Source: a bacterium (GTDB lineage Bacteria; Zhuqueibacterota; Zhuqueibacteria; Residuimicrobiales; Krinioviventaceae). From it: 64,000 nucleotides of DNA. Location: the NCBI GenBank assembly GCA_029561455.1, contig JAKQIY010000065.1:87501-151500 (forward strand). The letters are read 5' to 3'. Position 1 is the stretch's first letter, and the number at the start of each line of letters is the position of its first letter. The translations under genes were made by a program, and so were the position numbers. A model generated the notes under the pieces. The model saw nothing but the letters and a program-made list of their open reading frames with translations. It was not told the DNA's origin and made no database searches. Below, one piece after another: positions 1 to 64,000 of the stretch.

Positions 1-238
<238 letters not shown>

Positions 239-303
239 AATTTATTTCATTTTTCATTTTTTTCACAAAAATGAGCTCATGAACGTCAGGCCATGCACGC
301 TAT

Positions 304-316
304 TTTCAAAGAACAA
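304..316 (-). promoter_or_regulatory. boxA-like antitermination site in the 16S leader
   Basis: The minus strand reads TTGTTCTTTGAAAA, close to the rRNA boxA consensus TGCTCTTTAACA, about 65 nt before the 16S start. In rRNA leaders boxA binds NusB/S10 and makes transcription resistant to Rho. A second similar TGTTCTTTGA lies at about 593-605. Identity is by motif only. Confidence 0.55.
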
Positions 317-341
317 ATTTCTATTTCATTTCTTTAACCCG

Positions 342-386
342 ATCAGACTCAACCTTCTCCATTATTATCTTCTTTCGCGGTCTGAT
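342..386 (-). other. 16S leader inverted repeat
   Basis: ATCAGAC (342-348) pairs with GTCTGAT (380-386) across a 31-nt loop in the rRNA leader. This may be part of a leader processing or antitermination structure. Confidence 0.3.
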
Positions 387-411
387 TTTTTTGTTCGAGT
401 CAAAGCCTATT

Positions 412-440
412 AAGATACGATTCTTTTTTGTTATTGTCAA
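412..440 (-). promoter_or_regulatory. rrn promoter 1 (proximal)
   Basis: On the minus strand TTGACA (435-440) and TATCTT (412-417) are separated by exactly 17 nt, then followed by AATAGGC. The consensus -35 and AT-rich upstream DNA fit a strong sigma70-type rRNA promoter firing into the 16S gene. Confidence 0.75.
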
Positions 441-514
441 GCAGTTTTTTAAATTTTTATAACTTTTTTTTACTGCTTTTCGCCACAAAAAGCGAATCTC
501 TAAACAAGGCTATT

Positions 515-543
515 AATATAAGATTTTTTCCAGTTACTGTCAA
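515..543 (-). promoter_or_regulatory. rrn promoter 2
   Basis: Minus strand TTGACA (538-543), 17-nt spacer, TATATT (515-520), then AATAGCC. It is the second of four similarly built promoters in tandem. Confidence 0.75.
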
Positions 544-614
544 GCTTTATTTTTTCCAAACTCTACTTTTTTTCCAGTTTTTCTGGTCAAATCTTCAAAG
601 AACACACAGCTATT

Positions 615-643
615 AACATAGTAAAACTTTTTCTCTTTGTCAA
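615..643 (-). promoter_or_regulatory. rrn promoter 3
   Basis: Minus strand TTGACA (638-643), 17-nt spacer, TATGTT (615-620), then AATAGCT. The downstream stretch includes a boxA-like TGTTCTTTGA at about 593-605. Confidence 0.75.
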
Positions 644-710
644 GGGGAATTTTGAGGTATTTCTAAATTCTTTTCTTACTTCAAGTTTTTCCCGTACTGC
701 AAAGCCTAAT

Positions 711-739
711 AAGATAGGACTTTTTAACTACATTGTCAA
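711..739 (-). promoter_or_regulatory. rrn promoter 4 (distal)
   Basis: Minus strand TTGACA (734-739), 17-nt spacer, TATCTT (711-716), then ATTAGGC. The -35 box begins only 14 bp beyond the tyrS stop codon, so the rRNA operon is packed directly behind tyrS in the same orientation. Confidence 0.75.
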
Positions 740-753
740 GCTCTTTTTTAATA

Positions 754-2043
754 TTAATGCACATTTATATAAAAATATTTCTTCTTTCCCAATCTTATCT
801 CAATTCGACCCTGATTTGTACTGCGGCCGTCTATCATTTGTTCGCTATCCTGAATCCGTTCGTTATTAATATTTACTCCACCCTGATGGATCAATCGCCG
901 CGCTTCACTGCGTGATTTGACCAGGTCAAAACGCTGCATCAACTCTACCAACTGTATGCCGCCGGCTAACTCGCTACTGCTTATCTCGCCCCCCGGCACA
1001 TTTGTATCATCAATCTGTAGCGCTGCGCGGGGAACCGTGCTGGAAGGGATAAACGATTCAGGTATTTCGCGTTTGCCAAAAGCCGCCATCGCAGCGCTCA
1101 TTGCCTCCTGCGCGGCTTGCCGGCCGTGGGTCAATTGGGTTGCTTCCCAGGCCAGAATGGTCTTGGCAATATTATACTCGCGGTCGTGTAAATCTCCCAA
1201 TTCTTCAATTTCTTCCGCTGGAAGTAAGGTATATAACAGTAAAAACCGCTTCACGTCGCGGTCATCCACATTCACCCAGTACTGGTAATAGTCATACGGC
1301 GATGTTTTTTCAGGGTCAAGCCACAACGCGCCGGCTTCGGTTTTACCCATTTTCGCACCGGTCGCGGTGGTGAGCAGCGGAAAGGTATGCCCATAGGCAT
1401 CGGCGCCTTCGATCCGGCGGATCAGGTCGGCGCCGGCCAGAATATTGGCCCATTGATCATCTCCGCCCATTTGCAGGCGACAGTTATAGTTCTTGTATAA
1501 CATGTAAAAATCGTATGCCTGCAGCAACTGGTAGTTAAATTCAAGGAACGATAACCCGGTTTCCATGCGACGTTTGTAGGTTTCGTAGGTGAGCATTTTA
1601 TTAACGCTGAAATGCCTGCCAATATCCCGCAGAAAATCTATATAATTAAGTTTGCCCAACCATTCATAATTATCGACCAACAATGCCTTGTCTGCGGAAA
1701 AATCGAGATAACGCGCCAATTGTAATTTGATCTTGCGGCTGTTTTCGACTATTTGCTCGCGGGTCAGCATTTTACGCATCTCGGTTTTGCCGCTTGGATC
1801 GCCTACCATGGCCGTGCCGCCGCCGACAATTGCGATAGGCCGGTGCCCATAACGCTGCATTATTGCCATGCCCATGACCGGCAGCAAATGTCCGGCATGT
1901 AAACTATCCGCGGTCGGGTCAATACCGACATAAAAGGTAACGGACTCGTTACCCAGCAATTCATACAGCTTTTCGGGATCCGTTTCCTGCTGCACAAATC
2001 CGCGTCTTTTCAACTCGTCAATAACGTTCCTGCTTTTCACCAC
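754..2043 (-). CDS. tyrS: Tyrosyl-tRNA synthetase
   Basis: This class I aminoacyl-tRNA synthetase charges tRNA-Tyr in the cytoplasm. The 429-aa product has the usual bacterial TyrRS length. The HIGH-type motif appears as HAGH near residue 50, the KMSKS-type loop as KMGKT near residue 230, and an S4 RNA-binding domain lies at the C-terminus (SRSEARRLIHQGGV). The start is a GTG at 2041-2043, preceded by a good Shine-Dalgarno GGGAGAAGA. It lies 16 bp behind smpB and is probably cotranscribed with it. The gene ends immediately before the four rRNA promoters, so read-through into the rRNA operon is possible. No anomalies seen. Confidence 0.96.
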   Translation of the reverse strand: MVKSRNVIDELKRRGFVQQETDPEKLYELLGNESVTFYVGIDPTADSLHAGHLLPVMGMAIMQRYGHRPIAIVGGGTAMVGDPSGKTEMRKMLTREQIVENSRKIKLQLARYLDFSADKALLVDNYEWLGKLNYIDFLRDIGRHFSVNKMLTYETYKRRMETGLSFLEFNYQLLQAYDFYMLYKNYNCRLQMGGDDQWANILAGADLIRRIEGADAYGHTFPLLTTATGAKMGKTEAGALWLDPEKTSPYDYYQYWVNVDDRDVKRFLLLYTLLPAEEIEELGDLHDREYNIAKTILAWEATQLTHGRQAAQEAMSAAMAAFGKREIPESFIPSSTVPRAALQIDDTNVPGGEISSSELAGGIQLVELMQRFDLVKSRSEARRLIHQGGVNINNERIQDSEQMIDGRSTNQGRIEIRLGKKKYFYINVH

Positions 2044-2059
2044 TCTTCTCCCTCGATTC

Positions 2060-2545
2060 TTAAAATTTCAACCGATAACTGTTCTTCAATTCCCGTTGGG
2101 CATCGCGATTCATGTCTTTATCAGCGATACTTTGACGCTTGTCATGCAGTTTTTTTCCGCGCGCAACCGCAATTTCAACTTTAGCCCGGCCGTCTTTAAA
2201 ATATAGTTTAAGAGGAACAATAGTCAATCCCTGTTCCTCGCTTTTATTATACAATTTTTTAATTTCGCGTTTGTGCAATAGTAATTTACGCATCCGCATG
2301 GGTTCGTGGTTCGAATACCCGCCGTTGGCATAGGGTGAAATATGCATATTAACCAACCACAGCTCGCCATTGATCACCCGCGCATAACTGTCCTTAAAAC
2401 TGGCACGGCCCTCACGTAGCGCTTTCACCTCGGTGCCGACCAACACAATCCCGGCTTCGAATTTTTCCTGTATTTCATAATCGAAAAATGCTTTACGGTT
2501 ACTTATATTTATATTTTGCCTGGTAGATGCCACCAAATACTCCAT
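2060..2545 (-). CDS. smpB: SsrA-binding protein SmpB
   Basis: SmpB binds tmRNA and brings it to stalled ribosomes for trans-translation. The product is up to 161 aa and shows family hallmarks: VGTEVKALREG near the N-terminus, the LWLVNMHISPY strand, and the basic tail with GKKLHDKR followed by R/K-rich residues. The ATG at 2545 lacks a clear Shine-Dalgarno. A GTG four codons in (2533), preceded by GGAG six bases upstream, is an attractive alternative start. It is first of a probable smpB-tyrS pair; a TATAAT (rc of 2562-2567) lies just upstream. Confidence 0.95.
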   Translation of the reverse strand: MEYLVASTRQNINISNRKAFFDYEIQEKFEAGIVLVGTEVKALREGRASFKDSYARVINGELWLVNMHISPYANGGYSNHEPMRMRKLLLHKREIKKLYNKSEEQGLTIVPLKLYFKDGRAKVEIAVARGKKLHDKRQSIADKDMNRDAQRELKNSYRLKF

Positions 2546-2697
2546 TTTTTGTAATTGCAGAATTATAAATTAACACTTGTTGGCAAGAAAATCAAGAAAA
2601 AGCTCATAATAGTGAAAAACTTGTTGATTTTATTTTTCAGGTTACGTATATTATTTGGCATTGCAAAACATGTATTAAAGTATAAGTATTATGTTCT

Positions 2698-2723
2698 TTT
2701 TTCAATTCACTGGAATTGAAAAA
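2698..2723. repeat. Perfect palindrome, 11-bp arms, before tRNA relic
   Basis: TTTTTCAATTC-ACTG-GAATTGAAAAA is a perfect inverted repeat with a 4-nt loop. A differently sequenced palindrome of the same geometry lies at 2776-2801, in the same position relative to the intact tRNA gene. Confidence 0.6.
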
Positions 2724-2730
2724 TTAAAAT

Positions 2731-2772
2731 CCCGAATTTCTAAGTAGTGTGAAAGGTAGACGCGCACTGCTC
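2731..2772 (+). pseudogene. Degenerate 5' fragment of tRNA-Leu
   Basis: The stretch GTGTGAAAGGTAGACGCGCACTGC (about 2747-2770) matches the D-arm and anticodon-stem start of the intact tRNA-Leu, reading GGTGAAACTGGTAGACGCGCACGG. It is preceded by the same AAATTAAAATC block (2721-2731) that precedes the real tRNA (2801-2811), offset by 80 bp. The acceptor stem is broken and the 3' half is missing, so it is a relic of a partial tandem duplication. Confidence 0.7.
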
Positions 2773-2775
2773 TTT

Positions 2776-2801
2776 TTAATCAAATCGATAGATTTGATTA
2801 A
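2776..2801. repeat. Perfect palindrome, 11-bp arms, before tRNA-Leu
   Basis: TTAATCAAATC-GATA-GATTTGATTAA is a perfect inverted repeat with a 4-nt loop, 15 bp before the tRNA gene. It could be an operator or a hairpin in the precursor; no U-tract marks it clearly as a terminator. Confidence 0.6.
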
Positions 2802-2816
2802 AATTAAAATCTTCAT

Positions 2817-2900
2817 GCCGAAGTGGTGAAACTGGTAGACGCGCACGGTTCAGGGCCGTGTGGGCTTACGCCCATGGGGGTTCAACTCCCCCCTTCGGCA
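2817..2900 (+). tRNA. tRNA-Leu (anticodon CAG)
   Basis: An 84-nt class II tRNA. Acceptor stem GCCGAAG (2817-2823) pairs with CTTCGGC (2893-2899), discriminator A at 2900. The anticodon stem CACGG/CCGTG encloses loop TTCAGGG with anticodon CAG at 2851-2853. A long variable arm (TGGGCTTACGCCCA) and the T-loop GTTCAACTC are present. CCA is not encoded. Confidence 0.97.
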
Positions 2901-3193
2901 CTAAAATTCCCGCCTTATCTTTATATCCTAATATCTGACAAGTCTGAAATTTAATTAGTAGAGTTTGTGCGAACAATATTTTCAATGCAATCTTTCAAAC
3001 CTTATCAATTTATTCGGTACCTGTTGTTAACATGAAATAAATCAATAGATTAAATTGTTATTGTGGCATAATTATTGTTATATATTTTTTTATAGTACTA
3101 TATACTATAATTGCACAGTTGCTAAAGATCAGGTGCTTTAAAGGCCGGGCGGCCAAAATCAATGAAAAGAGTATTAAAATGAGGAAATGAACC
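2901..3193 (+). promoter_or_regulatory. AT-rich spacer with a possible promoter
   Basis: This 293-bp spacer holds no gene I can see. A candidate promoter for the following gene is TTGTTA (3075-3080), an 18-nt spacer, then TATATA (3099-3104), overlapping a TATAGTACTATA palindrome. The match is modest in very AT-rich DNA. Confidence 0.3.
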
Positions 3194-3793
3194 ATGAGTA
3201 AAGACCTCTACACCGCCACACAAAAAAAGTATCTAAACGCTAAAGAAATCAATGAATTGCAGGTAATTATGGGTGATCAGATCATTTTGGAAACTATGGG
3301 ATTACTGAATCAACTCAAAATTTATAAAGCGATGAAAGCTCCGGGATTCTTTGGTTCTTTGTTCGGCGGTAACAAATTTGAAAAAGAACATGATACCTGC
3401 ACAAAATTGATCTGCCGCGCAATTGCCATTCTTATAAATTCTATACGATATATCCTCTATGATGAATTGAATAAACATACTACAGAGAATGCCTTTAAAG
3501 AGGTTATTCAATATGTAGGCGATAAACTGCCTAGTAATTTAAAATACAAGATCAAAGATAAAAACCTGTTTGCACGCATGATCTATAACGACGTTGTTGA
3601 ACATAATTTCCCCCGCTCTCACGATAGTTTTAAAAAAGATTTTCAATTCCTGAATGAAGCATATAAAAGTATGGGGCAGTTTTCCCAACAGGAATTAACC
3701 AGTATCCAAAAGTTCTCTTCCGATGGCTGGGTAAAACTGTACCCGCATACGTATGTTACTCAATATAAAAAATATTATAATGCCATAAAATAA
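3194..3793 (+). CDS. Hypothetical protein, 199 aa
   Basis: I do not recognise this protein. It is soluble, lysine-rich and predicted mostly helical, with no signal peptide or membrane span. A hydrophobic central helix (ICRAIAILINSIRYILY, residues about 75-91) follows a short glycine-rich segment FFGSLFGGNK. The start ATG is preceded by GAGGAAATGAACC, a good Shine-Dalgarno. It stands alone on the plus strand, converging with the end of the permease array 38 bp away, and lies downstream of a tRNA, a common site for acquired genes. Coding status is supported by length and ribosome site only. Confidence 0.7.
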   Translation: MSKDLYTATQKKYLNAKEINELQVIMGDQIILETMGLLNQLKIYKAMKAPGFFGSLFGGNKFEKEHDTCTKLICRAIAILINSIRYILYDELNKHTTENAFKEVIQYVGDKLPSNLKYKIKDKNLFARMIYNDVVEHNFPRSHDSFKKDFQFLNEAYKSMGQFSQQELTSIQKFSSDGWVKLYPHTYVTQYKKYYNAIK

Positions 3794-3831
3794 TTTAAAT
3801 CAGGCGTCAATTTTTCTGCCGTTTATGTCGG

Positions 3832-6255
3832 CTATTCATATTTGATCGCTTCTATCGGGTTGGTTAGTGCCGATTTTGCTGTCTGTATGCTGATTGTTAA
3901 TAAAGTGAACACCAGAATTGACAATGCCGGTATTAAAAAAAGCATACCGGATACTGCAATCCGGGCAGCAAAACCATTCAACCAACCTTTCAGACCATAA
4001 ATCAACAACGGACAAGCGATCACAAACGCCAATCCCAATAACAGTACAAATTCTTTAACCAGTAAAATAAAAATCAAATGAGCATCGGCGCCCAATACTT
4101 TACGGATACCGATTTCACGATTTCGTTGTGCTGCATTAAAGGCCGATAAACCCAAAAGACCCAAAGCGGTAATGAGCATGGCCAGGGCGGCGAAAATTCC
4201 AAACACGGTACCAAACATCTCATCGCTTTTATATTGCTGATCATAATATTCGTCCAGGAAAAAATATTCAAACGGATTGCCGGGAAAGAACTCATCATAT
4301 TGATTTTTTACATAGTCCACAGTTTGTTTAATATTACCGGGGGTCAGTTTTGCTACCAGGCAGCCGCGTACTCCCCGGCCTTCCGGCATCAGGCGGAATA
4401 TATGCGGTTCAAACGCTTCCTTGAATGATTGCTGATGGTAATCTTTGACCACACCGATTATTGTAAATATCTCATCCCAGTAATTCACCTGTTGATTCAG
4501 GGCGCTTTCAGGACTGTCAAAACCCATCCACTTTATTCCGGTTTCATTTAACAGTAAAGCCATTTTATCGGTGGAGTATTCTTTAGATAAACTGCGGCCA
4601 CATACCAGCTCAATATCGAAAAAATCAATAAAATCATAATCAATACCGACAATCTGATAGTTTTTACCTTTGCTGGGATCTTCTCCGACCCTGTGAATAG
4701 CGCCGGCATCCCAGTATATCTGCCGACCCGGCACTTCGGTTGCCGTGCAAAACTCTTTAACGCCAGGATACCCCAGCAGGGTTTCTTTTAAAGTTTGCAA
4801 TTTAACCGGATAGGTTTCATTACGAACCCGCGGCGCCTGTACCACCAACGTTTGCTCCATATTGAAACCCGGATCCTGAGTGCGCATGTATGATAACTGC
4901 CGGAACACAGTAAATGTACCGGTTATTAAAATTAACGACATCACAAACTGGAATACAACCAGTCCTTTACGCAAAAATATCCCGCCGCGCGAATGGGTCA
5001 GCCGGCCCTGCATTACCTTGAGCGGCGAATAGGATGATAATACCAGTACCGGGTACAATCCCGATAAAAACACCCCCGCGATAAACAAAACAACCATCAC
5101 CTGCCAAAACCATACACTTGACCATAACGGTATTGTCATTGGCATTCCGGTGATATGATTGAATAATGGTAGAAAAATTTTAATCAATATCATGGTAAAC
5201 AAAACCGCAAACAGGTTTATGATTACTGTTTCCAGAAAAAACTGCACAATCAGTTGCCAGCGGGCAGCACCGATCACTTTGCGCAGACCAGTCTCCTGCG
5301 CCCGGGTAATGGCCCGCGAGGTTGATAAATTGATATAATTGACCCAAGCCATAATTATTATGAAAATGGCGATGAGCGATAAAAATGTGACATTATCGCG
5401 GTTGCCGTTCATTTCATATTCCTGCATAAAATGCGAATACAGATGAATGTCATACAACGGCTGCAACACCAGGTCGATTTTCATCTTGTATTCAACCAGC
5501 CAGGGGCATTGTTCGGTGACCAGGGCGGCCAGTTTGGTTTCAAAGGCGGGAATATCGGTTTGGGGCTTTAATTTTAGATAAGTATATGAACCGGTATGCC
5601 CCCAGGCCTCATAGTAATCCGGCCCATATTGCTGCTCAAGGTTTTTCCAGGGCAGTAATATATCAAATTTTAAATGCGAGTTGGACTGTACATCGGCAAA
5701 CACCCCGACGACCTGGTAATCCACTTTTTTATCGACACTCAGGGTTTTGCCGATGGGATTTTCATCGCCAAAATACTTGCGGGCAATGGATAGCGAAATC
5801 ATAGTCCGGTTGGGTTCGGAAAGGCCGGTGAGCGGATCGCCTTCTATGAATTCAAATTGCATCACCTGGAACAACTCCGGTTCGGCAAAAAACATGCGCT
5901 TTTCCATGAACTTGATCTCACGACCATTTTGAATGGTGGAAACGCTGACCTGCGATTCCAGCATCCGCCCGATCTTTTCCACTTCCGGGAACCGTTCCCG
6001 GATCAACGGTGCCGCCGGGGGGCAGCAGGAAGCAAACCGCACCGCCGAGCCGTCCGAATCCGTTCGTTCATATCGTAGCCGATAAATCCGCTCTCCGCCG
6101 GGATGAAACTTATCAAAGCTTTTTTCATAAAAAACATAATGCAAGATCAATACACAAGCTGTCATTCCCAGGGAAAGACCGATAATGTTCAATAAAGTAA
6201 ACACCCTGGTTTTAATCAGGTTGCGCCAGGCGGATTTGAAATAATTTTGCAGCAT
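3832..6255 (-). CDS. Two-domain MacB/FtsX-type ABC permease, array member 1 (promoter-distal)
   Basis: An 807-aa inner-membrane permease of the type VII ABC (MacB/LolC) superfamily. Layout: TM1 (residues about 18-40), a periplasmic MacB-PCD-like domain, TM2-4 (about 290-420), TM5 (about 430-452), a second periplasmic domain, and TM6-8 (about 685-800). Coupling motifs that should touch an ATPase are QETGLRKVIGA near 320 and REIGIRKVLGA near 713. The C-terminus is NPIEAIKYE, slightly off the array consensus LRYE. ATG is preceded by AGGAGAAG. It is the last array gene, 38 bp from the convergent 199-aa gene, without an obvious terminator. No ATPase is adjacent. The substrate is unknown. Confidence 0.9.
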   Translation of the reverse strand: MLQNYFKSAWRNLIKTRVFTLLNIIGLSLGMTACVLILHYVFYEKSFDKFHPGGERIYRLRYERTDSDGSAVRFASCCPPAAPLIRERFPEVEKIGRMLESQVSVSTIQNGREIKFMEKRMFFAEPELFQVMQFEFIEGDPLTGLSEPNRTMISLSIARKYFGDENPIGKTLSVDKKVDYQVVGVFADVQSNSHLKFDILLPWKNLEQQYGPDYYEAWGHTGSYTYLKLKPQTDIPAFETKLAALVTEQCPWLVEYKMKIDLVLQPLYDIHLYSHFMQEYEMNGNRDNVTFLSLIAIFIIIMAWVNYINLSTSRAITRAQETGLRKVIGAARWQLIVQFFLETVIINLFAVLFTMILIKIFLPLFNHITGMPMTIPLWSSVWFWQVMVVLFIAGVFLSGLYPVLVLSSYSPLKVMQGRLTHSRGGIFLRKGLVVFQFVMSLILITGTFTVFRQLSYMRTQDPGFNMEQTLVVQAPRVRNETYPVKLQTLKETLLGYPGVKEFCTATEVPGRQIYWDAGAIHRVGEDPSKGKNYQIVGIDYDFIDFFDIELVCGRSLSKEYSTDKMALLLNETGIKWMGFDSPESALNQQVNYWDEIFTIIGVVKDYHQQSFKEAFEPHIFRLMPEGRGVRGCLVAKLTPGNIKQTVDYVKNQYDEFFPGNPFEYFFLDEYYDQQYKSDEMFGTVFGIFAALAMLITALGLLGLSAFNAAQRNREIGIRKVLGADAHLIFILLVKEFVLLLGLAFVIACPLLIYGLKGWLNGFAARIAVSGMLFLIPALSILVFTLLTISIQTAKSALTNPIEAIKYE

Positions 6256-6325
6256 ATCTTCTCCTGTTTATTATCTTTTTCTGATCGAGATTTTTATTAT
6301 TGTTTAATGTCATATAAATTTATAA

Positions 6326-6465
6326 AAGCTATCAGTTGTCAGTTGTCAGCTAAAAGCCGTCAGATGTGAAAAGTGAAACGTCAAACGTAAAAAGACATAC
6401 TCTCCTTTTCTAAAAGCTGATAGCTGATAGCTGATAGCTGACAACTGACAGCTTGTCGTCTCACG
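6326..6465. repeat. Spacer repeat block with inverted arms
   Basis: TATCAGTTGTCAGTTGTCAGCT at the left is the inverse of AGCTGACAACTGACAGC at the right (about 6437-6453). GTGAAACGTCAAACG and CGTCTCACG elements flank them. The spacer could fold into one imperfect hairpin of more than 100 nt. Confidence 0.7.
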
Positions 6466-8814
6466 TTATTCGTATCTGAGGGCTTCAACCGGGTTGGTCC
6501 GCGCCGCCCGGTAAGCTTGCCCGCCGACCGTTAAAAGTGCAATGACCAACGCCATGAACCCGGCTAACAGAAATATCCACCAGCTCAAGTTGATGCGATA
6601 GGCAAAATTCTCCAGCCACTTGTGCATGGCATACCAGGCAATTGGCCAGGCAATGATATTGGCAATAAATATCCATAAAGAATATTCTCCTGACGATTTG
6701 AGCAGGAAATTATGCAGCGATGCGCCCAACGCTTTGCGAATACCAAATTCTTTAGTTCTTTGCCGGTTTAAAAATGCAGTTAACCCGAACAAGCCGAGAC
6801 ACGAAATAAATATGGCCATCAACGAAGCATAGAAAAGAATTTTACCCATCATCTGCTGGGTTTTCACAAAATCGTAAGCAAATTCATTCAAGTATTGGTA
6901 GGTAAGTGGACGTTCCGGACTGTATGGGTCGCATGTTTTACGAATAAAATTGACCGTTTCAGTCAATACAGCAATATCTTTTACAGTTGGATCAATCTTG
7001 ACAAACAGATAATTATTGCCCGCGGCATCCAATACAAAACTCAGCGGATCCGGGGCGCGTTGTAAAGATTTATTGTGTTGAAAATCTTTAATAATGCCGA
7101 TCAATGTATAATATTTATCCCTGTAAAGAAATGGCTTGCCGACCGGCGATTCAAGCCCAACCGCCTTGATAGCAGATTCGTTAACCACAATTGCATCGGT
7201 AAGGTCGCCTGGGTACTGTTCCGAAAAGAACCGGCCCTCGGCCATTTCGATTGCAAATGTTTCTATAAAGTCATAACCAACGCTAGTTTCACAAATACGC
7301 CTGCTTTTATCATCATCCTTACCCCACCGATAAAATGAACCGGACCTGATGGCAATTGGTAAATTTGAAGCTGTCGTTACGTGACTAATGCGGGGATTTT
7401 GCAGCAATTCCTGTTTCAGAGTAGTATACCTGGTTTGCATATCATCATCCATCGCAATATATAAAACATTATCTTCATTTACACCCAGGTTAAAATTTTG
7501 CACATAACGCATTTGTCCGCTAATAACCAGCGTGGCAATGATAAATACTATTGAAAACACAAACTGGGTTATAATCAATACTTTTCTCATTATCATGCGC
7601 CGGGATGCTGTCAACCGCTGGTTGATAACTTGAAGCGGATTATAACGGGACATGAAAACAGCCGGGTAAATTCCTGCCAATAAACCGGTAAAGACAATAA
7701 TTCCCAGCAATTCCAAAATAAATAGTGGATTCGTATATGGTACAGTCATCACTTTTCCGGTAAACTCGTTTATCAAACCCAAAAACATATTAACCAGTAT
7801 AACCGCTAAAACAGTTGCCATGCCGGTCAATATAACAGCCTCGCCCAGGAATTGTTGTACAATGTGCCGGGGGATAGCGCCCGCTACTTTACGTATACCG
7901 ATTTCTTTTGCCCTGGTCATTACCTGAGCCATGGTTAAATTTATAAAATTAATACACACTATACCTAAAATAATTAAAGCAATAAGCCCAAAAATAACCA
8001 ACCGGGTTTTCCCGCCGGTCTCGAAAAGGTAAACCTCCTTAAAAGGCTTTACCATAATTTCAAACGACACATTTTCATTCGCTTCAATGGTGCGCTTTTG
8101 TACTTTATCACTGAGATTAAGAAAATCAACGCCCGGCTTAACAAGAACAAAAGTCAGATAACTACATGGGAAGTATAAACTGCCTTCGGTATCGTAACCT
8201 ATTTTTTTCAAGAATGTAAAAGGAACCACAAAATCGAATGTGTAAAATGAATTTTTGGGTATATCATTAACCACGCCGGTAACCTGAAGATCGATTTCGT
8301 TATTATAGCGTAATACCTGTCCTAGTGGATTGGCATCGCCAAAATATTTGCGAGCCATAGAAGCGGTCAGGATAATGCTTTCCGGATTTTCCATAGCAGT
8401 AGTAGGATCGCCGGACAGGAAAGGAAAAGTCAATATTTTAAACAGCGCGGGATCGGCGGCAATACCCCCGGATTCCAGTATACGGGTCTCACCGGATTTG
8501 AGGACAACCTCCGGCAGCCCTCCCACCCGCGCTGTCTCCTCGACCTCCGGGTATTCATCTTTTAATAGAGTTGCAACAATTGGCGCGGTGGTCGACTGAT
8601 AACTACTTTGCTCTTCCTGGGTTACTTTTAAATAAGCCTGACAGATACGATCTTTATTCTTGTGATACTTGTCAATGCTCAATTCATCCTGTATCCATAA
8701 TAGTATAAGCAGGGCTGTGGTTAAGCCAATAGTCATCCCGATAATGTTGATAAACGTGAATAATTTTTGTTTTTGTATAGTACGAAAGGCGATTTTTAAA
8801 AAATTTGTTAACAT
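6466..8814 (-). CDS. Two-domain MacB/FtsX-type ABC permease, array member 2
   Basis: A 782-aa permease when started at the ATG at 8814, which has GGGAG seven bases upstream; an ATG at 8829 would add five residues but has no ribosome site. The first PCD carries DPALFKILTFPFLSGDP and YFGDANPLG, motifs found in nearly all array members. Coupling motifs are KEIGIRKVAGA near residue 302 and KEFGIRKALGA near 686. The C-terminus is NPVEALRYE. It is separated from member 1 by 210 bp of repeats and from member 3 by 322 bp. It probably works with an ATPase encoded elsewhere in the array; its cargo cannot be told from sequence. Confidence 0.9.
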   Translation of the reverse strand: MLTNFLKIAFRTIQKQKLFTFINIIGMTIGLTTALLILLWIQDELSIDKYHKNKDRICQAYLKVTQEEQSSYQSTTAPIVATLLKDEYPEVEETARVGGLPEVVLKSGETRILESGGIAADPALFKILTFPFLSGDPTTAMENPESIILTASMARKYFGDANPLGQVLRYNNEIDLQVTGVVNDIPKNSFYTFDFVVPFTFLKKIGYDTEGSLYFPCSYLTFVLVKPGVDFLNLSDKVQKRTIEANENVSFEIMVKPFKEVYLFETGGKTRLVIFGLIALIILGIVCINFINLTMAQVMTRAKEIGIRKVAGAIPRHIVQQFLGEAVILTGMATVLAVILVNMFLGLINEFTGKVMTVPYTNPLFILELLGIIVFTGLLAGIYPAVFMSRYNPLQVINQRLTASRRMIMRKVLIITQFVFSIVFIIATLVISGQMRYVQNFNLGVNEDNVLYIAMDDDMQTRYTTLKQELLQNPRISHVTTASNLPIAIRSGSFYRWGKDDDKSRRICETSVGYDFIETFAIEMAEGRFFSEQYPGDLTDAIVVNESAIKAVGLESPVGKPFLYRDKYYTLIGIIKDFQHNKSLQRAPDPLSFVLDAAGNNYLFVKIDPTVKDIAVLTETVNFIRKTCDPYSPERPLTYQYLNEFAYDFVKTQQMMGKILFYASLMAIFISCLGLFGLTAFLNRQRTKEFGIRKALGASLHNFLLKSSGEYSLWIFIANIIAWPIAWYAMHKWLENFAYRINLSWWIFLLAGFMALVIALLTVGGQAYRAARTNPVEALRYE

Positions 8815-8850
8815 TTTTATCTCCCGCAATTTTCTTTATATCAATACTTT

Positions 8851-9136
8851 TTAGTTATCTGTTTTCAGTTTTCAGCCGTCAGCCGTCAGAAGAGAAACAT
8901 CAAACGTAATACGAGAAAATTTTTTTGTTTATTGTCTTTACCACTTCTGTTGTTCATTTTATATAAAAGACTGTTAGCTGACCACTGATAGCTGTTAACT
9001 GACAGCTTTTCGTCTCACGTTTCACGTCTCACGTTTGACCTCTATAAACATCAACCAATCTGTACTCTCAATAAAAATCAACTGACAACTGAAAGCTGAT
9101 AGCTGTTAACTGACAGCTTTATTCTTATGTCTCACG
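8851..9136. repeat. Spacer repeat block between members 2 and 3
   Basis: This 300-bp spacer contains CAGTTTTCAGCCGTCAGCCGTCAG and GAAACATCAAACG on the left, and GCTGATAGCTGTTAACTGACAGC with CGTCTCACGTTTCACGTCTCACG on the right, in opposite senses. The segment 9049-9092 (CATCAACCAATCTGTACTCTC...) recurs almost exactly at 20144-20189. No gene is visible. Confidence 0.7.
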
Positions 9137-11455
9137 TCATTCATATCTCAGCGTCTCAATGGGATTCGCCTGCGCCGCGCGTATTACCTGCCAACTTGTA
9201 GTGATTATGGCAATTATTGCGGCAAAGGCGCCCGCCAGTACAAATATCCACCATGCTAATTCAGTGCGGTAGGCAAAATTCCGTAACCATAAATGCATCA
9301 GGTACCAACTGGCCGGAACAGCCGCGCAAAAGGCAATTGCGGTCCACTTTAAAAAGTCCTTATTCAACATGGCAGTAATTTCCCGCACGGATGCGCCGTT
9401 CACCTTGCGAATGCCCACTTCTTTGCGACGGCGGCGGGTGGAGAATTGCACGACTCCAAAAGTGCCCATACAGGTAATTAATATGGCAATGATGGTGAAT
9501 AACCGGATGGCATATCCCAGCCGATCTTCCGCTTTGTATATTGCATCTACCCATTCATCATAAAACTGGTATTCATACACAAATTCAGGACATACCTCAT
9601 TCCAGACTTGTTTTACAGCCGCAAGCGTACCGGCCACATCATTCGGGGTAATACGCAAAGATAACCATGAAAAGCTGTTTCTTGCTTGATAAATAAAGAA
9701 TGCCGGTTCCATGCATTGATACAAATCGGCAAAATAAAAATCTTTTACCACGCCAATTACTTTACATCCGGCGATATTTTTCCCTTCGATAGTATCCCAG
9801 TTAATCAACCGCCGTGCCGTTTCATTGATGATCATGAGCGGTTCGCTGCTGTTTTCTTCAGAACTAAAATTCCGTCCCTCGATGATAGGAACGTCAAATA
9901 CTTTAAAAAATTCGGTATCTATATAAAAAGCTGGTACAGCCTCTTGCCAAACTCCGGCCTCTTTCGCTTCTTGCCATCCCATGCCAATGTTAATTTGTCC
10001 TGGCCCGCCATGCGAAGCGGTCACTCCTGTTATCCCCGACAGCCGTTGCAGTTCATTTCTCAGGGTTTGCAACTTTTGTCCCAATTTATAAGAAATTTCC
10101 ATGCGCACCAAAGAGTCCGTAGTAAAACCGAGGTCTTTGTGTTTTACATAATCCAACTGCCGGCTGATTACCAACAGCGCCACAATCAACATAATGCTGA
10201 CGGTGTATTGCACTGTCAACAACCAGGATTTGATTTTCATGGCATTGCCGTTAACATTGCGGAACATGGACAACACTGAAAACCGCGACGCCAATAACGC
10301 CGGAAATAACCCGGCTATGATAGAAAGGATGATTAAACCGGCGGGAATGCACAACACATTGGGAAAGCTGTAAAGCGCGGACAGGGGGAAACGTTTATCA
10401 ACTATCGATTCAAACAGGGGATGAACGGTGTTGGATAGAATTACGGCAATAATAAAAGCTATACCGCCGATTAAAACCGATTCCAGGATAAACTGCATAA
10501 AAATTGCCCCGCTGCCGGCGCCAATGGTTTTCTTTAAACCTATCTCTTTGGTCCGCGTCATGTAATGCGCCGTAAATAAAATGATAAAGTTGAGAATGGA
10601 AATCAACAATACCAACAAAACAATACCGCTTAAAATGTAAATCAGTTTAATATTGGTGTGCATTAAATGACTGCCGTCTCTGAGGCCGCCGATATAGGAA
10701 TTTTTGTGCGGCGTCAGGAACACCGGGTTATCAACCATTTTATGGTTCATCAAATGCGCTGATATTTTTTCACCAAGCAAAGATATGTCCGTACCGGGTT
10801 TAACCATAACAAAAAACCGATTAAAATAAATAGTTTTGCCTTCACTCATCCAGCAATTTGTAAAAGTTTTTAAATCCCTTTGTATAATGGCATCCGGCTG
10901 CATGCTGGAATTTTGCGGGAAGGCCTTGATGATACCGGTGACTGTTAAATCATTTTCATGGTAAATCCGCACTGTCTTGCCCATGGGGTCAACATCACCG
11001 AACAATTTACGGGCAGTTTCTTCAGTAAGTACCAGGGCGTACTTGTCATTTAACGCCGTTTCTTTATCCCCGGCCACAAATTCCACGTCCATAATATCAA
11101 AAAACGCCGGTTCGGTATGCAAAATACTTTTGGTGGTTATGGAATGATTGTTAAATGTCAAATAACCAAGGTTAAGAATAAAATGATTATAACGACAAAC
11201 ACTCTCAATTTCCGGGAAATCGTGCGTTAAAAATTCAATCGCGTCCTCGTTGATTTCACTGTTATTATCACTCCGTATCAACCGGTAAATCCTGTTGATG
11301 TTGGTATTATAGCGGTCATACGACAATTCATTAAACACAAATGCAGATAACAGGATTAGAACGGTTAAACTCAACGTAAAACCGGCAATGGTAATGATGG
11401 AGAACGTTTTGTTTCTCATCATATTGCGGTAAAACAGGGTGATAAAATTCTTCAT
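9137..11455 (-). CDS. Two-domain MacB/FtsX-type ABC permease, array member 3 (divergent)
   Basis: At 772 aa this is the shortest array member. It has the standard TM1-PCD-TM2-4-TM5-PCD-TM6-8 order. The first coupling motif is KEIGLKKTIGAG near residue 301 (Lys where most have Arg) and the second KEVGIRKVNGAS near 678. The first periplasmic domain is reduced in length and diverges from DPALF-type motifs (EPAFFDIMDVEFVAGDK). The C-terminus is NPIETLRYE. The ATG follows AGGATCAACA. It is bounded by the two longest repeat spacers (322 and 270 bp), and the AlkD-like gene lies immediately upstream. It may have specialised in ATPase or cargo choice; that is inference. Confidence 0.89.
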   Translation of the reverse strand: MKNFITLFYRNMMRNKTFSIITIAGFTLSLTVLILLSAFVFNELSYDRYNTNINRIYRLIRSDNNSEINEDAIEFLTHDFPEIESVCRYNHFILNLGYLTFNNHSITTKSILHTEPAFFDIMDVEFVAGDKETALNDKYALVLTEETARKLFGDVDPMGKTVRIYHENDLTVTGIIKAFPQNSSMQPDAIIQRDLKTFTNCWMSEGKTIYFNRFFVMVKPGTDISLLGEKISAHLMNHKMVDNPVFLTPHKNSYIGGLRDGSHLMHTNIKLIYILSGIVLLVLLISILNFIILFTAHYMTRTKEIGLKKTIGAGSGAIFMQFILESVLIGGIAFIIAVILSNTVHPLFESIVDKRFPLSALYSFPNVLCIPAGLIILSIIAGLFPALLASRFSVLSMFRNVNGNAMKIKSWLLTVQYTVSIMLIVALLVISRQLDYVKHKDLGFTTDSLVRMEISYKLGQKLQTLRNELQRLSGITGVTASHGGPGQINIGMGWQEAKEAGVWQEAVPAFYIDTEFFKVFDVPIIEGRNFSSEENSSEPLMIINETARRLINWDTIEGKNIAGCKVIGVVKDFYFADLYQCMEPAFFIYQARNSFSWLSLRITPNDVAGTLAAVKQVWNEVCPEFVYEYQFYDEWVDAIYKAEDRLGYAIRLFTIIAILITCMGTFGVVQFSTRRRRKEVGIRKVNGASVREITAMLNKDFLKWTAIAFCAAVPASWYLMHLWLRNFAYRTELAWWIFVLAGAFAAIIAIITTSWQVIRAAQANPIETLRYE

Positions 11456-11499
11456 ATTGTTGATCCTGTAATTAACTTAATATCAATTAATATCTATCG

Positions 11500-11725
11500 G
11501 TTAAGGTATCAGTTATCAGTTGTCAGCTATCAGTTATCAGCCGTTAGACGTGAAACGTGAGACGTTAAACGTAAAAAAGATATTCTTTTTCTTTGCTGAA
11601 AGCTGAAAACCGACAACTGACAGCTTTCGTCTCACTTCTCACGTTTGACATCTCACCTCTGCATTCCAACAGTCCTCCAGACATAACCACAATTCCACTG
11701 ACAGCTGATAGCTGAAAGCTGATAA
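11500..11725. repeat. Spacer repeat block between member 3 and the AlkD gene
   Basis: Left arm: TATCAGTTATCAGTTGTCAGC then GACGTGAAACGTGAGACG. Right arm: GCTGAAAACCGACAACTGACAGC then CGTCTCACTTCTCACG. The arms are inverse complements of each other, giving a composite inverted repeat. Confidence 0.7.
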
Positions 11726-12433
11726 CTACTTTTCCATGGCCCGCTTTTTCATCTCCGCCGGCATTTTTTCAATGGCATACCGCAAAGCGGTGCGCGGCAT
11801 AACCGCCTTTATTGCCAGCACATATTCAAAAACCTCCTGTTGATGCGCCTCGCTGGCGGCTTTAAGCATCCAGCCATAGCCCTTTTGCACCAGGTCATCC
11901 GTATCGAGCAGTAGTATATTGGCAATTTCAAAAACATCCAGCAAAAACAAACCATGACGCGCCGGAATGATCAGAGTTACGGCAGCAGCCCGCCGCATCC
12001 AGCGGTTAGCTGACTTGGCCCACTCTTTTAAATTGGCAACATATTCGGGATACATTTCCACAAACGTACCGACTGTATGGTTGCACAAAGTATCACACGC
12101 CGCCCAGTTGTTTACAAACTCGTTCACCCAGTTCTCAAACACCGCAAAATCCAGTCGTTCATAACGCTCGTGTATATAATAGGACCAGTTACAGGCTATA
12201 AAAGTATTTTCCATATAACCTGATTTCCACAATTCTTCACAAAATCCGAATATTTCTTCTTTACTCCGGTTAGCTATCTGTTTAAAATAGTCTTTCGATA
12301 TTTTAGTTACTAGGGCGGTTTTCACGCCATACAATTGTATCTTTTCTTTGAAAAAATTCTGCCCGGTTGCCAGTGTTTTTTCATCGACATTTCGTTTTAG
12401 TTCCTCGATTACCTGGGCAATGATCTCACTCAT
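11726..12433 (-). CDS. AlkD-like DNA alkylation repair protein
   Basis: A 235-aa helical-repeat protein of the AlkC/AlkD DNA glycosylase family, which removes bulky or cationic alkylated bases using HEAT-like repeats without base flipping. Family-like signatures are the Trp/Arg-rich segment NRWMRRAAAVTLI near residue 142, KGYGWMLKAAS near 187 and the C-terminal MPRTALRYAIEKM. No signal or membrane segment. ATG follows AAGGAATAAGAA. It sits between permease members 3 and 4 in the same orientation, an unexpected cytoplasmic repair function within a transporter array, flanked by repeats on both sides. Likely an insertion or passenger gene; glycosylase activity is inferred. Confidence 0.85.
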   Translation of the reverse strand: MSEIIAQVIEELKRNVDEKTLATGQNFFKEKIQLYGVKTALVTKISKDYFKQIANRSKEEIFGFCEELWKSGYMENTFIACNWSYYIHERYERLDFAVFENWVNEFVNNWAACDTLCNHTVGTFVEMYPEYVANLKEWAKSANRWMRRAAAVTLIIPARHGLFLLDVFEIANILLLDTDDLVQKGYGWMLKAASEAHQQEVFEYVLAIKAVMPRTALRYAIEKMPAEMKKRAMEK

Positions 12434-12460
12434 TTCTTATTCCTTCATAAAATGTTCTTG

Positions 12461-12595
12461 TACTCACGACTGACTATTAACTGATGACTGTAAGCTGACA
12501 GCAGACAGCTTTTCGTCTCACGTCTCACTTTTGACATTTCTTTTCGTCTCACGTTTCACTTCTCACGTCTCACGTTTGACGTTTCACGTCTCACT
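12461..12595. repeat. Spacer repeat block between AlkD gene and member 4
   Basis: GACTGTAAGCTGACAGCAGACAGC is followed by a long run of CGTCTCACGT/TTCACTTCTCACG/TTTGACG units in one orientation. It lacks the opposite-sense arm seen in spacers 6326-6465 and 11500-11725. Confidence 0.65.
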
Positions 12596-15070
12596 TTATT
12601 CATATTTCAGCGCCTCAATCGGGTTTGCCCGCGCCGCTTTCACGGTTTGCCGGCTAACGGTGAGCAAAGCAATGATCAACACGGATAATCCCGACAGCAA
12701 AAACGGCCAAATCGTCAGATCGATGCGATAGGCGAAATTCTGCAGCCAGAGATGCATGGCGTACCAGGCGATGGGCCAGGCAATCAGATTGGCGGCGACA
12801 ACCCATTTTCCATAGTCTGTCATTAAAATAAGAAGGATATCCCGGAACGAAGCGCCGAGAACCTGTCTGATTCCAAATTCCTTTTTCCGTTTGGCTGCGG
12901 AGTGAGCGCACAACCCGAATAATCCCATGCACGAGATAATAATCGCGATCATGGTAAACACTGTGACCGTTCTCCCGAACTGCCGGTCCGCTTCGTATTG
13001 TGTGTTAAAAGTATCCTCGGCAAATGTGTAGGAAAAGTTATCCTGGGGATAAATGCGCTCCCAAACATCCTGGATGGCCTTGATGGTCTCCTGACATTTC
13101 GCGGTGTTTATTTTAATAGAATAATAGCCAACACTGAGGTGCCATTCGTAACTATTAATAAACAAAATCGGTTGGATCGCTTCCCGGAGCGATTGATTAT
13201 GGTGATTCCAAACGATCCCGCTGACCAGGTATTCATTCCCCCTAACCGTGATAAATTGATTCATTGCCTGACTCGGAGAATCGTATCCCAGTTGCGTCAT
13301 GGCCAGTTCATTTAAAATTACTTTGCGGCTATTGTTCGTCTGCTCCTTTTGAAATGCCTCTCCAGCCACAAAATGAATATCATACGCGACAAAAAAATCT
13401 TCATCCACATTATAAATAGAAAAAGTGTGGTCTATCGGCAGGGCGTCGGTCGCTTTACGGACAGAGCCATCGCTGAAATAAATCTCCCTCCCCGGCACGG
13501 CAGAAGATGCCGTCACGCATTTCACGCCGGGAATCCTGGCAATTTCTGTCTTGAAGGTTTCCAGCTTTTGTATTTCATCAGGCTTTTTGATCATACTCAT
13601 GGGAGTGGTTGTCACAAGCACCTGATCCAAATCAACGCCCAGAGATTGCATGCGCATGAAACGGATTTGCTCAAAAACCAGCGCCGTAACGATGAGCAGC
13701 GTGATAGCGACTGCAAACTGGAGCATCATCAATACAATTTTAGGACGAGACGATTTCGACGTTACATACGATTTTCTCTTTAACATTTGAATGGGTTTTG
13801 CCGAAGCATTCACAAGAGCGGGATATAACCCGGATAAAAGCATTCCCGCAGTCAGGATAAACAAAATCGCGGCCAGAGGCTTGAGGTCGTCGAACGACAG
13901 CGGGATGTAAATTCCAAGCGCGGATTGCGCCACATTTCTGAACAGGGGGAAAATAGCAAAAGCCAGCAGAATGCTGATTCCGTTAAGGATGACTGTTTCG
14001 AGCAAGAACTGGAGCAACAGTTGCGAGCGCCCTGCGCCAATCGTTTTCCGGATTCCGATCTCTTTTTGACGATCCGTTGCCCTGGCAAGACTGAGATTAA
14101 CCGAATTTACCCAGGCGACGATAAGAATGATCAACCCGATCAAGTAAAGCATGGAAACGGATTTGGAATCGCCGTTCACTTGAATTTCATCTTGCAAATG
14201 AGAACTTAGATGAATATCCCGTACCGGCTGCAAGTGAAATTTTACCCGGATATTTTCCGCGGCCAGGAACGGCGCATATTTATTCACCATATTAGAAAGA
14301 GAACTTGATATTTCGCCAATATCTGCTTTTGGGGCGAGCAAGACATACGTGTAGGAATTATTGGCGCGCCAGGTCCACGCCTCCGCGGGAGACGGCGCAC
14401 CCGCATGGGGATGAGCTTGAGTTAATTGGCCGGTGGCGTTGTCGAAATTTTGCATATAATAAAATACGGAGGGTATACTGATCAGCATATCGATGTGGAT
14501 GTGGCTGTTTTTCGGCGTGTCTTCGAAAACGCAGGTGACGAAGAATTCCCAACCTTCATTCAATTTAAACCTTTGCCCAACGGCGGACTCGTCGCCATAT
14601 AAACGACGGGCGAGCGACTGCGAGATGGCGGCCGAATGGATGTCCGGGAATGGATTCCGGGAATCACCGGCAACGATCTCATGATTTAAAACTTGAAAGA
14701 CCGTGGTATCGGCAAAAAAAATGTCGATGTCTTTTATTTGAATGTCCGGTGTGTATACGGGGACCTTGTCCTTGAGCATCCGTGTTGATTGCGCGATTCC
14801 GGGGACTTCTTCCTTGATGACCGTTCCCAATCCCATCAAAGCCGGGGCGCTGTGAAATTGAAGGGTTTCGTTTCTGAATTGTTCCATGTTGATGCGGTAA
14901 AGGTTGTCGGCGTTTTTCCAGAATGCGTCGAAATGCCTTTGATGGTAAATATACTGCGAGATGCAAAGAAACGCCACCATGCTCAGGGCCAGGCCAAATA
15001 TCGTGATAATAGAGAATGTTTTACTCTTCAGGATGTTTCGAATTGCTGTCTTTAGATAATTGCTGGTCAT
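12596..15070 (-). CDS. Two-domain MacB/FtsX-type ABC permease, array member 4 (longest)
   Basis: An 824-aa permease, the longest of the array; extra length is in the first periplasmic domain, which carries an Ala/Pro-rich insert AHPHAGAPSPAEAWTW near residue 225. Coupling motifs are KEIGIRKTIGAG near 334 and KEFGIRQVLGAS near 728 (Gln for Lys in the second). The C-terminus is NPIEALKYE. ATG is preceded by AGAGGAAAAAT. The 99-bp spacer to member 5 has none of the AGCTGATAGC repeats. Together with member 5 it may be a differently timed addition to the array. Confidence 0.9.
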   Translation of the reverse strand: MTSNYLKTAIRNILKSKTFSIITIFGLALSMVAFLCISQYIYHQRHFDAFWKNADNLYRINMEQFRNETLQFHSAPALMGLGTVIKEEVPGIAQSTRMLKDKVPVYTPDIQIKDIDIFFADTTVFQVLNHEIVAGDSRNPFPDIHSAAISQSLARRLYGDESAVGQRFKLNEGWEFFVTCVFEDTPKNSHIHIDMLISIPSVFYYMQNFDNATGQLTQAHPHAGAPSPAEAWTWRANNSYTYVLLAPKADIGEISSSLSNMVNKYAPFLAAENIRVKFHLQPVRDIHLSSHLQDEIQVNGDSKSVSMLYLIGLIILIVAWVNSVNLSLARATDRQKEIGIRKTIGAGRSQLLLQFLLETVILNGISILLAFAIFPLFRNVAQSALGIYIPLSFDDLKPLAAILFILTAGMLLSGLYPALVNASAKPIQMLKRKSYVTSKSSRPKIVLMMLQFAVAITLLIVTALVFEQIRFMRMQSLGVDLDQVLVTTTPMSMIKKPDEIQKLETFKTEIARIPGVKCVTASSAVPGREIYFSDGSVRKATDALPIDHTFSIYNVDEDFFVAYDIHFVAGEAFQKEQTNNSRKVILNELAMTQLGYDSPSQAMNQFITVRGNEYLVSGIVWNHHNQSLREAIQPILFINSYEWHLSVGYYSIKINTAKCQETIKAIQDVWERIYPQDNFSYTFAEDTFNTQYEADRQFGRTVTVFTMIAIIISCMGLFGLCAHSAAKRKKEFGIRQVLGASFRDILLILMTDYGKWVVAANLIAWPIAWYAMHLWLQNFAYRIDLTIWPFLLSGLSVLIIALLTVSRQTVKAARANPIEALKYE

Positions 15071-15169
15071 ATTTTTCCTCTTTGAATTTTACGGTGTTCC
15101 TATTTGTTCTTCGAATAAACATATACTTGTATCAAAAAGCTTCTATCCGGCAAAAAACGCGGGATCTCG

Positions 15170-17542
15170 TCACTCATTTCGGAGTGACTCGACCGGATTC
15201 GCTGTCGCCGCCCGTATAGCCTGCCAGCTTACGGTAAGCAGGGCGATGAGCAAAGCCAATAGACCGGAGAGTAAAAACGACCAGATGGTTAAATCAATAC
15301 GGTAAGCGAAGTTTTGGAGCCATTTGTTCATCGCAAGCCAAGCAACCGGCCAGGCAAAGAGATTGGCAACAACTACCCATCGGGTAAAATCTTTTGTCAG
15401 CATGAAGACAATTTCGGAGACGGAAGCGCCCAATACTTTTCTCGTGCCGATTTCTTTGGTTTTCTGCTCGGTCAAAAACAGGGAGAGTCCGAAAAGGCCC
15501 ATAGAAGCAATCACGATGGCGAGCATCGTAAACAGTTGAATGAGACGGCTGAACCGCAAATCATTATGGTAGGCCAGGTTCAACGCTTCATCCACAAATT
15601 GAAAGGTAAAGGGAACATCGGGATTGATCTCTTGCCAGATTTGCCTGATGTCCTGCAACGCCTTTGGAATCATATTGGCTTGTAACCGGACAACCGCAGC
15701 CGAGATGTTGTCCCGGCTCATTTTGAACATCACCGGACGAATACTGCGATGTAAAGAACGAATGTGAAAATCTTCCACGATTCCGATGACAGGCCCCTGA
15801 CCGAACAGGTCCTGCCCCACGGGATTTTCGAGTTCCAGATAAGGAATGGAAGAGGCTGTAAGCACCACGCCGTTGTCGTCCGATACCCGTTCGTCTGAAA
15901 ACACATTCCCCTCAAGCATTTGGATGCCCATGGTTTCAAAATAGCCCCGATCCACAAAAATATATTCAATCCCCTTATCTGTATTTTCGAATTTGGCCCA
16001 AATAAAGTTTTCGGTCGGCGGTGTATAGGAAGCGCCGGACACATTGACAATGGCCGGACTGGTTTTCAACCTGTTCTTGAGGAGCGGATATTGGCTTACA
16101 AGCTGTTTACTGTCCAGCGGGATGGTAATCAAGTGTTCTTTATCATACCCGAGATGTTTATGCTGGATGTAATGAAATTGCCGGGATATGGTAACCGTGC
16201 AAATAAGCAGTGCGATGAAAATGATAAATTGTACGCCGATCAGAATGCGTTTCAGCAAAGATCTATTGGAAAAAGAACTATGGGCGATTTTTAAAATATG
16301 ATGAGGTTGGAACCCGGAATAACGAAACGCTGAATAGCTGCCCGACAAAATTCCCGTGAGCAACGTCAAGCCGATCACACAGAGGATGAAAGGCCAGTTT
16401 TGCCAATCGAACAAAACCAGGTTTTTTTCCACCTGATGATTGAAAAACGGCAGGACCGTTTCCGCAAACAGCAGCGCCACGGGAAGAGAAAGAATGGCCG
16501 TACAGATCGTTTCCGCCAATGTCTGGCGGATAATATCCTGTTTTTGAGCTCCCAGAACTTTTCGCAGCCCGATTTCCTGAAGCCGTGTATTGCTCCGCGC
16601 CATGGCAAGCAAAATAAAATTGAACACCGCAATAAAAAGGATGAGCAGGGCGATTGCGAGGAGAAGCAGAATTTGCTGTAAATCGCCTTTTTCCCAATCA
16701 TTGTTATTGATGTCGCCGGAGTAAAGATGAATGTCCCGGATGGATTGGAGCCTGTAATCCACATTCCCGGGATTTTTTAAATGGGGTTGTGATATTTGTT
16801 TCAGTTGCGCTGTGAGGTTCCGGATATCCGCGTCTTTTTGAACTTGCGCATAAGTCTGTATTGCATTGCGCTCCCATGAATCAAAAGCATGCCATTTGAA
16901 TCCCATAAATTCCTGCTCCTTGTAAATTTTCGCAGCGAGAGCAATGGGAGCGATCAGATCCATTTTAAGATGGGTGTTGGAAGGAAGGGATTTGAAAATA
17001 CCCGCTATTTTCAAAGTGGTTTTTTGATTGTTTTCATCAATCGAGATGACCTGGCCGATGGGATTTGTATCCGGAAAGTATCGTTTCGCCATTTGATCGT
17101 TGATGTAAATTTGAAACGGATCGTCCCAGTCTTGAACTGAAAGCCCGCTTGTGACAGGGATGTCGAACAATTCGAACAGGGCTTTATCGGTAAAGACAAT
17201 GTCCTGTTCTTGCGATTTTACCTCGTCGGACAGGTTAAATGGGATATGGCGATTGAAAAGTTGCGATGCCTTTTCGACCGCCGGAAGGTTTTCCCGAATG
17301 AGTGCTGCCAAGGGATAAGGGGTGCCACCTTTCAGTTCGTTTTTTTCAAGATCACTCATTAAAATACGATAGGTTTGATCGGCCTTTGGATGATTGCGGT
17401 CATAAGTGAACTCGTTAATTGTGTAAAGCAGAAGCAGAAAAGTAGAGCCGAGCCCAATACCGAGACCCAGAATGTTAATGCTGAAATAGACCCGTTGTTT
17501 TTTCAGATTCCGAAAAGCGGTTTTTAAGTGATTTTTAAACAT
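15170..17542 (-). CDS. Two-domain MacB/FtsX-type ABC permease, array member 5
   Basis: A 790-aa protein started at the ATG at 17542 (MFKNHLKTAFRNL), preceded by AAGGAAG; an in-frame ATG at 17584 would add 14 charged residues untypical of the family. Coupling motifs are QEIGLRKVLGA near 321 and KEIGTRKVLGA near 694. The C-terminus NPVESLRNE replaces the near-invariant Tyr with Asn. The sequence just past the stop (GGCAAAAAACGCGGGATCTCGTCACTCAT) is repeated with few changes past the stop of member 6, which suggests a shared 3' end duplication. Spacers on both sides lack the common repeats. Confidence 0.9.
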   Translation of the reverse strand: MFKNHLKTAFRNLKKQRVYFSINILGLGIGLGSTFLLLLYTINEFTYDRNHPKADQTYRILMSDLEKNELKGGTPYPLAALIRENLPAVEKASQLFNRHIPFNLSDEVKSQEQDIVFTDKALFELFDIPVTSGLSVQDWDDPFQIYINDQMAKRYFPDTNPIGQVISIDENNQKTTLKIAGIFKSLPSNTHLKMDLIAPIALAAKIYKEQEFMGFKWHAFDSWERNAIQTYAQVQKDADIRNLTAQLKQISQPHLKNPGNVDYRLQSIRDIHLYSGDINNNDWEKGDLQQILLLLAIALLILFIAVFNFILLAMARSNTRLQEIGLRKVLGAQKQDIIRQTLAETICTAILSLPVALLFAETVLPFFNHQVEKNLVLFDWQNWPFILCVIGLTLLTGILSGSYSAFRYSGFQPHHILKIAHSSFSNRSLLKRILIGVQFIIFIALLICTVTISRQFHYIQHKHLGYDKEHLITIPLDSKQLVSQYPLLKNRLKTSPAIVNVSGASYTPPTENFIWAKFENTDKGIEYIFVDRGYFETMGIQMLEGNVFSDERVSDDNGVVLTASSIPYLELENPVGQDLFGQGPVIGIVEDFHIRSLHRSIRPVMFKMSRDNISAAVVRLQANMIPKALQDIRQIWQEINPDVPFTFQFVDEALNLAYHNDLRFSRLIQLFTMLAIVIASMGLFGLSLFLTEQKTKEIGTRKVLGASVSEIVFMLTKDFTRWVVVANLFAWPVAWLAMNKWLQNFAYRIDLTIWSFLLSGLLALLIALLTVSWQAIRAATANPVESLRNE

Positions 17543-17620
17543 CGTCGATTCTTCCTTATCCTTTGAAATCCTTAAACTTTTCACCTGCTTTAAGCTATAG
17601 GCTTACCACGTCAAGCATAT

Positions 17621-17644
17621 TTATTCATAACGCAAGTGATCCAC
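17621..17644 (-). pseudogene. Vestigial permease 3' end (VDHLRYE-stop)
   Basis: The minus strand reads codons for V-D-H-L-R-Y-E-stop, matching the array's C-terminal consensus, in the spacer between members 5 and 6 where no open gene leads into it. It appears to be the last codons of a deleted permease copy. It is short, so chance similarity is not excluded. Confidence 0.5.
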
Positions 17645-17665
17645 CCGCAAAAACGTGGGATTTCG

Positions 17666-20017
17666 TCATTCATACCTCAACGCCTCTGCCGGGTTAGCAC
17701 ACGCTGCCCGAATAACCTGCCAGCTTACAGTGACTGTTGCAATACATAATGCAATGAATCCGGCCAGCGTAAAAATCCACCAGCTCAAATAAATGTGGTA
17801 TGCAAAGTGCTGAAGCCAATTTTTCATCAGGAAATGAAGAAGCGGCGTGGCAACAACAAACGAGACCAAACTAATGATGATATATTCCCGGCAAAGTAAT
17901 AAAGTAATATTTTTGATCGTAGCGCCCAGGGTTTTGCGGATGCCAATTTCTTTTGTGCGCTGCCTGGCGGCAAAGCTGCTTAAACCGAACAAGCCCATAC
18001 AGGCAATTACTACAGCAAGAAGGGTGAAAAAATTAATTAATTGAGCAAATTTTTCATCATTTTGATAAAGCTGGTCAAACTTTTCATCGATGAATTGATA
18101 AGAGAACATATCTTCGGGATAAATTTCCTGCCAGATTTGTTTTGCCTGCTGAATGCCTTCCTGAATTTGACCGGCAGCAAGTTTTACGGAAATGCATGCA
18201 ATAAAATTATCCGTGTCATTTTCGATAAACAACGGGCCGATTTTCTGGTACAGGTCATGGGTATGAAAATCATGGACAACACCCACCACTCGTTTTTTAT
18301 TATTCGCGCCGATTTCCATTTCAGGCACAAAGGGTTGTCCCGGAAATTTTTGCTGAAACGCGGTTTCGTTCAATAAAATAGCGCCGGGTTCATTATCCCG
18401 ATAATTTCTGCCCGCCACCAGTTTTAGATCCAGTACGCTTAGATACCCGGTGTCGGCTATTATCCATTCCAAATTGTCATTCTCGTCAAGGGTCGTCCAT
18501 AGCCAGTTGCCGAATGCGGGAGGCACAAATGAAGAGACCGTGACGCTTTGAATGGCTGTACAGTTTTGTAACGCGGAAGCAAAGACCTGGTATTTTTGAT
18601 TGGTATCTCCATCCGGACGCAGAACTACCATTACCTGATCTGTATTATAGCCTACTTGCTTGTCGCGTAAAAAAAGCATTTGGTTCCGAATAACCAGACT
18701 GGCGATGATCAATCCGCAAAAAGTAATAAACTGAAAAGCCAGCATGCCCCGTTTGAACCAGGAATTACCGGAAGAGAGTATTTGCTTTTGGGAAAATAAC
18801 ACCACCGGGTTCAGAGAAGAGAGGATGAAAGCGGTAATACCGCCACAAACTAATCCAACCATGAGGGCAATCATAATCATTGTAGCAAAGAACGGAAAAT
18901 TTGTCATCACCCCAAGCTGCATTTGCCGGTTAAAAATGTGATTGGCATAAGGTAAAAGCAGATTTAGTAATACAAGCGCCACCGGCAGCGCCAACCCGAC
19001 GAGCAGGAGCGATTCGCCGACAAGCTGGCAGACCAAAGCCGCCCGGCTGGCGCCAACCACTTTCCGCACCCCCACTTCTTTTACCCGGCGACTGACCTGG
19101 GCCAGGCTGAGATTGATAAAGTTGATGCATGCAATAATAAGAATTGCCAAGGCAATTGCGGTAAATAATCGTACTTGCACTATATTGCCATACATCCCAA
19201 TCCGGCATCTAATATCCGCAGAATACAGATGGGCCCGGGTAAGGGGTTGCAACCGATAATTTGGTTTGAACCACTCCGGCGCAATCGTAGCCACAAATTC
19301 ATTTAATTTGGCGGTAAATTGGGAGGCTAGTGCATTCTCTCTCAGTAAAAACAGGGTCGTTATGGAATTGTAACCCCAACTGCTGGCGAAATCAGCATGG
19401 CTCCCCTTCTCGAGAAATTTTAAAGGCAACAGAATATCCGGATTTAAAAAAGTGTTTTCAGGTATTTCACCCAAAACAGCAGTTACCTTAACATCATATA
19501 ATGAACCGCCGAACTGAATCGTTACAATTTTACCAAGCGGATTCTGTCCGTGGAAATATTTTTCAGAAAACGCCCGGGATATAACCAGGGCGTCAGGATC
19601 ATTCAGACACGTTTCGGGAGAGCCCTGCAACAAAGGAATTGTCAGCGCCTGGAAAATTTCAGGATCGGCGAAATAAAACGGCGCGACTTTTTCCAGCCGG
19701 TTTTCATAGCGAATCAGGCTGTGATCCCGCCAGTATTTTCCTATTCGAACCACTTGTTCAATTTCCGGGAATTTGTCCTTGACGGTCGTTGCAAGCACAG
19801 CCTGGGTTGCGCCACTTTTTTCTTTGCCTTCCTGATAAACCCGGTAAATAAGATCTTTAAACTGATTGTGATGATCGTAATTCAATTCTTTAAATACAAA
19901 CAATGCGATGATAAAAACCGCTACCATGCCCATGCCAAGACCGAAAATATTGATTAAGGCATAACTTTTGTTCTTTTGCAAATTGCGTACTGCAATTTTA
20001 AAATAATTCTTTATCAT
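17666..20017 (-). CDS. Two-domain MacB/FtsX-type ABC permease, array member 6
   Basis: A 783-aa permease beginning MIKNYFKIAVRNL, the same first residues as member 8. Coupling motifs KEVGVRKVVGA (near 312) and KEIGIRKTLGA (near 687). C-terminus NPAEALRYE. The PCD carries DPEIFQALTIPLLQGSP and YFHGQNPLG. ATG follows AAGGAAAATATA. Its first codons and about 80 bp of upstream DNA are almost identical to those of member 8, while the rest of the protein is clearly different, indicating exchange of the 5' end between paralogues. Confidence 0.9.
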   Translation of the reverse strand: MIKNYFKIAVRNLQKNKSYALINIFGLGMGMVAVFIIALFVFKELNYDHHNQFKDLIYRVYQEGKEKSGATQAVLATTVKDKFPEIEQVVRIGKYWRDHSLIRYENRLEKVAPFYFADPEIFQALTIPLLQGSPETCLNDPDALVISRAFSEKYFHGQNPLGKIVTIQFGGSLYDVKVTAVLGEIPENTFLNPDILLPLKFLEKGSHADFASSWGYNSITTLFLLRENALASQFTAKLNEFVATIAPEWFKPNYRLQPLTRAHLYSADIRCRIGMYGNIVQVRLFTAIALAILIIACINFINLSLAQVSRRVKEVGVRKVVGASRAALVCQLVGESLLLVGLALPVALVLLNLLLPYANHIFNRQMQLGVMTNFPFFATMIMIALMVGLVCGGITAFILSSLNPVVLFSQKQILSSGNSWFKRGMLAFQFITFCGLIIASLVIRNQMLFLRDKQVGYNTDQVMVVLRPDGDTNQKYQVFASALQNCTAIQSVTVSSFVPPAFGNWLWTTLDENDNLEWIIADTGYLSVLDLKLVAGRNYRDNEPGAILLNETAFQQKFPGQPFVPEMEIGANNKKRVVGVVHDFHTHDLYQKIGPLFIENDTDNFIACISVKLAAGQIQEGIQQAKQIWQEIYPEDMFSYQFIDEKFDQLYQNDEKFAQLINFFTLLAVVIACMGLFGLSSFAARQRTKEIGIRKTLGATIKNITLLLCREYIIISLVSFVVATPLLHFLMKNWLQHFAYHIYLSWWIFTLAGFIALCIATVTVSWQVIRAACANPAEALRYE

Positions 20018-20098
20018 TATATTTTCCTTAATAATTACTGATTTTTACCAACCACATGGCCATTTTAATACTTCTACTGAAAGCTGATAGCTGACAGC
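19979..20098. repeat. Duplicated 5' region, copy A
   Basis: This segment, covering the first codons of member 6 and its upstream spacer (AAATTGCG.ACTGCAATTTTAAAATAATTC...GGCCATTTTAAT...), is nearly identical to 25110-25222 before member 8, with only a few substitutions and single-base indels. Confidence 0.8.
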
Positions 20099-20207
20099 TG
20101 CTTCTCACGTCTCACGTCTCACGTCTGACGTTTGACTTTACATTCATCAACCAATCTATACTCTCAATAAAAAATCAACTGACAACTGATAGCTGACCAC
20201 TGACAGC
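20075..20207. repeat. Spacer repeat block between members 6 and 7
   Basis: Contains GAAAGCTGATAGCTGACAGC, CTCACGTCTCACGTCTCACG, the CATCAACCAATCTATACTCTC segment shared with 9049-9092, and ACAACTGATAGCTGACCACTGACAGC up to the stop of member 7. Confidence 0.7.
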
Positions 20208-22562
20208 TTACTCATATCGCAACGCCTCAATCGGGTTGGTCCGCGCCGCCCGGATTGCCTGGCCGCTAACTGTTAAAAGGGAAACTAAAAATGCTGCCAA
20301 GCCGGCCAGCAGGAAAATCCACACACTCGGATGGATACGATAGGTAAAATTTTGCAGCCATTGGTTCATAGCATACCAGGCTATCGGCCAGGCGATGAGA
20401 TTGGCAATGATCAGCCACCAGGTAAAATCTTTTATCATCAGCATCACAATTTCCGTTAACGAGGCGCCGACGACCTTGCGGATGCCGATCTCCTTGGTTC
20501 GCTGTTCAACAATTAACGATACCAGGCCCAGCAACCCCAAACAGGCTATTATAATTGCCAGTAATGAGAAAGCTATAAATATCTTTTCTGTCCGCAACTC
20601 ATTCTGATACTGATTTGCCAGCATTTTATTCATGAACTGGATATCAAACGGGATGTCCGGATTATATATTTTCCAAACACTTTCCAAGCGGGCAATTGTA
20701 TCTTTGAGAGTTTTAAAATCATCGGTTATTATTTTCACAACAATAATTCCGGAAACCGGTTCCGGCTCGAAAAAAAACACAAATGGAGTTATTTTTGAAT
20801 GTAAGGATTCCTGGTTAAAATCTTTAACAATGCCTACTACTTCTGCGGGTCTGCTTAACCCTCTATCGCTAAATGTGGTAAATTGTGCCAGGTTTACATC
20901 ATCAATGCCAAATTCACGGATCGCTGTTTCATTCAGAATGCAGACTGGATTGTTTTGATCCCTTTCTTTGGAAAAGAAACGGCCTTCTTTCAGTTGAAAC
21001 TTTAATAACGGCATGAAATCGGCGTCGACGTTATAATGCATAAAGTATATTTCTTTTTCAACCCCCTTGTAGGTCCAACTCATATTAGAACTACTATGGC
21101 CGGTTCCAGGCATATTGTGGGTAACAGCCACTTGCTCCAGGTTGGGAATTTGTAATAAAGACTGGCGGAAACCGGTTGATATATTATCCGAATAATTTAA
21201 CAGTAATATTTTTTCGGCAGAAAACCCCAGATCATGGTTCTGCATAAAAGACCGTTGCTGTACCATACCCAACGTACAAACAATTAAAACAATCGAAACG
21301 ACAAATTGAAATATTAATAACCCGGTTTTCAATTTACTCTTTCGTCCGCCCAATACCCTCTCGCCCTTGATTATCTGAACCGGATTCTGCATTGTCAGGT
21401 AAAGCGCGGGGTATAGTCCGGCAATACATCCCAATCCAATACCGGCGGCCAGTAAAATTATAACCAGCAGCGGCCAATTAATGGCGCCGGTAAAAACAAC
21501 AGTATTAAAAAGAGTATTAAAATATGGAGATAAGAATTGCGCAAACAGGAATCCAAAGCCAATACTGACCAGAGTTATTATTACCGCCTCGATCAGGAAC
21601 TGGTTAATTAAACTCAAACGACTCGCGCCGGTTACTTTGCGAACCCCTATTTCGGGCATGCGCCGTACAGATTGAGCAATAGCCAAATTAATATAATTAA
21701 TTATCGCAATGACTAATATAAGGAATCCGATTGTGATGACCAATGCCAGTTGGGTGCTGTTACCATGATAACAGGAATCATGAACGGTCCTGTTAAAATA
21801 AATTTCACTAAATGGAAGAACTGAATAGGATGAGTTGTGAAAATAGCCGGGGTTTCTTGAATTAAAGCTCAATTTAATTTTATCGGCCAGGTCAACCATG
21901 TTGACATTTTGCCGGCATAAAAAGTAATGCGCAAAATTTGTAGAGTTGATCTGTTCCCAATCTTCTCCTTCTACTTGTTTTAAAAATTGCACAGGAATAA
22001 CGGCGGAAAACTTGAGGGAAGAATTTGCCGGCAGCTTTTTTATTACTGCGGTTACTGTTAATAAATGCTCGTTGTTCAATTTAACTACTTTGCCAACCGG
22101 GTTCTCCGCGCCAAACAAACGGCCGGCTTCCCGATCCGTTAACACCAGCGAAGCCGGCTCGGTCAAAGCCGTGGCAAGGTCGCCGGCAATGACCTCACAG
22201 GTAAAAATATTAAAAAACGTCGTATCTGTAAAGAACACATCGCTAACATATAACGGCTGGTTATAATCAAGGACAACTCGTCTGTACCCTGATGCGATGC
22301 GGGTCACCAGTTCTAGTTCCGGGCAATTCTCCTGCATTATCTGATAGAATTGGGGTGAAAGGTTCGCCCGGTCGGTTTCCTGGAATCGATATATATCCCG
22401 GTAATTTTTGTGAAACCGGTCGGCGGTAACCTCGGTGCGGACATAGAAAAATAACAGCAAAATCACCGCTAAAGATAGTGATAAACCCAAAATATTAATA
22501 ATGGAATGAGATTTATCCCGCATGATATTTCTAAAGGCAATTTTTATGTAATTAACGAACAT
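20208..22562 (-). CDS. Two-domain MacB/FtsX-type ABC permease, array member 7
   Basis: A 784-aa permease starting MFVNYIKIAFRNI after AGAGGAAAAAGG. The first coupling motif is PEIGVRKVTGA (near 302), where Pro replaces the usual Lys, and the second is KEIGIRKVVGA (near 688). PCD motif DTTFFNIFTCEVIAGD, then FGAENPVGK. C-terminus NPIEALRYE. Member 6 follows after 190 bp; member 8 precedes by 177 bp. Expected in the inner membrane with two large periplasmic domains; cargo unknown. Confidence 0.9.
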   Translation of the reverse strand: MFVNYIKIAFRNIMRDKSHSIINILGLSLSLAVILLLFFYVRTEVTADRFHKNYRDIYRFQETDRANLSPQFYQIMQENCPELELVTRIASGYRRVVLDYNQPLYVSDVFFTDTTFFNIFTCEVIAGDLATALTEPASLVLTDREAGRLFGAENPVGKVVKLNNEHLLTVTAVIKKLPANSSLKFSAVIPVQFLKQVEGEDWEQINSTNFAHYFLCRQNVNMVDLADKIKLSFNSRNPGYFHNSSYSVLPFSEIYFNRTVHDSCYHGNSTQLALVITIGFLILVIAIINYINLAIAQSVRRMPEIGVRKVTGASRLSLINQFLIEAVIITLVSIGFGFLFAQFLSPYFNTLFNTVVFTGAINWPLLVIILLAAGIGLGCIAGLYPALYLTMQNPVQIIKGERVLGGRKSKLKTGLLIFQFVVSIVLIVCTLGMVQQRSFMQNHDLGFSAEKILLLNYSDNISTGFRQSLLQIPNLEQVAVTHNMPGTGHSSSNMSWTYKGVEKEIYFMHYNVDADFMPLLKFQLKEGRFFSKERDQNNPVCILNETAIREFGIDDVNLAQFTTFSDRGLSRPAEVVGIVKDFNQESLHSKITPFVFFFEPEPVSGIIVVKIITDDFKTLKDTIARLESVWKIYNPDIPFDIQFMNKMLANQYQNELRTEKIFIAFSLLAIIIACLGLLGLVSLIVEQRTKEIGIRKVVGASLTEIVMLMIKDFTWWLIIANLIAWPIAWYAMNQWLQNFTYRIHPSVWIFLLAGLAAFLVSLLTVSGQAIRAARTNPIEALRYE

Positions 22563-22589
22563 CCTTTTTCCTCTTATTAGTTTATCATT

Positions 22590-22739
22590 AGCTATTAGTT
22601 TTGAGCTTTCTTCTCACGTCTCACGTTTCACGTTTGACCTTTCTGAACACCGACAATTCTCCACCCGCCACAGTTCTTCTTTCACTGACAACTGATAGCT
22701 GACAACTGACAGCTTTCGTCTCACATTTCACATCTCACG
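22590..22739. repeat. Spacer repeat block between members 7 and 8
   Basis: TCTCACGTCTCACGTTTCACG, then CAACTGATAGCTGACAACTGACAGC, then CGTCTCACATTTCACATCTCACG, running directly into the stop codon of member 8. Confidence 0.7.
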
Positions 22740-25148
22740 TCACTCATACCTCAGCGCCTCAACCGGGTTGGCTGTTGCAGCCCGGATTACCTGCCAGCTT
22801 ACACTTAACATGGCAATAAGCAGCACTGTTGCCGCCGCTACCAGATACACCCACATTTTCATATTCACATGGTAAGCAAAATTTTGCAACCATTTATTCA
22901 TGGCATACCACGCAACAGGAAAGGCAATTATATTAGCCATAACGATCCACTTTATATAAGAACTTGTCAAATATAAAATAATTCCGGGTATCGACGCGCC
23001 AAGCGCTTTACGAATGCCGATTTCCTTGGTCTTACGCTGGGTAAAAAAACTCACCAGACCTAAAAGGCCCAAACAAGAGATAAAAATTGCCAACAAGGAA
23101 AATAAAGTTAACAAATTCCCTTGTTTTTGCTCTGTGTTATAAAGTCGATTATACCTGTCATTTAAAAAAGTATAATGAAAAGTATCGTTGGGCAGGTATT
23201 CCTGCCAAATACTTTTTAAAAAGGCGGCTGTTTCCTGAAAAGTATTATGCGTTTGCGGCGCCAGTTTTATAGTTATCGTATTAAAGTCATCGGGCGCAAT
23301 AAAGAGCATAAAAGGTGCGATAGATTTGTGAAAAGATTCATAATGGAAATCCTTAATTACGCCAATTATTTGCCCCCTTAATCCTCCATAAGTCATGGGT
23401 TGATCGAGCGCCTCAGAGGGGGATTTCCAACCGATCTTTTGCACAGCCGTTTCATTTAAAATAAAGGCATACCCGTTATCCGTTGCATAGGTCTGGTCAA
23501 AGTCCCGTCCGGCGGCAAGTTTAATTCCATATACTTGTAAAAAATCATAATTGACCCGCACATTGGCCAACCGGAAACCCAAAGTCATTTCTTTTTTATC
23601 AAAGTATACTGTCGCTTCACTGTTATCTGCCAACCCGGCTGAAGGTACACGTTTTGAAGCCGTTACTCCTGCAATGTTGGGATTTTGCATTAAACGGGCC
23701 TTAAAAGCCTCATAATTATCTATCATTTCACGGTTAGCCGGCAAGTTAAGTAATTGCTCCTTATCAAAGCCCAGGTCTTTATTTTTACAATAATTTAATT
23801 GCTCAAAAACAACTCCCAGACAAATCATTAATATAATACTGATTGAAAACTGGCTAATCACCAGCGCTTTACGTAATGATGATTTTAAAGTTCGGGATTG
23901 CTGAAATGCCCGTAATATCAGCAAAGGAGGGAATTGGGCCATATAAAAAGCGGGGTAGCTTCCGGCAAATAATCCAACAATTACGCTCAGACTGATAACA
24001 GGTAATATCAAACCAGTTACATTGTTTTCTAAAATTGTAAAACCAAAAAAGTTTTGTATAACCGGGCGTAAAATAACTAGTATTCCAATAGCAATAAGCA
24101 GGGACATAATTGATAGTATAAACGTCTCGCCAAGGAATTGTACAATAATTTGTCTCCGGTTGGCGCCAACAACCTTTTTTATGCCAATTTCCTTAACCCG
24201 GGTTGTGGAACGGGCAGTTGCCAGGTTAATAAAATTTACACAAGCCAACATTAATATGATTACCGCTATAATGCTTAATATATAAACATAAATTATATTG
24301 CCGTTAGGTTCAAATTCGGCATCCAGGTGAGAATGTAAATGGATATTCTTTAACGGTTGCAAATGCAGGGTATTCCATTCATTGGCGTTATCCCCTAAAT
24401 GTTTAATTAAAAATTGCGGGATTGCTCTGTTAATGTTTTCAACATTTGCGCCTTCTTTTAATAAAATATAGGTTGCATAATTATTACTGCCCCAATTAGA
24501 AAATTCCTCTTCGCCATAAAACTGCCTTAAACCAACCATCGAATTCAAAGCTTCAAAATGGAAATGTGAATTTACCGGCGGGTCGTTAATAATGCCGGTA
24601 ACGATTAAATCTATTTGTATATCTTTGGTAACCGGCAGAATCAGGATTTGATGCAGCGGATTTTTATTGCCGAATATTTTTTGCGCTGTAGATTGCGTAA
24701 GTACAAGCCCATTGGGTATTTGTAGTGCGGAGGCGGGATCGCCCTGTATAAAAGGGAATGTGAAAACATCAAATACTTCCGGGTCCGCCGATAACATTTC
24801 CGCCTGGTAAATCTTATCCTGGTATTTTAAATTTGCTATTCCGGCTTGAGCAATTCGAACAGCTTGTTCAACTTGTTCAAAATCATTCTTGAATAATGGC
24901 GCAATTGGCGGCGCAACAAAACCAAAGTATATACTGGTGGAACCGTCGCTGTTGAACCACTCCCTGGTAACCCTGTAAATCCGGTCGGCGTTTTTATTAT
25001 AAATATCGAAACTTGTTTCAAAATTCACATAAAGCATTATCAAAATAACGCTGGCCATACCAATAGAAAGCCCCAACAAGTTTATGATTGCATAGGACTT
25101 GTATTTTAACAAATTGCGCACTGCAATTTTAAAATAATTCTTTATCAT
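22740..25148 (-). CDS. Two-domain MacB/FtsX-type ABC permease, array member 8
   Basis: An 802-aa protein started at the ATG at 25148 (MIKNYFKIAVRNL), which has AAGGAAAATATA upstream exactly as in member 6; the in-frame ATG at 25184 would add 12 residues across the ribosome site. Coupling motifs KEIGIKKVVGA (near 317) and KEIGIRKALGA (near 706). PCD motif DPEVFDVFTFPFIQGDP and FGNKNPLHQ. C-terminus NPVEALRYE. A vestigial permease end lies 113 bp upstream of its start. Confidence 0.9.
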   Translation of the reverse strand: MIKNYFKIAVRNLLKYKSYAIINLLGLSIGMASVILIMLYVNFETSFDIYNKNADRIYRVTREWFNSDGSTSIYFGFVAPPIAPLFKNDFEQVEQAVRIAQAGIANLKYQDKIYQAEMLSADPEVFDVFTFPFIQGDPASALQIPNGLVLTQSTAQKIFGNKNPLHQILILPVTKDIQIDLIVTGIINDPPVNSHFHFEALNSMVGLRQFYGEEEFSNWGSNNYATYILLKEGANVENINRAIPQFLIKHLGDNANEWNTLHLQPLKNIHLHSHLDAEFEPNGNIIYVYILSIIAVIILMLACVNFINLATARSTTRVKEIGIKKVVGANRRQIIVQFLGETFILSIMSLLIAIGILVILRPVIQNFFGFTILENNVTGLILPVISLSVIVGLFAGSYPAFYMAQFPPLLILRAFQQSRTLKSSLRKALVISQFSISIILMICLGVVFEQLNYCKNKDLGFDKEQLLNLPANREMIDNYEAFKARLMQNPNIAGVTASKRVPSAGLADNSEATVYFDKKEMTLGFRLANVRVNYDFLQVYGIKLAAGRDFDQTYATDNGYAFILNETAVQKIGWKSPSEALDQPMTYGGLRGQIIGVIKDFHYESFHKSIAPFMLFIAPDDFNTITIKLAPQTHNTFQETAAFLKSIWQEYLPNDTFHYTFLNDRYNRLYNTEQKQGNLLTLFSLLAIFISCLGLLGLVSFFTQRKTKEIGIRKALGASIPGIILYLTSSYIKWIVMANIIAFPVAWYAMNKWLQNFAYHVNMKMWVYLVAAATVLLIAMLSVSWQVIRAATANPVEALRYE

Positions 25149-25222
25149 TATATTTTCCTTAATAATACTGATTTTACCAATCACATGGCCATTTTAATTC
25201 TACTACTGATAGCTGACAGCTG
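25110..25222. repeat. Duplicated 5' region, copy B
   Basis: Near-identical partner of 19979-20098, spanning the first codons of member 8 and its leader up to the AGCTGACAGCTG repeats. Confidence 0.8.
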
Positions 25223-25260
25223 ATAACTGAGAACTGACAACTTTCTTCTCACGTTTCACA
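25200..25260. repeat. Spacer repeat block between members 8 and 9
   Basis: ACTGATAGCTGACAGCTGATAACTGAGAACTGACAAC followed by TCTCACGTTTCACA. It abuts the vestigial permease end at 25261. Confidence 0.65.
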
Positions 25261-25281
25261 TCATTCATACCTCAACGCCTC
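25261..25281 (-). pseudogene. Vestigial permease 3' end (EALRYE-stop)
   Basis: The minus strand encodes E-A-L-R-Y-E-stop, the exact array C-terminus, but the intact gene (member 9) has its own EALRYE-stop 51 bp further right. The 21 bp are identical to the end of member 6. A CCGCCTGCGGCGG palindrome (25291-25303 region) separates relic and gene. This is a footprint of a lost or recombined permease. Confidence 0.75.
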
Positions 25282-25311
25282 CATCCGCCTGCGGCGGATT
25301 TCAGCCCCCAG

Positions 25312-27669
25312 TTATTCGTATCTGAGGGCTTCAACCGGGTTGGCTCGCGCCGCCCGGATCGCCTGCCAGCTGATGGTTAATAATGCAATCATCAATGCCA
25401 GCGCGCCGGCCAAAATAAATACCCACAAATCTATATCTATCCTGTATGCAAAATTCTCCAGCCATTTGTGCATTGCAAAAAAAGCCGCCGGCCAGGCGAT
25501 CAGGTTGGCGAACAACACCCATATTACAAACCTTTGTGATAGCAGCACAATGATCCTGCTGATGGTTGATCCCAAAACCTTGCGAATACCGATCTCTTTT
25601 GTCCGGCTCTTGACAATAAATGTGGCTAAACCGAATAAACCAAGGCAGGAAATAAAAATGGACACCACGCTGAACCAGGTAAAAATAGCGCTTAATCGTT
25701 TCTCAAAACCATATTGGCGTTCTATCGTTTGATCCAGAAAATGATATTCAAAAGGCAGATTGGGATTATACTCCTGCCAAATTTTCTTTATATTATCCAG
25801 CAATTGCGGCACGTCCTGTCCGGAAAACTTAACCAGCACCACACCAAACAAATCAATGCTTTTATAATCGTCTAGTTGCATAAAAATTAACGGTTCAATT
25901 GTATGATGAAGGGACTTGAAATGAGAGTTTTCCACTACCCCGACGATTTCACCACTACGACCCGCCGTCCTGATTTTTTTACCAACCGGGTTTTCAAATT
26001 CCAAATAATCCACCGCCGCCTGGTTCAGAATAAAAGCGGACTCTTTATCCGTAGTGAATTCCTCGGAAAAACAACGGCCCTCTGCCAAACCGATGTTCAT
26101 TGTAGCAAAATAATCGGGCGTTACTTCAGTGTTTCTTACCACCAGGTCCTGCTTTGTTTGCCCTTCCCAGGAAACCCAACTGCCGTTGATCGTTGTGGTT
26201 GGAACACTCTGTTGCATAGTGACATTGCTGATACCGGGATATTCCAGCAACCGACTTTTTACAATATCATATTTTTCAGCCAATTGTCCTTTGGCGGGAA
26301 AGTATAAGATATTGTCTTTATCAAAACCCAGCTTTTTATGCTGCATAAAAGTCAATTGACTGTTTATTATCAAAGTGCAGATAATAAGCAGAATCGAAAT
26401 TGCAAACTGAAAAACAACCAGCGCGCTTTGTAATGGCGCCCTTTTGTTTGTGCGATTCAATTTGTTTTTTAAAGCCTCGCCTGGTGAAAATGCCGATATG
26501 TAAAAGGCAGGATAGCTACCGGCAAACAATGTCGTAAACAGAATAATAACAGAAAAGAATGTGAAAAAATGGACGTCAAGTGATAATACTTTACCGGTAA
26601 AATGATTAAATGCCGGTACAATCAAATTGATTGCCAACACCGCCAATAAAGAGGCGCAGCAAGTTAACAGGGCAAACTCGCCGATAAATTGCATAATCAG
26701 CTTGCTGCGCTGCGCGCCAACTGCCTTGCGAATGCCTACTTCCTGCGCCCGCGACATGGAATTCGCCGTAGCGCAATTGATAAAATTGATGCAGGCAATG
26801 AATAATATGCCAAACCCGATAAGCAGAAAAATGTTGACATACTTGCGATCCCCGGTCAATGCTGTACTATGTGTAATACCGGCATCTAAATGAATATCGC
26901 CAAGCGGCTGGAGATGTACATAATAAAAGCGGTCGGTTATTGGATTATTTTGATTAAGAATGCTCTCGATCTTTTTTTCAATGTCCGGGACAAAACTGTT
27001 TTCCTTGACTTGAATATAGGTTTCATGCACAAAATTTGACCAATTATAACCGCCTTGCCAGAACCTTTCGGCCAGAGTATGCGTTTCTGCAATTTGCATT
27101 TGCAAATGCGAATTAACCGGCATGTCTTTCATTACGGCGCACACATGGTAATTACTCCTGTTGTTCCAGGTTAGATTCTTACCGATGGGATTTTCGTTCC
27201 CAAAATATTTTCTAGCGATTGTTTCACTAATAACCAAATCATTGGGGTTGACAAGTGGATTTTCTGCATTTCCGGATAGAAATTGAAAGGAAAACATTTT
27301 GAAAAAATCGGGGTCAACACAAAAAGTCTGACCCTCATAAAATGCTTTATCATTATATTTATATGGATTACGATGATTTTGAATTATTCTGGCAGTATAT
27401 GTTACTTCCGGAATTTGTTTCTTAACAGCGTCGGCCAACAACCCTGGTGTTATCGCCATAATTTCATCTGTGCCTTTTCTCTGCAGCAGGATTCTATATA
27501 TCCGGTCCTTGTTTTGATGAAAACTGTCAAAATTCACTTCATCATTTACCCACATCAGGATCAGGGCGGTGCAGGTAATGCCGATTGCCAAACCGGCAAT
27601 ATTTATTATAGAATAGACCCGGTTACGAATAATATTTCGGATAGCCGTTTTTAAAAAATTCATAAACAT
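25312..27669 (-). CDS. Two-domain MacB/FtsX-type ABC permease, array member 9
   Basis: A 785-aa permease (MFMNFLKTAIRNI); AAGGGCAAATATT lies before the first ATG, and a second ATG two codons in is possible. Coupling motifs QEVGIRKAVGA (near 308) and KEIGIRKVLGS (near 690). The first PCD has DPDFFKMFSFQFLSGNA and YFGNENPIG. An asparagine-rich TM2 start CINFINCATAN contains a Cys uncommon among the paralogues. C-terminus NPVEALRYE. Member 10 is 116 bp upstream. Confidence 0.9.
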   Translation of the reverse strand: MFMNFLKTAIRNIIRNRVYSIINIAGLAIGITCTALILMWVNDEVNFDSFHQNKDRIYRILLQRKGTDEIMAITPGLLADAVKKQIPEVTYTARIIQNHRNPYKYNDKAFYEGQTFCVDPDFFKMFSFQFLSGNAENPLVNPNDLVISETIARKYFGNENPIGKNLTWNNRSNYHVCAVMKDMPVNSHLQMQIAETHTLAERFWQGGYNWSNFVHETYIQVKENSFVPDIEKKIESILNQNNPITDRFYYVHLQPLGDIHLDAGITHSTALTGDRKYVNIFLLIGFGILFIACINFINCATANSMSRAQEVGIRKAVGAQRSKLIMQFIGEFALLTCCASLLAVLAINLIVPAFNHFTGKVLSLDVHFFTFFSVIILFTTLFAGSYPAFYISAFSPGEALKNKLNRTNKRAPLQSALVVFQFAISILLIICTLIINSQLTFMQHKKLGFDKDNILYFPAKGQLAEKYDIVKSRLLEYPGISNVTMQQSVPTTTINGSWVSWEGQTKQDLVVRNTEVTPDYFATMNIGLAEGRCFSEEFTTDKESAFILNQAAVDYLEFENPVGKKIRTAGRSGEIVGVVENSHFKSLHHTIEPLIFMQLDDYKSIDLFGVVLVKFSGQDVPQLLDNIKKIWQEYNPNLPFEYHFLDQTIERQYGFEKRLSAIFTWFSVVSIFISCLGLFGLATFIVKSRTKEIGIRKVLGSTISRIIVLLSQRFVIWVLFANLIAWPAAFFAMHKWLENFAYRIDIDLWVFILAGALALMIALLTISWQAIRAARANPVEALRYE

Positions 27670-27719
27670 AATATTTGCCCTTGATTTATCTGCTGAATAT
27701 TAACTATATACCTTACAAT

Positions 27720-27785
27720 TCTTCTTTCACTGATAGCTGATAGCTGACAACTTTTCGTCTCACGTTTCACATTTCACGTTTGACG
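27720..27785. repeat. Spacer repeat block between members 9 and 10
   Basis: CACTGATAGCTGATAGCTGACAAC and CGTCTCACGTTTCACATTTCACGTTTGACG run into the stop codon of member 10. The left part (TACAATTCTTCTTTCACTGA) resembles the spacer before member 7. Confidence 0.65.
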
Positions 27786-30146
27786 TCATTCATACCTTAA
27801 ACTCTCAACCGGGTTCGCCATTGCTGCCCTCAACACCTGCAAGCCGATCATAGCCAGGGCAATGAATACGGTAATTATTCCGGCAAGAATAAATAACCAC
27901 AAATTCAGAGTGATCCGGTAAGCAAAATTTTGTAACCAGTGATGCATCGCATACCAGGCTACCGGCCAGGCCAACAGATTGGCCAATACCACCCAGGAAA
28001 TAAAATCCCTGGATAACAAATAAAACAAACCTGGAACCGAAGCGCCCAACACCTTGCGAATGCCAATCTCTTTACTACGCTGTTCTACCATGAACGAGCA
28101 CAGACCTAAAAGTCCGAGACAGGAAATAAAAATTGCCAAACCGGTAAAGCCACGGGCAAAAACCATAGATCGCTGTTCGTTATGGTAATAATTATCAACC
28201 GCATCTTTAAAAAACATATATGAGAACGGGCGATCGGGCACAAATTCCAGCCACTTGCCTTCGATAAAAGCCAGGGTTTGAAGAATATTATCCGGTTTCA
28301 TTTTTACACAAATATAACAAGGCCCGTTATACATTTCAAAAATAAAGGGTGAAATAGCGCTGTGAAATGAAGTATGATGAAAATCTTTCATTACGCCGAT
28401 AATTTGCCCGGTTCTGCCCTTGTAGGTTATTGTTTTTCCCAGGGGTTCCTGCAGGCCCATTTCTTTTATAGCGGTTTCATTTAACACATAATTATCCAGA
28501 TCAGTCGACATTTCAGAATTGAAAAAACGCCCCGCCGTCATACTTATACCAAAAGTTTGCAGGTAGTCGAAATCCACTATTTTATGATAAATTACAAACT
28601 CCTTATCAATATTCTTTCCCGGCCACATAATATCACTGCTTTCCTCTTCACCAGGATAAAATGGCGGAAAGGCTTTGGAAATACTCTCTATATTCGGATT
28701 CTGTAACAATGCTTCACGGGCGCTGTTATAATCGGTCATATACTTGCCATAACCATAAAAATACACAATATTGTCTTTATCGTACCCTTTGTCGGTATGT
28801 TGCATATAATAAAGCTGCTGATAAAAAACCAGGGAGCCGATAATAAAAACGCTGGCGGTGAAAAACTGAATAACAACCAATATATTCCTGATCCGAGCAT
28901 GCGATGGCACATTGTGAACCAATCCGGCTTTTAATGTGTTTATTGGAGTAAATGATGACAGTACAAAAGCTGGATAACTGCCGGCAAAAATACCGACAAC
29001 GAAAGTTAATGCCGTTAACCAAAACAGCATTTTAAAATTGCTAAAAGAAAGGAATTCCAGGTTTTTACCGATAAATGTAGTAAATACCGGCAATATGAGT
29101 TTAATAATCAGTATTGCCAATATCATAGAGATTAAAGCATACATTACCGACTCGCCCAATAACTGGCCAATCAATTCCCAACGTCTGGCGCCGATAGCTT
29201 TACGCACCCCAATTTCTTTAACACGTATGCTCGACCGTGAAGTGGACAAGTTCATAAAATTGATACATGCCACCAGTAAAACACACAGCGCCACCAACGA
29301 TAAAATATAAACATAAGTAATGTTGCCCTGTTGATAATTACATTGATCCGGAAAAGTTGTGCGTAAATGAATATCGATCAGGGGTTGTAAGCTGAGTTGC
29401 GCTTTCATTTGCGGATTATGTTCGGGGATGATCGAGGCTATCTTTTTCTCCACTTCAGCTCCGGGAAAACCGGCGCGAACCTGGATATAGGTTCTGAAAA
29501 TTCCCACATCCCAGCTTTCCAGATCCTGGTAAAACCACCGGCGCATATTTTCGATCGGGAATAGGTAATCGAACTGAATATGAGAATTCTCCGGTATGTG
29601 AATAACACCGGTAACATATAAATCCGAGTTGTCCTTTTTTATCACTTTACCCAGGGCGGTATTATCGCCAAAGTATTTTTGCGCCATTTTATCGGTAATT
29701 ACAACGGACTGCTGATCCTGCAAAGCAGTCGCCGGGTTGCCCACAATAAAAGGAAAAGAAAATATTTGAAAAAAAGCGGGGTCGGCAGCCGCCCACCGGT
29801 CATTGGTAAAAGATTTATCTTCATATCGTATCAGCCATCCCGAAAACCCGCCCACGTAACGGGTCATAGCTGTAATATCATTATAATTTGCCGCCAACAC
29901 CGGGCCAAGCGTATTAGGCGTAGTAGACGATTTTGTAACACTGTTTGCAGATTCCGTATCGACCAGAATGCGATAGATATTTTGCCGGTTAACATGGAAC
30001 CGGTCATAATTCCATTCATCGGCAATCCATAGAGAAATCAAAATGCTGCAGACCATACCGATAACCAGACCGATGATATTAATAAAGGTATACACTTTAT
30101 TCTTTTTAAAATTTCGCCACGCAAATTTAATGTAACTGAAAAACAT
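27786..30146 (-). CDS. Two-domain MacB/FtsX-type ABC permease, array member 10
   Basis: A 786-aa permease (MFFSYIKFAWRNF) with AGGAAAAAGGAG before the ATG. Coupling motifs KEIGVRKAIGA (near 309) and KEIGIRKVLGA (near 690). PCD motif DPAFFQIFSFPFIVGNP and YFGDNTALG. C-terminus NPVESLRYE. Only 45 bp separate it from member 11 and almost no repeat DNA, so members 10 and 11 and the ATPase are likely one tight transcription unit. Confidence 0.91.
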   Translation of the reverse strand: MFFSYIKFAWRNFKKNKVYTFINIIGLVIGMVCSILISLWIADEWNYDRFHVNRQNIYRILVDTESANSVTKSSTTPNTLGPVLAANYNDITAMTRYVGGFSGWLIRYEDKSFTNDRWAAADPAFFQIFSFPFIVGNPATALQDQQSVVITDKMAQKYFGDNTALGKVIKKDNSDLYVTGVIHIPENSHIQFDYLFPIENMRRWFYQDLESWDVGIFRTYIQVRAGFPGAEVEKKIASIIPEHNPQMKAQLSLQPLIDIHLRTTFPDQCNYQQGNITYVYILSLVALCVLLVACINFMNLSTSRSSIRVKEIGVRKAIGARRWELIGQLLGESVMYALISMILAILIIKLILPVFTTFIGKNLEFLSFSNFKMLFWLTALTFVVGIFAGSYPAFVLSSFTPINTLKAGLVHNVPSHARIRNILVVIQFFTASVFIIGSLVFYQQLYYMQHTDKGYDKDNIVYFYGYGKYMTDYNSAREALLQNPNIESISKAFPPFYPGEEESSDIMWPGKNIDKEFVIYHKIVDFDYLQTFGISMTAGRFFNSEMSTDLDNYVLNETAIKEMGLQEPLGKTITYKGRTGQIIGVMKDFHHTSFHSAISPFIFEMYNGPCYICVKMKPDNILQTLAFIEGKWLEFVPDRPFSYMFFKDAVDNYYHNEQRSMVFARGFTGLAIFISCLGLLGLCSFMVEQRSKEIGIRKVLGASVPGLFYLLSRDFISWVVLANLLAWPVAWYAMHHWLQNFAYRITLNLWLFILAGIITVFIALAMIGLQVLRAAMANPVESLRYE

Positions 30147-30191
30147 TTATTCTCCTTTTTCCTGCAAGCCGATAGCTGACGGCGGACAGAT

Positions 30192-32594
30192 TTATTCACA
30201 CCTCAACGTTTCAACCGGGTTTTCCGCCGCCGCTTTTAATATTCGACTACTCACTGTAACCAGGGCAATGACCGTTACAATCACTCCGGCCAGAATATAA
30301 ACCGGCGCGCCGATAGTCGCCCGGTTGGGGTAATCTTGCAGCCACTGCTGCACAAAATACCAGGCTAACGGCCAGGCCAGGACATTGGCAACCAGAACCC
30401 ATTTAATAATATCCGCAGTTAATAACCCGACTATTCGCGCGGTTGTACAACCTAAAATTTTGCGCATCCCTATTTCCTTACTGCGCATTCCGGTTATAAT
30501 TGCTATGAGGCCGTATAAACCAAGACAGGCAACCCACAGCGCGAAAATTGCAAAAGCTGTTACCATACGGGCCATTTGTTCCTCGGCGGCATACAAGCTG
30601 CGCAGCGACTCATCTAGAAAATAATAACTGAAAGGCTTGCCGGGGAATAATTCCGCCCACTTTTTTTCAGTCAGGGCGAGAATGTCCCTGTTATTCGTTG
30701 AATTCAAATTCATAGTAATCGTACTGTAAAATCCCGGCGTCATCAAGATGAGCAGGGGTTCTACTTTTTGATGCATACTGCGGTAATTAAAGTTCCGCGT
30801 TACGCCAACAATTTCCACCTCGGAATTTACAATACTTTCATGAATTTTTTCCCCGATAGCTTGCTGCGGTGAAGCAAAACCCAAAGCTATTACAGCGGCC
30901 TCGTTGATGAGGCAGCTACGTTCCACATCTGCCATATTCCCGGCATTAAAATTCCGCCCGGCAGCCAGTTCAATTCCATAATTCGGAATAAAATCTTCAT
31001 CATAAAACAACACATACAGCATTTGTTTGTTATCTCTGTTTGCACCTGTCGGCCAAACCGCTGTACTGCCCGCGCCTTGTCCCGGTTCGCCGGAAGAAAC
31101 TGAAACACCGGCAACGCCCGGCAGGGTGCGCAGTTCGTTTTTCACAGTAGTATAATTCTGTTCCAGCGGACGTATTCCCCGCACCGGGATAATCAGTTTT
31201 TGTTTGCCGCTAAATCCGGGATAGCTGTTTTGCATAAAGCCAAGCTGCCGGTAAACTACCAGGGCGCTAATAACAAGTATAACCGTAATAAAAAATTGCC
31301 CGGTGACCAGGACTCTGCGCACCAGCATGCCCTGCGGGCCGGTTTTTATCTGCCCGCGCAGAACCATTACCGGTTTAAAGCCGGCAAGCGCCAGCGCCGG
31401 AATTCCTCCGGCGATTATTCCCAAGAGCAAGGTTATGAATACAACCGGAATGATTATATTTTGTTGCGCCAGGCAGGATATTGAAAAATGACCGTCAATA
31501 ATCCGGTTATAAAATGGCAGCGCCAGCATGACAAGGATAAAAGCCAGCAGCAACGCCGCGCCTGTCACCAGCAGGGAATCTCCCAGGAACTGGCTGACAA
31601 GTTGTAGCGAATTGGCGCCAACAACCTTACGAATGACGGCTTCTTTGGCACGCACCGTATTACGAGCTATGCTTAAATTGATAAAATTGGATGCGGCAAT
31701 AATTAAAATCAGTAAACCCACCCCGGTAAATAACAATAACATCCCGGGGTCTCCGGGATAAGAAGATTCATATAAACGATGTGAATGCAGGTGAATATCG
31801 GCGACTTGCTGCAAGTTAAAAGTAAATTTTATACCGGCAGCGCGGGAATCGTTTTTGGCATGTTCGGCTGCCAACAGGTTGATTTGTTGTTCAAGAGCGG
31901 TTATATCGCTGCCCGGTTGTACTTTAATATAAGTATAGGCCCCCGGCCAGGTCCAGTCATCCATCCACGCCATATTGGCAAACCGTTCAATGGAGGTAAA
32001 CATATTGTATTGTAAATGTGTATTATGAGGGCAATCCTGTACAACGCCGGTAACTGTATAGTCCCGGTCATCCATGTTCAAAACAAGTCCCAGAGGATTG
32101 ACGCTGCCGAAATATTTTTTCGCCAGGGTTTGGGAAATAACAACAGAATGCGGGTTATTCAATGCCGTTTCCGGGTTGCCGGCAAGAAACGGGATCGTTA
32201 AAATAGCAAAAATTTCCGGGTCAGTATAAAGCAATTGTGATTCGTAAAAGTTGTTGTTCCCGTAACGTACCTGGACGCTGTTACCCAAGTTTAAAATGCG
32301 CCCCGCATTCTCTACCTGGGGGAAATTCTGTACAAGCGCCGGAGCCAGTGGCGGTATATTGAACGCATAACTGTTTAACTCAGAGCCGGATTGAAAATCC
32401 ACGGTCACGCGGTAAATTCGTTCGCCATCGCGGTGATAATTATCGTAACTCCTCTCCCGCTGTACATATAACAGGATAAGGATAAAAACAGCAAATCCTG
32501 TCGCCAGTCCGGCTATATTAATAAACGAATACAATTTATATTTACGCACATTCCGCAGAGAAATTTTTGCATAACTTGTCAATAAATCAACCAT
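30192..32594 (-). CDS. Two-domain MacB/FtsX-type ABC permease, array member 11, coupled to ATPase
   Basis: An 800-aa protein started at the ATG at 32594 ([15 protein letters not shown]). Its start overlaps the ATPase stop in ATGGTTGA, and AGAGGAA lies upstream, so translation is probably coupled. The in-frame ATG at 32621 would sit deep inside the ATPase gene. Coupling motifs are unusual: KEAVIRKVVGA near 315 (the EIG triad is lost) and KEIGMRKILGC near 705. C-terminus NPVETLRCE, with Cys for Tyr. The overlap makes it the best candidate for a direct partner of the adjacent ATPase. Confidence 0.92.
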   Translation of the reverse strand: MVDLLTSYAKISLRNVRKYKLYSFINIAGLATGFAVFILILLYVQRERSYDNYHRDGERIYRVTVDFQSGSELNSYAFNIPPLAPALVQNFPQVENAGRILNLGNSVQVRYGNNNFYESQLLYTDPEIFAILTIPFLAGNPETALNNPHSVVISQTLAKKYFGSVNPLGLVLNMDDRDYTVTGVVQDCPHNTHLQYNMFTSIERFANMAWMDDWTWPGAYTYIKVQPGSDITALEQQINLLAAEHAKNDSRAAGIKFTFNLQQVADIHLHSHRLYESSYPGDPGMLLLFTGVGLLILIIAASNFINLSIARNTVRAKEAVIRKVVGANSLQLVSQFLGDSLLVTGAALLLAFILVMLALPFYNRIIDGHFSISCLAQQNIIIPVVFITLLLGIIAGGIPALALAGFKPVMVLRGQIKTGPQGMLVRRVLVTGQFFITVILVISALVVYRQLGFMQNSYPGFSGKQKLIIPVRGIRPLEQNYTTVKNELRTLPGVAGVSVSSGEPGQGAGSTAVWPTGANRDNKQMLYVLFYDEDFIPNYGIELAAGRNFNAGNMADVERSCLINEAAVIALGFASPQQAIGEKIHESIVNSEVEIVGVTRNFNYRSMHQKVEPLLILMTPGFYSTITMNLNSTNNRDILALTEKKWAELFPGKPFSYYFLDESLRSLYAAEEQMARMVTAFAIFALWVACLGLYGLIAIITGMRSKEIGMRKILGCTTARIVGLLTADIIKWVLVANVLAWPLAWYFVQQWLQDYPNRATIGAPVYILAGVIVTVIALVTVSSRILKAAAENPVETLRCE

Positions 32595-33264
32595 GCTGTT
32601 CCTCTTTTTCGACATATCCATCAGCCAGATGGATTATACGGTTGCCAAAAGCCGCTTTGTTTTCATCATGAGTTACCTGGATGATGGTCGTGCCTTCTTT
32701 GTTCAGTTGTTTCAGCATTTCCATAATCTCCAGTCCCTGTTTGGAATTCAGATTGCCGGTGGGTTCGTCTGCTAAAATAATTTTGGGATTGATGATCAAC
32801 GCTCTGGCCACCGCTACCAACTGTTGCTGTCCGCCGGAAAGCTGGTTGGGGAACAAATCCTTTTTCGCCACAATATTGAATCGATCCAGCATATCGGCGA
32901 TCATGCTTTTCCGTTCGGCGGTTTTGACCTTTTTGTATAACAACGGCGTTTCCAGGTTTTCATAAACCGTCAGTTCGTCGATCAAATGATACGCCTGGAA
33001 AACAAAGCCGATGTACTGCTGGTGAAAAGCGGTGCGCTTTTTCTCATTCAATTTATGCACCGGTTCATCCATAAAATAATACTCGCCGCCGGACATGTCG
33101 TCCAGCATACCGATGATATGCAACAGCGTGGACTTGCCCGCCCCGGATGGCCCCATTATCGAGACAAAATCGCCTTCATGTATTGTTAAATTAATATTAC
33201 GCAACACCCAGGTTTTAATGAATTTATTGGCGTAATATTTTTCAACATCGACCAGTTTTATCAT
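32587..33264 (-). CDS. ABC transporter ATPase, MacB/LolD type (first copy)
   Basis: A 225-aa nucleotide-binding subunit that powers MacB/LolCDE-type mechanotransmission. Walker [10 protein letters not shown] (near 39), Q-loop [17 protein letters not shown], signature LSGGQQQ, Walker [12 protein letters not shown] and switch His in VTHD are all present. The residue after the signature is Leu instead of the usual Arg ([10 protein letters not shown]). The start at 33264 has GGAGAATAAC ahead; the longer in-frame start at 33276 adds four residues. It overlaps member 11 by 8 bp and follows the esterase gene by 87 bp. It likely serves several permeases of the array, since most have no ATPase. Confidence 0.95.
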
Positions 33265-33351
33265 GTTATTCTCCACTCATATAGTTCTATATTGAGGTAA
33301 TCCATATTATCGGTTGTTCAATAATATGGACTACCCTTGCTCTCTGTTTTA

Positions 33352-35553
33352 TTACAAACCTGTATCAAAGCTAACTGTTTTTACCGGGCCGTTATAGACC
33401 TCAGTGTCATTCAGAAAAACCGTCATTGTTCCTTGCAAACCAATCCCCATTAGTCCATCATCATACTCGCTCCCTATCACTACTACCCGCTTTGTTCCGA
33501 ATGAATGTATCCGTATTATATTACCTTCTATCTTGCAGGTAAAGCGGGGCAATGCGCTTATTGTCAGATCACGCTCGATATAAACGCCATTCCTGCCAGC
33601 AGGCAGATCATTATTATCAACAACAAAGCTAAAGCTATCCGGCCGGGTACGGGTAAATTGCAGTAACCATTGCAGGTTTGTGCGCCTGGCCGGTTCCGGG
33701 TACTCGTGTCCGCCGCCCGGTACTATGACCATATTCGGATTAACACCATATTTTTTCAGCTCTTCTGCCATGCGATAGGCCTCGGTAACCGGTACAGCGT
33801 TATCGCTGTCGCCATGCCAAATCCGAATCGGCACATCATACAAATTGCCTCCCATTCCCCTGCCGGTCGGCGCGTACCAGGTTCCTCCGGAGCAGATTGC
33901 AACCGCCGCCCACATATCCGGATGGCGCAACGCAAAAGCCCAGGCGCCGCCGCCGCCCATAGAATGGCCGGTCAGGTACACCCGTTTATTATCGATCATA
34001 AAAGTTTTGGCCATGTCCTCAATTGCTTCATACACATCATTGCGGGCATATTCCTGGTATCCGCGGTTGCCCCGTCCCCATGGCATTAATATAAATGGTT
34101 CCGCTTCACCGGGGAACTCTTCCCGCTGAATACCGGCAGTCAAAGCAGCATACGAATTGGCCACATTATTCAAAGTATGTGGATTCCCGGCGCCATGCAA
34201 ATCTACCACCATGGGATAATTCTGACCGGGGTTCCAGCCGCGCGGCAGTAACAGATTATAATACTGCAACGTGTTGTCCGAAGGGGAAATAAAAGCCAAC
34301 ACCAACGACCGTCTACGGTCGAGGTAGGTTTGCCACTGCACCGCATCCCCTTTTAAACCGGATCGTATTATGGAAACATAATGGATAACATCCCTGGCCA
34401 ATTGCGGATTATCATCAAATTGCAAGGCTGCCTGCGCCCATTGCGTTTGTACCAACGCCAATGTTGAATTTAAATGCCTTTTAAAAACCGGCTGCTTTTC
34501 CTTTTGCGCCAGGGTCTCCATTTCACTGATAAAATCTTCAATAACATTACCCGGCGCGGTCAGATTGATCTTTTCACTAAATACAATACGTTCTTTTTTA
34601 TAGACTGTAGCTTCCAACAGTAGTTGACCGGTAGGTAACAATCCCGGGTACCCCTGTACGGAAAAACGACGTATACCGTTTCTGCGCTGTCGTGCCGGCA
34701 GCGTTATCACCTGTTCTGTGGATTCCAACAAACCTTTTACAAGGCATGGTTGATCCGAGTTCACGGCGACAATAATTTCCCCGTAACCGGTTACCCGCCA
34801 GATTTCATTACGGACTCCCAGGGCGGATACATATTCCCGGCCGGGGTTGCCGATTGCCAGGTGATGGAACAAACCTGGCCGCAGCGCGCCGCCTGCTCCA
34901 TCGCCCCAATACAGTCGCGTGGAATTACTCTTTTCCACATCATTCAATTGAATGGCAAAACCGATAACCGGGAATATTCCGGCCCGGGTTTGGAATTCCT
35001 GCCAGGGCATTACCAGGTTATAGGTTGTGGTCTTGGCTTTTTCATCACGGACGATATTCGGCGTCAACTGCGGCAAAGCGCTAACGCCGCCGGGACGGCC
35101 ATGATAATGCGCCCAGGCTTTGGGCCCGGAATCGGTCAATGCAAAAGTGATCGAAGCGTCGTCCGGTCCGGTAAATGCCATACCCCGCGGCAGGCTGCCG
35201 ACGCTGTCGCCGCGTGCATCAATGCCGAACTGGATCGCATCGCCGTTCCAGATATCCTCACCGCTTTTATGATTTTCATGAACATCATCATTTACAATAA
35301 TTTTAACCAGGATGTTCTTTTCGGTTACGGCAAACCAGCCCTGGGCGCTTGTGCCGGCGTTTTCATCCCTAATCTCAAAAACCGGGGCGCCGCTGCTCCA
35401 GGTTTTAATATTTTCCATCACCCAGGGAATGGCGGGCAGTTTCATCAAGGTTGAATCAATGGGAATTTCCTGAATTGTTACCTTGCTCTCTATCGCATGC
35501 GCCAGGGCAGCGCAAACAATCAACAGCAGCATAAGAATACTTTTTATCTTCAT
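33352..35553 (-). CDS. Secreted esterase with CBM9-like N-terminal domain
   Basis: A 733-aa exported protein. A signal peptide covers residues 1-20 (AALAHA cleavage region). Residues about 35-225 resemble family 9 carbohydrate-binding/DOMON-like modules (GWFAVTEKNILVKI, GEDIWNGDAIQFGID). Residues about 430-650 are an alpha/beta hydrolase of the PHB depolymerase/feruloyl-esterase type: VVDLHGAG oxyanion strand, GHSMGG with Ser531, HGDSD with Asp584 and GGGHEYPE with His616 form the likely triad. A short beta-rich tail follows. It lies between permease member 12 and the first ATPase, same strand, 87-99 bp spacers. Probable substrates are plant or microbial polysaccharide esters; specificity is inference. 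Confidence 0.88.
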   Translation of the reverse strand: MKIKSILMLLLIVCAALAHAIESKVTIQEIPIDSTLMKLPAIPWVMENIKTWSSGAPVFEIRDENAGTSAQGWFAVTEKNILVKIIVNDDVHENHKSGEDIWNGDAIQFGIDARGDSVGSLPRGMAFTGPDDASITFALTDSGPKAWAHYHGRPGGVSALPQLTPNIVRDEKAKTTTYNLVMPWQEFQTRAGIFPVIGFAIQLNDVEKSNSTRLYWGDGAGGALRPGLFHHLAIGNPGREYVSALGVRNEIWRVTGYGEIIVAVNSDQPCLVKGLLESTEQVITLPARQRRNGIRRFSVQGYPGLLPTGQLLLEATVYKKERIVFSEKINLTAPGNVIEDFISEMETLAQKEKQPVFKRHLNSTLALVQTQWAQAALQFDDNPQLARDVIHYVSIIRSGLKGDAVQWQTYLDRRRSLVLAFISPSDNTLQYYNLLLPRGWNPGQNYPMVVDLHGAGNPHTLNNVANSYAALTAGIQREEFPGEAEPFILMPWGRGNRGYQEYARNDVYEAIEDMAKTFMIDNKRVYLTGHSMGGGGAWAFALRHPDMWAAVAICSGGTWYAPTGRGMGGNLYDVPIRIWHGDSDNAVPVTEAYRMAEELKKYGVNPNMVIVPGGGHEYPEPARRTNLQWLLQFTRTRPDSFSFVVDNNDLPAGRNGVYIERDLTISALPRFTCKIEGNIIRIHSFGTKRVVVIGSEYDDGLMGIGLQGTMTVFLNDTEVYNGPVKTVSFDTGL

Positions 35554-35652
35554 AAGTCAAACCTGTATTAAAGGATACGTTAGTTTATTATTTTAAATTC
35601 ACCATGGTAATTGATAATTCAATCCAAATAATAATTAGCCATACTCACATAA

Positions 35653-38055
35653 TTATTCATACCGCAGCGTCTCCACAGGATTGCGCGCCGCTACCCGCAG
35701 CGCCTGCCAGCCGGTAACCAGCAACGTAAGCAGCAGCGCCAGCAAACCGGTAACCAGGAACATCCACCACCCGGTATCTACCCGGTAGGCAAAGTTATTC
35801 AGCCATTTGTTGATAAAATAAACAGCCAGGGGAAAAGCAATACAATTAGCAAAAATTACCAACAGGAAAAACTCTTTAAAAATAAGCAACACCAGGCTGC
35901 TAACCGGTGCGCCGATCACTTTGCGGATACCAATTTCCTTGGTTCGCTGTTCGGCCATAAATAACGCCAGGCCGAACAATCCCATAACCGCGACGATTAC
36001 GGCAATGCAGGTCGAAACCAGCATTAAACTGGCCATGCTGTGTTGGGTTTGGTATAACTCTGCCAAACTATCTTCAACAAAACGGCAATCAAGATTAACA
36101 TCGGGGAAAAACTGCACCCAAACTCTTTTAATATGAGCTATGGCGTCCTGTTCTTTTCCCGCTACCGGACGTACAACCAACCGCATTAACAGTTCTTTAC
36201 TGGGGATAAAAACAGTCGGACCGATTTTATCCGTCAACGATCCTTTATGGAAATCATGAATTACTCCAATCACCAGGCGATTTTGATCTCCAAAATAGAT
36301 TGTACTACCAAGAGGGTTGGTGAATTTTAAAGCAGCGACAGCCGCTTCATTAATAATAATCGCCTCTTTCGCATCTGTGCCATACTGCTCGGAAAATCCC
36401 CGGCCATCTTTGATTGTTATTCCCATCGTTTCTATATAATCATAATCCACTGCAATCCATTCCATATCCAACCCGTCGGGGAATTGTTCTACAGTTATTT
36501 TTGATTGCATGCCGATTTGAAACGGCGGCGCGCCGCTTCCCGCTGAAACCTGCTGAATAGCCGGACTTGACAACAACGCCTGCTTTAAAGTCGTATAATT
36601 ATTTTTAACAGATATTCCTTCCATTGGAATGGATAACAAATTATGCTTATTATAACCCAGGTCTTTATGATCGAGATAAAACAATTGCCGGTAAATGACC
36701 AATGTACAAAAAATCAATGCAATAAACACCGTCACCTGGGTAACAATCAATCCCTTGCGCAGCAACGACTTGCCGGTGCGGGCGCTTTTCTGTTTGTATA
36801 AAACCTGCACGGGGTTGAACCTGCCGATATAAAAAGCTACATAACTACCCGAAATTACCCCTACCAGCGTAGTAATACCCAGGAAACCTGTCGTAATTCT
36901 CCAGTTATGCAACAGATCCATATTGATTGACCGTAATGTAAAGCTGTTAAACACCGGCAGGATCAGTTCCACAAGGATCAAAGCGACAGGTAATGCAAGA
37001 CAGGCAATTAATACTGACTCGCCAATGCTTTGTATAATCAAATCCAACCGGTTGGCGCCAATTACCTTGCGCACGCCGATTTCTTTGGCGCGGATGGTGG
37101 AATGCGCCGTGGCGAGAATAATATAATTAATACAGCCGATCAATAATATCAACAGCGCAATGCCGGAAAACAGGGTTATTTTACGTATATCCCCACCGTC
37201 CTGACCGTGCAGATAAGATGAGTGTAAATGGATTGCTTTTAACGGCTGTAATTCATAGAGTACCGGGTTGCCGTCGCCAATATGCCGTTTTGTGAATTCC
37301 GGGAATCTCTGCTCGATTTCCGCAGCAGTTCGCCCCTCCTTCAACAGGACAAAAGTGTTGAACATATTTGCGCCCCATTCCTGCAGAAAATCAAATGCCT
37401 GGCCGAAAAATTCAAATTTTATGGCCCGGCATGATTCCTCACTCACATCAATGGAACAAATCATATTGGTTTGAAACTGTGTATTCCCCGGCATTGACGG
37501 CATAATACCGGTAATCATTAATGGATATAAATCCTTACCGATTTTAATGTTGATTGTTTTGCCGACTGCTTCCTGGCTACCAAAAAGTTTATCAGCAAGT
37601 TTTGAGGTAACTACCACGGAATGCGGCTCTTTTAAGGCAGTGGCAGCATTTCCCTGTAAAAGCGGAAAAGAGAACATGGTAAAGAAATCTGCATCCGCAA
37701 CCAGGACATTTTTCTCATCAAACCAAACGTTATTTTGCAGTGTATAAATTCGCTCTGTTTCTCTTTTTATCACTCGCACTATTTGTGCAAATTCCGGAAA
37801 ATCAAAAGGTAGTTTTTCTGCCAAAATATATGGAGTGTTAGCAATACCGGACAGTCCATCCGGGGCCTCGGTTATAACCCGGTAAATCCTGTCGCCATTT
37901 ATATGGAAATTATCATAACTGAACTCGTGCAATACAAACATAAGAATAAGAAAACAACATGCCAAACCCACCGCCAGCCCGGAAATATTAATAAAGGACA
38001 AAGCCTTTTGTCTTGCCACATTTCTGAACGCCAGTATGAGATAATTTTTAAACAT
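35653..38055 (-). CDS. Two-domain MacB/FtsX-type ABC permease, array member 12
   Basis: An 800-aa permease (MFKNYLILAFRNV). Coupling motifs KEIGVRKVIGA (near 323) and KEIGIRKVIGA (near 704) both fit the consensus. PCD motif DADFFTMFSFPLLQGNA and FGSQEAVGK. C-terminus NPVETLRYE. Upstream by 42 bp is the small exported protein gene, downstream by 99 bp the esterase. No repeat DNA flanks it, unlike members 1-9, so this part of the array looks more operon-like. Confidence 0.91.
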   Translation of the reverse strand: MFKNYLILAFRNVARQKALSFINISGLAVGLACCFLILMFVLHEFSYDNFHINGDRIYRVITEAPDGLSGIANTPYILAEKLPFDFPEFAQIVRVIKRETERIYTLQNNVWFDEKNVLVADADFFTMFSFPLLQGNAATALKEPHSVVVTSKLADKLFGSQEAVGKTINIKIGKDLYPLMITGIMPSMPGNTQFQTNMICSIDVSEESCRAIKFEFFGQAFDFLQEWGANMFNTFVLLKEGRTAAEIEQRFPEFTKRHIGDGNPVLYELQPLKAIHLHSSYLHGQDGGDIRKITLFSGIALLILLIGCINYIILATAHSTIRAKEIGVRKVIGANRLDLIIQSIGESVLIACLALPVALILVELILPVFNSFTLRSINMDLLHNWRITTGFLGITTLVGVISGSYVAFYIGRFNPVQVLYKQKSARTGKSLLRKGLIVTQVTVFIALIFCTLVIYRQLFYLDHKDLGYNKHNLLSIPMEGISVKNNYTTLKQALLSSPAIQQVSAGSGAPPFQIGMQSKITVEQFPDGLDMEWIAVDYDYIETMGITIKDGRGFSEQYGTDAKEAIIINEAAVAALKFTNPLGSTIYFGDQNRLVIGVIHDFHKGSLTDKIGPTVFIPSKELLMRLVVRPVAGKEQDAIAHIKRVWVQFFPDVNLDCRFVEDSLAELYQTQHSMASLMLVSTCIAVIVAVMGLFGLALFMAEQRTKEIGIRKVIGAPVSSLVLLIFKEFFLLVIFANCIAFPLAVYFINKWLNNFAYRVDTGWWMFLVTGLLALLLTLLVTGWQALRVAARNPVETLRYE

Positions 38056-38097
38056 TGTATTGCCTCACGGTTATTGCCGGAATCCTGTAACAGTTTT

Positions 38098-38592
38098 TTA
38101 CTTTGCTTCCTGCTTTTTAAAATACAGATCGCTGAAAAATGGCGTCGCTTGTTTGTAATTGAACATTTCGGTTATCGAGTGTGTAATAATATTCATTTTT
38201 ACGGAATCTACCCGGATCGTTAATAGATCACCATTCACTGTAAAAGTACAAAACGCTTGATAAATTTCCGCATTTTCCATTTTCAGGAATTTATCCATGA
38301 CAACCCGGTTACCGGCAGCCTGGTATGTTCCTTCGGTAGTGGTTTGTTTTTGCTTATTTTTAATCTCTGTCATGGTAAAATTATGATCGTCCGGTATGAC
38401 AAGCTCCAGCATCCAGTTGGCCTGCTCAGCAGTAACTACAGTGGTATCGTTAACCCGGAAAGAATCAAGAATATATTTGCCGCAGGGGAAATTAGTTTGA
38501 GCTTTACTGGTAATGGAAAAGAAAATTATCGTTAATACACTCAAAACAATGATGAATTTAATCATCACGCTAATATCTTTGGTTTTTAACAT
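38098..38592 (-). CDS. Small exported lipocalin-like protein
   Basis: A 164-aa protein with an N-terminal hydrophobic segment (residues about 11-30, FIIVLSVLTIIFFS) and an Ala-rich cleavage-like SKAQ, then a beta-rich region with GKYILDSF, WMLELVIPDD, TTEGTYQAAGNRV and LLTIRVDSVK, a pattern resembling lipocalin-like domains. I cannot name the family. ATG follows TTGGAGGAAAT. It lies between permeases 13 and 12 in the same orientation and may be a periplasmic accessory of their transporter or a neighbour's cargo; both are guesses. Confidence 0.75.
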   Translation of the reverse strand: MLKTKDISVMIKFIIVLSVLTIIFFSITSKAQTNFPCGKYILDSFRVNDTTVVTAEQANWMLELVIPDDHNFTMTEIKNKQKQTTTEGTYQAAGNRVVMDKFLKMENAEIYQAFCTFTVNGDLLTIRVDSVKMNIITHSITEMFNYKQATPFFSDLYFKKQEAK

Positions 38593-38665
38593 ATTTCCTC
38601 CAAAACAAAGAGTTAATAAAAACTCTGGTATCTACTCATGTATAAAAAACAATTACCAGGTATTA

Positions 38666-41107
38666 CTATTCATAATGCAGCGAATCCACGGGATTCGTCC
38701 TCACAGCTCTCATAGTCTGGTAGCCAATGGTTAACATGGCAATAATCAACACCAATCCTGTTGCTAAAATAAATATCCACCAACTCGTTTCTGTCCGGTA
38801 GGCAAAATTTTGCAACCATTTATTCATAACATACCAGGCGCAGGGCCAGGCAATAACATTTGCCAGTAAAATCCATTTGGCAAAATCCTGAGCGAGCATA
38901 CCAAGCAGTGATAACGGTGATGCGCCTAATATTTTGCGGATGCCTATTTCTTTAAAACGCTTTTCAATGACAAAGGCGGCCAGTCCGAACAATCCCAGGC
39001 AAGCTATAAATATGGCCAATATCGAAAAAACAGTGGTAACAATTCCGGTTTTTTGCTCGGCAATATACATATTCGCCAGGTTCTGTTCTAAAAACGTGTA
39101 ATAACAACCCTCAGTCTGTATAAACCGATTCCAGGTTTCTTCAATATATTTAATGGTAGCCGGTAAATTTTGCGATGCAACACGCACAGTTAAAATACTT
39201 GCCGGCTGGCGCGGATGGCAAAGATGAAAAGCCAGCGGCCGAACCTCCCTGTGCAATGATTCATAATTGAAATCCTTGACAACGCCGATTATAGTAAAAG
39301 TTTGGGACCCTCTTTCACCAATTTTTGTCAGCTCTTTGCCGACCGGGTCTGTTGCGTGGCAATCCTTAACCCCTGCTTCATTGATCACCACCGCGTTTGT
39401 ATCCGTCGAAAAATCCCGGGAGAAAAAACGTCCGTCTCTTAATTCTATTTGAAATGTCTTGAGAAAATCATAGTCAACATCCAGGTACTGAAAAGAAACC
39501 GGATCGGTGCCTGATTTTTTATCATACAGGTAACCATTACCCGGTATACCCGATTCAAACATCCGCGAACCATTGGTCAGGGAGATTATACCGGGATTGC
39601 CTTCCAGTTGTTGTTTAAACTCCTCCATCCTGGGTCCTAATACGCCGGCATTGTTTATGGAGAGCAGAAAATCCTTTTTAAAACCCAGATCTTTATTCTG
39701 AATATAATTGACCTGCTTTTTAATGACAATTGTGCCAATGATCAGGGCAATGGATATAGTAAACTGGATGATAACCAGGGCGCTGCGCAACGCACTTTTG
39801 CCGCTGCCCCGGCCTGTGCTAGCTTTGAGTATTTGACCAGGTTGCACTGCGGCAAGGTAAAATGCCGGATAACCGCCGGCGAGTAGTCCCACAACCAGGG
39901 TAAATAGGATCAATACCGGTATGGTTGCAAGATTGTTGAAAAACTGCAAATCCAATTTCTTACCAATCAATGTATTGAACCAGGGCAGTACCAGTTCCAC
40001 CAGTACCAGGGCAATGAAAACAGCAATAGCGCACATTAACACCGATTCAATAATAAACTGCCCAACCAGCTTGAATTGACTGGATCCAACAGTCTTGCGA
40101 ATGCCCACTTCTTTAGCCCGGTTTTCTGAACGTGCTGTGGCAAGATTAATAAAGTTTATAACCGCAATCAGTAAAATAAAAAATGCCACTGCCGAAAAAA
40201 ACCATACGTATACTATATCACTGGTCTTTATATCACCCCATTCGGTATTCAGATCAATCTGGTAATCCCGCTGCGATCGTAAATGTATGGAAGTTAATGG
40301 TTGCAGGTAAAATCCATAACTATTCCCGGCCGCATAAAACTGCTCCAACCGGATGCCCAACAGTGCTTCTGCCTGGGGACCGACATTATCCAGCACTGTC
40401 TTTTGCATTTTTTCTTCCAGTTCTCGTGGCTCCGTTCCTTCCCGCAACAGGATATATGTTGTATACCACAGATCCAGCCAGTAGTGGCTTTGAGTTATCG
40501 GGTATGTAGAGGAAGACAGCAAACCATCACAACTAAAATGCGATTTGTCCGGATAATTCCGCATGACCCCGGTAACCTGAAACGCATCCCGGCCTTCAAT
40601 CTGAATCATCTTGCCGAGCGGATTTTCATCGCCAAAATATTTTTTAGCCAGGGTTTCCGTCATCACCAGTGAATTCGGTTTTAGCAGCGCAGTATTGGCA
40701 TCCCCGTAAAGCAAGGGCAGACTGAAAATCTGAAAATAGGATGAATCAGCAGTATAAATCCCGCTTTCCCGGAATACCTGGTCCCCTTTTCTAAATTTAT
40801 AATGCTCAAAATAACCGATACGGGTATAATTTTCTACTTCAGGGAAATCGCGCAGTAAAGTTTCACCTGTTGGCGCCGCAGTTTTGGAATTGCTGGTTTC
40901 GATACCGTTAACAACCGAATGCACATACACACGATAGATCCGGTCCGCATTCTTGTTGAACGAGTCATAACCCAGTTCATCGAGTATGAACAAAGACAAT
41001 ACAATAAAGCAGGCAATTCCCACCGCAAGGCCGGTGATATTAATTAAGGTAAATCCTTTATACTTTTTCAGATTCCTCAGGGCAATTTTAAGATAATTAC
41101 TAAACAT
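38666..41107 (-). CDS. Two-domain MacB/FtsX-type ABC permease, array member 13 (promoter-proximal)
   Basis: An 813-aa permease (MFSNYLKIALRNL) with AGGAAAACAGC before ATG. Coupling motifs KEVGIRKTVGS (near 330) and KEIGIRKILGA (near 717). PCD motif DSSYFQIFSLPLLYGDA and YFGDENPLG. C-terminus NPVDSLHYE, with His for Arg. It follows the second ATPase by 69 bp and so is the permease most directly tied to the adaptor and ATPase: HlyD-ATPase-permease is the minimal complete set at the head of the array. Confidence 0.92.
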   Translation of the reverse strand: MFSNYLKIALRNLKKYKGFTLINITGLAVGIACFIVLSLFILDELGYDSFNKNADRIYRVYVHSVVNGIETSNSKTAAPTGETLLRDFPEVENYTRIGYFEHYKFRKGDQVFRESGIYTADSSYFQIFSLPLLYGDANTALLKPNSLVMTETLAKKYFGDENPLGKMIQIEGRDAFQVTGVMRNYPDKSHFSCDGLLSSSTYPITQSHYWLDLWYTTYILLREGTEPRELEEKMQKTVLDNVGPQAEALLGIRLEQFYAAGNSYGFYLQPLTSIHLRSQRDYQIDLNTEWGDIKTSDIVYVWFFSAVAFFILLIAVINFINLATARSENRAKEVGIRKTVGSSQFKLVGQFIIESVLMCAIAVFIALVLVELVLPWFNTLIGKKLDLQFFNNLATIPVLILFTLVVGLLAGGYPAFYLAAVQPGQILKASTGRGSGKSALRSALVIIQFTISIALIIGTIVIKKQVNYIQNKDLGFKKDFLLSINNAGVLGPRMEEFKQQLEGNPGIISLTNGSRMFESGIPGNGYLYDKKSGTDPVSFQYLDVDYDFLKTFQIELRDGRFFSRDFSTDTNAVVINEAGVKDCHATDPVGKELTKIGERGSQTFTIIGVVKDFNYESLHREVRPLAFHLCHPRQPASILTVRVASQNLPATIKYIEETWNRFIQTEGCYYTFLEQNLANMYIAEQKTGIVTTVFSILAIFIACLGLFGLAAFVIEKRFKEIGIRKILGASPLSLLGMLAQDFAKWILLANVIAWPCAWYVMNKWLQNFAYRTETSWWIFILATGLVLIIAMLTIGYQTMRAVRTNPVDSLHYE

Positions 41108-41176
41108 GCTGTTTTCCTAATACTCGATAATTATATTCATCTCAAATTTAAAAAAAATTCAAGTTGGTTTTTCACT

Positions 41177-41866
41177 TTATAAATGGAACTTGTTCTTCAT
41201 ATTTTCTGTTACCACTTTACCGTCAAACAGGTGGACGATACGATTACTGTACTCCGCATAAGAGGGTGAATGGGTTACCATGATGATAGTTGTGCCGGCT
41301 TCATTCAATTCTGTTAATATATTCATCACTTCATCGCCATGTTTGGAATCCAGGTTACCGGTCGGTTCATCCGCCAGAATCACTTTGGGTTTGGCGACAA
41401 CCGCGCGCGCTACGGCCACACGCTGCTGCTGACCGCCGGAAAGCTGCTGCGGGAAATGGCTTTTGCGGTGCATGATCTGCATGTGCTCCATGACTTCATT
41501 GACCATTTTCTTGCGTTCAGTCGCCGAAACTTTTAAATACAACAGCGGCAATTCAATGTTTTCATATACAGTCAACTCGTCGATCAGGTTAAAGGACTGG
41601 AACACAAAGCCGATGTTGCCTTTGCGAATATTGGCCCGCTGCCGTTCATTAAATTTGGCGACTTCTATGCCGTTAAAATAATACTCGCCGCTGGAAGCGG
41701 TGTCGATTAACCCGATCACATTCAGTAAAGTGGATTTGCCGCACCCCGATGGGCCCATAATCGAAACAAACTCGCCTTCGTTTACCTGGAAATTAATATT
41801 ATTCAGCGCGGTTGTTTCAATCTCGTCTGTCTGGTACACTTTGGTCAGATTGGTGGTTTTTATCAT
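41177..41866 (-). CDS. ABC transporter ATPase, MacB/LolD type (second copy, promoter-proximal)
   Basis: A 229-aa nucleotide-binding subunit. Walker A GPSGCGKST, Q-loop [17 protein letters not shown], signature LSGGQQQR, Walker [13 protein letters not shown] and switch His in THSPSYAEY. Unlike the copy at 32587 it keeps the canonical Arg after the signature and Asp in GNLDS. The two copies share the [10 protein letters not shown] segment. It precedes permease 13 and follows the four-helix-bundle gene. It should energise the adaptor-linked transporter. Confidence 0.95.
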   Translation of the reverse strand: MIKTTNLTKVYQTDEIETTALNNINFQVNEGEFVSIMGPSGCGKSTLLNVIGLIDTASSGEYYFNGIEVAKFNERQRANIRKGNIGFVFQSFNLIDELTVYENIELPLLYLKVSATERKKMVNEVMEHMQIMHRKSHFPQQLSGGQQQRVAVARAVVAKPKVILADEPTGNLDSKHGDEVMNILTELNEAGTTIIMVTHSPSYAEYSNRIVHLFDGKVVTENMKNKFHL

Positions 41867-41919
41867 TTGTTTATCCTTTATTTATAAAAGTTTTTTTATT
41901 GTTTTTTCATTTACTTATT

Positions 41920-41963
41920 GCTGATGACTTTTAGCTGTCAGTTATCAGTTATCAGCTTTCAGC
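41920..41963. repeat. AGCTGATAACTGA-type repeat at the S23 gene 3' end
   Basis: GCTGATGACTTTTAGCTGTCAGTTATCAGTTATCAGCTTTCAGCTTG; the right part codes for the last residues of the four-helix-bundle protein. Confidence 0.7.
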
Positions 41964-42304
41964 TTGTTTATCAAGGAACTCAACATACGCTTTACTTCTA
42001 TAACTTTAGTTTTAATTATTTCATAATTGTTATTATCAGTATATTGAAGATCCTTGGCAAGGTATAACTGGTATTCCAGTTCACTTGCAGAGCCAACAGC
42101 AATTTGTAAAAATCTTTTAAAATCTGTCTCACTTCCACGACAGCATCCTTCAGCTATGTTTGAAGGAATTGATACAGCGCTTCGGCGAATTTGGCTTGTC
42201 ATACCGTACATTTCTTCTTTAGGAAAACTCTTTGTTATCTTGTAAATCTCCAAAACCAGTTCATGACTTTTTTCCCATACCTTCAGATTCCAGAAACTTT
42301 GCAT
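41945..42304 (-). CDS. Four-helix-bundle protein of the S23/23S-IVS family
   Basis: A 119-aa helical protein with the family's hallmarks: LKVWEKSHELVLEIY near the N-terminus, MTSQIRRSAVSIPSNIAEG in the middle (residues about 35-53), and ELEYQLYLAKDL. Such proteins were first known from intervening sequences in 23S rRNA genes and are often free-standing; their function is unknown. ATG follows GGGAGGGTACAAC. The last codons (KLKADN-stop) are made of the AGCTGAAAGCTGATAACTGA repeat that also fills the array spacers. It separates the adaptor from its ATPase and is likely an insertion. Confidence 0.88.
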   Translation of the reverse strand: MQSFWNLKVWEKSHELVLEIYKITKSFPKEEMYGMTSQIRRSAVSIPSNIAEGCCRGSETDFKRFLQIAVGSASELEYQLYLAKDLQYTDNNNYEIIKTKVIEVKRMLSSLINKLKADN

Positions 42305-42369
42305 TGTTGTACCCTCCCTACATATTCCAAACTTATCATTAATCTGATTGTTTACTAATCTATTACTTG

Positions 42370-42485
42370 AATATTACTGCTATTAACTGATAGCTGATAA
42401 CTGATCACTGATAACTTTTTTTACTGATAGCTGACAACTGATAACTTTTTTACTGATAGCTGATAGCTGACAACTGATGACTTTT
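42370..42485. repeat. AGCTGATAACTGA-type repeat upstream of S23 gene
   Basis: Several units of ACTGATAGCTGATAACTGA separated by runs of T occupy most of the spacer between the S23-type gene and the adaptor stop codon. With 41920-41963 it brackets the S23-type gene. Confidence 0.7.
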
Positions 42486-42537
42486 CCATAAATTTCCACA
42501 TCTCTCCAATACCAGTTCACTCTCCAAAAACCTGCCC

Positions 42538-43788
42538 TCATTTCAACAACAACACCTCAATATCTCCATAATTATCATACGACGAAGTGATTACTTTTTC
42601 ACCGGGCTTCAGGCCTTCCAGTACTTCATAGTTCTGTGTATTCTGCCGGCCGATGCGGATATTGCGTTTGTGCGCGGCTTTGCCATTATCGTCAACCACG
42701 TAAACCCATTGCCCGCCGGTCGAGTTGAAAAACCCGCCGGTCGCCAGCAACAGCGCTTCGGAAAGGTCGCCCAGCGCCAGCCGGATGTGTACGGTTTGCC
42801 CGCGACGAATGCCGTCCGGTTCTTTTTCGGCAAATTCCATATCCACCTCAAACCGACCCTCGATCACTTCCGGGAAAATCTTTTTAATCAGCAGCTTGCA
42901 GGTCTGCCCGGCAAATGTAAACTCACCCGTTTGGCCCAACTGAATGCGGGCAATATAATGTTCATCCACCTGCACGCGGATTTTAAAGCCGTCCAACACA
43001 TCGATTTGTCCCAGCCGCTCGCCGCGGTTTTTCGATTCACCGATTTCGGCATTGAGGGAGGTCAATTGCCCGGTTATCGGCGCCTTTAAGGTTAAATCCT
43101 GCATGTTCTTACGGACTATTTTTAAATTATCCTGCATCCGCGCCAGTGAAGATTCCAACTGTTCAATTTGCACAATTCGGAATAAAGAGTCCTGCTTGTG
43201 GGTTTGCAGGGTGATCTCACTTTTGCTTTGCAGGTATTCATACTTGTCCCGTACATCTTCATATTCCTTTAAAGAAATGAGCTTGCGTTCATACAATTCC
43301 TGCGCCCGTTCCCAAGCCCGCTTCTGCTGTTTTATTTCATAATCCAAACTGATGAGCTGCGCCTTTAGGTCAAGCCGGTGCTGATCCATAGCCAGCCGGG
43401 TGTTGCGCAGGTTGTTGCTTTGCTCAAAAAGCTCGGCTTCACGATACATAATATTCATCAACAGGTCCGTATTGGCCAGGGTTAATATACTGTCGCCTTT
43501 TTTCACAAAGGTTCCGGCCTCTAAATACTTTTTCTCCACTCTGCCGCCTTCGATGGCATCCAGGTAAACTGTGGTTATTGGTATCACCGTCCCGGTCACC
43601 GGGATAAATTCCTGGAATACATCCCGTGTAACCTCAGAGATTGTAATGCGTTCGGACTCGACATTTAATTTTGACCTGTGATCGCCCAGGATCAGGTTGT
43701 ATAGTACCAGAATGACCAACACACCTGAGACAGAGAACAATACGATTTTGCGCGGCGGCCATTTCTTTTTTTGAATAATTCTATCCAT
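42538..43788 (-). CDS. Periplasmic adaptor (HlyD/MacA family)
   Basis: A 416-aa membrane-fusion protein. One N-terminal span (residues about 17-36, IVLFSVSGVLVILVLYNLI), a lipoyl-type half (GRVEKKYLEAGTFVKKGDSIL), a long coiled-coil hairpin (about 113-235), the second lipoyl half (LTLKAPITGQLTSLNAEIGE) and beta-barrel/membrane-proximal domains. It would bridge the inner-membrane permease to an outer-membrane channel, none of which is encoded here. The start at 43788 has GAGG six bases upstream; the ATG at 43794 touches that site. A sigma54-type promoter lies about 27 nt upstream. It is the first gene of the array and the only adaptor in it. Confidence 0.92.
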   Translation of the reverse strand: MDRIIQKKKWPPRKIVLFSVSGVLVILVLYNLILGDHRSKLNVESERITISEVTRDVFQEFIPVTGTVIPITTVYLDAIEGGRVEKKYLEAGTFVKKGDSILTLANTDLLMNIMYREAELFEQSNNLRNTRLAMDQHRLDLKAQLISLDYEIKQQKRAWERAQELYERKLISLKEYEDVRDKYEYLQSKSEITLQTHKQDSLFRIVQIEQLESSLARMQDNLKIVRKNMQDLTLKAPITGQLTSLNAEIGESKNRGERLGQIDVLDGFKIRVQVDEHYIARIQLGQTGEFTFAGQTCKLLIKKIFPEVIEGRFEVDMEFAEKEPDGIRRGQTVHIRLALGDLSEALLLATGGFFNSTGGQWVYVVDDNGKAAHKRNIRIGRQNTQNYEVLEGLKPGEKVITSSYDNYGDIEVLLLK

Positions 43789-43825
43789 TTTCATCCTCGC
43801 TGGTTTACATTTTGCAGTTTAATTT

Positions 43826-43841
43826 AGCATAAAACATGCCA
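43826..43841 (-). promoter_or_regulatory. Sigma54 (-24/-12) promoter of the array
   Basis: The minus strand reads TGGCAT-GTTTT-ATGCT, matching TGGCAC-N5-TTGCA with the essential GG and GC exactly 11 bases apart. The predicted transcription start is near 43815, before the adaptor ATG. A sigma54-activator gene is divergent from it. Confidence 0.75.
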
Positions 43842-43907
43842 ACATTGTTTTTATTGAACTTATGTGTGTTTTATACCCGCTTGTTTATCAGTCACTATCC
43901 GGTTACA

Positions 43908-43934
43908 GACACCCGGTGTCCGAAATCGGACACC
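43908..43934. promoter_or_regulatory. Palindromic activator site (candidate UAS)
   Basis: GGTGTCCGA-AA-TCGGACACC (43915-43934) is a perfect 9-2-9 palindrome. GACACC-C-GGTGTC (43908-43920) overlaps it, adding a third half-site. It is centred about 85 bp upstream of the -24 element (near -110), a usual distance for NtrC-family enhancer sites. Confidence 0.7.
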
Positions 43935-44635
43935 TGACTTGAAAAAAATTGAGGCTGTATCAAAAATTTAATAGTATAATTCCTGGTTCTGCTTATATAA
44001 AAAACTCCCTGCCTTGTCATTCCGAGGAGCGAAGTGACGAGGAATCTTTTTCTGTTAATACTAAAAAAATAACTTTTCTCGCTCCGCTCAAAATGACAAG
44101 AGTACTAGAGAATTTATAATATTAAAGTCATTGGATTGAATGTTAAATTCAGGTTAAAGGTATTAAAAGTAATGACTTTATAAAATGTCCACATATAATG
44201 TTTTCCTCCGCGTTCTGCGTCCTCTGCGTTTAAAAAGATAGAAACCGCTGAGATCGCCGAGTTCGCAGAGAAATAAATTATATCTTTGTGTTCTGCGGAT
44301 AACCCATTGCCACGACATTCATGTCGGGGGTTATATAAAATCAAGAATTGACTTTAGTCAAAAAAATTCTGTTATTAAGACTAAAGCCTTTTAGTATGAG
44401 TTGTTGAATTCCACTATCTAAAGATAGTGGCTATGAATTAACTGCCGGCAACCTTTTATGCGAGTCTGCGACCCGCAGCATTCCATAAAGGGTATGCACT
44501 CCGGATTGCCTGGCTTTTATGGGCAACGCCTTTATGCGCTACAGTTCGAGTATTCATTCAAAATTTAATTTCTCCTTTGCAAAAATTAGATTATATTATA
44601 ATCAACCACACTTTACTTACAAATGGAACAAAACC
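43935..44635. repeat. Intergenic composite of dispersed repeats before the regulator gene
   Basis: Besides the regulatory sites, this region holds an element bounded by CTTGTCATT (about 44013) and AATGACAAG (44092-44100) containing CCGAGGAGCGAAGTGACGAGGAA, a CCTCCGCGTTCTGCGTCCTCTGCG stretch (about 44206-44230), and three perfect small palindromes: CGACAT-TC-ATGTCG (44313-44326), TTGACT-TT-AGTCAA (44348-44361) and CCACTATCT-AA-AGATAGTGG (44411-44430). No gene is visible; the upstream extension of the regulator frame (from 44519) is not convincing. Confidence 0.6.
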
Positions 44636-46012
44636 ATGCACAATCAACTCGGTAAAATCCTGATCGTCGACGATAACGAAGATATTCTTACCGCCGCCAA
44701 ACTGCTGTTAAAAAAAGAAGCCAAACTGGTGCACACGGAAAAAGAGCCGCACAATATCCCGGCGCTGCTGAAAAATGAGAGTTATGATATAATTCTGCTT
44801 GATATGAACTTTACCCGCGATGTTACCAGCGGTTCGGAAGGGTTCCACTGGTTAAACGAGATCCTGCGCATCGATCCTTCGGTAATTATCATTCTGATGA
44901 CCGCCTATGGCGACGTCGACCTCGCCGTCCGCGCCATGAAAGCCGGGGCTTCCGATTTTATTCTTAAACCCTGGCAAAATGAAAAACTGCTCGCCACCCT
45001 CTCTGTAGCCATGAACCTGCGCCAGTCCCGCCTGGAAATCGACAAACTGCGCACCCGCCAGCAGCAGTTGAGCGCCGACCTGGATCAGAATTACCATGAT
45101 ATGGTGGGCAGCAGCGCGGTTATGCTAAAAGTGTTCACCGCCATTTCCCGCGTAGCCGGCACCGACGCCAATGTGCTCATCATGGGGGAAAACGGCACCG
45201 GCAAGGAACTGGTGGCGCGCGCCCTGCACCGGCAATCCCTGCGCGCCGATGACGTATTTATCAGTGTGGATATGGGCGCTATCTCCGAAACCCTGTTCGA
45301 AAGCGAACTGTTCGGTCACATGCGCGGCGCCTTTACCGACGCTAAGAACGATAAAGCCGGACGCTTTGAAGTGGCTTCCGGCGGCACCCTGTTCCTGGAT
45401 GAGATCGGTAACCTCTCCCTGGCCATGCAGGCCAAACTATTGCGCGTGCTGGAAGACCGCCAGGTGATCCGCCTCGGCTCCAACCAGCAGCGCCCTATTG
45501 ATATCCGCCTGATTTGCGCTACCAACATGCCGCTGTATGACATGATCGCCAAAAAAGAATTCCGGCAAGACTTTTTATACCGCATCAATACTGTTGAAAT
45601 CCATTTGCCTCCATTGCGGGAAAGAAAAGAAGACATTCCCTTGCTGGTGCACCATTTTCTGGCAATTTATGCCAAAAAGTATAAAAAGCCGGCCCTGCAC
45701 ATCAGCGCCGGGGCGCTCGCCAAACTCCAGCAATACCCCTGGCCCGGCAATGTCCGCGAACTCTGCCACGCCCTGGAACGCGCCGTGATCATGACCGACA
45801 AGCAGGTTTTGCAGCCGGAAGACTTTACCTTCCAGGTAGCCCACCAACAACAGGAAACGGCAGGTTTTAATACTTTTAACTTGGACGAAATTGAAAAAAC
45901 CATGATCCGCAAAGTGATGGAACTGTGCGGCGACAACATCAGCCAGGCCGCGCAAAAACTGGGCATCACCCGCTCTTCCCTGTACCGAAGGATGGAAAAA
46001 CATGGCCTTTAA
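44636..46012 (+). CDS. Sigma54-dependent response regulator, NtrC family
   Basis: A 458-aa transcription activator. Receiver domain (residues 7-120) with acidic pair D12-D13 and phospho-acceptor D56 in ILLDMNF; AAA+ domain with Walker A GENGTGKE (184-191), GAFTDA loop (231-236), Walker B GTLFLDEIG and the RLICATN sensor; C-terminal Fis-type helix-turn-helix (NISQAAQKLGITRSSLYRRM). The ATG at 44636 begins right before the receiver; longer in-frame starts add unrelated residues. It overlaps the kinase gene by 11 bp. It likely acts on the palindrome and -24/-12 promoter in front of the divergent adaptor. Asp replaces the second Gly of the usual GAFTGA. Confidence 0.95.
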   Translation: MHNQLGKILIVDDNEDILTAAKLLLKKEAKLVHTEKEPHNIPALLKNESYDIILLDMNFTRDVTSGSEGFHWLNEILRIDPSVIIILMTAYGDVDLAVRAMKAGASDFILKPWQNEKLLATLSVAMNLRQSRLEIDKLRTRQQQLSADLDQNYHDMVGSSAVMLKVFTAISRVAGTDANVLIMGENGTGKELVARALHRQSLRADDVFISVDMGAISETLFESELFGHMRGAFTDAKNDKAGRFEVASGGTLFLDEIGNLSLAMQAKLLRVLEDRQVIRLGSNQQRPIDIRLICATNMPLYDMIAKKEFRQDFLYRINTVEIHLPPLRERKEDIPLLVHHFLAIYAKKYKKPALHISAGALAKLQQYPWPGNVRELCHALERAVIMTDKQVLQPEDFTFQVAHQQQETAGFNTFNLDEIEKTMIRKVMELCGDNISQAAQKLGITRSSLYRRMEKHGL

Positions 46013-47354
46013 ACATTACCGTATCCTGCTGTTGTACCGCATCCTGTTACTGAGCGTATCTATATTTTTACTGGTGTATCTGGGTCTCGATACCAAATTA
46101 TACGGCCTCATGGCTGTTGTCGCATTTGCCTTTGTTCTACAGATCATCTCTCTGTTCCGGATTCTGGATACGACCAACTATGAACTGGCCCGTTTCTTTG
46201 CAGCCATGCAGTATGCCGATTTTACCCGCAGCTTTACACCAAAACTTACCGGAAAAAGTTTTCAGGATCTTAACAGCGCTCTATCGCAGGTGATGCGGCA
46301 GATCAACAAAAACCGGGAGGAAAAGGAAGAACAGTACCGCTATTTGCAAACCATCGTCCAGCACATCGGCATCGGCCTGATCGTTTTTGACGACAGCGGT
46401 TCAATTGACCTGGTCAATAATGCCGCGCGCCGGATTCTCAATATGTCGAACATCCGTAATATCGAAAAACTGAAAAATATCGATACCGCCCTGGTGAACC
46501 GCATTACCGCCATGCAGCATAACGAGCGCGATATAATCAAGCTGAAAATCAATGAAGAAATTCAGCAGATCATGATCTTTATTACCGATTTCATTATGCA
46601 TCAAAGGAATTTCCGGCTGATCTCTTTTCAAAACATACAGAGCGAACTGGAAGAAAAAGAACTTGAAGCCTGGCAAAGCCTCATCCGCGTGCTCACACAC
46701 GAGATCATGAACTCGATCACCCCCATCTCCTCGCTCGCCTCCACGGCCAATTCATTACTAGCGCAATATAGCCGGGAAGCCAACGTCAATCTTCAGGATG
46801 CCGATACCCTGCAGGACATCGGCAAGGCGGTGGAAACCATCGAAAAACGCAGCCGCGGCTTGTTGAATTTTGTGGAAAATTATCGCAAACTCACCCGTAT
46901 ACCCAGGCCGGATTACAAGATCATCCGCGTGCGCGACTGGTTTGACCGTGTTGAACAGCTCTTTAAACCGCAGCTTAACGAAAAAGCAATCGTCTTTACA
47001 GCCATTGTGGAACCAGATGGTTTGGAATTAACTGCGGATAACGATCTGCTCGACCAGGTGCTCATCAACCTGGTAAAAAACGCTATCGAAGCCGTGCAGC
47101 AGACCGAAAACCCGGAGATCAGCTTATCCGGCAACATGGATTTGTACGGCCTGCCCGTCATTAAAGTGACTGACAACGGCTCCGGCATCAAAAAAGAGCT
47201 CCTCGACAATATATTCATCCCCTTTTTCACCACCAAAAGCAACGGCTCCGGCATTGGCCTGAGTTTGTCCCGCCAGATCATGCGCCTGCACGGCGGCAGC
47301 ATCACTGCCGGCGTTAGCGAGGGACAAACGGTGTTTACGTTGAAATTTAAATAA
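46002..47354 (+). CDS. Membrane histidine kinase partner of the NtrC-type regulator
   Basis: A 450-aa sensor kinase. Two close spans near residues 6-24 and 28-48 leave almost no periplasmic loop. A PAS-like segment (about 110-165, TIVQHIGIGLIVFDDSG) precedes the dimerisation helix with H-box LTHEIMNSI, His233. The ATPase domain has an N-box INLVKNAIEA, G1 DNGSGI, F-box PFFTTK and G2 GSGIGLSLS. It overlaps the regulator stop by 11 bp, so the pair is translationally coupled. Lack of a periplasmic sensor domain suggests that it senses membrane state or an internal signal; that is inference. Confidence 0.94.
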   Translation: MAFKHYRILLLYRILLLSVSIFLLVYLGLDTKLYGLMAVVAFAFVLQIISLFRILDTTNYELARFFAAMQYADFTRSFTPKLTGKSFQDLNSALSQVMRQINKNREEKEEQYRYLQTIVQHIGIGLIVFDDSGSIDLVNNAARRILNMSNIRNIEKLKNIDTALVNRITAMQHNERDIIKLKINEEIQQIMIFITDFIMHQRNFRLISFQNIQSELEEKELEAWQSLIRVLTHEIMNSITPISSLASTANSLLAQYSREANVNLQDADTLQDIGKAVETIEKRSRGLLNFVENYRKLTRIPRPDYKIIRVRDWFDRVEQLFKPQLNEKAIVFTAIVEPDGLELTADNDLLDQVLINLVKNAIEAVQQTENPEISLSGNMDLYGLPVIKVTDNGSGIKKELLDNIFIPFFTTKSNGSGIGLSLSRQIMRLHGGSITAGVSEGQTVFTLKFK

Positions 47355-47370
47355 AAATCCCAATATTGAT

Positions 47371-47487
47371 CGCCCTGGATTTCCAAATCCAGGGCGCCAA
47401 ATAAATGCGGATTCCCAATCCGTAAAAATATCAGATCGTCCCAGGGCTGTGCCCTGGGATGCACAATAATCGGGGGCTTGGCCCCCG
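47371..47487. repeat. Cluster of short hairpins after the kinase gene
   Basis: Four hairpins follow in order: CGCCCTGGATTTCCAAATCCAGGGCG (47371-47396, stem CGCCCTGGATTT), GCGGATTCCCAATCCGT, CCCAGGGCTGTGCCCTGGG (47440-47458) and CGGGGGCTTGGCCCCCG (47471-47487). They look like dispersed GC-rich palindromes and may end the two-component transcript. Confidence 0.6.
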
Positions 47488-47558
47488 AAAAATTGAATTA
47501 ACAACCAACCCCGGCCATCTGGAAAGCACCGCTTGTCGTGTAACCCGGTTGCTATCTA

Positions 47559-47589
47559 CAAAAAAACCGGGCCAAAAAGAACCCGGTTT
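47559..47589 (-). terminator. Rho-independent terminator
   Basis: On the minus strand AAACCGGG-TTCTTTTTGG-CCCGGTTT is followed by TTTTTG. It lies 27 bp beyond the stop of the oxidase-fold gene and fits as its terminator. Confidence 0.75.
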
Positions 47590-47615
47590 GCCAATTACTG
47601 TTACCAAATAGATTT

Positions 47616-48038
47616 TTAGAAATTAATATACTCTTTCGGTTTTAAATTTGTCTCCCTCGTCCAGAAATGCGCCTGACCATGAGGAATCCGAAAAAGGATC
47701 AATCCCGGACTGGTTGCGCTTAATCCAAAAGCCTGCAGGAACGGCCGGTCGGCCATTGCTTTTTCTTTTAATTTAATATCATCCAGGAATTCAACGTTTC
47801 CGGCGATGCGCAGCATCATGCCCATCCTGGGATCGTTATTATAAAAACACACCTCGGTTTTGGGATTTTCCTGCAACTGGCGATAGAATAGCTTGATTGC
47901 GCCGGTTTGAAAATAAAATCCGCTCTCATCCGCAAACCAGAACGCCAGGGCGCGTACGCGCGGTTGATCCTTTTCCACAGTCGCCAGGTAGCAGATGGGG
48001 TTTTCATTAGTGAATTTGATACAGTCTTGCAGCGTCAT
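47616..48038 (-). CDS. Pyridoxamine 5'-phosphate oxidase-fold protein
   Basis: A 140-aa split-barrel flavin-binding-type protein. The pattern CYLATVEKDQPRVRAL (residues 16-31), FYFQTGAIKLFYRQL and KTEVCFYNNDP is typical of the small PNPOx-like family, members of which bind FMN, F420 or heme. It lacks the extra domains of true PdxH, so vitamin B6 synthesis is unlikely. It follows the metallo-hydrolase gene by 117 bp, same strand, and is ended by a clear terminator. ATG follows AAGGAAAAGTAT. Confidence 0.86.
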   Translation of the reverse strand: MTLQDCIKFTNENPICYLATVEKDQPRVRALAFWFADESGFYFQTGAIKLFYRQLQENPKTEVCFYNNDPRMGMMLRIAGNVEFLDDIKLKEKAMADRPFLQAFGLSATSPGLILFRIPHGQAHFWTRETNLKPKEYINF

Positions 48039-48155
48039 ATACTTTTCCTTATCATTAATGATCCGACTATATCCGTTGCCGTAGTATTACATTACGGCCG
48101 CAAAATTAAATTATAATCTTTCACTTTTACCTCAATTCACCGCTAAAAGTTACAA

Positions 48156-49082
48156 TTATTTTTTCTCGCGCAGGTTGTCGGGATTGAAAGCTACCGATGC
48201 CCGGCCATACGCACACTGCAAGGCATTGCCGGCAAAGGATTGGTACGGTTCGCCTTTGCATTCGCCGCTTAAAATTTGTTTTACGCAGGCGATCTGATCG
48301 TCAATGAAAGCGGCATCCAACGGCTCGCCATGTCCGGGGTACATGGTGTCGAATGCGGTAGCCATGGCTTTTTGCTTTTCCAGGGTCTTTAAATAGCCTT
48401 CCAGCGGCAGGCAGCCGTCGAGGAATAACCATACCAGGGTATTGTTATTATCGCCGGTAAAAAGTATTCTATTGGCCGAATCCAGCAGACAAATGCTGCC
48501 CGGAGTGTGACCGGGGGTTTCAATTACTTTCAGTTTACGATTGCCCAAATCGAACACATAACCCTCTTCAACCGGCAGCAGCGCGGCATCGGGCATCTCT
48601 TTTCGATCCTTTATCAGTAACGGCTCTACCGCCGGGGTGTTTTTAACGGCGTCCTGAACCGCGCCGTCATGGTATTCCAGGGTGTTGAATATACCGGTTA
48701 ATTCAAAATCCAGCGGATGCGAGTATACCTCTTTGAACTGGTAATTAGCCCCGGCGTGATCGGGATGGCCATGAGTGGTAACCACCAGCACCGGTAAATC
48801 GGTAATGGTCTTTAAATAGCCGGCCAGGTCGGCAACGCCGACGCCGTTATCGATCAACAGCGCTTTTTCGTCACCCAATACCAGGTACATGTTATCGGTT
48901 TTATGATCATCGATGTGCCACACTTTGGGGGCAATTTCTGTGCCGGTAAACCAGGTGATCGGGTTGCCTGCGGCGTCGAGCAATACCTTTTGTTCAGCTT
49001 TTTTCGCCTGGCAATTCATCATTATACTGACCGACAACAGCAACAGGATAGCAGCAACAAAGCTGGAACTAGAACTTTTCAT
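48156..49082 (-). CDS. Exported metallo-beta-lactamase-fold lipoprotein (a)
   Basis: A 308-aa protein. N-terminal signal with a lipobox-like SIMMNC (Cys24) suggests lipid anchoring. Metal motif THGHPDHAG (near 104), a downstream ETPGHTPGS and GDNNN, and YPGHGEP near 250 follow glyoxalase-II/MBL order. It is a tandem paralogue of the next gene upstream: both share KALLIDNG/TG, LGDEKALL-type segments and LSGEC near the C-terminus. Substrate unknown. Same strand as the MFS-led group. Confidence 0.88.
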   Translation of the reverse strand: MKSSSSSFVAAILLLLSVSIMMNCQAKKAEQKVLLDAAGNPITWFTGTEIAPKVWHIDDHKTDNMYLVLGDEKALLIDNGVGVADLAGYLKTITDLPVLVVTTHGHPDHAGANYQFKEVYSHPLDFELTGIFNTLEYHDGAVQDAVKNTPAVEPLLIKDRKEMPDAALLPVEEGYVFDLGNRKLKVIETPGHTPGSICLLDSANRILFTGDNNNTLVWLFLDGCLPLEGYLKTLEKQKAMATAFDTMYPGHGEPLDAAFIDDQIACVKQILSGECKGEPYQSFAGNALQCAYGRASVAFNPDNLREKK

Positions 49083-49220
49083 TTTTTTACCTCTCCATTT
49101 TTATTTGAATTTATCGAACCTATGAGCCCGATTGATTATTTTATTTATTCTTATTCAAACCGAACAGTCGGTTTTTTCCAACCACCTTTTTCCTTTACTT
49201 ACCGGGATCAGTAATTCTAC

Positions 49221-50162
49221 TCAATTGGGACTGTGTAGCCGGTTTGGATCAAAAACGATTTTCGCCCGTTTATAGGTACAAAACAAGGCATGACCGGTAT
49301 TAAACGGTTCACCTGCACATTCGCCGCTGAGTATATTTTGCACACACGTTATCTGCTCGCTGATAAAGCTTTTATCAATACGCCCGCCATGACCGGGGAA
49401 CAGGGTATCAAAAACGGCTGCCCGCGCATTCAGTTTTTCCAAAGTTTGTAAATAAACATCCAGGGGTAACGATACGGACGTAAACAGCCATTCCTCCTCA
49501 TTATTGGTATCGCCAACGAATAATTGTCTGTTGACGCTGTCCAGCAGGCAGATACTGCCGCCGGTATGGCCGCGGGTTTCTATGACTTGCAGTTTACGGT
49601 TGCCAAGATCGAAAACAAAGCCCTCTCTCACCGGTATAATTTCAGTATTTACCACGCCCCGTTCTTTTAAAAGGACTGGTTCCAACTCGGGTGATTCCTT
49701 TAAAATACTTGCGATAGTATTATCATGATAATATTGGGTATTATAATTATTCGATAGATAAAAATCCATCGCCCAGCCATAAACTTTATCAAATTGATAA
49801 TTGCCGCCGGCATGGTCGGCATGACCATGCGTATTGACGACCAGCAGTGGTAACCCGGTAATAGTCCTTACATAGCCTTTAAGGTCGGCGGCGCCAATGC
49901 CGGTATCGATCAACAGGGCTTTTTCACTGCCCAGCACCAGGTGGATGTTATCGTAACCATGATCGCTGATCCGCCACACGCCGGAATTAAGATGTTTGGC
50001 CGTGAACCACACAGGGGTCTTGTCAACATTATTTGTAATGCTTTTCTGCTCATCATTTTTACAATTGCACAGTAATATCAGGAAAAATCCTGCCAGGCAC
50101 CACAACCATATACCAGCCAGGGTAAACGGACTTTTAACTTTTATTATTCGTTTCATTATCAA
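49221..50162 (-). CDS. Exported metallo-beta-lactamase-fold lipoprotein (b)
   Basis: A 313-aa paralogue of (a). The signal ends in LLCNC, a lipobox-like site. Zinc motifs NTHGHADHAG, ETRGHTGGS, VGDTNN and FPGHGGR are all intact. Position 1 may be either of two ATGs two codons apart. It lies 10 bp behind gene (c), implying cotranscription, and 138 bp before (a). Confidence 0.88.
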   Translation of the reverse strand: MIMKRIIKVKSPFTLAGIWLWCLAGFFLILLCNCKNDEQKSITNNVDKTPVWFTAKHLNSGVWRISDHGYDNIHLVLGSEKALLIDTGIGAADLKGYVRTITGLPLLVVNTHGHADHAGGNYQFDKVYGWAMDFYLSNNYNTQYYHDNTIASILKESPELEPVLLKERGVVNTEIIPVREGFVFDLGNRKLQVIETRGHTGGSICLLDSVNRQLFVGDTNNEEEWLFTSVSLPLDVYLQTLEKLNARAAVFDTLFPGHGGRIDKSFISEQITCVQNILSGECAGEPFNTGHALFCTYKRAKIVFDPNRLHSPN

Positions 50163-50172
50163 AAATTCCGTA

Positions 50173-51003
50173 TTATTGAATTATTCCATTCTGGCTAAAA
50201 ATCCGCTTTTCCAGCAGTTTATTAAATACAATAACATTTGGATAAGCAGCCTGCATAGTCGCCAATTCTGTCTCAAATTCTTTTTGCGGAATATGCAGGG
50301 CAATGATATGTTTCGGTTTAACTACATCTTGAATATATTGCACCTTTTCCCTGGTATGGCCGAAATACTCAACAAACAGAATGTCAATATTTTCCTGGCC
50401 AAGATTGAATTTTTCGTACAGGTCATAGTTATAATCCATCGGCCCGTCGCCCAGGAACATGACTTGCATACCGTTCAGCGTCAGCAAAAATGCATAATTC
50501 TGGCATTGCTCTCCGGAATCATCGCCCAAATGCCGGGTGCGGTAGATTTTCACCGGTATATTTTGAAATACAGTATCGATAACCTGGCCAAGTGATAATG
50601 GTGCATTGCTTATTTGTTTATTAATGAGCGAATCGACTAGCAGGGAATCGCAAACCTGCGGCGAAGACACCAGCCGGGTTTCCGGGTGTTTTTTAAGGAA
50701 CTCGGCAACCCAGGGGGTGAAAAAATGGTCGCCGTGATCATGCGTCACCAGGTACAGATCGATCTTTTGGAACGGCGCTTCGCCATTGGTTATTTGCACC
50801 CGCGTCTGTTCATCCGGTACAAGGTAATAGCCGAATCCCTGGTTGAACAGAGCGTCGATCAGTACGTTCCCCTCCGGGGCAGATAGCAGGAATCCGGAAT
50901 TGGAAATATAGGTAACGGTAAGTTCCTGGGGCTTTTGCGAACAGGAAAATGCTAAAATAACTACCACCAATAAAACAACCGGCATTATCTTTTTGGACAA
51001 CAT
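50173..51003 (-). CDS. Exported UlaG-like metallo-hydrolase lipoprotein (c)
   Basis: A 276-aa protein begun at the ATG at 51003, which has AAAGGATGGGAACC upstream; the longer frame to 51063 adds 20 residues ahead of a normal signal peptide. Lipobox LAFSC. Metal motif THDHGDHFF near residue 85 and FLGDGPMDY are typical of the UlaG/RNase Z-like branch of the fold, distinct from (a) and (b). It forms a tandem pair with (d), sharing the PEGN/PQGNVL segment, YRTRHxG and the C-terminal KHIIxxHIP motif. Confidence 0.87.
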   Translation of the reverse strand: MLSKKIMPVVLLVVVILAFSCSQKPQELTVTYISNSGFLLSAPEGNVLIDALFNQGFGYYLVPDEQTRVQITNGEAPFQKIDLYLVTHDHGDHFFTPWVAEFLKKHPETRLVSSPQVCDSLLVDSLINKQISNAPLSLGQVIDTVFQNIPVKIYRTRHLGDDSGEQCQNYAFLLTLNGMQVMFLGDGPMDYNYDLYEKFNLGQENIDILFVEYFGHTREKVQYIQDVVKPKHIIALHIPQKEFETELATMQAAYPNVIVFNKLLEKRIFSQNGIIQ

Positions 51004-51176
51004 GGTTCCCATCCTTTCAAAATGAAAATGTAGTAACATAGGACACGTGGTAGTAAAAAACACATACAGGCGAGAAAATTCAGTAAGAAAATATAAGGAA
51101 AAAAATAATATTGTTAAAGATAATTTTTATTAACATCAATGACATCAAAAGACAACAATTATTTTATACTAGCTCA

Positions 51177-52013
51177 CTATTCTTTCAGTAGCCCTGCTTT
51201 ATTGAATACCCTGCTTTCCATTGGCTTGCTGAAAATGATCGCCCCGGGAAATGCGGCCAGGAATTTCGCCATATCCTCCTCATAATTCTTTTCCGGAATA
51301 TGCATGACAATAATGTGCTTCGGTTTAAGGACATTGCGCACAAATACCTGGGTTGACTCGGAATACTCGAAAAACTCGATGAACAAAATGTCGATTTGTT
51401 CCTGCTCCAGATTGAAACGGCTGTATAAATCAAGATTGTTATCAAACGGGCCGTCGCCGGGCAGCAGAATTTTCAAGCCGTTGATCGTCAGTAAAAACGC
51501 ATAATTCATGGTCGCCCCGTCCGTTTCGCCAACATGGCGGGTGCGGTATATTTTTATGGGGATGTTTTGCAGAACGGTATCAATAACTCCGCCCAGTTCC
51601 AACTGAATTGAGCAGACTTGACCGGCAATATCGGGAGTATTCCGCAGCGAGTCGCACACCTGCGGCGAGGCCGCCAGCCGCGCTTCCTGGTGTTGAGCTA
51701 GAAATTCCGCGACATACGGGGGATAAAAATGGTCGATATGCTGGTGCGACACCAGGTACAAGTCCACCTGCTGAAAAGGAGATTCGCCGTCGATCATTTG
51801 CTTCCGTAACTGCGCATCCGGGATCATATAAATGCCATGTCCCTGGTCATACAAAGCGTCATACAACACATTTCCCTGCGGTGAGGACAAGAACACGCCG
51901 TTATTGGCGATGTGGGTAATGGTCAACTCATTTGGTAGACGGGCACAACAGAACAATGTACAAATAGTTGATAATAAAAGAAGAGGTTTTCTTGTCAAAT
52001 CACTCATTTTCAA
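51177..52013 (-). CDS. Exported UlaG-like metallo-hydrolase lipoprotein (d)
   Basis: A 278-aa paralogue of (c). Signal with cysteine pair LFCCA as a possible lipobox. Metal motif SHQHIDHF and LPGDGPFD. It begins 10 bp after the MFS stop with GAGGAATTGAAA before the ATG, so the exporter and hydrolase are probably translated from one message. 173 bp separate it from (c). Confidence 0.87.
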   Translation of the reverse strand: MKMSDLTRKPLLLLSTICTLFCCARLPNELTITHIANNGVFLSSPQGNVLYDALYDQGHGIYMIPDAQLRKQMIDGESPFQQVDLYLVSHQHIDHFYPPYVAEFLAQHQEARLAASPQVCDSLRNTPDIAGQVCSIQLELGGVIDTVLQNIPIKIYRTRHVGETDGATMNYAFLLTINGLKILLPGDGPFDNNLDLYSRFNLEQEQIDILFIEFFEYSESTQVFVRNVLKPKHIIVMHIPEKNYEEDMAKFLAAFPGAIIFSKPMESRVFNKAGLLKE

Positions 52014-52023
52014 TTCCTCGCCC

Positions 52024-53361
52024 TCACTCCTCCGGCGGCACGCTCAACTCGGTGGCTGATTGTATTCCCACGGCTACCTGCGGAATAATGCCCAACCGCA
52101 TATAGATCGGTCGTATCAGTACGCGCAGTCCCTTTAGCCTGGTAGCAAACCACACCGCCCCGCCCACACAAAACAAGCCGCCGATCAGCAACGCCGTGGG
52201 CGCCCCTACCAGGCTGGCCAAACTGCCGGCCAGCAGGCTGCCGAACGGCGCGGTGCCCATGAACGCCATGGTGTAAAAACTCATCACCCGGCCGCGCTTG
52301 TCGTCATCGACTATGGTCTGCAAAATCGTATTGCTCGATGCCATTTGCAGCATCATGCCCAGTCCTGCCATGACCATCAGGATCAATGACAGTGTAAAAT
52401 AACGGGAAAATGAAAAAGCCGCCAGTCCCAGCCCGAAAACCGCAGCCGCCAGGGGAATGAGCCCGCCGAGTCCCAGCACGCTTTTGCGGGAGGCAAGGTA
52501 CAGCGCCCCCAGCAGCGCGCCGATGCCCGAAGCCCCCATCAGCAAACCAAAAGTATGCGGGCCGCCATGCAAGATCTCTTTGGCAAAAACCGGCATCAAG
52601 ACAACATAACTCATGCCCATCAGGCTGATCAGCGCCAGTAGTAAAATAATGGACTTGATCGGCATAAATCCAAACGTATAGGTAAACCCTTCTTTGAGTT
52701 CTTTCAGCACATCGGCTTTTTTAATAATCGGCGCTTTTTTGCTCATCTTCATAAACAATAATGAGGTAATAACAAAAATATAACTGACACCGTTCAGCAG
52801 GAAACAAATTCCTTCTCCCAGCGAAGCTATTAAAACTCCGGCAATGGAAGGTCCCAGCAGTCTCGCCCCGTTCACCAGCGAAGAATTCAACGCAATCGCA
52901 TTGCCCAAATCCTCTTTTTTATCGATCATTTCCACCACCAGAGACTGCCGCGCCGGGACGTCAAAGGCATTAACACAGCCAAGCACAATACTCAGCGTAA
53001 CCACATGCCACACCTGGATGACGCCAGTGAAATACAAAAAGGCCAGGATCAATGCCTGGATCATGGCCAGTACCTGGGTTATAAGCAAAATATGATAACG
53101 GTTCCATCGGTCGGTCAATACCCCGGCAACCGGCGCCAGTAAAAAAGTAGGGATTTGCCCGGCAAAGCCGACCACCCCCAGTATAAAAGCGGAATCGGTG
53201 AGGCGATATACCAGCCAGGGCATGGCAATGCGCTGCATCCACGTGCCGATCAACGACACGCTTTGTCCGGCAAAAAACAGGCGGTAATTGCGGTATTGCA
53301 GGGAGCGAAAGATATTTCTCAGGCCATGCGCATACCGGCTATCAGTCATGTCGATTGTCAT
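52024..53361 (-). CDS. MFS transporter, EntS/multidrug-like
   Basis: A 445-aa twelve-span major facilitator. It starts with the LQYRNYRLFFAGQSVSLIGTW signature of the MFS_3/TMEffector branch that includes enterobactin exporter EntS and macrolide pumps; the motif-A-like loop is GVLTDRWNRY near 80. Likely proton-driven efflux of small molecules. No strong Shine-Dalgarno precedes either ATG at 53361 or 53349. First gene of a co-oriented group with four exported metallo-hydrolases, suggesting export and extracellular processing of a related compound, but this is inference. Confidence 0.9.
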   Translation of the reverse strand: MTIDMTDSRYAHGLRNIFRSLQYRNYRLFFAGQSVSLIGTWMQRIAMPWLVYRLTDSAFILGVVGFAGQIPTFLLAPVAGVLTDRWNRYHILLITQVLAMIQALILAFLYFTGVIQVWHVVTLSIVLGCVNAFDVPARQSLVVEMIDKKEDLGNAIALNSSLVNGARLLGPSIAGVLIASLGEGICFLLNGVSYIFVITSLLFMKMSKKAPIIKKADVLKELKEGFTYTFGFMPIKSIILLLALISLMGMSYVVLMPVFAKEILHGGPHTFGLLMGASGIGALLGALYLASRKSVLGLGGLIPLAAAVFGLGLAAFSFSRYFTLSLILMVMAGLGMMLQMASSNTILQTIVDDDKRGRVMSFYTMAFMGTAPFGSLLAGSLASLVGAPTALLIGGLFCVGGAVWFATRLKGLRVLIRPIYMRLGIIPQVAVGIQSATELSVPPEE

Positions 53362-53571
53362 GTTAAGCAGAAATCACTTTATCAATGGAGAAATGCAAAG
53401 TAATTAGCAGAGTGTAAAAAGCTGCACGGTCGGGATCATATCACCAGCGTGTACATTTCTTAATCTCTAAAGATTAAATACAGATACAATCCCGGTTATA
53501 CAGCTCTGCAAAATATTTCACCTGTAATATACAACAGGGAGCAGACTTTAACAAATAAAACTTGTGCGGGT
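53362..53571. other. Spacer without recognised features
   Basis: 210 bp between the Cache lipoprotein and MFS genes. I see no RNA, repeat or ORF of note; a promoter for the MFS group is expected here but no good match stands out. Confidence 0.4.
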
Positions 53572-54330
53572 CTATTTTAACGAGGTAAAAACAATTGCAA
53601 ACTTCCAGCCGGTCAGCGGGGAGGTTTTATAAAGCGCTTTTTTGGTAACATTGTTATACTGATAAGTCACTTCTCCGGCAGGATTTGCCAGCATATCATT
53701 GACGGCTGCTTTGAGCGTTTCGCTGCCTAAATCGCGCGGATCAAGGAAATGCCGGTCGGTTTTTCGATGTAGCGTGGTCAGCCCATCCGGCGCCAGGGCG
53801 AAAAATGTGGCATCGGGACGCAGCGCCAGGGTTGAATCGATCTGCACGGCGAGTTTATCCAGGAATAACGAAGCGCCGATTGCGCCGGCGACCTTGTCGT
53901 TAATCATCACCGGTATGGCGATAATAGCAGAGCGCTGACCGGTGCTTTTGCTGACCACCAGCGCGCCGGTTACCAGTTTGCCGGCAACAAGGTCCGGGTA
54001 ATAAATGCGATCACTCAGTGTGGCATTCACCCGGCCCTGGTTTGCAGTATAATAGGAACCGTCCGGCTGCATGAACCAAACCGCCAGACCGTCATCGGTC
54101 TTTTGATACTCGGTCAGCAGAGCCGCCATCTTTTCCCATTTGAGCGATTTAACCTCGCCGGTGGCTGCCAATATTTGTAAATTCTGCTGTACAGAATTAA
54201 TACGCTGATCGGTAAACCCTATAAATGCCGAAAGCAGGCTGGGCTCGTCGGTCTGTACTATTTTTTGCGTACAGCCGGTTGTAAGCGCCATGATTATAAC
54301 AATAATACCCCATACTAACTTTTTATACAT
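53572..54330 (-). CDS. Lipoprotein with stand-alone Cache/PDC sensor domain
   Basis: A 252-aa lipoprotein with signal ending LTTGC (lipobox). The rest looks like a dCache/PDC domain: helix, then AVWFMQPDGSYYTANQG, SDRIYYPDLVAGKLVTGALVVSKSTGQRSAIIAIPV, and a second lobe LRPDATFFALAPDG. Such domains usually bind small ligands outside a receptor or chemosensor; here it lacks any transmembrane output domain. It could be a periplasmic ligand-binding partner of a kinase or transporter. ATG follows AAAGGAGTGAAAA. Confidence 0.82.
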   Translation of the reverse strand: MYKKLVWGIIVIIMALTTGCTQKIVQTDEPSLLSAFIGFTDQRINSVQQNLQILAATGEVKSLKWEKMAALLTEYQKTDDGLAVWFMQPDGSYYTANQGRVNATLSDRIYYPDLVAGKLVTGALVVSKSTGQRSAIIAIPVMINDKVAGAIGASLFLDKLAVQIDSTLALRPDATFFALAPDGLTTLHRKTDRHFLDPRDLGSETLKAAVNDMLANPAGEVTYQYNNVTKKALYKTSPLTGWKFAIVFTSLK

Positions 54331-54496
54331 TTTTCACTCCTTTTAATGAACACGCCAGTCAAAGCAAAGCTGATTTTTCATATCCTCATCCAGGTTTTCG
54401 ATTAGTAATTGCACCTCTACTCCGCACAATTAAAATCTTTTTAAATTCCAGGTTTTTACAACATCGGTAATGTTCCCTGGAGAGGCGTCCTGAGAT

Positions 54497-54625
54497 TTAT
54501 TGAAAAATACCCAAATGTCCCAATAGCCACCATAACAATAGAAAAATAATGATTGTGGAAATACACCCGCCGCCCAGTTTTTTTGCGCCCCAACCGGCTA
54601 CAACTGCCCGCAGTAATTTACTCAT
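54497..54625 (-). CDS. 42-aa single-span membrane microprotein, copy 1
   Basis: ATG with GGAGG at a good distance, then 42 codons and TAA. The product starts MSKLLRAVVAGWGAKKLGGG and continues with a hydrophobic span rich in Ile, Leu and Trp (CISTIIIFLLLWWLLGHL), ending GIFQ. A second copy at 57443-57571 differs at 16 bases but only one residue. I do not recognise the family with certainty; small proteins with a GWGAKKLGGG-type head followed by one span may exist in related genomes. Confidence 0.85.
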   Translation of the reverse strand: MSKLLRAVVAGWGAKKLGGGCISTIIIFLLLWWLLGHLGIFQ

Positions 54626-54690
54626 GAAACCTCCATTCTTTAAACTATTATTTAACGACATTAGAATAAACAATAAATCTTATAATATCA

Positions 54691-55080
54691 TCACGCCGTA
54701 TTTAGTTTTTTTTTCTTTTTGAAATAACTTGTCAAAAAAAGAATTCCCACAATAACAAATGGAATTGTTATCATCGAGATTATTGCCAGACACATGCCAA
54801 TAGAATGAATTCTATTATAATTTAACATAAATACAAATGGACTCAACCCTAGACCTGTTACAATAAAAACAATACCACCGACGAGTTCCCATTTCCAGGC
54901 GACAATAAGAAAAATTAGTAGAACCAAAGAGGGAATGAGATGAATAATGAATGCGCCAAGCTGTTGCCAGATGGTGAGTCCGGGGGCAAATGAATCCAGT
55001 GCGAACATGCTGATAAAAAGAATTGCCAGAATACATAAAATTCGCGGCAACCAATGCCAAATTTTGAGTGAGGTTGTCAT
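54691..55080 (-). CDS. Small four-span membrane protein, unknown function
   Basis: A 129-aa protein with about four hydrophobic spans (near residues 12-30, 38-60, 65-85, 92-115) and a lysine-rich tail KKKKK. Recurrent motifs are LPRILCILAILFISMFALD and IHLIPSLVLL with WKWE. I associate these with uncharacterised membrane families in Bacteroidota-like genomes. ATG follows AAAAGGAGTTAATAAA. No clear link to neighbours. Confidence 0.8.
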   Translation of the reverse strand: MTTSLKIWHWLPRILCILAILFISMFALDSFAPGLTIWQQLGAFIIHLIPSLVLLIFLIVAWKWELVGGIVFIVTGLGLSPFVFMLNYNRIHSIGMCLAIISMITIPFVIVGILFLTSYFKKKKKLNTA

Positions 55081-55165
55081 TTTATTAACTCCTTTTGAAA
55101 ACTTTTCATTTTCAAATATTAATTCTGGTTACTCGCTCTGTAAAGCCCCCAAATGGTTCCCGGAC

Positions 55166-57040
55166 TTAACGAACAAGCACCATTTTTTTGGTTTCGCTAT
55201 ACTTACCGGCTTTAATTTTATAAAAGTAAACCCCGCTCGGAAAACTCTTCATATCATAATCGAGCGAATACTTGCCGGCTTGATTAAAATAATTTTGTGT
55301 TATAATTTCTTTCCCGGTAATATCAAATATTTTAATTTCCACATAACCATCACCGGGAAGGTAAAAATCAATCCTGGTAGCAGAGTTGAAGGGATTGGGA
55401 TAATTCTGGTAAAGACAAAATTTTTGGGGGTTCGCTTGTGTAAAATTTATTGATACCGGCTGATCAGAAATTTTAAATTTCTCCACATCAACCATCGTTA
55501 CCTGCCTTAATGTGGAATTAATTGCCGCCAGGCGGATTGTATAATCACCAACAGGAGTTTCCGGTAAATCAGCGCGTACACTATTATTTTTAAAATAGCC
55601 ATCGCCAGCCTCGCTATCGCCAAACTCGCCGTTATCCAACAACAGCCCGGAATATGGCCAATCGGCCTTTAACGCACGAGACTGCACAACGCCGTCTTTG
55701 AATGCCTCAAATGTAGCGGTGTGAATGTTTTCCGGGGCGCTGGTAATATGAGCCTGAAATGTTGCAGTCGTTGAACCATCTACCAACACAAAATCCGGAT
55801 TAAATTGCACCTCGCTGATAGCTGGGAAACTTGTAATGGCATTAGTATTTATTTCACCAATCCATATTTGAGGTGGATTACTTGAGGCTAAAAAACAAAA
55901 CCGGTCGCCATTGCCATTGATTGAAGGTAAAAGTGAGGTTGAAAACCGGAAGCCTCCCAGAGCAGCCAGGCTGATGCCATCTATACTAACCAGATCCAGC
56001 CGGGACTGGGTAATTCTATCCACAAGAGTTATTGGCAGCCGGCCATTGCTACTCATAATGATCGCCTCGGAACCATTATCAGCTATTTGCGTCATGGCCG
56101 CAGCGCCAAACACATCCAGACCGTTTATTACTTTCACAGGGCTGCCTGTCCCGATTGGGATAAAATATACATTAATCTCATCAGACCCCAATGCGGCATT
56201 TAATTCCCGCTTGAATACAATAAACTGATTTCCGTCTTTACATGTTGCGAACGGCTGGCTACCAATGGCATAATCGCCTAAATGATAAAATGAACTGCCC
56301 TCATAGACAATTGCATCTCCACGATCCCGGTCGTTTGTTTCAAGTTTAAAATTCAAAGTCCCGACTATAATCCTGGCGCCGTTGCCGGATATATCAAAAC
56401 CGTTTGAAAAGCTATAGGTAACATCATTGTTCAATTCAGGGGTAAATAGCTGTTGCGCCATGGCAAGATAGTTGAAAACCTGGGTCAAATTCGACCCATT
56501 TGCATCGACCCGCCACACCCCGGTTGCCCGCGGATCGCGGTGATTATGAATAAAGAAAACCTGGGTTCCATCTCTTGTTATCCTGGGCGGCAAAGGTATA
56601 TCTGGCCGCATAGCAGCAAAGACCGGGTCCGGATGGGGCAATTCACTGACCAGTTTTATACGCCCGCTGCCATCGGCATTAGCAATATAGATCGCGCCAT
56701 CGCCAATCCAGTCGCACCAGATCACTTTCTCGCCATCTTCACTAATATCGACAAAAGGCGCATAGCCGGTTCTCTGAAAATCATAAACCTGTTTAAATCC
56801 ACTGCCGTTTGAATTAATAGTATAAACTTTAACTTCCGGCCCGCCTGTGGAAAACACTATCCGTGAGCCATCGGCGCATATTTTCATATTAACAATGGAT
56901 AAAGCCGTTTCAAAACTACTCACTTGTTGATATTGCACAGAATTGGAATAAACGAGTTGGGAAGGGCATTGATCAGGTAAAAAAAACAGTAAACAATTAA
57001 TGATTGATAAAGAAACGACAGTTTTTTTTATTTTCTTCAT
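55166..57040 (-). CDS. Secreted TolB-like beta-propeller protein with T9SS-type sorting domain
   Basis: A 624-aa protein, started at the ATG at 57040 with GAGGTGAGAAC ahead; the longer frame to 57145 adds a basic stretch before the signal. Signal peptide in residues 1-27. Repeated blades such as ADGSRIVFSTGG, DISEDGEKVIWCD, ITRDGTQVFFIHN and NADGSGR resemble WD40/TolB propellers. The last 80 residues form the type IX-style sorting domain (NYPNPFNSATRIDFYLP, FPSGVYFYKI, KKMVLV). Likely exported through the outer membrane and attached or released. Its ligand is unknown. Confidence 0.88.
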   Translation of the reverse strand: MKKIKKTVVSLSIINCLLFFLPDQCPSQLVYSNSVQYQQVSSFETALSIVNMKICADGSRIVFSTGGPEVKVYTINSNGSGFKQVYDFQRTGYAPFVDISEDGEKVIWCDWIGDGAIYIANADGSGRIKLVSELPHPDPVFAAMRPDIPLPPRITRDGTQVFFIHNHRDPRATGVWRVDANGSNLTQVFNYLAMAQQLFTPELNNDVTYSFSNGFDISGNGARIIVGTLNFKLETNDRDRGDAIVYEGSSFYHLGDYAIGSQPFATCKDGNQFIVFKRELNAALGSDEINVYFIPIGTGSPVKVINGLDVFGAAAMTQIADNGSEAIIMSSNGRLPITLVDRITQSRLDLVSIDGISLAALGGFRFSTSLLPSINGNGDRFCFLASSNPPQIWIGEINTNAITSFPAISEVQFNPDFVLVDGSTTATFQAHITSAPENIHTATFEAFKDGVVQSRALKADWPYSGLLLDNGEFGDSEAGDGYFKNNSVRADLPETPVGDYTIRLAAINSTLRQVTMVDVEKFKISDQPVSINFTQANPQKFCLYQNYPNPFNSATRIDFYLPGDGYVEIKIFDITGKEIITQNYFNQAGKYSLDYDMKSFPSGVYFYKIKAGKYSETKKMVLVR

Positions 57041-57442
57041 GTTCTCACCTCGCAATGAACACCTGCAAACGCTAGCAATGATTATATCAAGCCGGCGAGT
57101 CCTCTTCCGTATTATCGACATGCTTATTAAAACCAGCCTGCTCATTTAATCTTGATGTATCATACTTAACTTTTCTGCAGGAATTATTATCCTATTAAAT
57201 GAAAAAAACCGGATTAAATCTTGTTTAATATTGGCTACTTTGATCTAAACGGTAAAATGACAATCATTTATTTCAACAGCGCAGGAAATTTTTATAATTT
57301 TGTTATATTATCAGAATAAAATAATGTTACATCCCCCTTGCATTCTGTATGCGATGGATAATTGAGGTTGTATACAGCGTCACCTGTATATTTACCACCA
57401 CACACTTTTATAAAATGAACACAGGTCGTTATAACCTGGCAA
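57041..57442. other. Spacer without recognised features
   Basis: About 400 bp. I see no RNA gene, tandem repeat or credible ORF. It contains the likely promoter of the propeller gene but no convincing -10/-35 pair. Confidence 0.4.
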
Positions 57443-57571
57443 TTATTGAAAAATACCCAAATGTCCCAATAACCACCATAACAGTAAAAAAATGATGATC
57501 GTGGAAATACACCCGCCGCCCATTTTTTTAGCGCCCCAACCTGCCACTACTGCCCGTAACAGCTTGCTCAT
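57443..57571 (-). CDS. 42-aa single-span membrane microprotein, copy 2
   Basis: Same length, same ribosome site (GGAGG) and same protein as copy 1 except Met instead of Leu at residue 17. The 16 nucleotide differences from copy 1 lie in 14 codons, of which 13 changes are synonymous. This pattern supports real translation. Copies are 2.9 kb apart on the same strand, flanking the propeller and a four-span gene. Confidence 0.85.
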   Translation of the reverse strand: MSKLLRAVVAGWGAKKMGGGCISTIIIFLLLWWLLGHLGIFQ

Positions 57572-57727
57572 TGTTCCTCCTTTATTTTCAAATTGCTTTA
57601 TTAATTATAAATCACTGTATTAACAGGTGATAATTTTTATTTATTCCACCTTGATTAATATTGAATATTGATGCCTCTTTAATCAAAACCTACACTGGCT
57701 GAATAATCGTTTCATTCTGACTTTAAT

Positions 57728-58177
57728 TTAAATATGTTTTACCCTATATAAATTTTTCCACCACCCTGCCGTTCCCACCAGGTATATAACACCAATCGTC
57801 AATGATATGAACGATGAAACCACAAACCGCACCGGCAGCGGCTCCATAGCCGGCCGCAACCCGGTAACAATGAGCAGTTGCGGAACGATCACCAGTCCCC
57901 GTAAAATGAAAATAGCGCTAATGGCGCACAGTCCCAGGCGCAGTAGTGGCAGGCGGCGGATGACGCCGGCGCCGGATAGGCCGTACAAACCGAAAATAGC
58001 AAAAAACAGCGCGGCAATCACCCCGGTCGTGAACAACAGCGGATGATTGTCGGTAATATTCTTTGGCGCTCCAAAATATAAACTCCACGCCGGATTAAAG
58101 GTAATGACCACCTGGAATACCGCTAACAATAAACCGCTTATTCCCGCCAATACCAGCAATCGCTTATAAATACTCAT
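57728..58177 (-). CDS. Membrane protein, unknown function
   Basis: A 149-aa protein started at the ATG at 58177 (MSIYKRLLVLAGISG) with TTGGAGA before it; the longer frame from 58267 reads through the AGCTGATAGC repeat and is rejected. About four spans: near residues 8-28, 45-68, 78-100 and 115-140. No motif I can name. The repeat cluster lies directly upstream, and the choloylglycine-hydrolase-type gene precedes it by 93 bp. Confidence 0.75.
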   Translation of the reverse strand: MSIYKRLLVLAGISGLLLAVFQVVITFNPAWSLYFGAPKNITDNHPLLFTTGVIAALFFAIFGLYGLSGAGVIRRLPLLRLGLCAISAIFILRGLVIVPQLLIVTGLRPAMEPLPVRFVVSSFISLTIGVIYLVGTAGWWKNLYRVKHI

Positions 58178-58204
58178 CCAATTATCTCCAATTTCACTTC
58201 TCAC

Positions 58205-58282
58205 ATCATACTTTTCATTTCTGATAGCTGATAGCTGACAACTGACAGCTGCCACCTCACATCTCACATTTCACTTTTCACA
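58205..58282. repeat. AGCTGATAGCTGA/CTCACATTTCAC repeat
   Basis: CTGATAGCTGATAGCTGACAACTGACAGC followed by TCACATCTCACATTTCAC, the same two motif families as in the permease array spacers 14 kb away. It reaches the stop codon of the hydrolase gene. Confidence 0.7.
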
Positions 58283-59386
58283 CCCAAAGCTCTCCGGGTA
58301 CGCCGCCAGGTTCTGCATATCCGTATCGGATACGCTCATGGGAATACCCCAGCCGGTAAAAAATGTAAAGGCCTTGACGATAAAGCTGTGGTTCAATGCC
58401 GTAGTAAAATCCACCATGTTGGCATTCATCACGCCCTCGCCGTCATAATCCAGGTCCAGCGCCTTGCCTGCATGAGCGCAGCTAAAATCCAGACTGTTAA
58501 TATCCACCACCTTCAATTTTGCTTCGCCCGGTGTTCTGGTAAATATTTTTTGTTCACCGGCAATGGTTGGCGTTTCATACACCTTGAAATAGATTTTCAG
58601 GTCGGTTATATCATATACAATGCTCCACTTGGTAAACAGCCCCTGACTCACAACGTTTAAAATGGAAAACGCATTGGCCACTGCTGAATCACCTACGGCG
58701 GACTGGAACCGGCAGGTCATCTCCGCCGCGGTCGCAAAATGCTGTAAGGACGGATCGCCCGGTTGTTTCTCCCGGTCATCATAAAAACGCATGGATTCGT
58801 TATATGTACTGTTGGCCATTGCTTTAACAGGACAATCCGCGCCATGATGCACTACTCTTTTACCATCTAAAAATTCGATCACCGCCGCGTCGCCGGAACG
58901 GTCGCACACCATATAGTGGTAATGTGATTGCGGATCATAAATGCGTACCAGACTGTCGCTTTGAATAACCTCTTGCACAGTGGCGTAATTATCAAGCTGA
59001 TACTGGATCCATTGCAGCGCGCCAATGGCGGGACGCCCATCATGGGCGGGATAAACAGTTTGATCCAGCGTGGCATGTTCCACCACCAGTCCCGCCTCGT
59101 TGATGCCGCCATACGGCAGTTCCTTGCCGACCTGGTTAAAGGTAACGCTGCCGTACTTGGCAACCCAGGTCGCCGGGTTTTCAGCAGTATCGACTAACGC
59201 TGTTTTTTGCAAATGGCGCTGGTTGGTCATCAGCAAGCCGTTGCCGCAAACCCAGTCAAGATTGCGGCCAAAGACAAGTTTATCACCCTGGTTTAGCACA
59301 AAGGTTGTACAGGGCTGAGCAACGGCAACGACGAACAGGATTAAACTCCCTAAAATAAAATATTTTAAATGATTGTCAGAAAACAT
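58271..59386 (-). CDS. Ntn-hydrolase, choloylglycine hydrolase/linear amide hydrolase type
   Basis: About 371 aa from the ATG at 59386 (GGAG seven bases upstream); the ATG at 59398 adds four residues. A signal-like hydrophobic segment is followed by AVAQPCTTFVL, in which the Cys would become the N-terminal nucleophile after cleavage, as in bile salt hydrolases and penicillin V acylases. FGRNLDW, GGINEAGLV and the ITDLKIYFKV region also fit. It is expected to act in the periplasm on amide bonds. Its neighbour 17-29 bp upstream is the B1-type metallo-beta-lactamase, so the pair may be one transcript with linked substrates. Confidence 0.88.
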   Translation of the reverse strand: MFSDNHLKYFILGSLILFVVAVAQPCTTFVLNQGDKLVFGRNLDWVCGNGLLMTNQRHLQKTALVDTAENPATWVAKYGSVTFNQVGKELPYGGINEAGLVVEHATLDQTVYPAHDGRPAIGALQWIQYQLDNYATVQEVIQSDSLVRIYDPQSHYHYMVCDRSGDAAVIEFLDGKRVVHHGADCPVKAMANSTYNESMRFYDDREKQPGDPSLQHFATAAEMTCRFQSAVGDSAVANAFSILNVVSQGLFTKWSIVYDITDLKIYFKVYETPTIAGEQKIFTRTPGEAKLKVVDINSLDFSCAHAGKALDLDYDGEGVMNANMVDFTTALNHSFIVKAFTFFTGWGIPMSVSDTDMQNLAAYPESFGCEK

Positions 59387-59415
59387 TATTTTCTCCATTC
59401 TCAGGTATAACGGCG

Positions 59416-60249
59416 CTATTGTGGATTTTTCAACACATCAATGGTATGCTGTATTATACCCAGGTCGCCCAAATCGCCATGGCCGGGTATCACAATCCTG
59501 GCGTTCGGAAACCTTGCGCATATACGCAGTAAGGACTTGGGCCATTCCTCCATATCGGCGTCGCCGGTGTAACCGGCGCCGGTATAGCTCATTGCCCGCA
59601 GAATACAGCCGCCGAATAAAATCTGTTTGTTCCGCCAGTATACGACAATATTATCCCGCGTATGTCCGCCGCCGGGATAATAAACCTCAAGGGTATCATC
59701 GCCAACTGTGATTACCAGTCCATCATTTATTTTAAACAGATGATCGGGCGGTAACAGTGTTGTGGCTTTTAAAAGGTCATAATAGCGTTTGTATTGGGGT
59801 TGCTGATAAAAATCACCAATATTATCGCGGGTCGGGTCACTCATTCTTTCCGTCAACAATTTAGCGGTCAGGTCCGAGCCATATACCGGAATATGCTGCG
59901 CCAGCAGGTAACCGTTGCCGCCCAGGCAATCACGATGGAAATGGGTGTTGATAACCTGTAAATGAATTCCATCATGCTTTTTCAGGATCCATTCCACCAG
60001 CAATTGCGTGGACTGGTTTTCATTCGGGGTATCCACCAACACATAATGGGTGGAATCCAGTCGGCATAATAGTGAATTACACGGCCAGGGGAAATAGTGG
60101 ATCGCCTGAAAAGCATCCGGGGCGATTGCAATAACATACAATTCATCGCTTAACTTTAAGGTATCCTGCTCAGTTGCATTGGCGACAGATACAAACAACA
60201 ATAAAAGAAAACAGTAAAGTAGTACTTTGAACAAACCTGGTTTTTTCAT
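59416..60249 (-). CDS. Subclass B1-type metallo-beta-lactamase
   Basis: A 277-aa exported protein begun at the ATG at 60249 (MKKPGLFK) with GGAAAAG upstream. The signal ends near ANATEQ. All B1 zinc ligands are visible: H103, H105 and H196 (site 1: NTHFHRD, GGGHT) and D107, C215 and H257 (site 2: HRD, FGGC, PGHG). The DN after GGGHTR and the LFGGC motif fit B1 rather than B2 or B3. Other members of this fold near it lack this set. Hydrolysis of penicillins or carbapenems is plausible, but ancestral or housekeeping roles are possible. It lies 29 bp before the Ntn-hydrolase. Confidence 0.86.
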   Translation of the reverse strand: MKKPGLFKVLLYCFLLLLFVSVANATEQDTLKLSDELYVIAIAPDAFQAIHYFPWPCNSLLCRLDSTHYVLVDTPNENQSTQLLVEWILKKHDGIHLQVINTHFHRDCLGGNGYLLAQHIPVYGSDLTAKLLTERMSDPTRDNIGDFYQQPQYKRYYDLLKATTLLPPDHLFKINDGLVITVGDDTLEVYYPGGGHTRDNIVVYWRNKQILFGGCILRAMSYTGAGYTGDADMEEWPKSLLRICARFPNARIVIPGHGDLGDLGIIQHTIDVLKNPQ

Positions 60250-60356
60250 AATCTTTTCCACATATTTATAAAGTATTACCAGACAAGATATTGGTGGTTT
60301 AATATACGGAAACTTGTCCAAAAAGTTCTACAATTGTAGAAGAAATTTTATTTTTA

Positions 60357-60728
60357 TTACGCTTCTTTTTGAGGCAGCGTTAACGCCAATAAATAGACGA
60401 GCGCCGTAACCAGGCAGGCGCTGAATATGAGCGGGGAAAATTTTGGCGCGATGACAATTTCTTCCAGCGCCCGGGTGCTATAGATCAAGACAACTAAAAT
60501 CATGGTTGCCTTGCCCAACCTGGTAGTGAGCATTTGCTGTATACAAAACAGAGAAGCATAAGCGGCAAAGCCGATCATCAACGTCCCGCCGAAGGCAAGC
60601 ATCAGCAATAAAGCATGAATTTCAGAGGACAAACCGGTTATTTGTGATATTTGCCAGGCTAACCAAACATGGAATATTGTGAACAATACGTTAATTATCC
60701 CGCCGACAAACAACAGTTTTTTCTTCAT
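60357..60728 (-). CDS. Four-span membrane protein, unknown function
   Basis: A 123-aa protein with about four hydrophobic spans (near residues 8-26, 42-62, 76-92, 97-118) and short loops; conserved-looking segments are FHVWLAWQISQ and STRALEE. ATG follows AAAGGGAGAAATT. It is the first gene of the minus-strand hydrolase group, separated by 107 bp. I know similar unnamed proteins in FCB genomes but cannot assign a role. Confidence 0.75.
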   Translation of the reverse strand: MKKKLLFVGGIINVLFTIFHVWLAWQISQITGLSSEIHALLLMLAFGGTLMIGFAAYASLFCIQQMLTTRLGKATMILVVLIYSTRALEEIVIAPKFSPLIFSACLVTALVYLLALTLPQKEA

Positions 60729-61022
60729 AATTTCTCCCTTTAAAAAGACCGGGTAACATAATTTTTAGTGTTGAGCCATACTAATATAATTTTTTTACAG
60801 CAAAACAACAAAATATAAACTGCACACACTTTTAATAGTAATTTGCTTTTAAACTACCGGTATTGTTACAGGTTCATTTTTATTATTTTGTATTTTTCCA
60901 TGTAATGTTGATTCCCGGTTGTCCGCCTGCGCATTTGTCTTTCTTATGATAAACTATTATGTTTTTTATTGCTTATTAAAACAAAATTAATTAAGTTTAC
61001 CTTTTAATATCAGGAGTCTATT
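60729..61022. promoter_or_regulatory. Divergent intergenic region before the PTS operon
   Basis: 294 bp of AT-rich DNA between divergent genes. It must hold promoters in both directions, but no pair is clear enough to mark. AGGAG at 61011-61015 is the ribosome site for EIIC. Confidence 0.35.
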
Positions 61023-61703
61023 ATGTGGTTACAGGTGCTGGCAGCAAGTGTATGGAGCGGATTTGTTGCTATGGATACCACAGCGGCGCTCCAGATCATG
61101 ATTTCAAGACCGGTAATTTCATGCAGCGTCACCGGACTACTTTTGGGCAATTTCAAACTGGGCTTTATGGTAGGCATTCTGCTCGAACTGTTCTGGGTTC
61201 ATGAATTACCAATCGGTGCGGCGCCGTTTTCCGAAGGCAATGTTGGCGCCAGCTCTGCGTCAGCTATTGCAATAATATCATACAATCTGACCGGCAGAGA
61301 ATATCCGTCGCTGGTATTTGCCCTGGTTTTAGCTGTTTTTATCGGCATAATCGGTGGTTATATGGTTGAACTGATGCGCAAGATCAACAGCCGGCTGTTT
61401 ACCAATCTCCTGAATGATAAAGAACTTACAATGAGCCGGATTAGCAAGGCGCATTTTGCCGGAATTGGCATGGCTTTTCTATTAGGATTTTTACTTTCCG
61501 GTTCAAGTATCTGGCTTTTCGGCTTTACAATTCTGCCGGCAACAATATCTCTGATACCGGCAGGGTTTGACCATTATATACAGCCCTTTAGTAATATCTT
61601 TTTAGGCGCCGGTTGCGGTATACTCATTTTTATGTTCTTGAAAAATAACAAAAAATGGTGGTTAATCTTTATCGGTCTTGGCGTTGGATTATTATTAAAC
61701 TAG
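61023..61703 (+). CDS. PTS mannose/sorbose-family EIIC subunit
   Basis: A 226-aa integral membrane protein of the Man-family sugar channel. The AVWSGFVAMDTTAALQIMISRP start, LLLGNFKLGFMVGILLELFWV and APFSEGNVGASSA segments are typical. Six or so spans. It transfers sugar across the membrane with EIID, phosphorylated via HPr-EIIA-EIIB. It leads a plus-strand operon EIIC-EIID-HPr-EI. ATG follows AGGAGTCTATT. Confidence 0.9.
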   Translation: MWLQVLAASVWSGFVAMDTTAALQIMISRPVISCSVTGLLLGNFKLGFMVGILLELFWVHELPIGAAPFSEGNVGASSASAIAIISYNLTGREYPSLVFALVLAVFIGIIGGYMVELMRKINSRLFTNLLNDKELTMSRISKAHFAGIGMAFLLGFLLSGSSIWLFGFTILPATISLIPAGFDHYIQPFSNIFLGAGCGILIFMFLKNNKKWWLIFIGLGVGLLLN

Positions 61704-61719
61704 ACTCGGTCATTTTTTT

Positions 61720-62499
61720 ATGACAAATCGCATGCAAAACATTGATCTCTATAAAATATTTTTCCGTTGCTTCCTGGTGCAGGGTTCCTGGAATTTTAAA
61801 TCCTTGCTAGGGCTGGGTTTTTGTTTTAGTGCTATCCCGGTCATGAAAAGATTATACCATACACCGGAAGAACAATCCGCATTTTTAGCCCGCCATTTGA
61901 CCTTTTTCAATGCGCACCCCTACTTTGCCAGTTGGTGTCTTGGCGCTGTTGCTAAACTGGAAGAAGAAGCATTACTGCGCCAATGGCCGGATACCAATCC
62001 AATCTCGGTATTCAAAGAACGTTTGGCCGGGCCGCTCGGTTCTATTGGCGACCAGTATTTCTGGAACGGATTAAAACCTCTCACATCCGGCATCGGTGTT
62101 ACCCTTGGCATACTGACCGGCTGGCTGGCTATTCCGGTTTTCTTTCTGGTATACAATATTCCGCATATCTATATCCGTTTTAAAGGCTTATGGCTCGGCT
62201 ATAAAAAAGGATTTGACATTATTTCCGATCTCTCCCTGCGTAAGTTCTCCCATGTTTTTCAAACGATTTCCGCTTTAGGGGTATTGGTTGCAGGATTATG
62301 TGTCAGTGTGGCGGCTAAATGGAATTGGCAGCAAAGTGATGAGCATTTGGCCATTTTTCTGATCACTGTTGTGGTTACGTTGCTCTCTCTGCATCGGCAA
62401 AAAAATGTTACCTTTGCCCTGGTTCTGTCATTATTACTGGGCATAGCTTTTGTGATACTTAAAAATTTGATTCACTCGACAGAAAATATCCCGCTCTAA
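61720..62499 (+). CDS. PTS mannose-family EIID subunit
   Basis: A 259-aa EIID: the N-terminal SWNFKSLLGLGFCFSAIPVMKRLY block, FFNAHPYF, FKERLAGPLGSIGDQYFW and three or four C-terminal spans are characteristic. It forms the membrane complex with EIIC. It lies 16 bp behind EIIC and 33 bp before HPr. The ribosome site is weak, so translation may be coupled to EIIC. Confidence 0.91.
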   Translation: MTNRMQNIDLYKIFFRCFLVQGSWNFKSLLGLGFCFSAIPVMKRLYHTPEEQSAFLARHLTFFNAHPYFASWCLGAVAKLEEEALLRQWPDTNPISVFKERLAGPLGSIGDQYFWNGLKPLTSGIGVTLGILTGWLAIPVFFLVYNIPHIYIRFKGLWLGYKKGFDIISDLSLRKFSHVFQTISALGVLVAGLCVSVAAKWNWQQSDEHLAIFLITVVVTLLSLHRQKNVTFALVLSLLLGIAFVILKNLIHSTENIPL

Positions 62500-62532
62500 T
62501 GGTTCGAAAATGCTACGAAATCAGAGAAAACT

Positions 62533-62802
62533 ATGATAATAAAAAAATACACTGTCCAAAATAAGCTTGGTATCCATGCGCGTCCGGCAGGTTTGCTGGT
62601 AAAGACATCATCACGATATAAATCATCTGTTTATATTGCTAATGAAGGGAACGAAGTTAATGCCAAAAGTATTATGGGAGTTCTGATGCTGGGCGCAGCC
62701 TATGGTAGTGAAATACACATACGAGTTGAAGGAGAGGATGAAAACCAGGCTATTGTTGCACTGGAAGAATTAATTATGGTAAGAAAATTTGATGAAGAAT
62801 AA
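62533..62802 (+). CDS. ptsH: HPr phosphocarrier protein
   Basis: An 89-aa HPr. His15 in the LGIHARPAG motif accepts phosphate from enzyme I. Ser46 in NAKSIMGV is the site phosphorylated by HPr kinase in Firmicutes and many other bacteria, so regulation by HPrK/P is possible. Normal family length and complete motifs. It lies 32 bp before enzyme I. Confidence 0.95.
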   Translation: MIIKKYTVQNKLGIHARPAGLLVKTSSRYKSSVYIANEGNEVNAKSIMGVLMLGAAYGSEIHIRVEGEDENQAIVALEELIMVRKFDEE

Positions 62803-62834
62803 TTTTGTTCTGTTCAACATAGCGGAATAATAAC

Positions 62835-64000
62835 ATGACCGATGAATTAGCACCCAAACTGGAACAACAATTTGAGGGCGTTGCCGCATCACCAGGTATT
62901 GCTATGGGTCCGGTGTTTTTTATTGGCGCTGATGTTGTAACAGTTGAAAAAAAGACTTTAACACCCCAGGATGTTGATCAGGAAGTGGTTAAATTCGCCC
63001 ATGCCCTGGAGAGCGCTAAAAGTGATCTGCAACAGCTTGTTGAAAAAACCAGCCTCTCCATCGGTATTGACAGCGCTAAAATATTTGAAATACACCAGCT
63101 CTTACTTGAAGATGTAATGATTGTCGATGAAACGGTTCGCCGTATTCGCGAAGAACACATGAATGCGGATCAGGCTTTTCTTGAAGTGATGGAACATTTT
63201 GAAGTCTCTATGGAGTCTATCGAGGGAGAATATTTAAAAGCCCGCGCCGCCGATATCAGGGATGTAAAACGCCGTGTCATTCGAAAAATTCAGGGAGATG
63301 TTCGTCCCAACCTGAAAAAATTAAAAGATCCGGCGATAATCTTTGCCAAGGAATTGACCCCTTCGGATACTGTCAACCTGGAACGCAATAAAGTACTTGG
63401 ATTTGCTATGGATTTCGGCGGGCGTACCTCGCATGCTGCCATTATGGCGCGTTCCATCAAAGTCCCTTCAGTGGTTGGTCTTAAAAAAACCGGCAACCTG
63501 CTACATACCGGCGATTTTGTGATCCTGGATGGTAATTCCGGGATACTTATCATCAATCCAAATCCGGAAACTATTACCCAGTATAAAAAACGCTTTTCCG
63601 ATTTCAGAAACATACAACGGAAACTGGAACATTTAAAGAATCTGCCCACCAGAACACTCGATGGCAAAAATATCGAATTATCAGCCAATATCGAATTCCC
63701 AGAAGAAGCAAAATCCGTTCGTGAATATGGTGGTTTCGGAGTTGGTTTATTCCGCACCGAATACCTGTATTTAACCAAGGATGAATTACCCTCCGAAGAG
63801 ATGCAATTTAAAGAATATGTGCGAATTCTCCAGGCGTTGGGCGATCAACCGGCTATTATCCGTACTTTTGACCTGGGCGGCGACAAAGTGCCTCATACAA
63901 TAACCCTGCCACCGGAAGCCAACCCCTTCCTGGGCGCCCGCGGTATTCGCCTCTATCGTGATGGCGGTGCAGATTTATTTAAAACCCAATTGCGTGCCAT
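62835..64000 (+). CDS. ptsI: PTS enzyme I (phosphoenolpyruvate-protein phosphotransferase), 5' part
   Basis: The reading frame from ATG at 62835 continues past the window end (388 codons visible; the usual length is about 575-590). GVAASPGIAMG begins the family fold, and the phosphohistidine motif GGRTSHAAIMAR places the active His at residue 200. GLFRTEYLY and the PEP-binding FDLGGDK segment follow. It transfers phosphate from PEP to HPr. Last seen gene of the operon. Confidence 0.95.
   Translation, partial: MTDELAPKLEQQFEGVAASPGIAMGPVFFIGADVVTVEKKTLTPQDVDQEVVKFAHALESAKSDLQQLVEKTSLSIGIDSAKIFEIHQLLLEDVMIVDETVRRIREEHMNADQAFLEVMEHFEVSMESIEGEYLKARAADIRDVKRRVIRKIQGDVRPNLKKLKDPAIIFAKELTPSDTVNLERNKVLGFAMDFGGRTSHAAIMARSIKVPSVVGLKKTGNLLHTGDFVILDGNSGILIINPNPETITQYKKRFSDFRNIQRKLEHLKNLPTRTLDGKNIELSANIEFPEEAKSVREYGGFGVGLFRTEYLYLTKDELPSEEMQFKEYVRILQALGDQPAIIRTFDLGGDKVPHTITLPPEANPFLGARGIRLYRDGGADLFKTQLRA

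Follow-up and report, generated by a model that had tools for sequence, protein, structure and literature searches.

The stretch of DNA analysed here, 64 kb in length (hereafter, the window), contains a composite regulatory module in which a sigma54 promoter, together with two enhancer sites upstream of it, very probably turns on an operon of adaptor, ABC ATPase and permease genes via a divergently encoded NtrC-type response regulator. This reading was obtained by sequence comparison and builds on the following features.

43819..43937, minus strand: the whole regulatory module, to which profile R1 aligns with 60.8 bits and E 5.8e-18 when the window is searched
43917..43932, minus strand: E1, the putative core enhancer site TGTCCG-ATTT-CGGACA, within the 9-2-9 palindrome at 43915-43934 and conserved before adaptors and permeases
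43896..43911, minus strand: E2, TGTCTGTAACCGGATA, an imperfect and putative second enhancer site that lies 21 bp from E1 in the direction of the promoter
43845..43862, minus strand: U, TAAGTTCAATAAAAACAA, a block rich in A that adjoins the -24 element on its upstream side (aligned to the profile, positions 70-87)
43826..43841, minus strand: P, the predicted sigma54 -24/-12 promoter, TGGCAT-GTTTT-ATGCT, with 10/12 consensus positions and with place and spacing as in the relatives
42538..43794, minus strand: periplasmic adaptor of the HlyD type, with which the presumably controlled operon begins (PF13437/PF16576; DarC model, 226 bits against a cut-off of 450)
41177..41866, minus strand: ABC ATPase of the LolD/MacB/DarD type (PF00005; DarD model, 288 bits against a cut-off of 375)
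3832..41107, minus strand: 13 permeases of ~800 aa with the domain order MacB_PCD-FtsX-MacB_PCD-FtsX, together with a second ABC ATPase (32587-33276), identified with phmmer and Pfam
44636..46012, plus strand: NtrC-type response regulator with receiver, AAA+ domain (GAFTDA loop) and Fis-type HTH, assigned from Pfam, orthologs and the recognition helix
46002..47354, plus strand: partner histidine kinase, overlapping the regulator gene (PF02518; H-box HEIMN)

A sigma54 promoter was sought as a -24 GG and a -12 GC with 10 bp between them, near the consensus TGGCACG-N4-TTGCW. The element that the original prediction had placed before the adaptor gene, TGGCATGTTTTATGCT at 43841-43826 (minus strand), shows GG-N10-GC with exact spacing, agrees with the consensus at 10/12 positions, is conserved in relatives and precedes the start codon of the adaptor gene (ATG, 43794) by 34 bp. 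The letters of the perfect 9-2-9 palindrome GGTGTCCGAAATCGGACACC (GGTGTCCGA-AA-TCGGACACC, 43915-43934) were also confirmed, and its E1 core is conserved. A second, overlapping palindrome, GACACC-C-GGTGTC, is indeed present at 43908-43920 but appears to be incidental: it is not conserved, and the second site that is conserved is TATCCGGTTACAGACA at 43896-43911 (E2). To these elements, the present analysis adds the conserved A-rich block beside the -24 element. Within the window, neither the palindrome nor the sigma54 element is significant by itself: perfect repeats with 9-bp arms and gaps of 0-10 occur in 10 distinct versions in the 64 kb, and sigma54 matches of this quality number 4, compared with ~5 in Markov-shuffled sequence. 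Because neither element alone goes beyond chance, the case rests on the relatives.

The intergenic region also contains repeat-like DNA at 43990-44110 and 44205-44300 (GGAGCGAAGTGACGAGGAATCT...; GCGTCCTCTGCGTTT...), which seems to enlarge it to ~840 bp; in most relatives it measures some 200-550 bp. Another perfect 9-2-9 palindrome, CCACTATCTAAAGATAGTGG at 44411-44430, was considered and rejected, being part of a dispersed repeat with ~12 genomic copies within 3 mismatches, several of them near contig ends.

Orthologs of the regulator collected by protein search are ~42-81% identical to it, and the nearest named relatives include a Calditrichia MAG. Nearly always when the adaptor gene is divergent from the regulator gene, the intergenic DNA contains TGTNCG-N4-CGNACA followed by a sigma54 element that faces the adaptor. 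Four blocks stand out on the alignment: E1, with the consensus TGTNCG-N4-CGNACA; E2, with the consensus TGTAAT-N5-CGGATA or a 16-bp version of it, in which TGT...CGGATA is conserved and which starts 21 bp from E1 in 32/36 composites; U, immediately before -24, with the A-rich consensus TAAGTTnnnTAAAAACAA; and P, with the consensus TGGCAYR-N4-TTG, whose -12 end varies among the sister promoters (TTGA, TTGT or TTGC, with many TTGA or TTGT instead of TTGC). Adaptor genes found by protein search alone are also preceded by the module. In 7 genomes the adaptor gene lies on another contig than the regulator gene or further away from it, and here the module is found at the adaptor; it was looked for upstream of the regulator gene in the unlinked genomes and is absent there. 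Apparently, then, it is with the target genes that the module is associated, and not with the regulator gene. The predicted reading of the locus as a complete regulatory circuit is thereby strengthened, given that the combination of promoter and enhancer is kept in ~25 adaptor loci, tracks the regulator, follows the unlinked adaptor and recurs before permeases.

We searched 82 genomes of the phylum with a gapped pattern and then with a 125-position profile, R1. The module (E<1e-5) was detected in 24 of the 30 regulator-positive genomes and in 5 of the 52 regulator-negative ones (Fisher p 1.3e-10), and in 11/17 versus 3/50 when the training genomes were left out (p 2.6e-6), counts that come from relatives with shared ancestry and are not independent trials. 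Four of the five regulator-negative genomes with a site are 70-87% complete and the fifth is 94% complete, so that in the four incomplete assemblies a regulator might have been missed. Among the 6 regulator-positive genomes with no match at E 1e-5, two (G010 and G012) have weaker sites. Regulators 47-63% identical to the one in the window were also found in six records labelled Bacteroidales, Tenebribacter, Cyclobacteriaceae and Flavobacteriales (L032-L036 and L040), several with the same operator, which suggests either spread between phyla or mislabelled MAGs.

In this genome, the module is the one independent R1 match below E 0.01, with E 4.9e-15; the profile includes the window's own sequence, and a leave-out PWM is in agreement. 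Trained on 15 relatives, with the window and a same-genus sister excluded, this PWM gives the site +33 bits, against -14 bits for the runner-up in the 64 kb. A search of the genome for the 20-bp palindrome, GGTGTCCGA-N2-TCGGACACC, returned this single copy only, even with 3 mismatches allowed, as the functional consensus seems to be the shorter and looser TGTNCG-N4-CGNACA. Consistent with this, the exact form TGTCC...GGACA yielded nothing useful in the first relatives, and the looser motif was found by reading intergenic DNA by eye. Matches to TGTCCG-N0-8-CGGACA elsewhere in the genome were rejected, being located in coding sequence or lacking a convincing sigma54 site after them. A weak reverse R1 match points toward the regulator gene (43893-43976, plus strand, 16.7 bits), and comparable ones occur in four other genomes (G067, G075, G077 and G052); these could reflect autoregulation or merely the symmetry of E1.

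The divergent gene had been predicted to encode a sigma54 activator, and Pfam bears this out, with the receiver (PF00072), sigma54-activation (PF00158) and Fis-type HTH (PF02954) domains over the cut-off and in the order of NtrC. The gene probably starts at the ATG at 44636 and not where the open reading frame opens, at 44519; the start was moved because homology begins at residue ~40. The Walker A and B motifs and the phospho-acceptor Asp are intact, and the kinase gene adjoins that of the regulator in most relatives. The best-scoring models are PrsR, AtoC, NtrC and ZraR-like, with the curated equivalog cut-offs missed. The recognition region, GNIS.AA.ELGLTR(T/A/S)(S/A)LYRR.EKYGL, hardly varies between the orthologs, and the recognition helix, LTR(T/A/S)(S/A)LYRR, is unlike that of all 21 paralogs compared from the same genome.

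These findings bear on the possibility that E1 is bound by some other protein, either another NtrC-type activator or a repressor, and that the divergent regulator acts elsewhere. The genome encodes ~22 clear sigma54 activators, and five genomes have sites with no regulator ortholog detected; nevertheless, we consider this alternative unlikely, given that the sites track the presence of the regulator (24/30 versus 5/52), that the regulator is divergently adjacent in many genomes, and that its recognition helix is kept among the site-bearing genomes and differs from those of all the paralogs.

Textbook sigma54 activators contact the sigma factor through a GAFTGA loop. Here, the loop reads GAFTDA in 36/38 orthologs (residues 270-275 of the open reading frame 44519-46012), and the listed paralogs have GAFTGA or close forms. 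The GAFTDA loop coincides with the degenerate -12 ends of the sister promoters, and we hypothesize that the two are tied; GAFTDA combined with TTGA or TTGT at -12 makes promoter strength and strict sigma54 dependence less certain.

The distance between the centre of E1 and the -12 element clusters at 94-99 bp and, beyond that, at 84-88 and 106-109 bp, with 64, 73-74, 82, 117, 126 and 144 bp found rarely; the resulting classes of ~85, 96 and 108 bp seem to correspond roughly to whole helical turns. Pattern and profile searches by themselves restrict the spacing, and therefore loci found by protein search were tested separately: 26 such loci were collected by hand, two without a clear short-range pair of E1 and promoter having been excluded. 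The spacing is 95-99 bp in 18 of the 26, and the 8 non-modal loci differ from 96 bp by amounts that keep the helical phase if a turn takes 10.5 bp (p 0.003, a value weakened by shared ancestry). A Rayleigh test across all spacings was dropped as uninformative because one spacing cluster dominates. The pattern appears to fit what a short, phased DNA loop would predict.

The same comparison weighs on the proposal that transcription of the adaptor gene starts at an ordinary promoter of the sigma70 type and that the -24/-12 match is accidental. Matches with this score do occur 4 times in the window, about as often as in shuffled sequence, and a weak sigma70-like pair (9/12) is present at 44001-43973 on the minus strand. 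That pair, however, is upstream of the enhancer, similar matches turn up also in shuffles of this AT-rich region, and the minus strand of 43826-43934 contains no sigma70-like site; with the -24/-12 element recurring at the same place and in phased spacing in the relatives, we regard an accidental match as quite improbable. That the palindrome is instead an RNA hairpin, a terminator or attenuator, or a chance repeat is hardly credible: although each of its strands can form a stable hairpin (-15 kcal/mol, z about -3) and nine-bp-arm repeats are common in the window, it lies upstream of the promoter, no T-tract terminator was found, and the arms of the relatives' sites often pair incompletely (TGTTCG...CGTACA, TGTTCG...CGCACA), with the letters TGT.CG....CG.ACA fixed despite the imperfect pairing, as expected for protein contacts.

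The sigma54 switch would control a large transporter array. From 43.8 to 3.8 kb, the minus strand encodes the adaptor, two ABC ATPases and 13 permeases, with a few unrelated genes in between. A phmmer search with the first permease recovers the other 12 at E about 2e-118 or better, and all of this genome's ~800-aa permeases among the matches listed are located in the array. Other genes in the operon region encode a DNA-alkylation-repair-like protein (11726-12433), an alpha/beta hydrolase (33352-35553) and a 23S-IVP-type protein (41945-42304).

Beyond this locus, the DNA up to 750 bp downstream of the 39 non-training sites leads to a permease gene in 28 cases, to the adaptor gene in 5 and to an ABC ATPase gene in 2; at the remaining 4, no such gene is within reach or the assignment is ambiguous. 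These permeases belong to the same MacB_PCD/FtsX family as those of the window, and the training sites precede the same target classes. Relatives such as G026, G051, G045 and G046 contain 7-11 sites apiece, and the only strong site of this genome heads the 13-permease array. The presence of the same switch before other MacB/FtsX permeases in the relatives implies that the regulator commands a regulon, and in these genomes the circuit appears to be a multi-operon one, probably comprising one adaptor, one or two ATPases and many permeases. The controlled genes presumably function in export.

By analogy with the known members of its family, the regulator is expected to act as follows. A signal at the histidine kinase would lead to phosphorylation of the regulator, whose HTH dimers would bind E1; the weaker E2, which is closer to the promoter by 21 bp, or two helical turns, would be occupied as well, probably cooperatively. 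Through a short loop, the AAA+ ring would contact the sigma54-RNA polymerase waiting at P. The DNA loop of ~96 bp would require both ends to face each other, with which the fixed, helically phased spacing is compatible, and U may aid loop formation by bending or by binding the alpha subunit of the polymerase. Remodelling of the sigma54 polymerase at P would then allow transcription to start near 43815. A signal and an exported substrate are likewise presumed from the families involved.

A broader reading is that a dedicated regulator with a GAFTDA loop hard-wires dispersed permeases to the adaptor and ATPase, with the enhancer distance quantised in helical turns. It covers the phylum and some Bacteroidales, the orphan-type MacB/FtsX permeases and the composite module, and we consider it evenly balanced between true and false. 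If true, the system would be a coordinated exporter regulon with exchangeable permeases rather than one with a distance-tolerant enhancer. Uncultured bacteria have large orphan-type MacB/FtsX permeases in abundance, and the role of these is mostly obscure; one operator that joins dozens of them to a single kinase-regulator pair would provide a functional grouping, and with a regulon predictable from sequence, the wiring of poorly understood export systems becomes open to prediction. In addition, the natural series of enhancer distances (~85, 96 and 108 bp) represents a comparative data set on helical phasing in sigma54 activation.

As a circuit type, the module is of the standard NtrC, AtoC and ZraR-like kind. 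An upstream activating sequence for a bEBP is a dyad operator ~80-150 bp upstream of the promoter, and the dyad described here lies within this range and is conserved together with the promoter across the relatives. In the open-licence literature, as far as searched, we found no description of the operator, the composite geometry, the permease regulon or MacB/NtrC circuits, nor any in work on how ADOP permeases are regulated or on sigma54 in Calditrichaeota, and a sigma54/NtrC-type regulon of orphan-type permeases seems to be undescribed there. Sigma54 has been proposed as a controller of the bacterial exterior, that is, of envelope transport and synthesis (Francke et al. 2011, PMC3162934), a theme that an envelope-transporter regulon fits; a word search of that article gave no mention of permease, MacB or efflux.

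The circuits of NtrC (glnA), ZraR (zraP) and AtoC (atoDAEB) share with the present one an activator of the receiver-AAA+-Fis HTH type with a kinase partner, paired inverted-repeat sites ~100 bp upstream, and a -24/-12 promoter; what sets the present circuit apart is the operator TGTNCG-N4-CGNACA, the arrangement of strong and weak sites 21 bp apart, the phase-locked distance, the conserved A-rich block and the GAFTDA loop. On the transporter side, the darobactin exporter DarBCD and tripartite transporters of the MacAB type likewise combine an adaptor, a separate ABC ATPase and a MacB_PCD-FtsX permease. DarC and DarD are the best NCBIfam models for the adaptor and the ATPase, with scores far below the equivalog cut-offs for DarB, DarC and DarD alike (126.7/700, 226.4/450 and 288.2/375 bits). 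The top NCBIfam model for the permeases is ADOP (TIGR03434), whose members have the same length of ~800 aa and two MacB_PCD-FtsX halves; scores of 297.5 and 273.4 bits, short of the curated cut-off of 622.3, mark the permeases as ADOP relatives and not named members. Unlike DarBCD and MacAB, the system described here has 13 permeases in one array and a dedicated sigma54 circuit, and unlike the ADOP family, its permeases are tied to a defined regulon.
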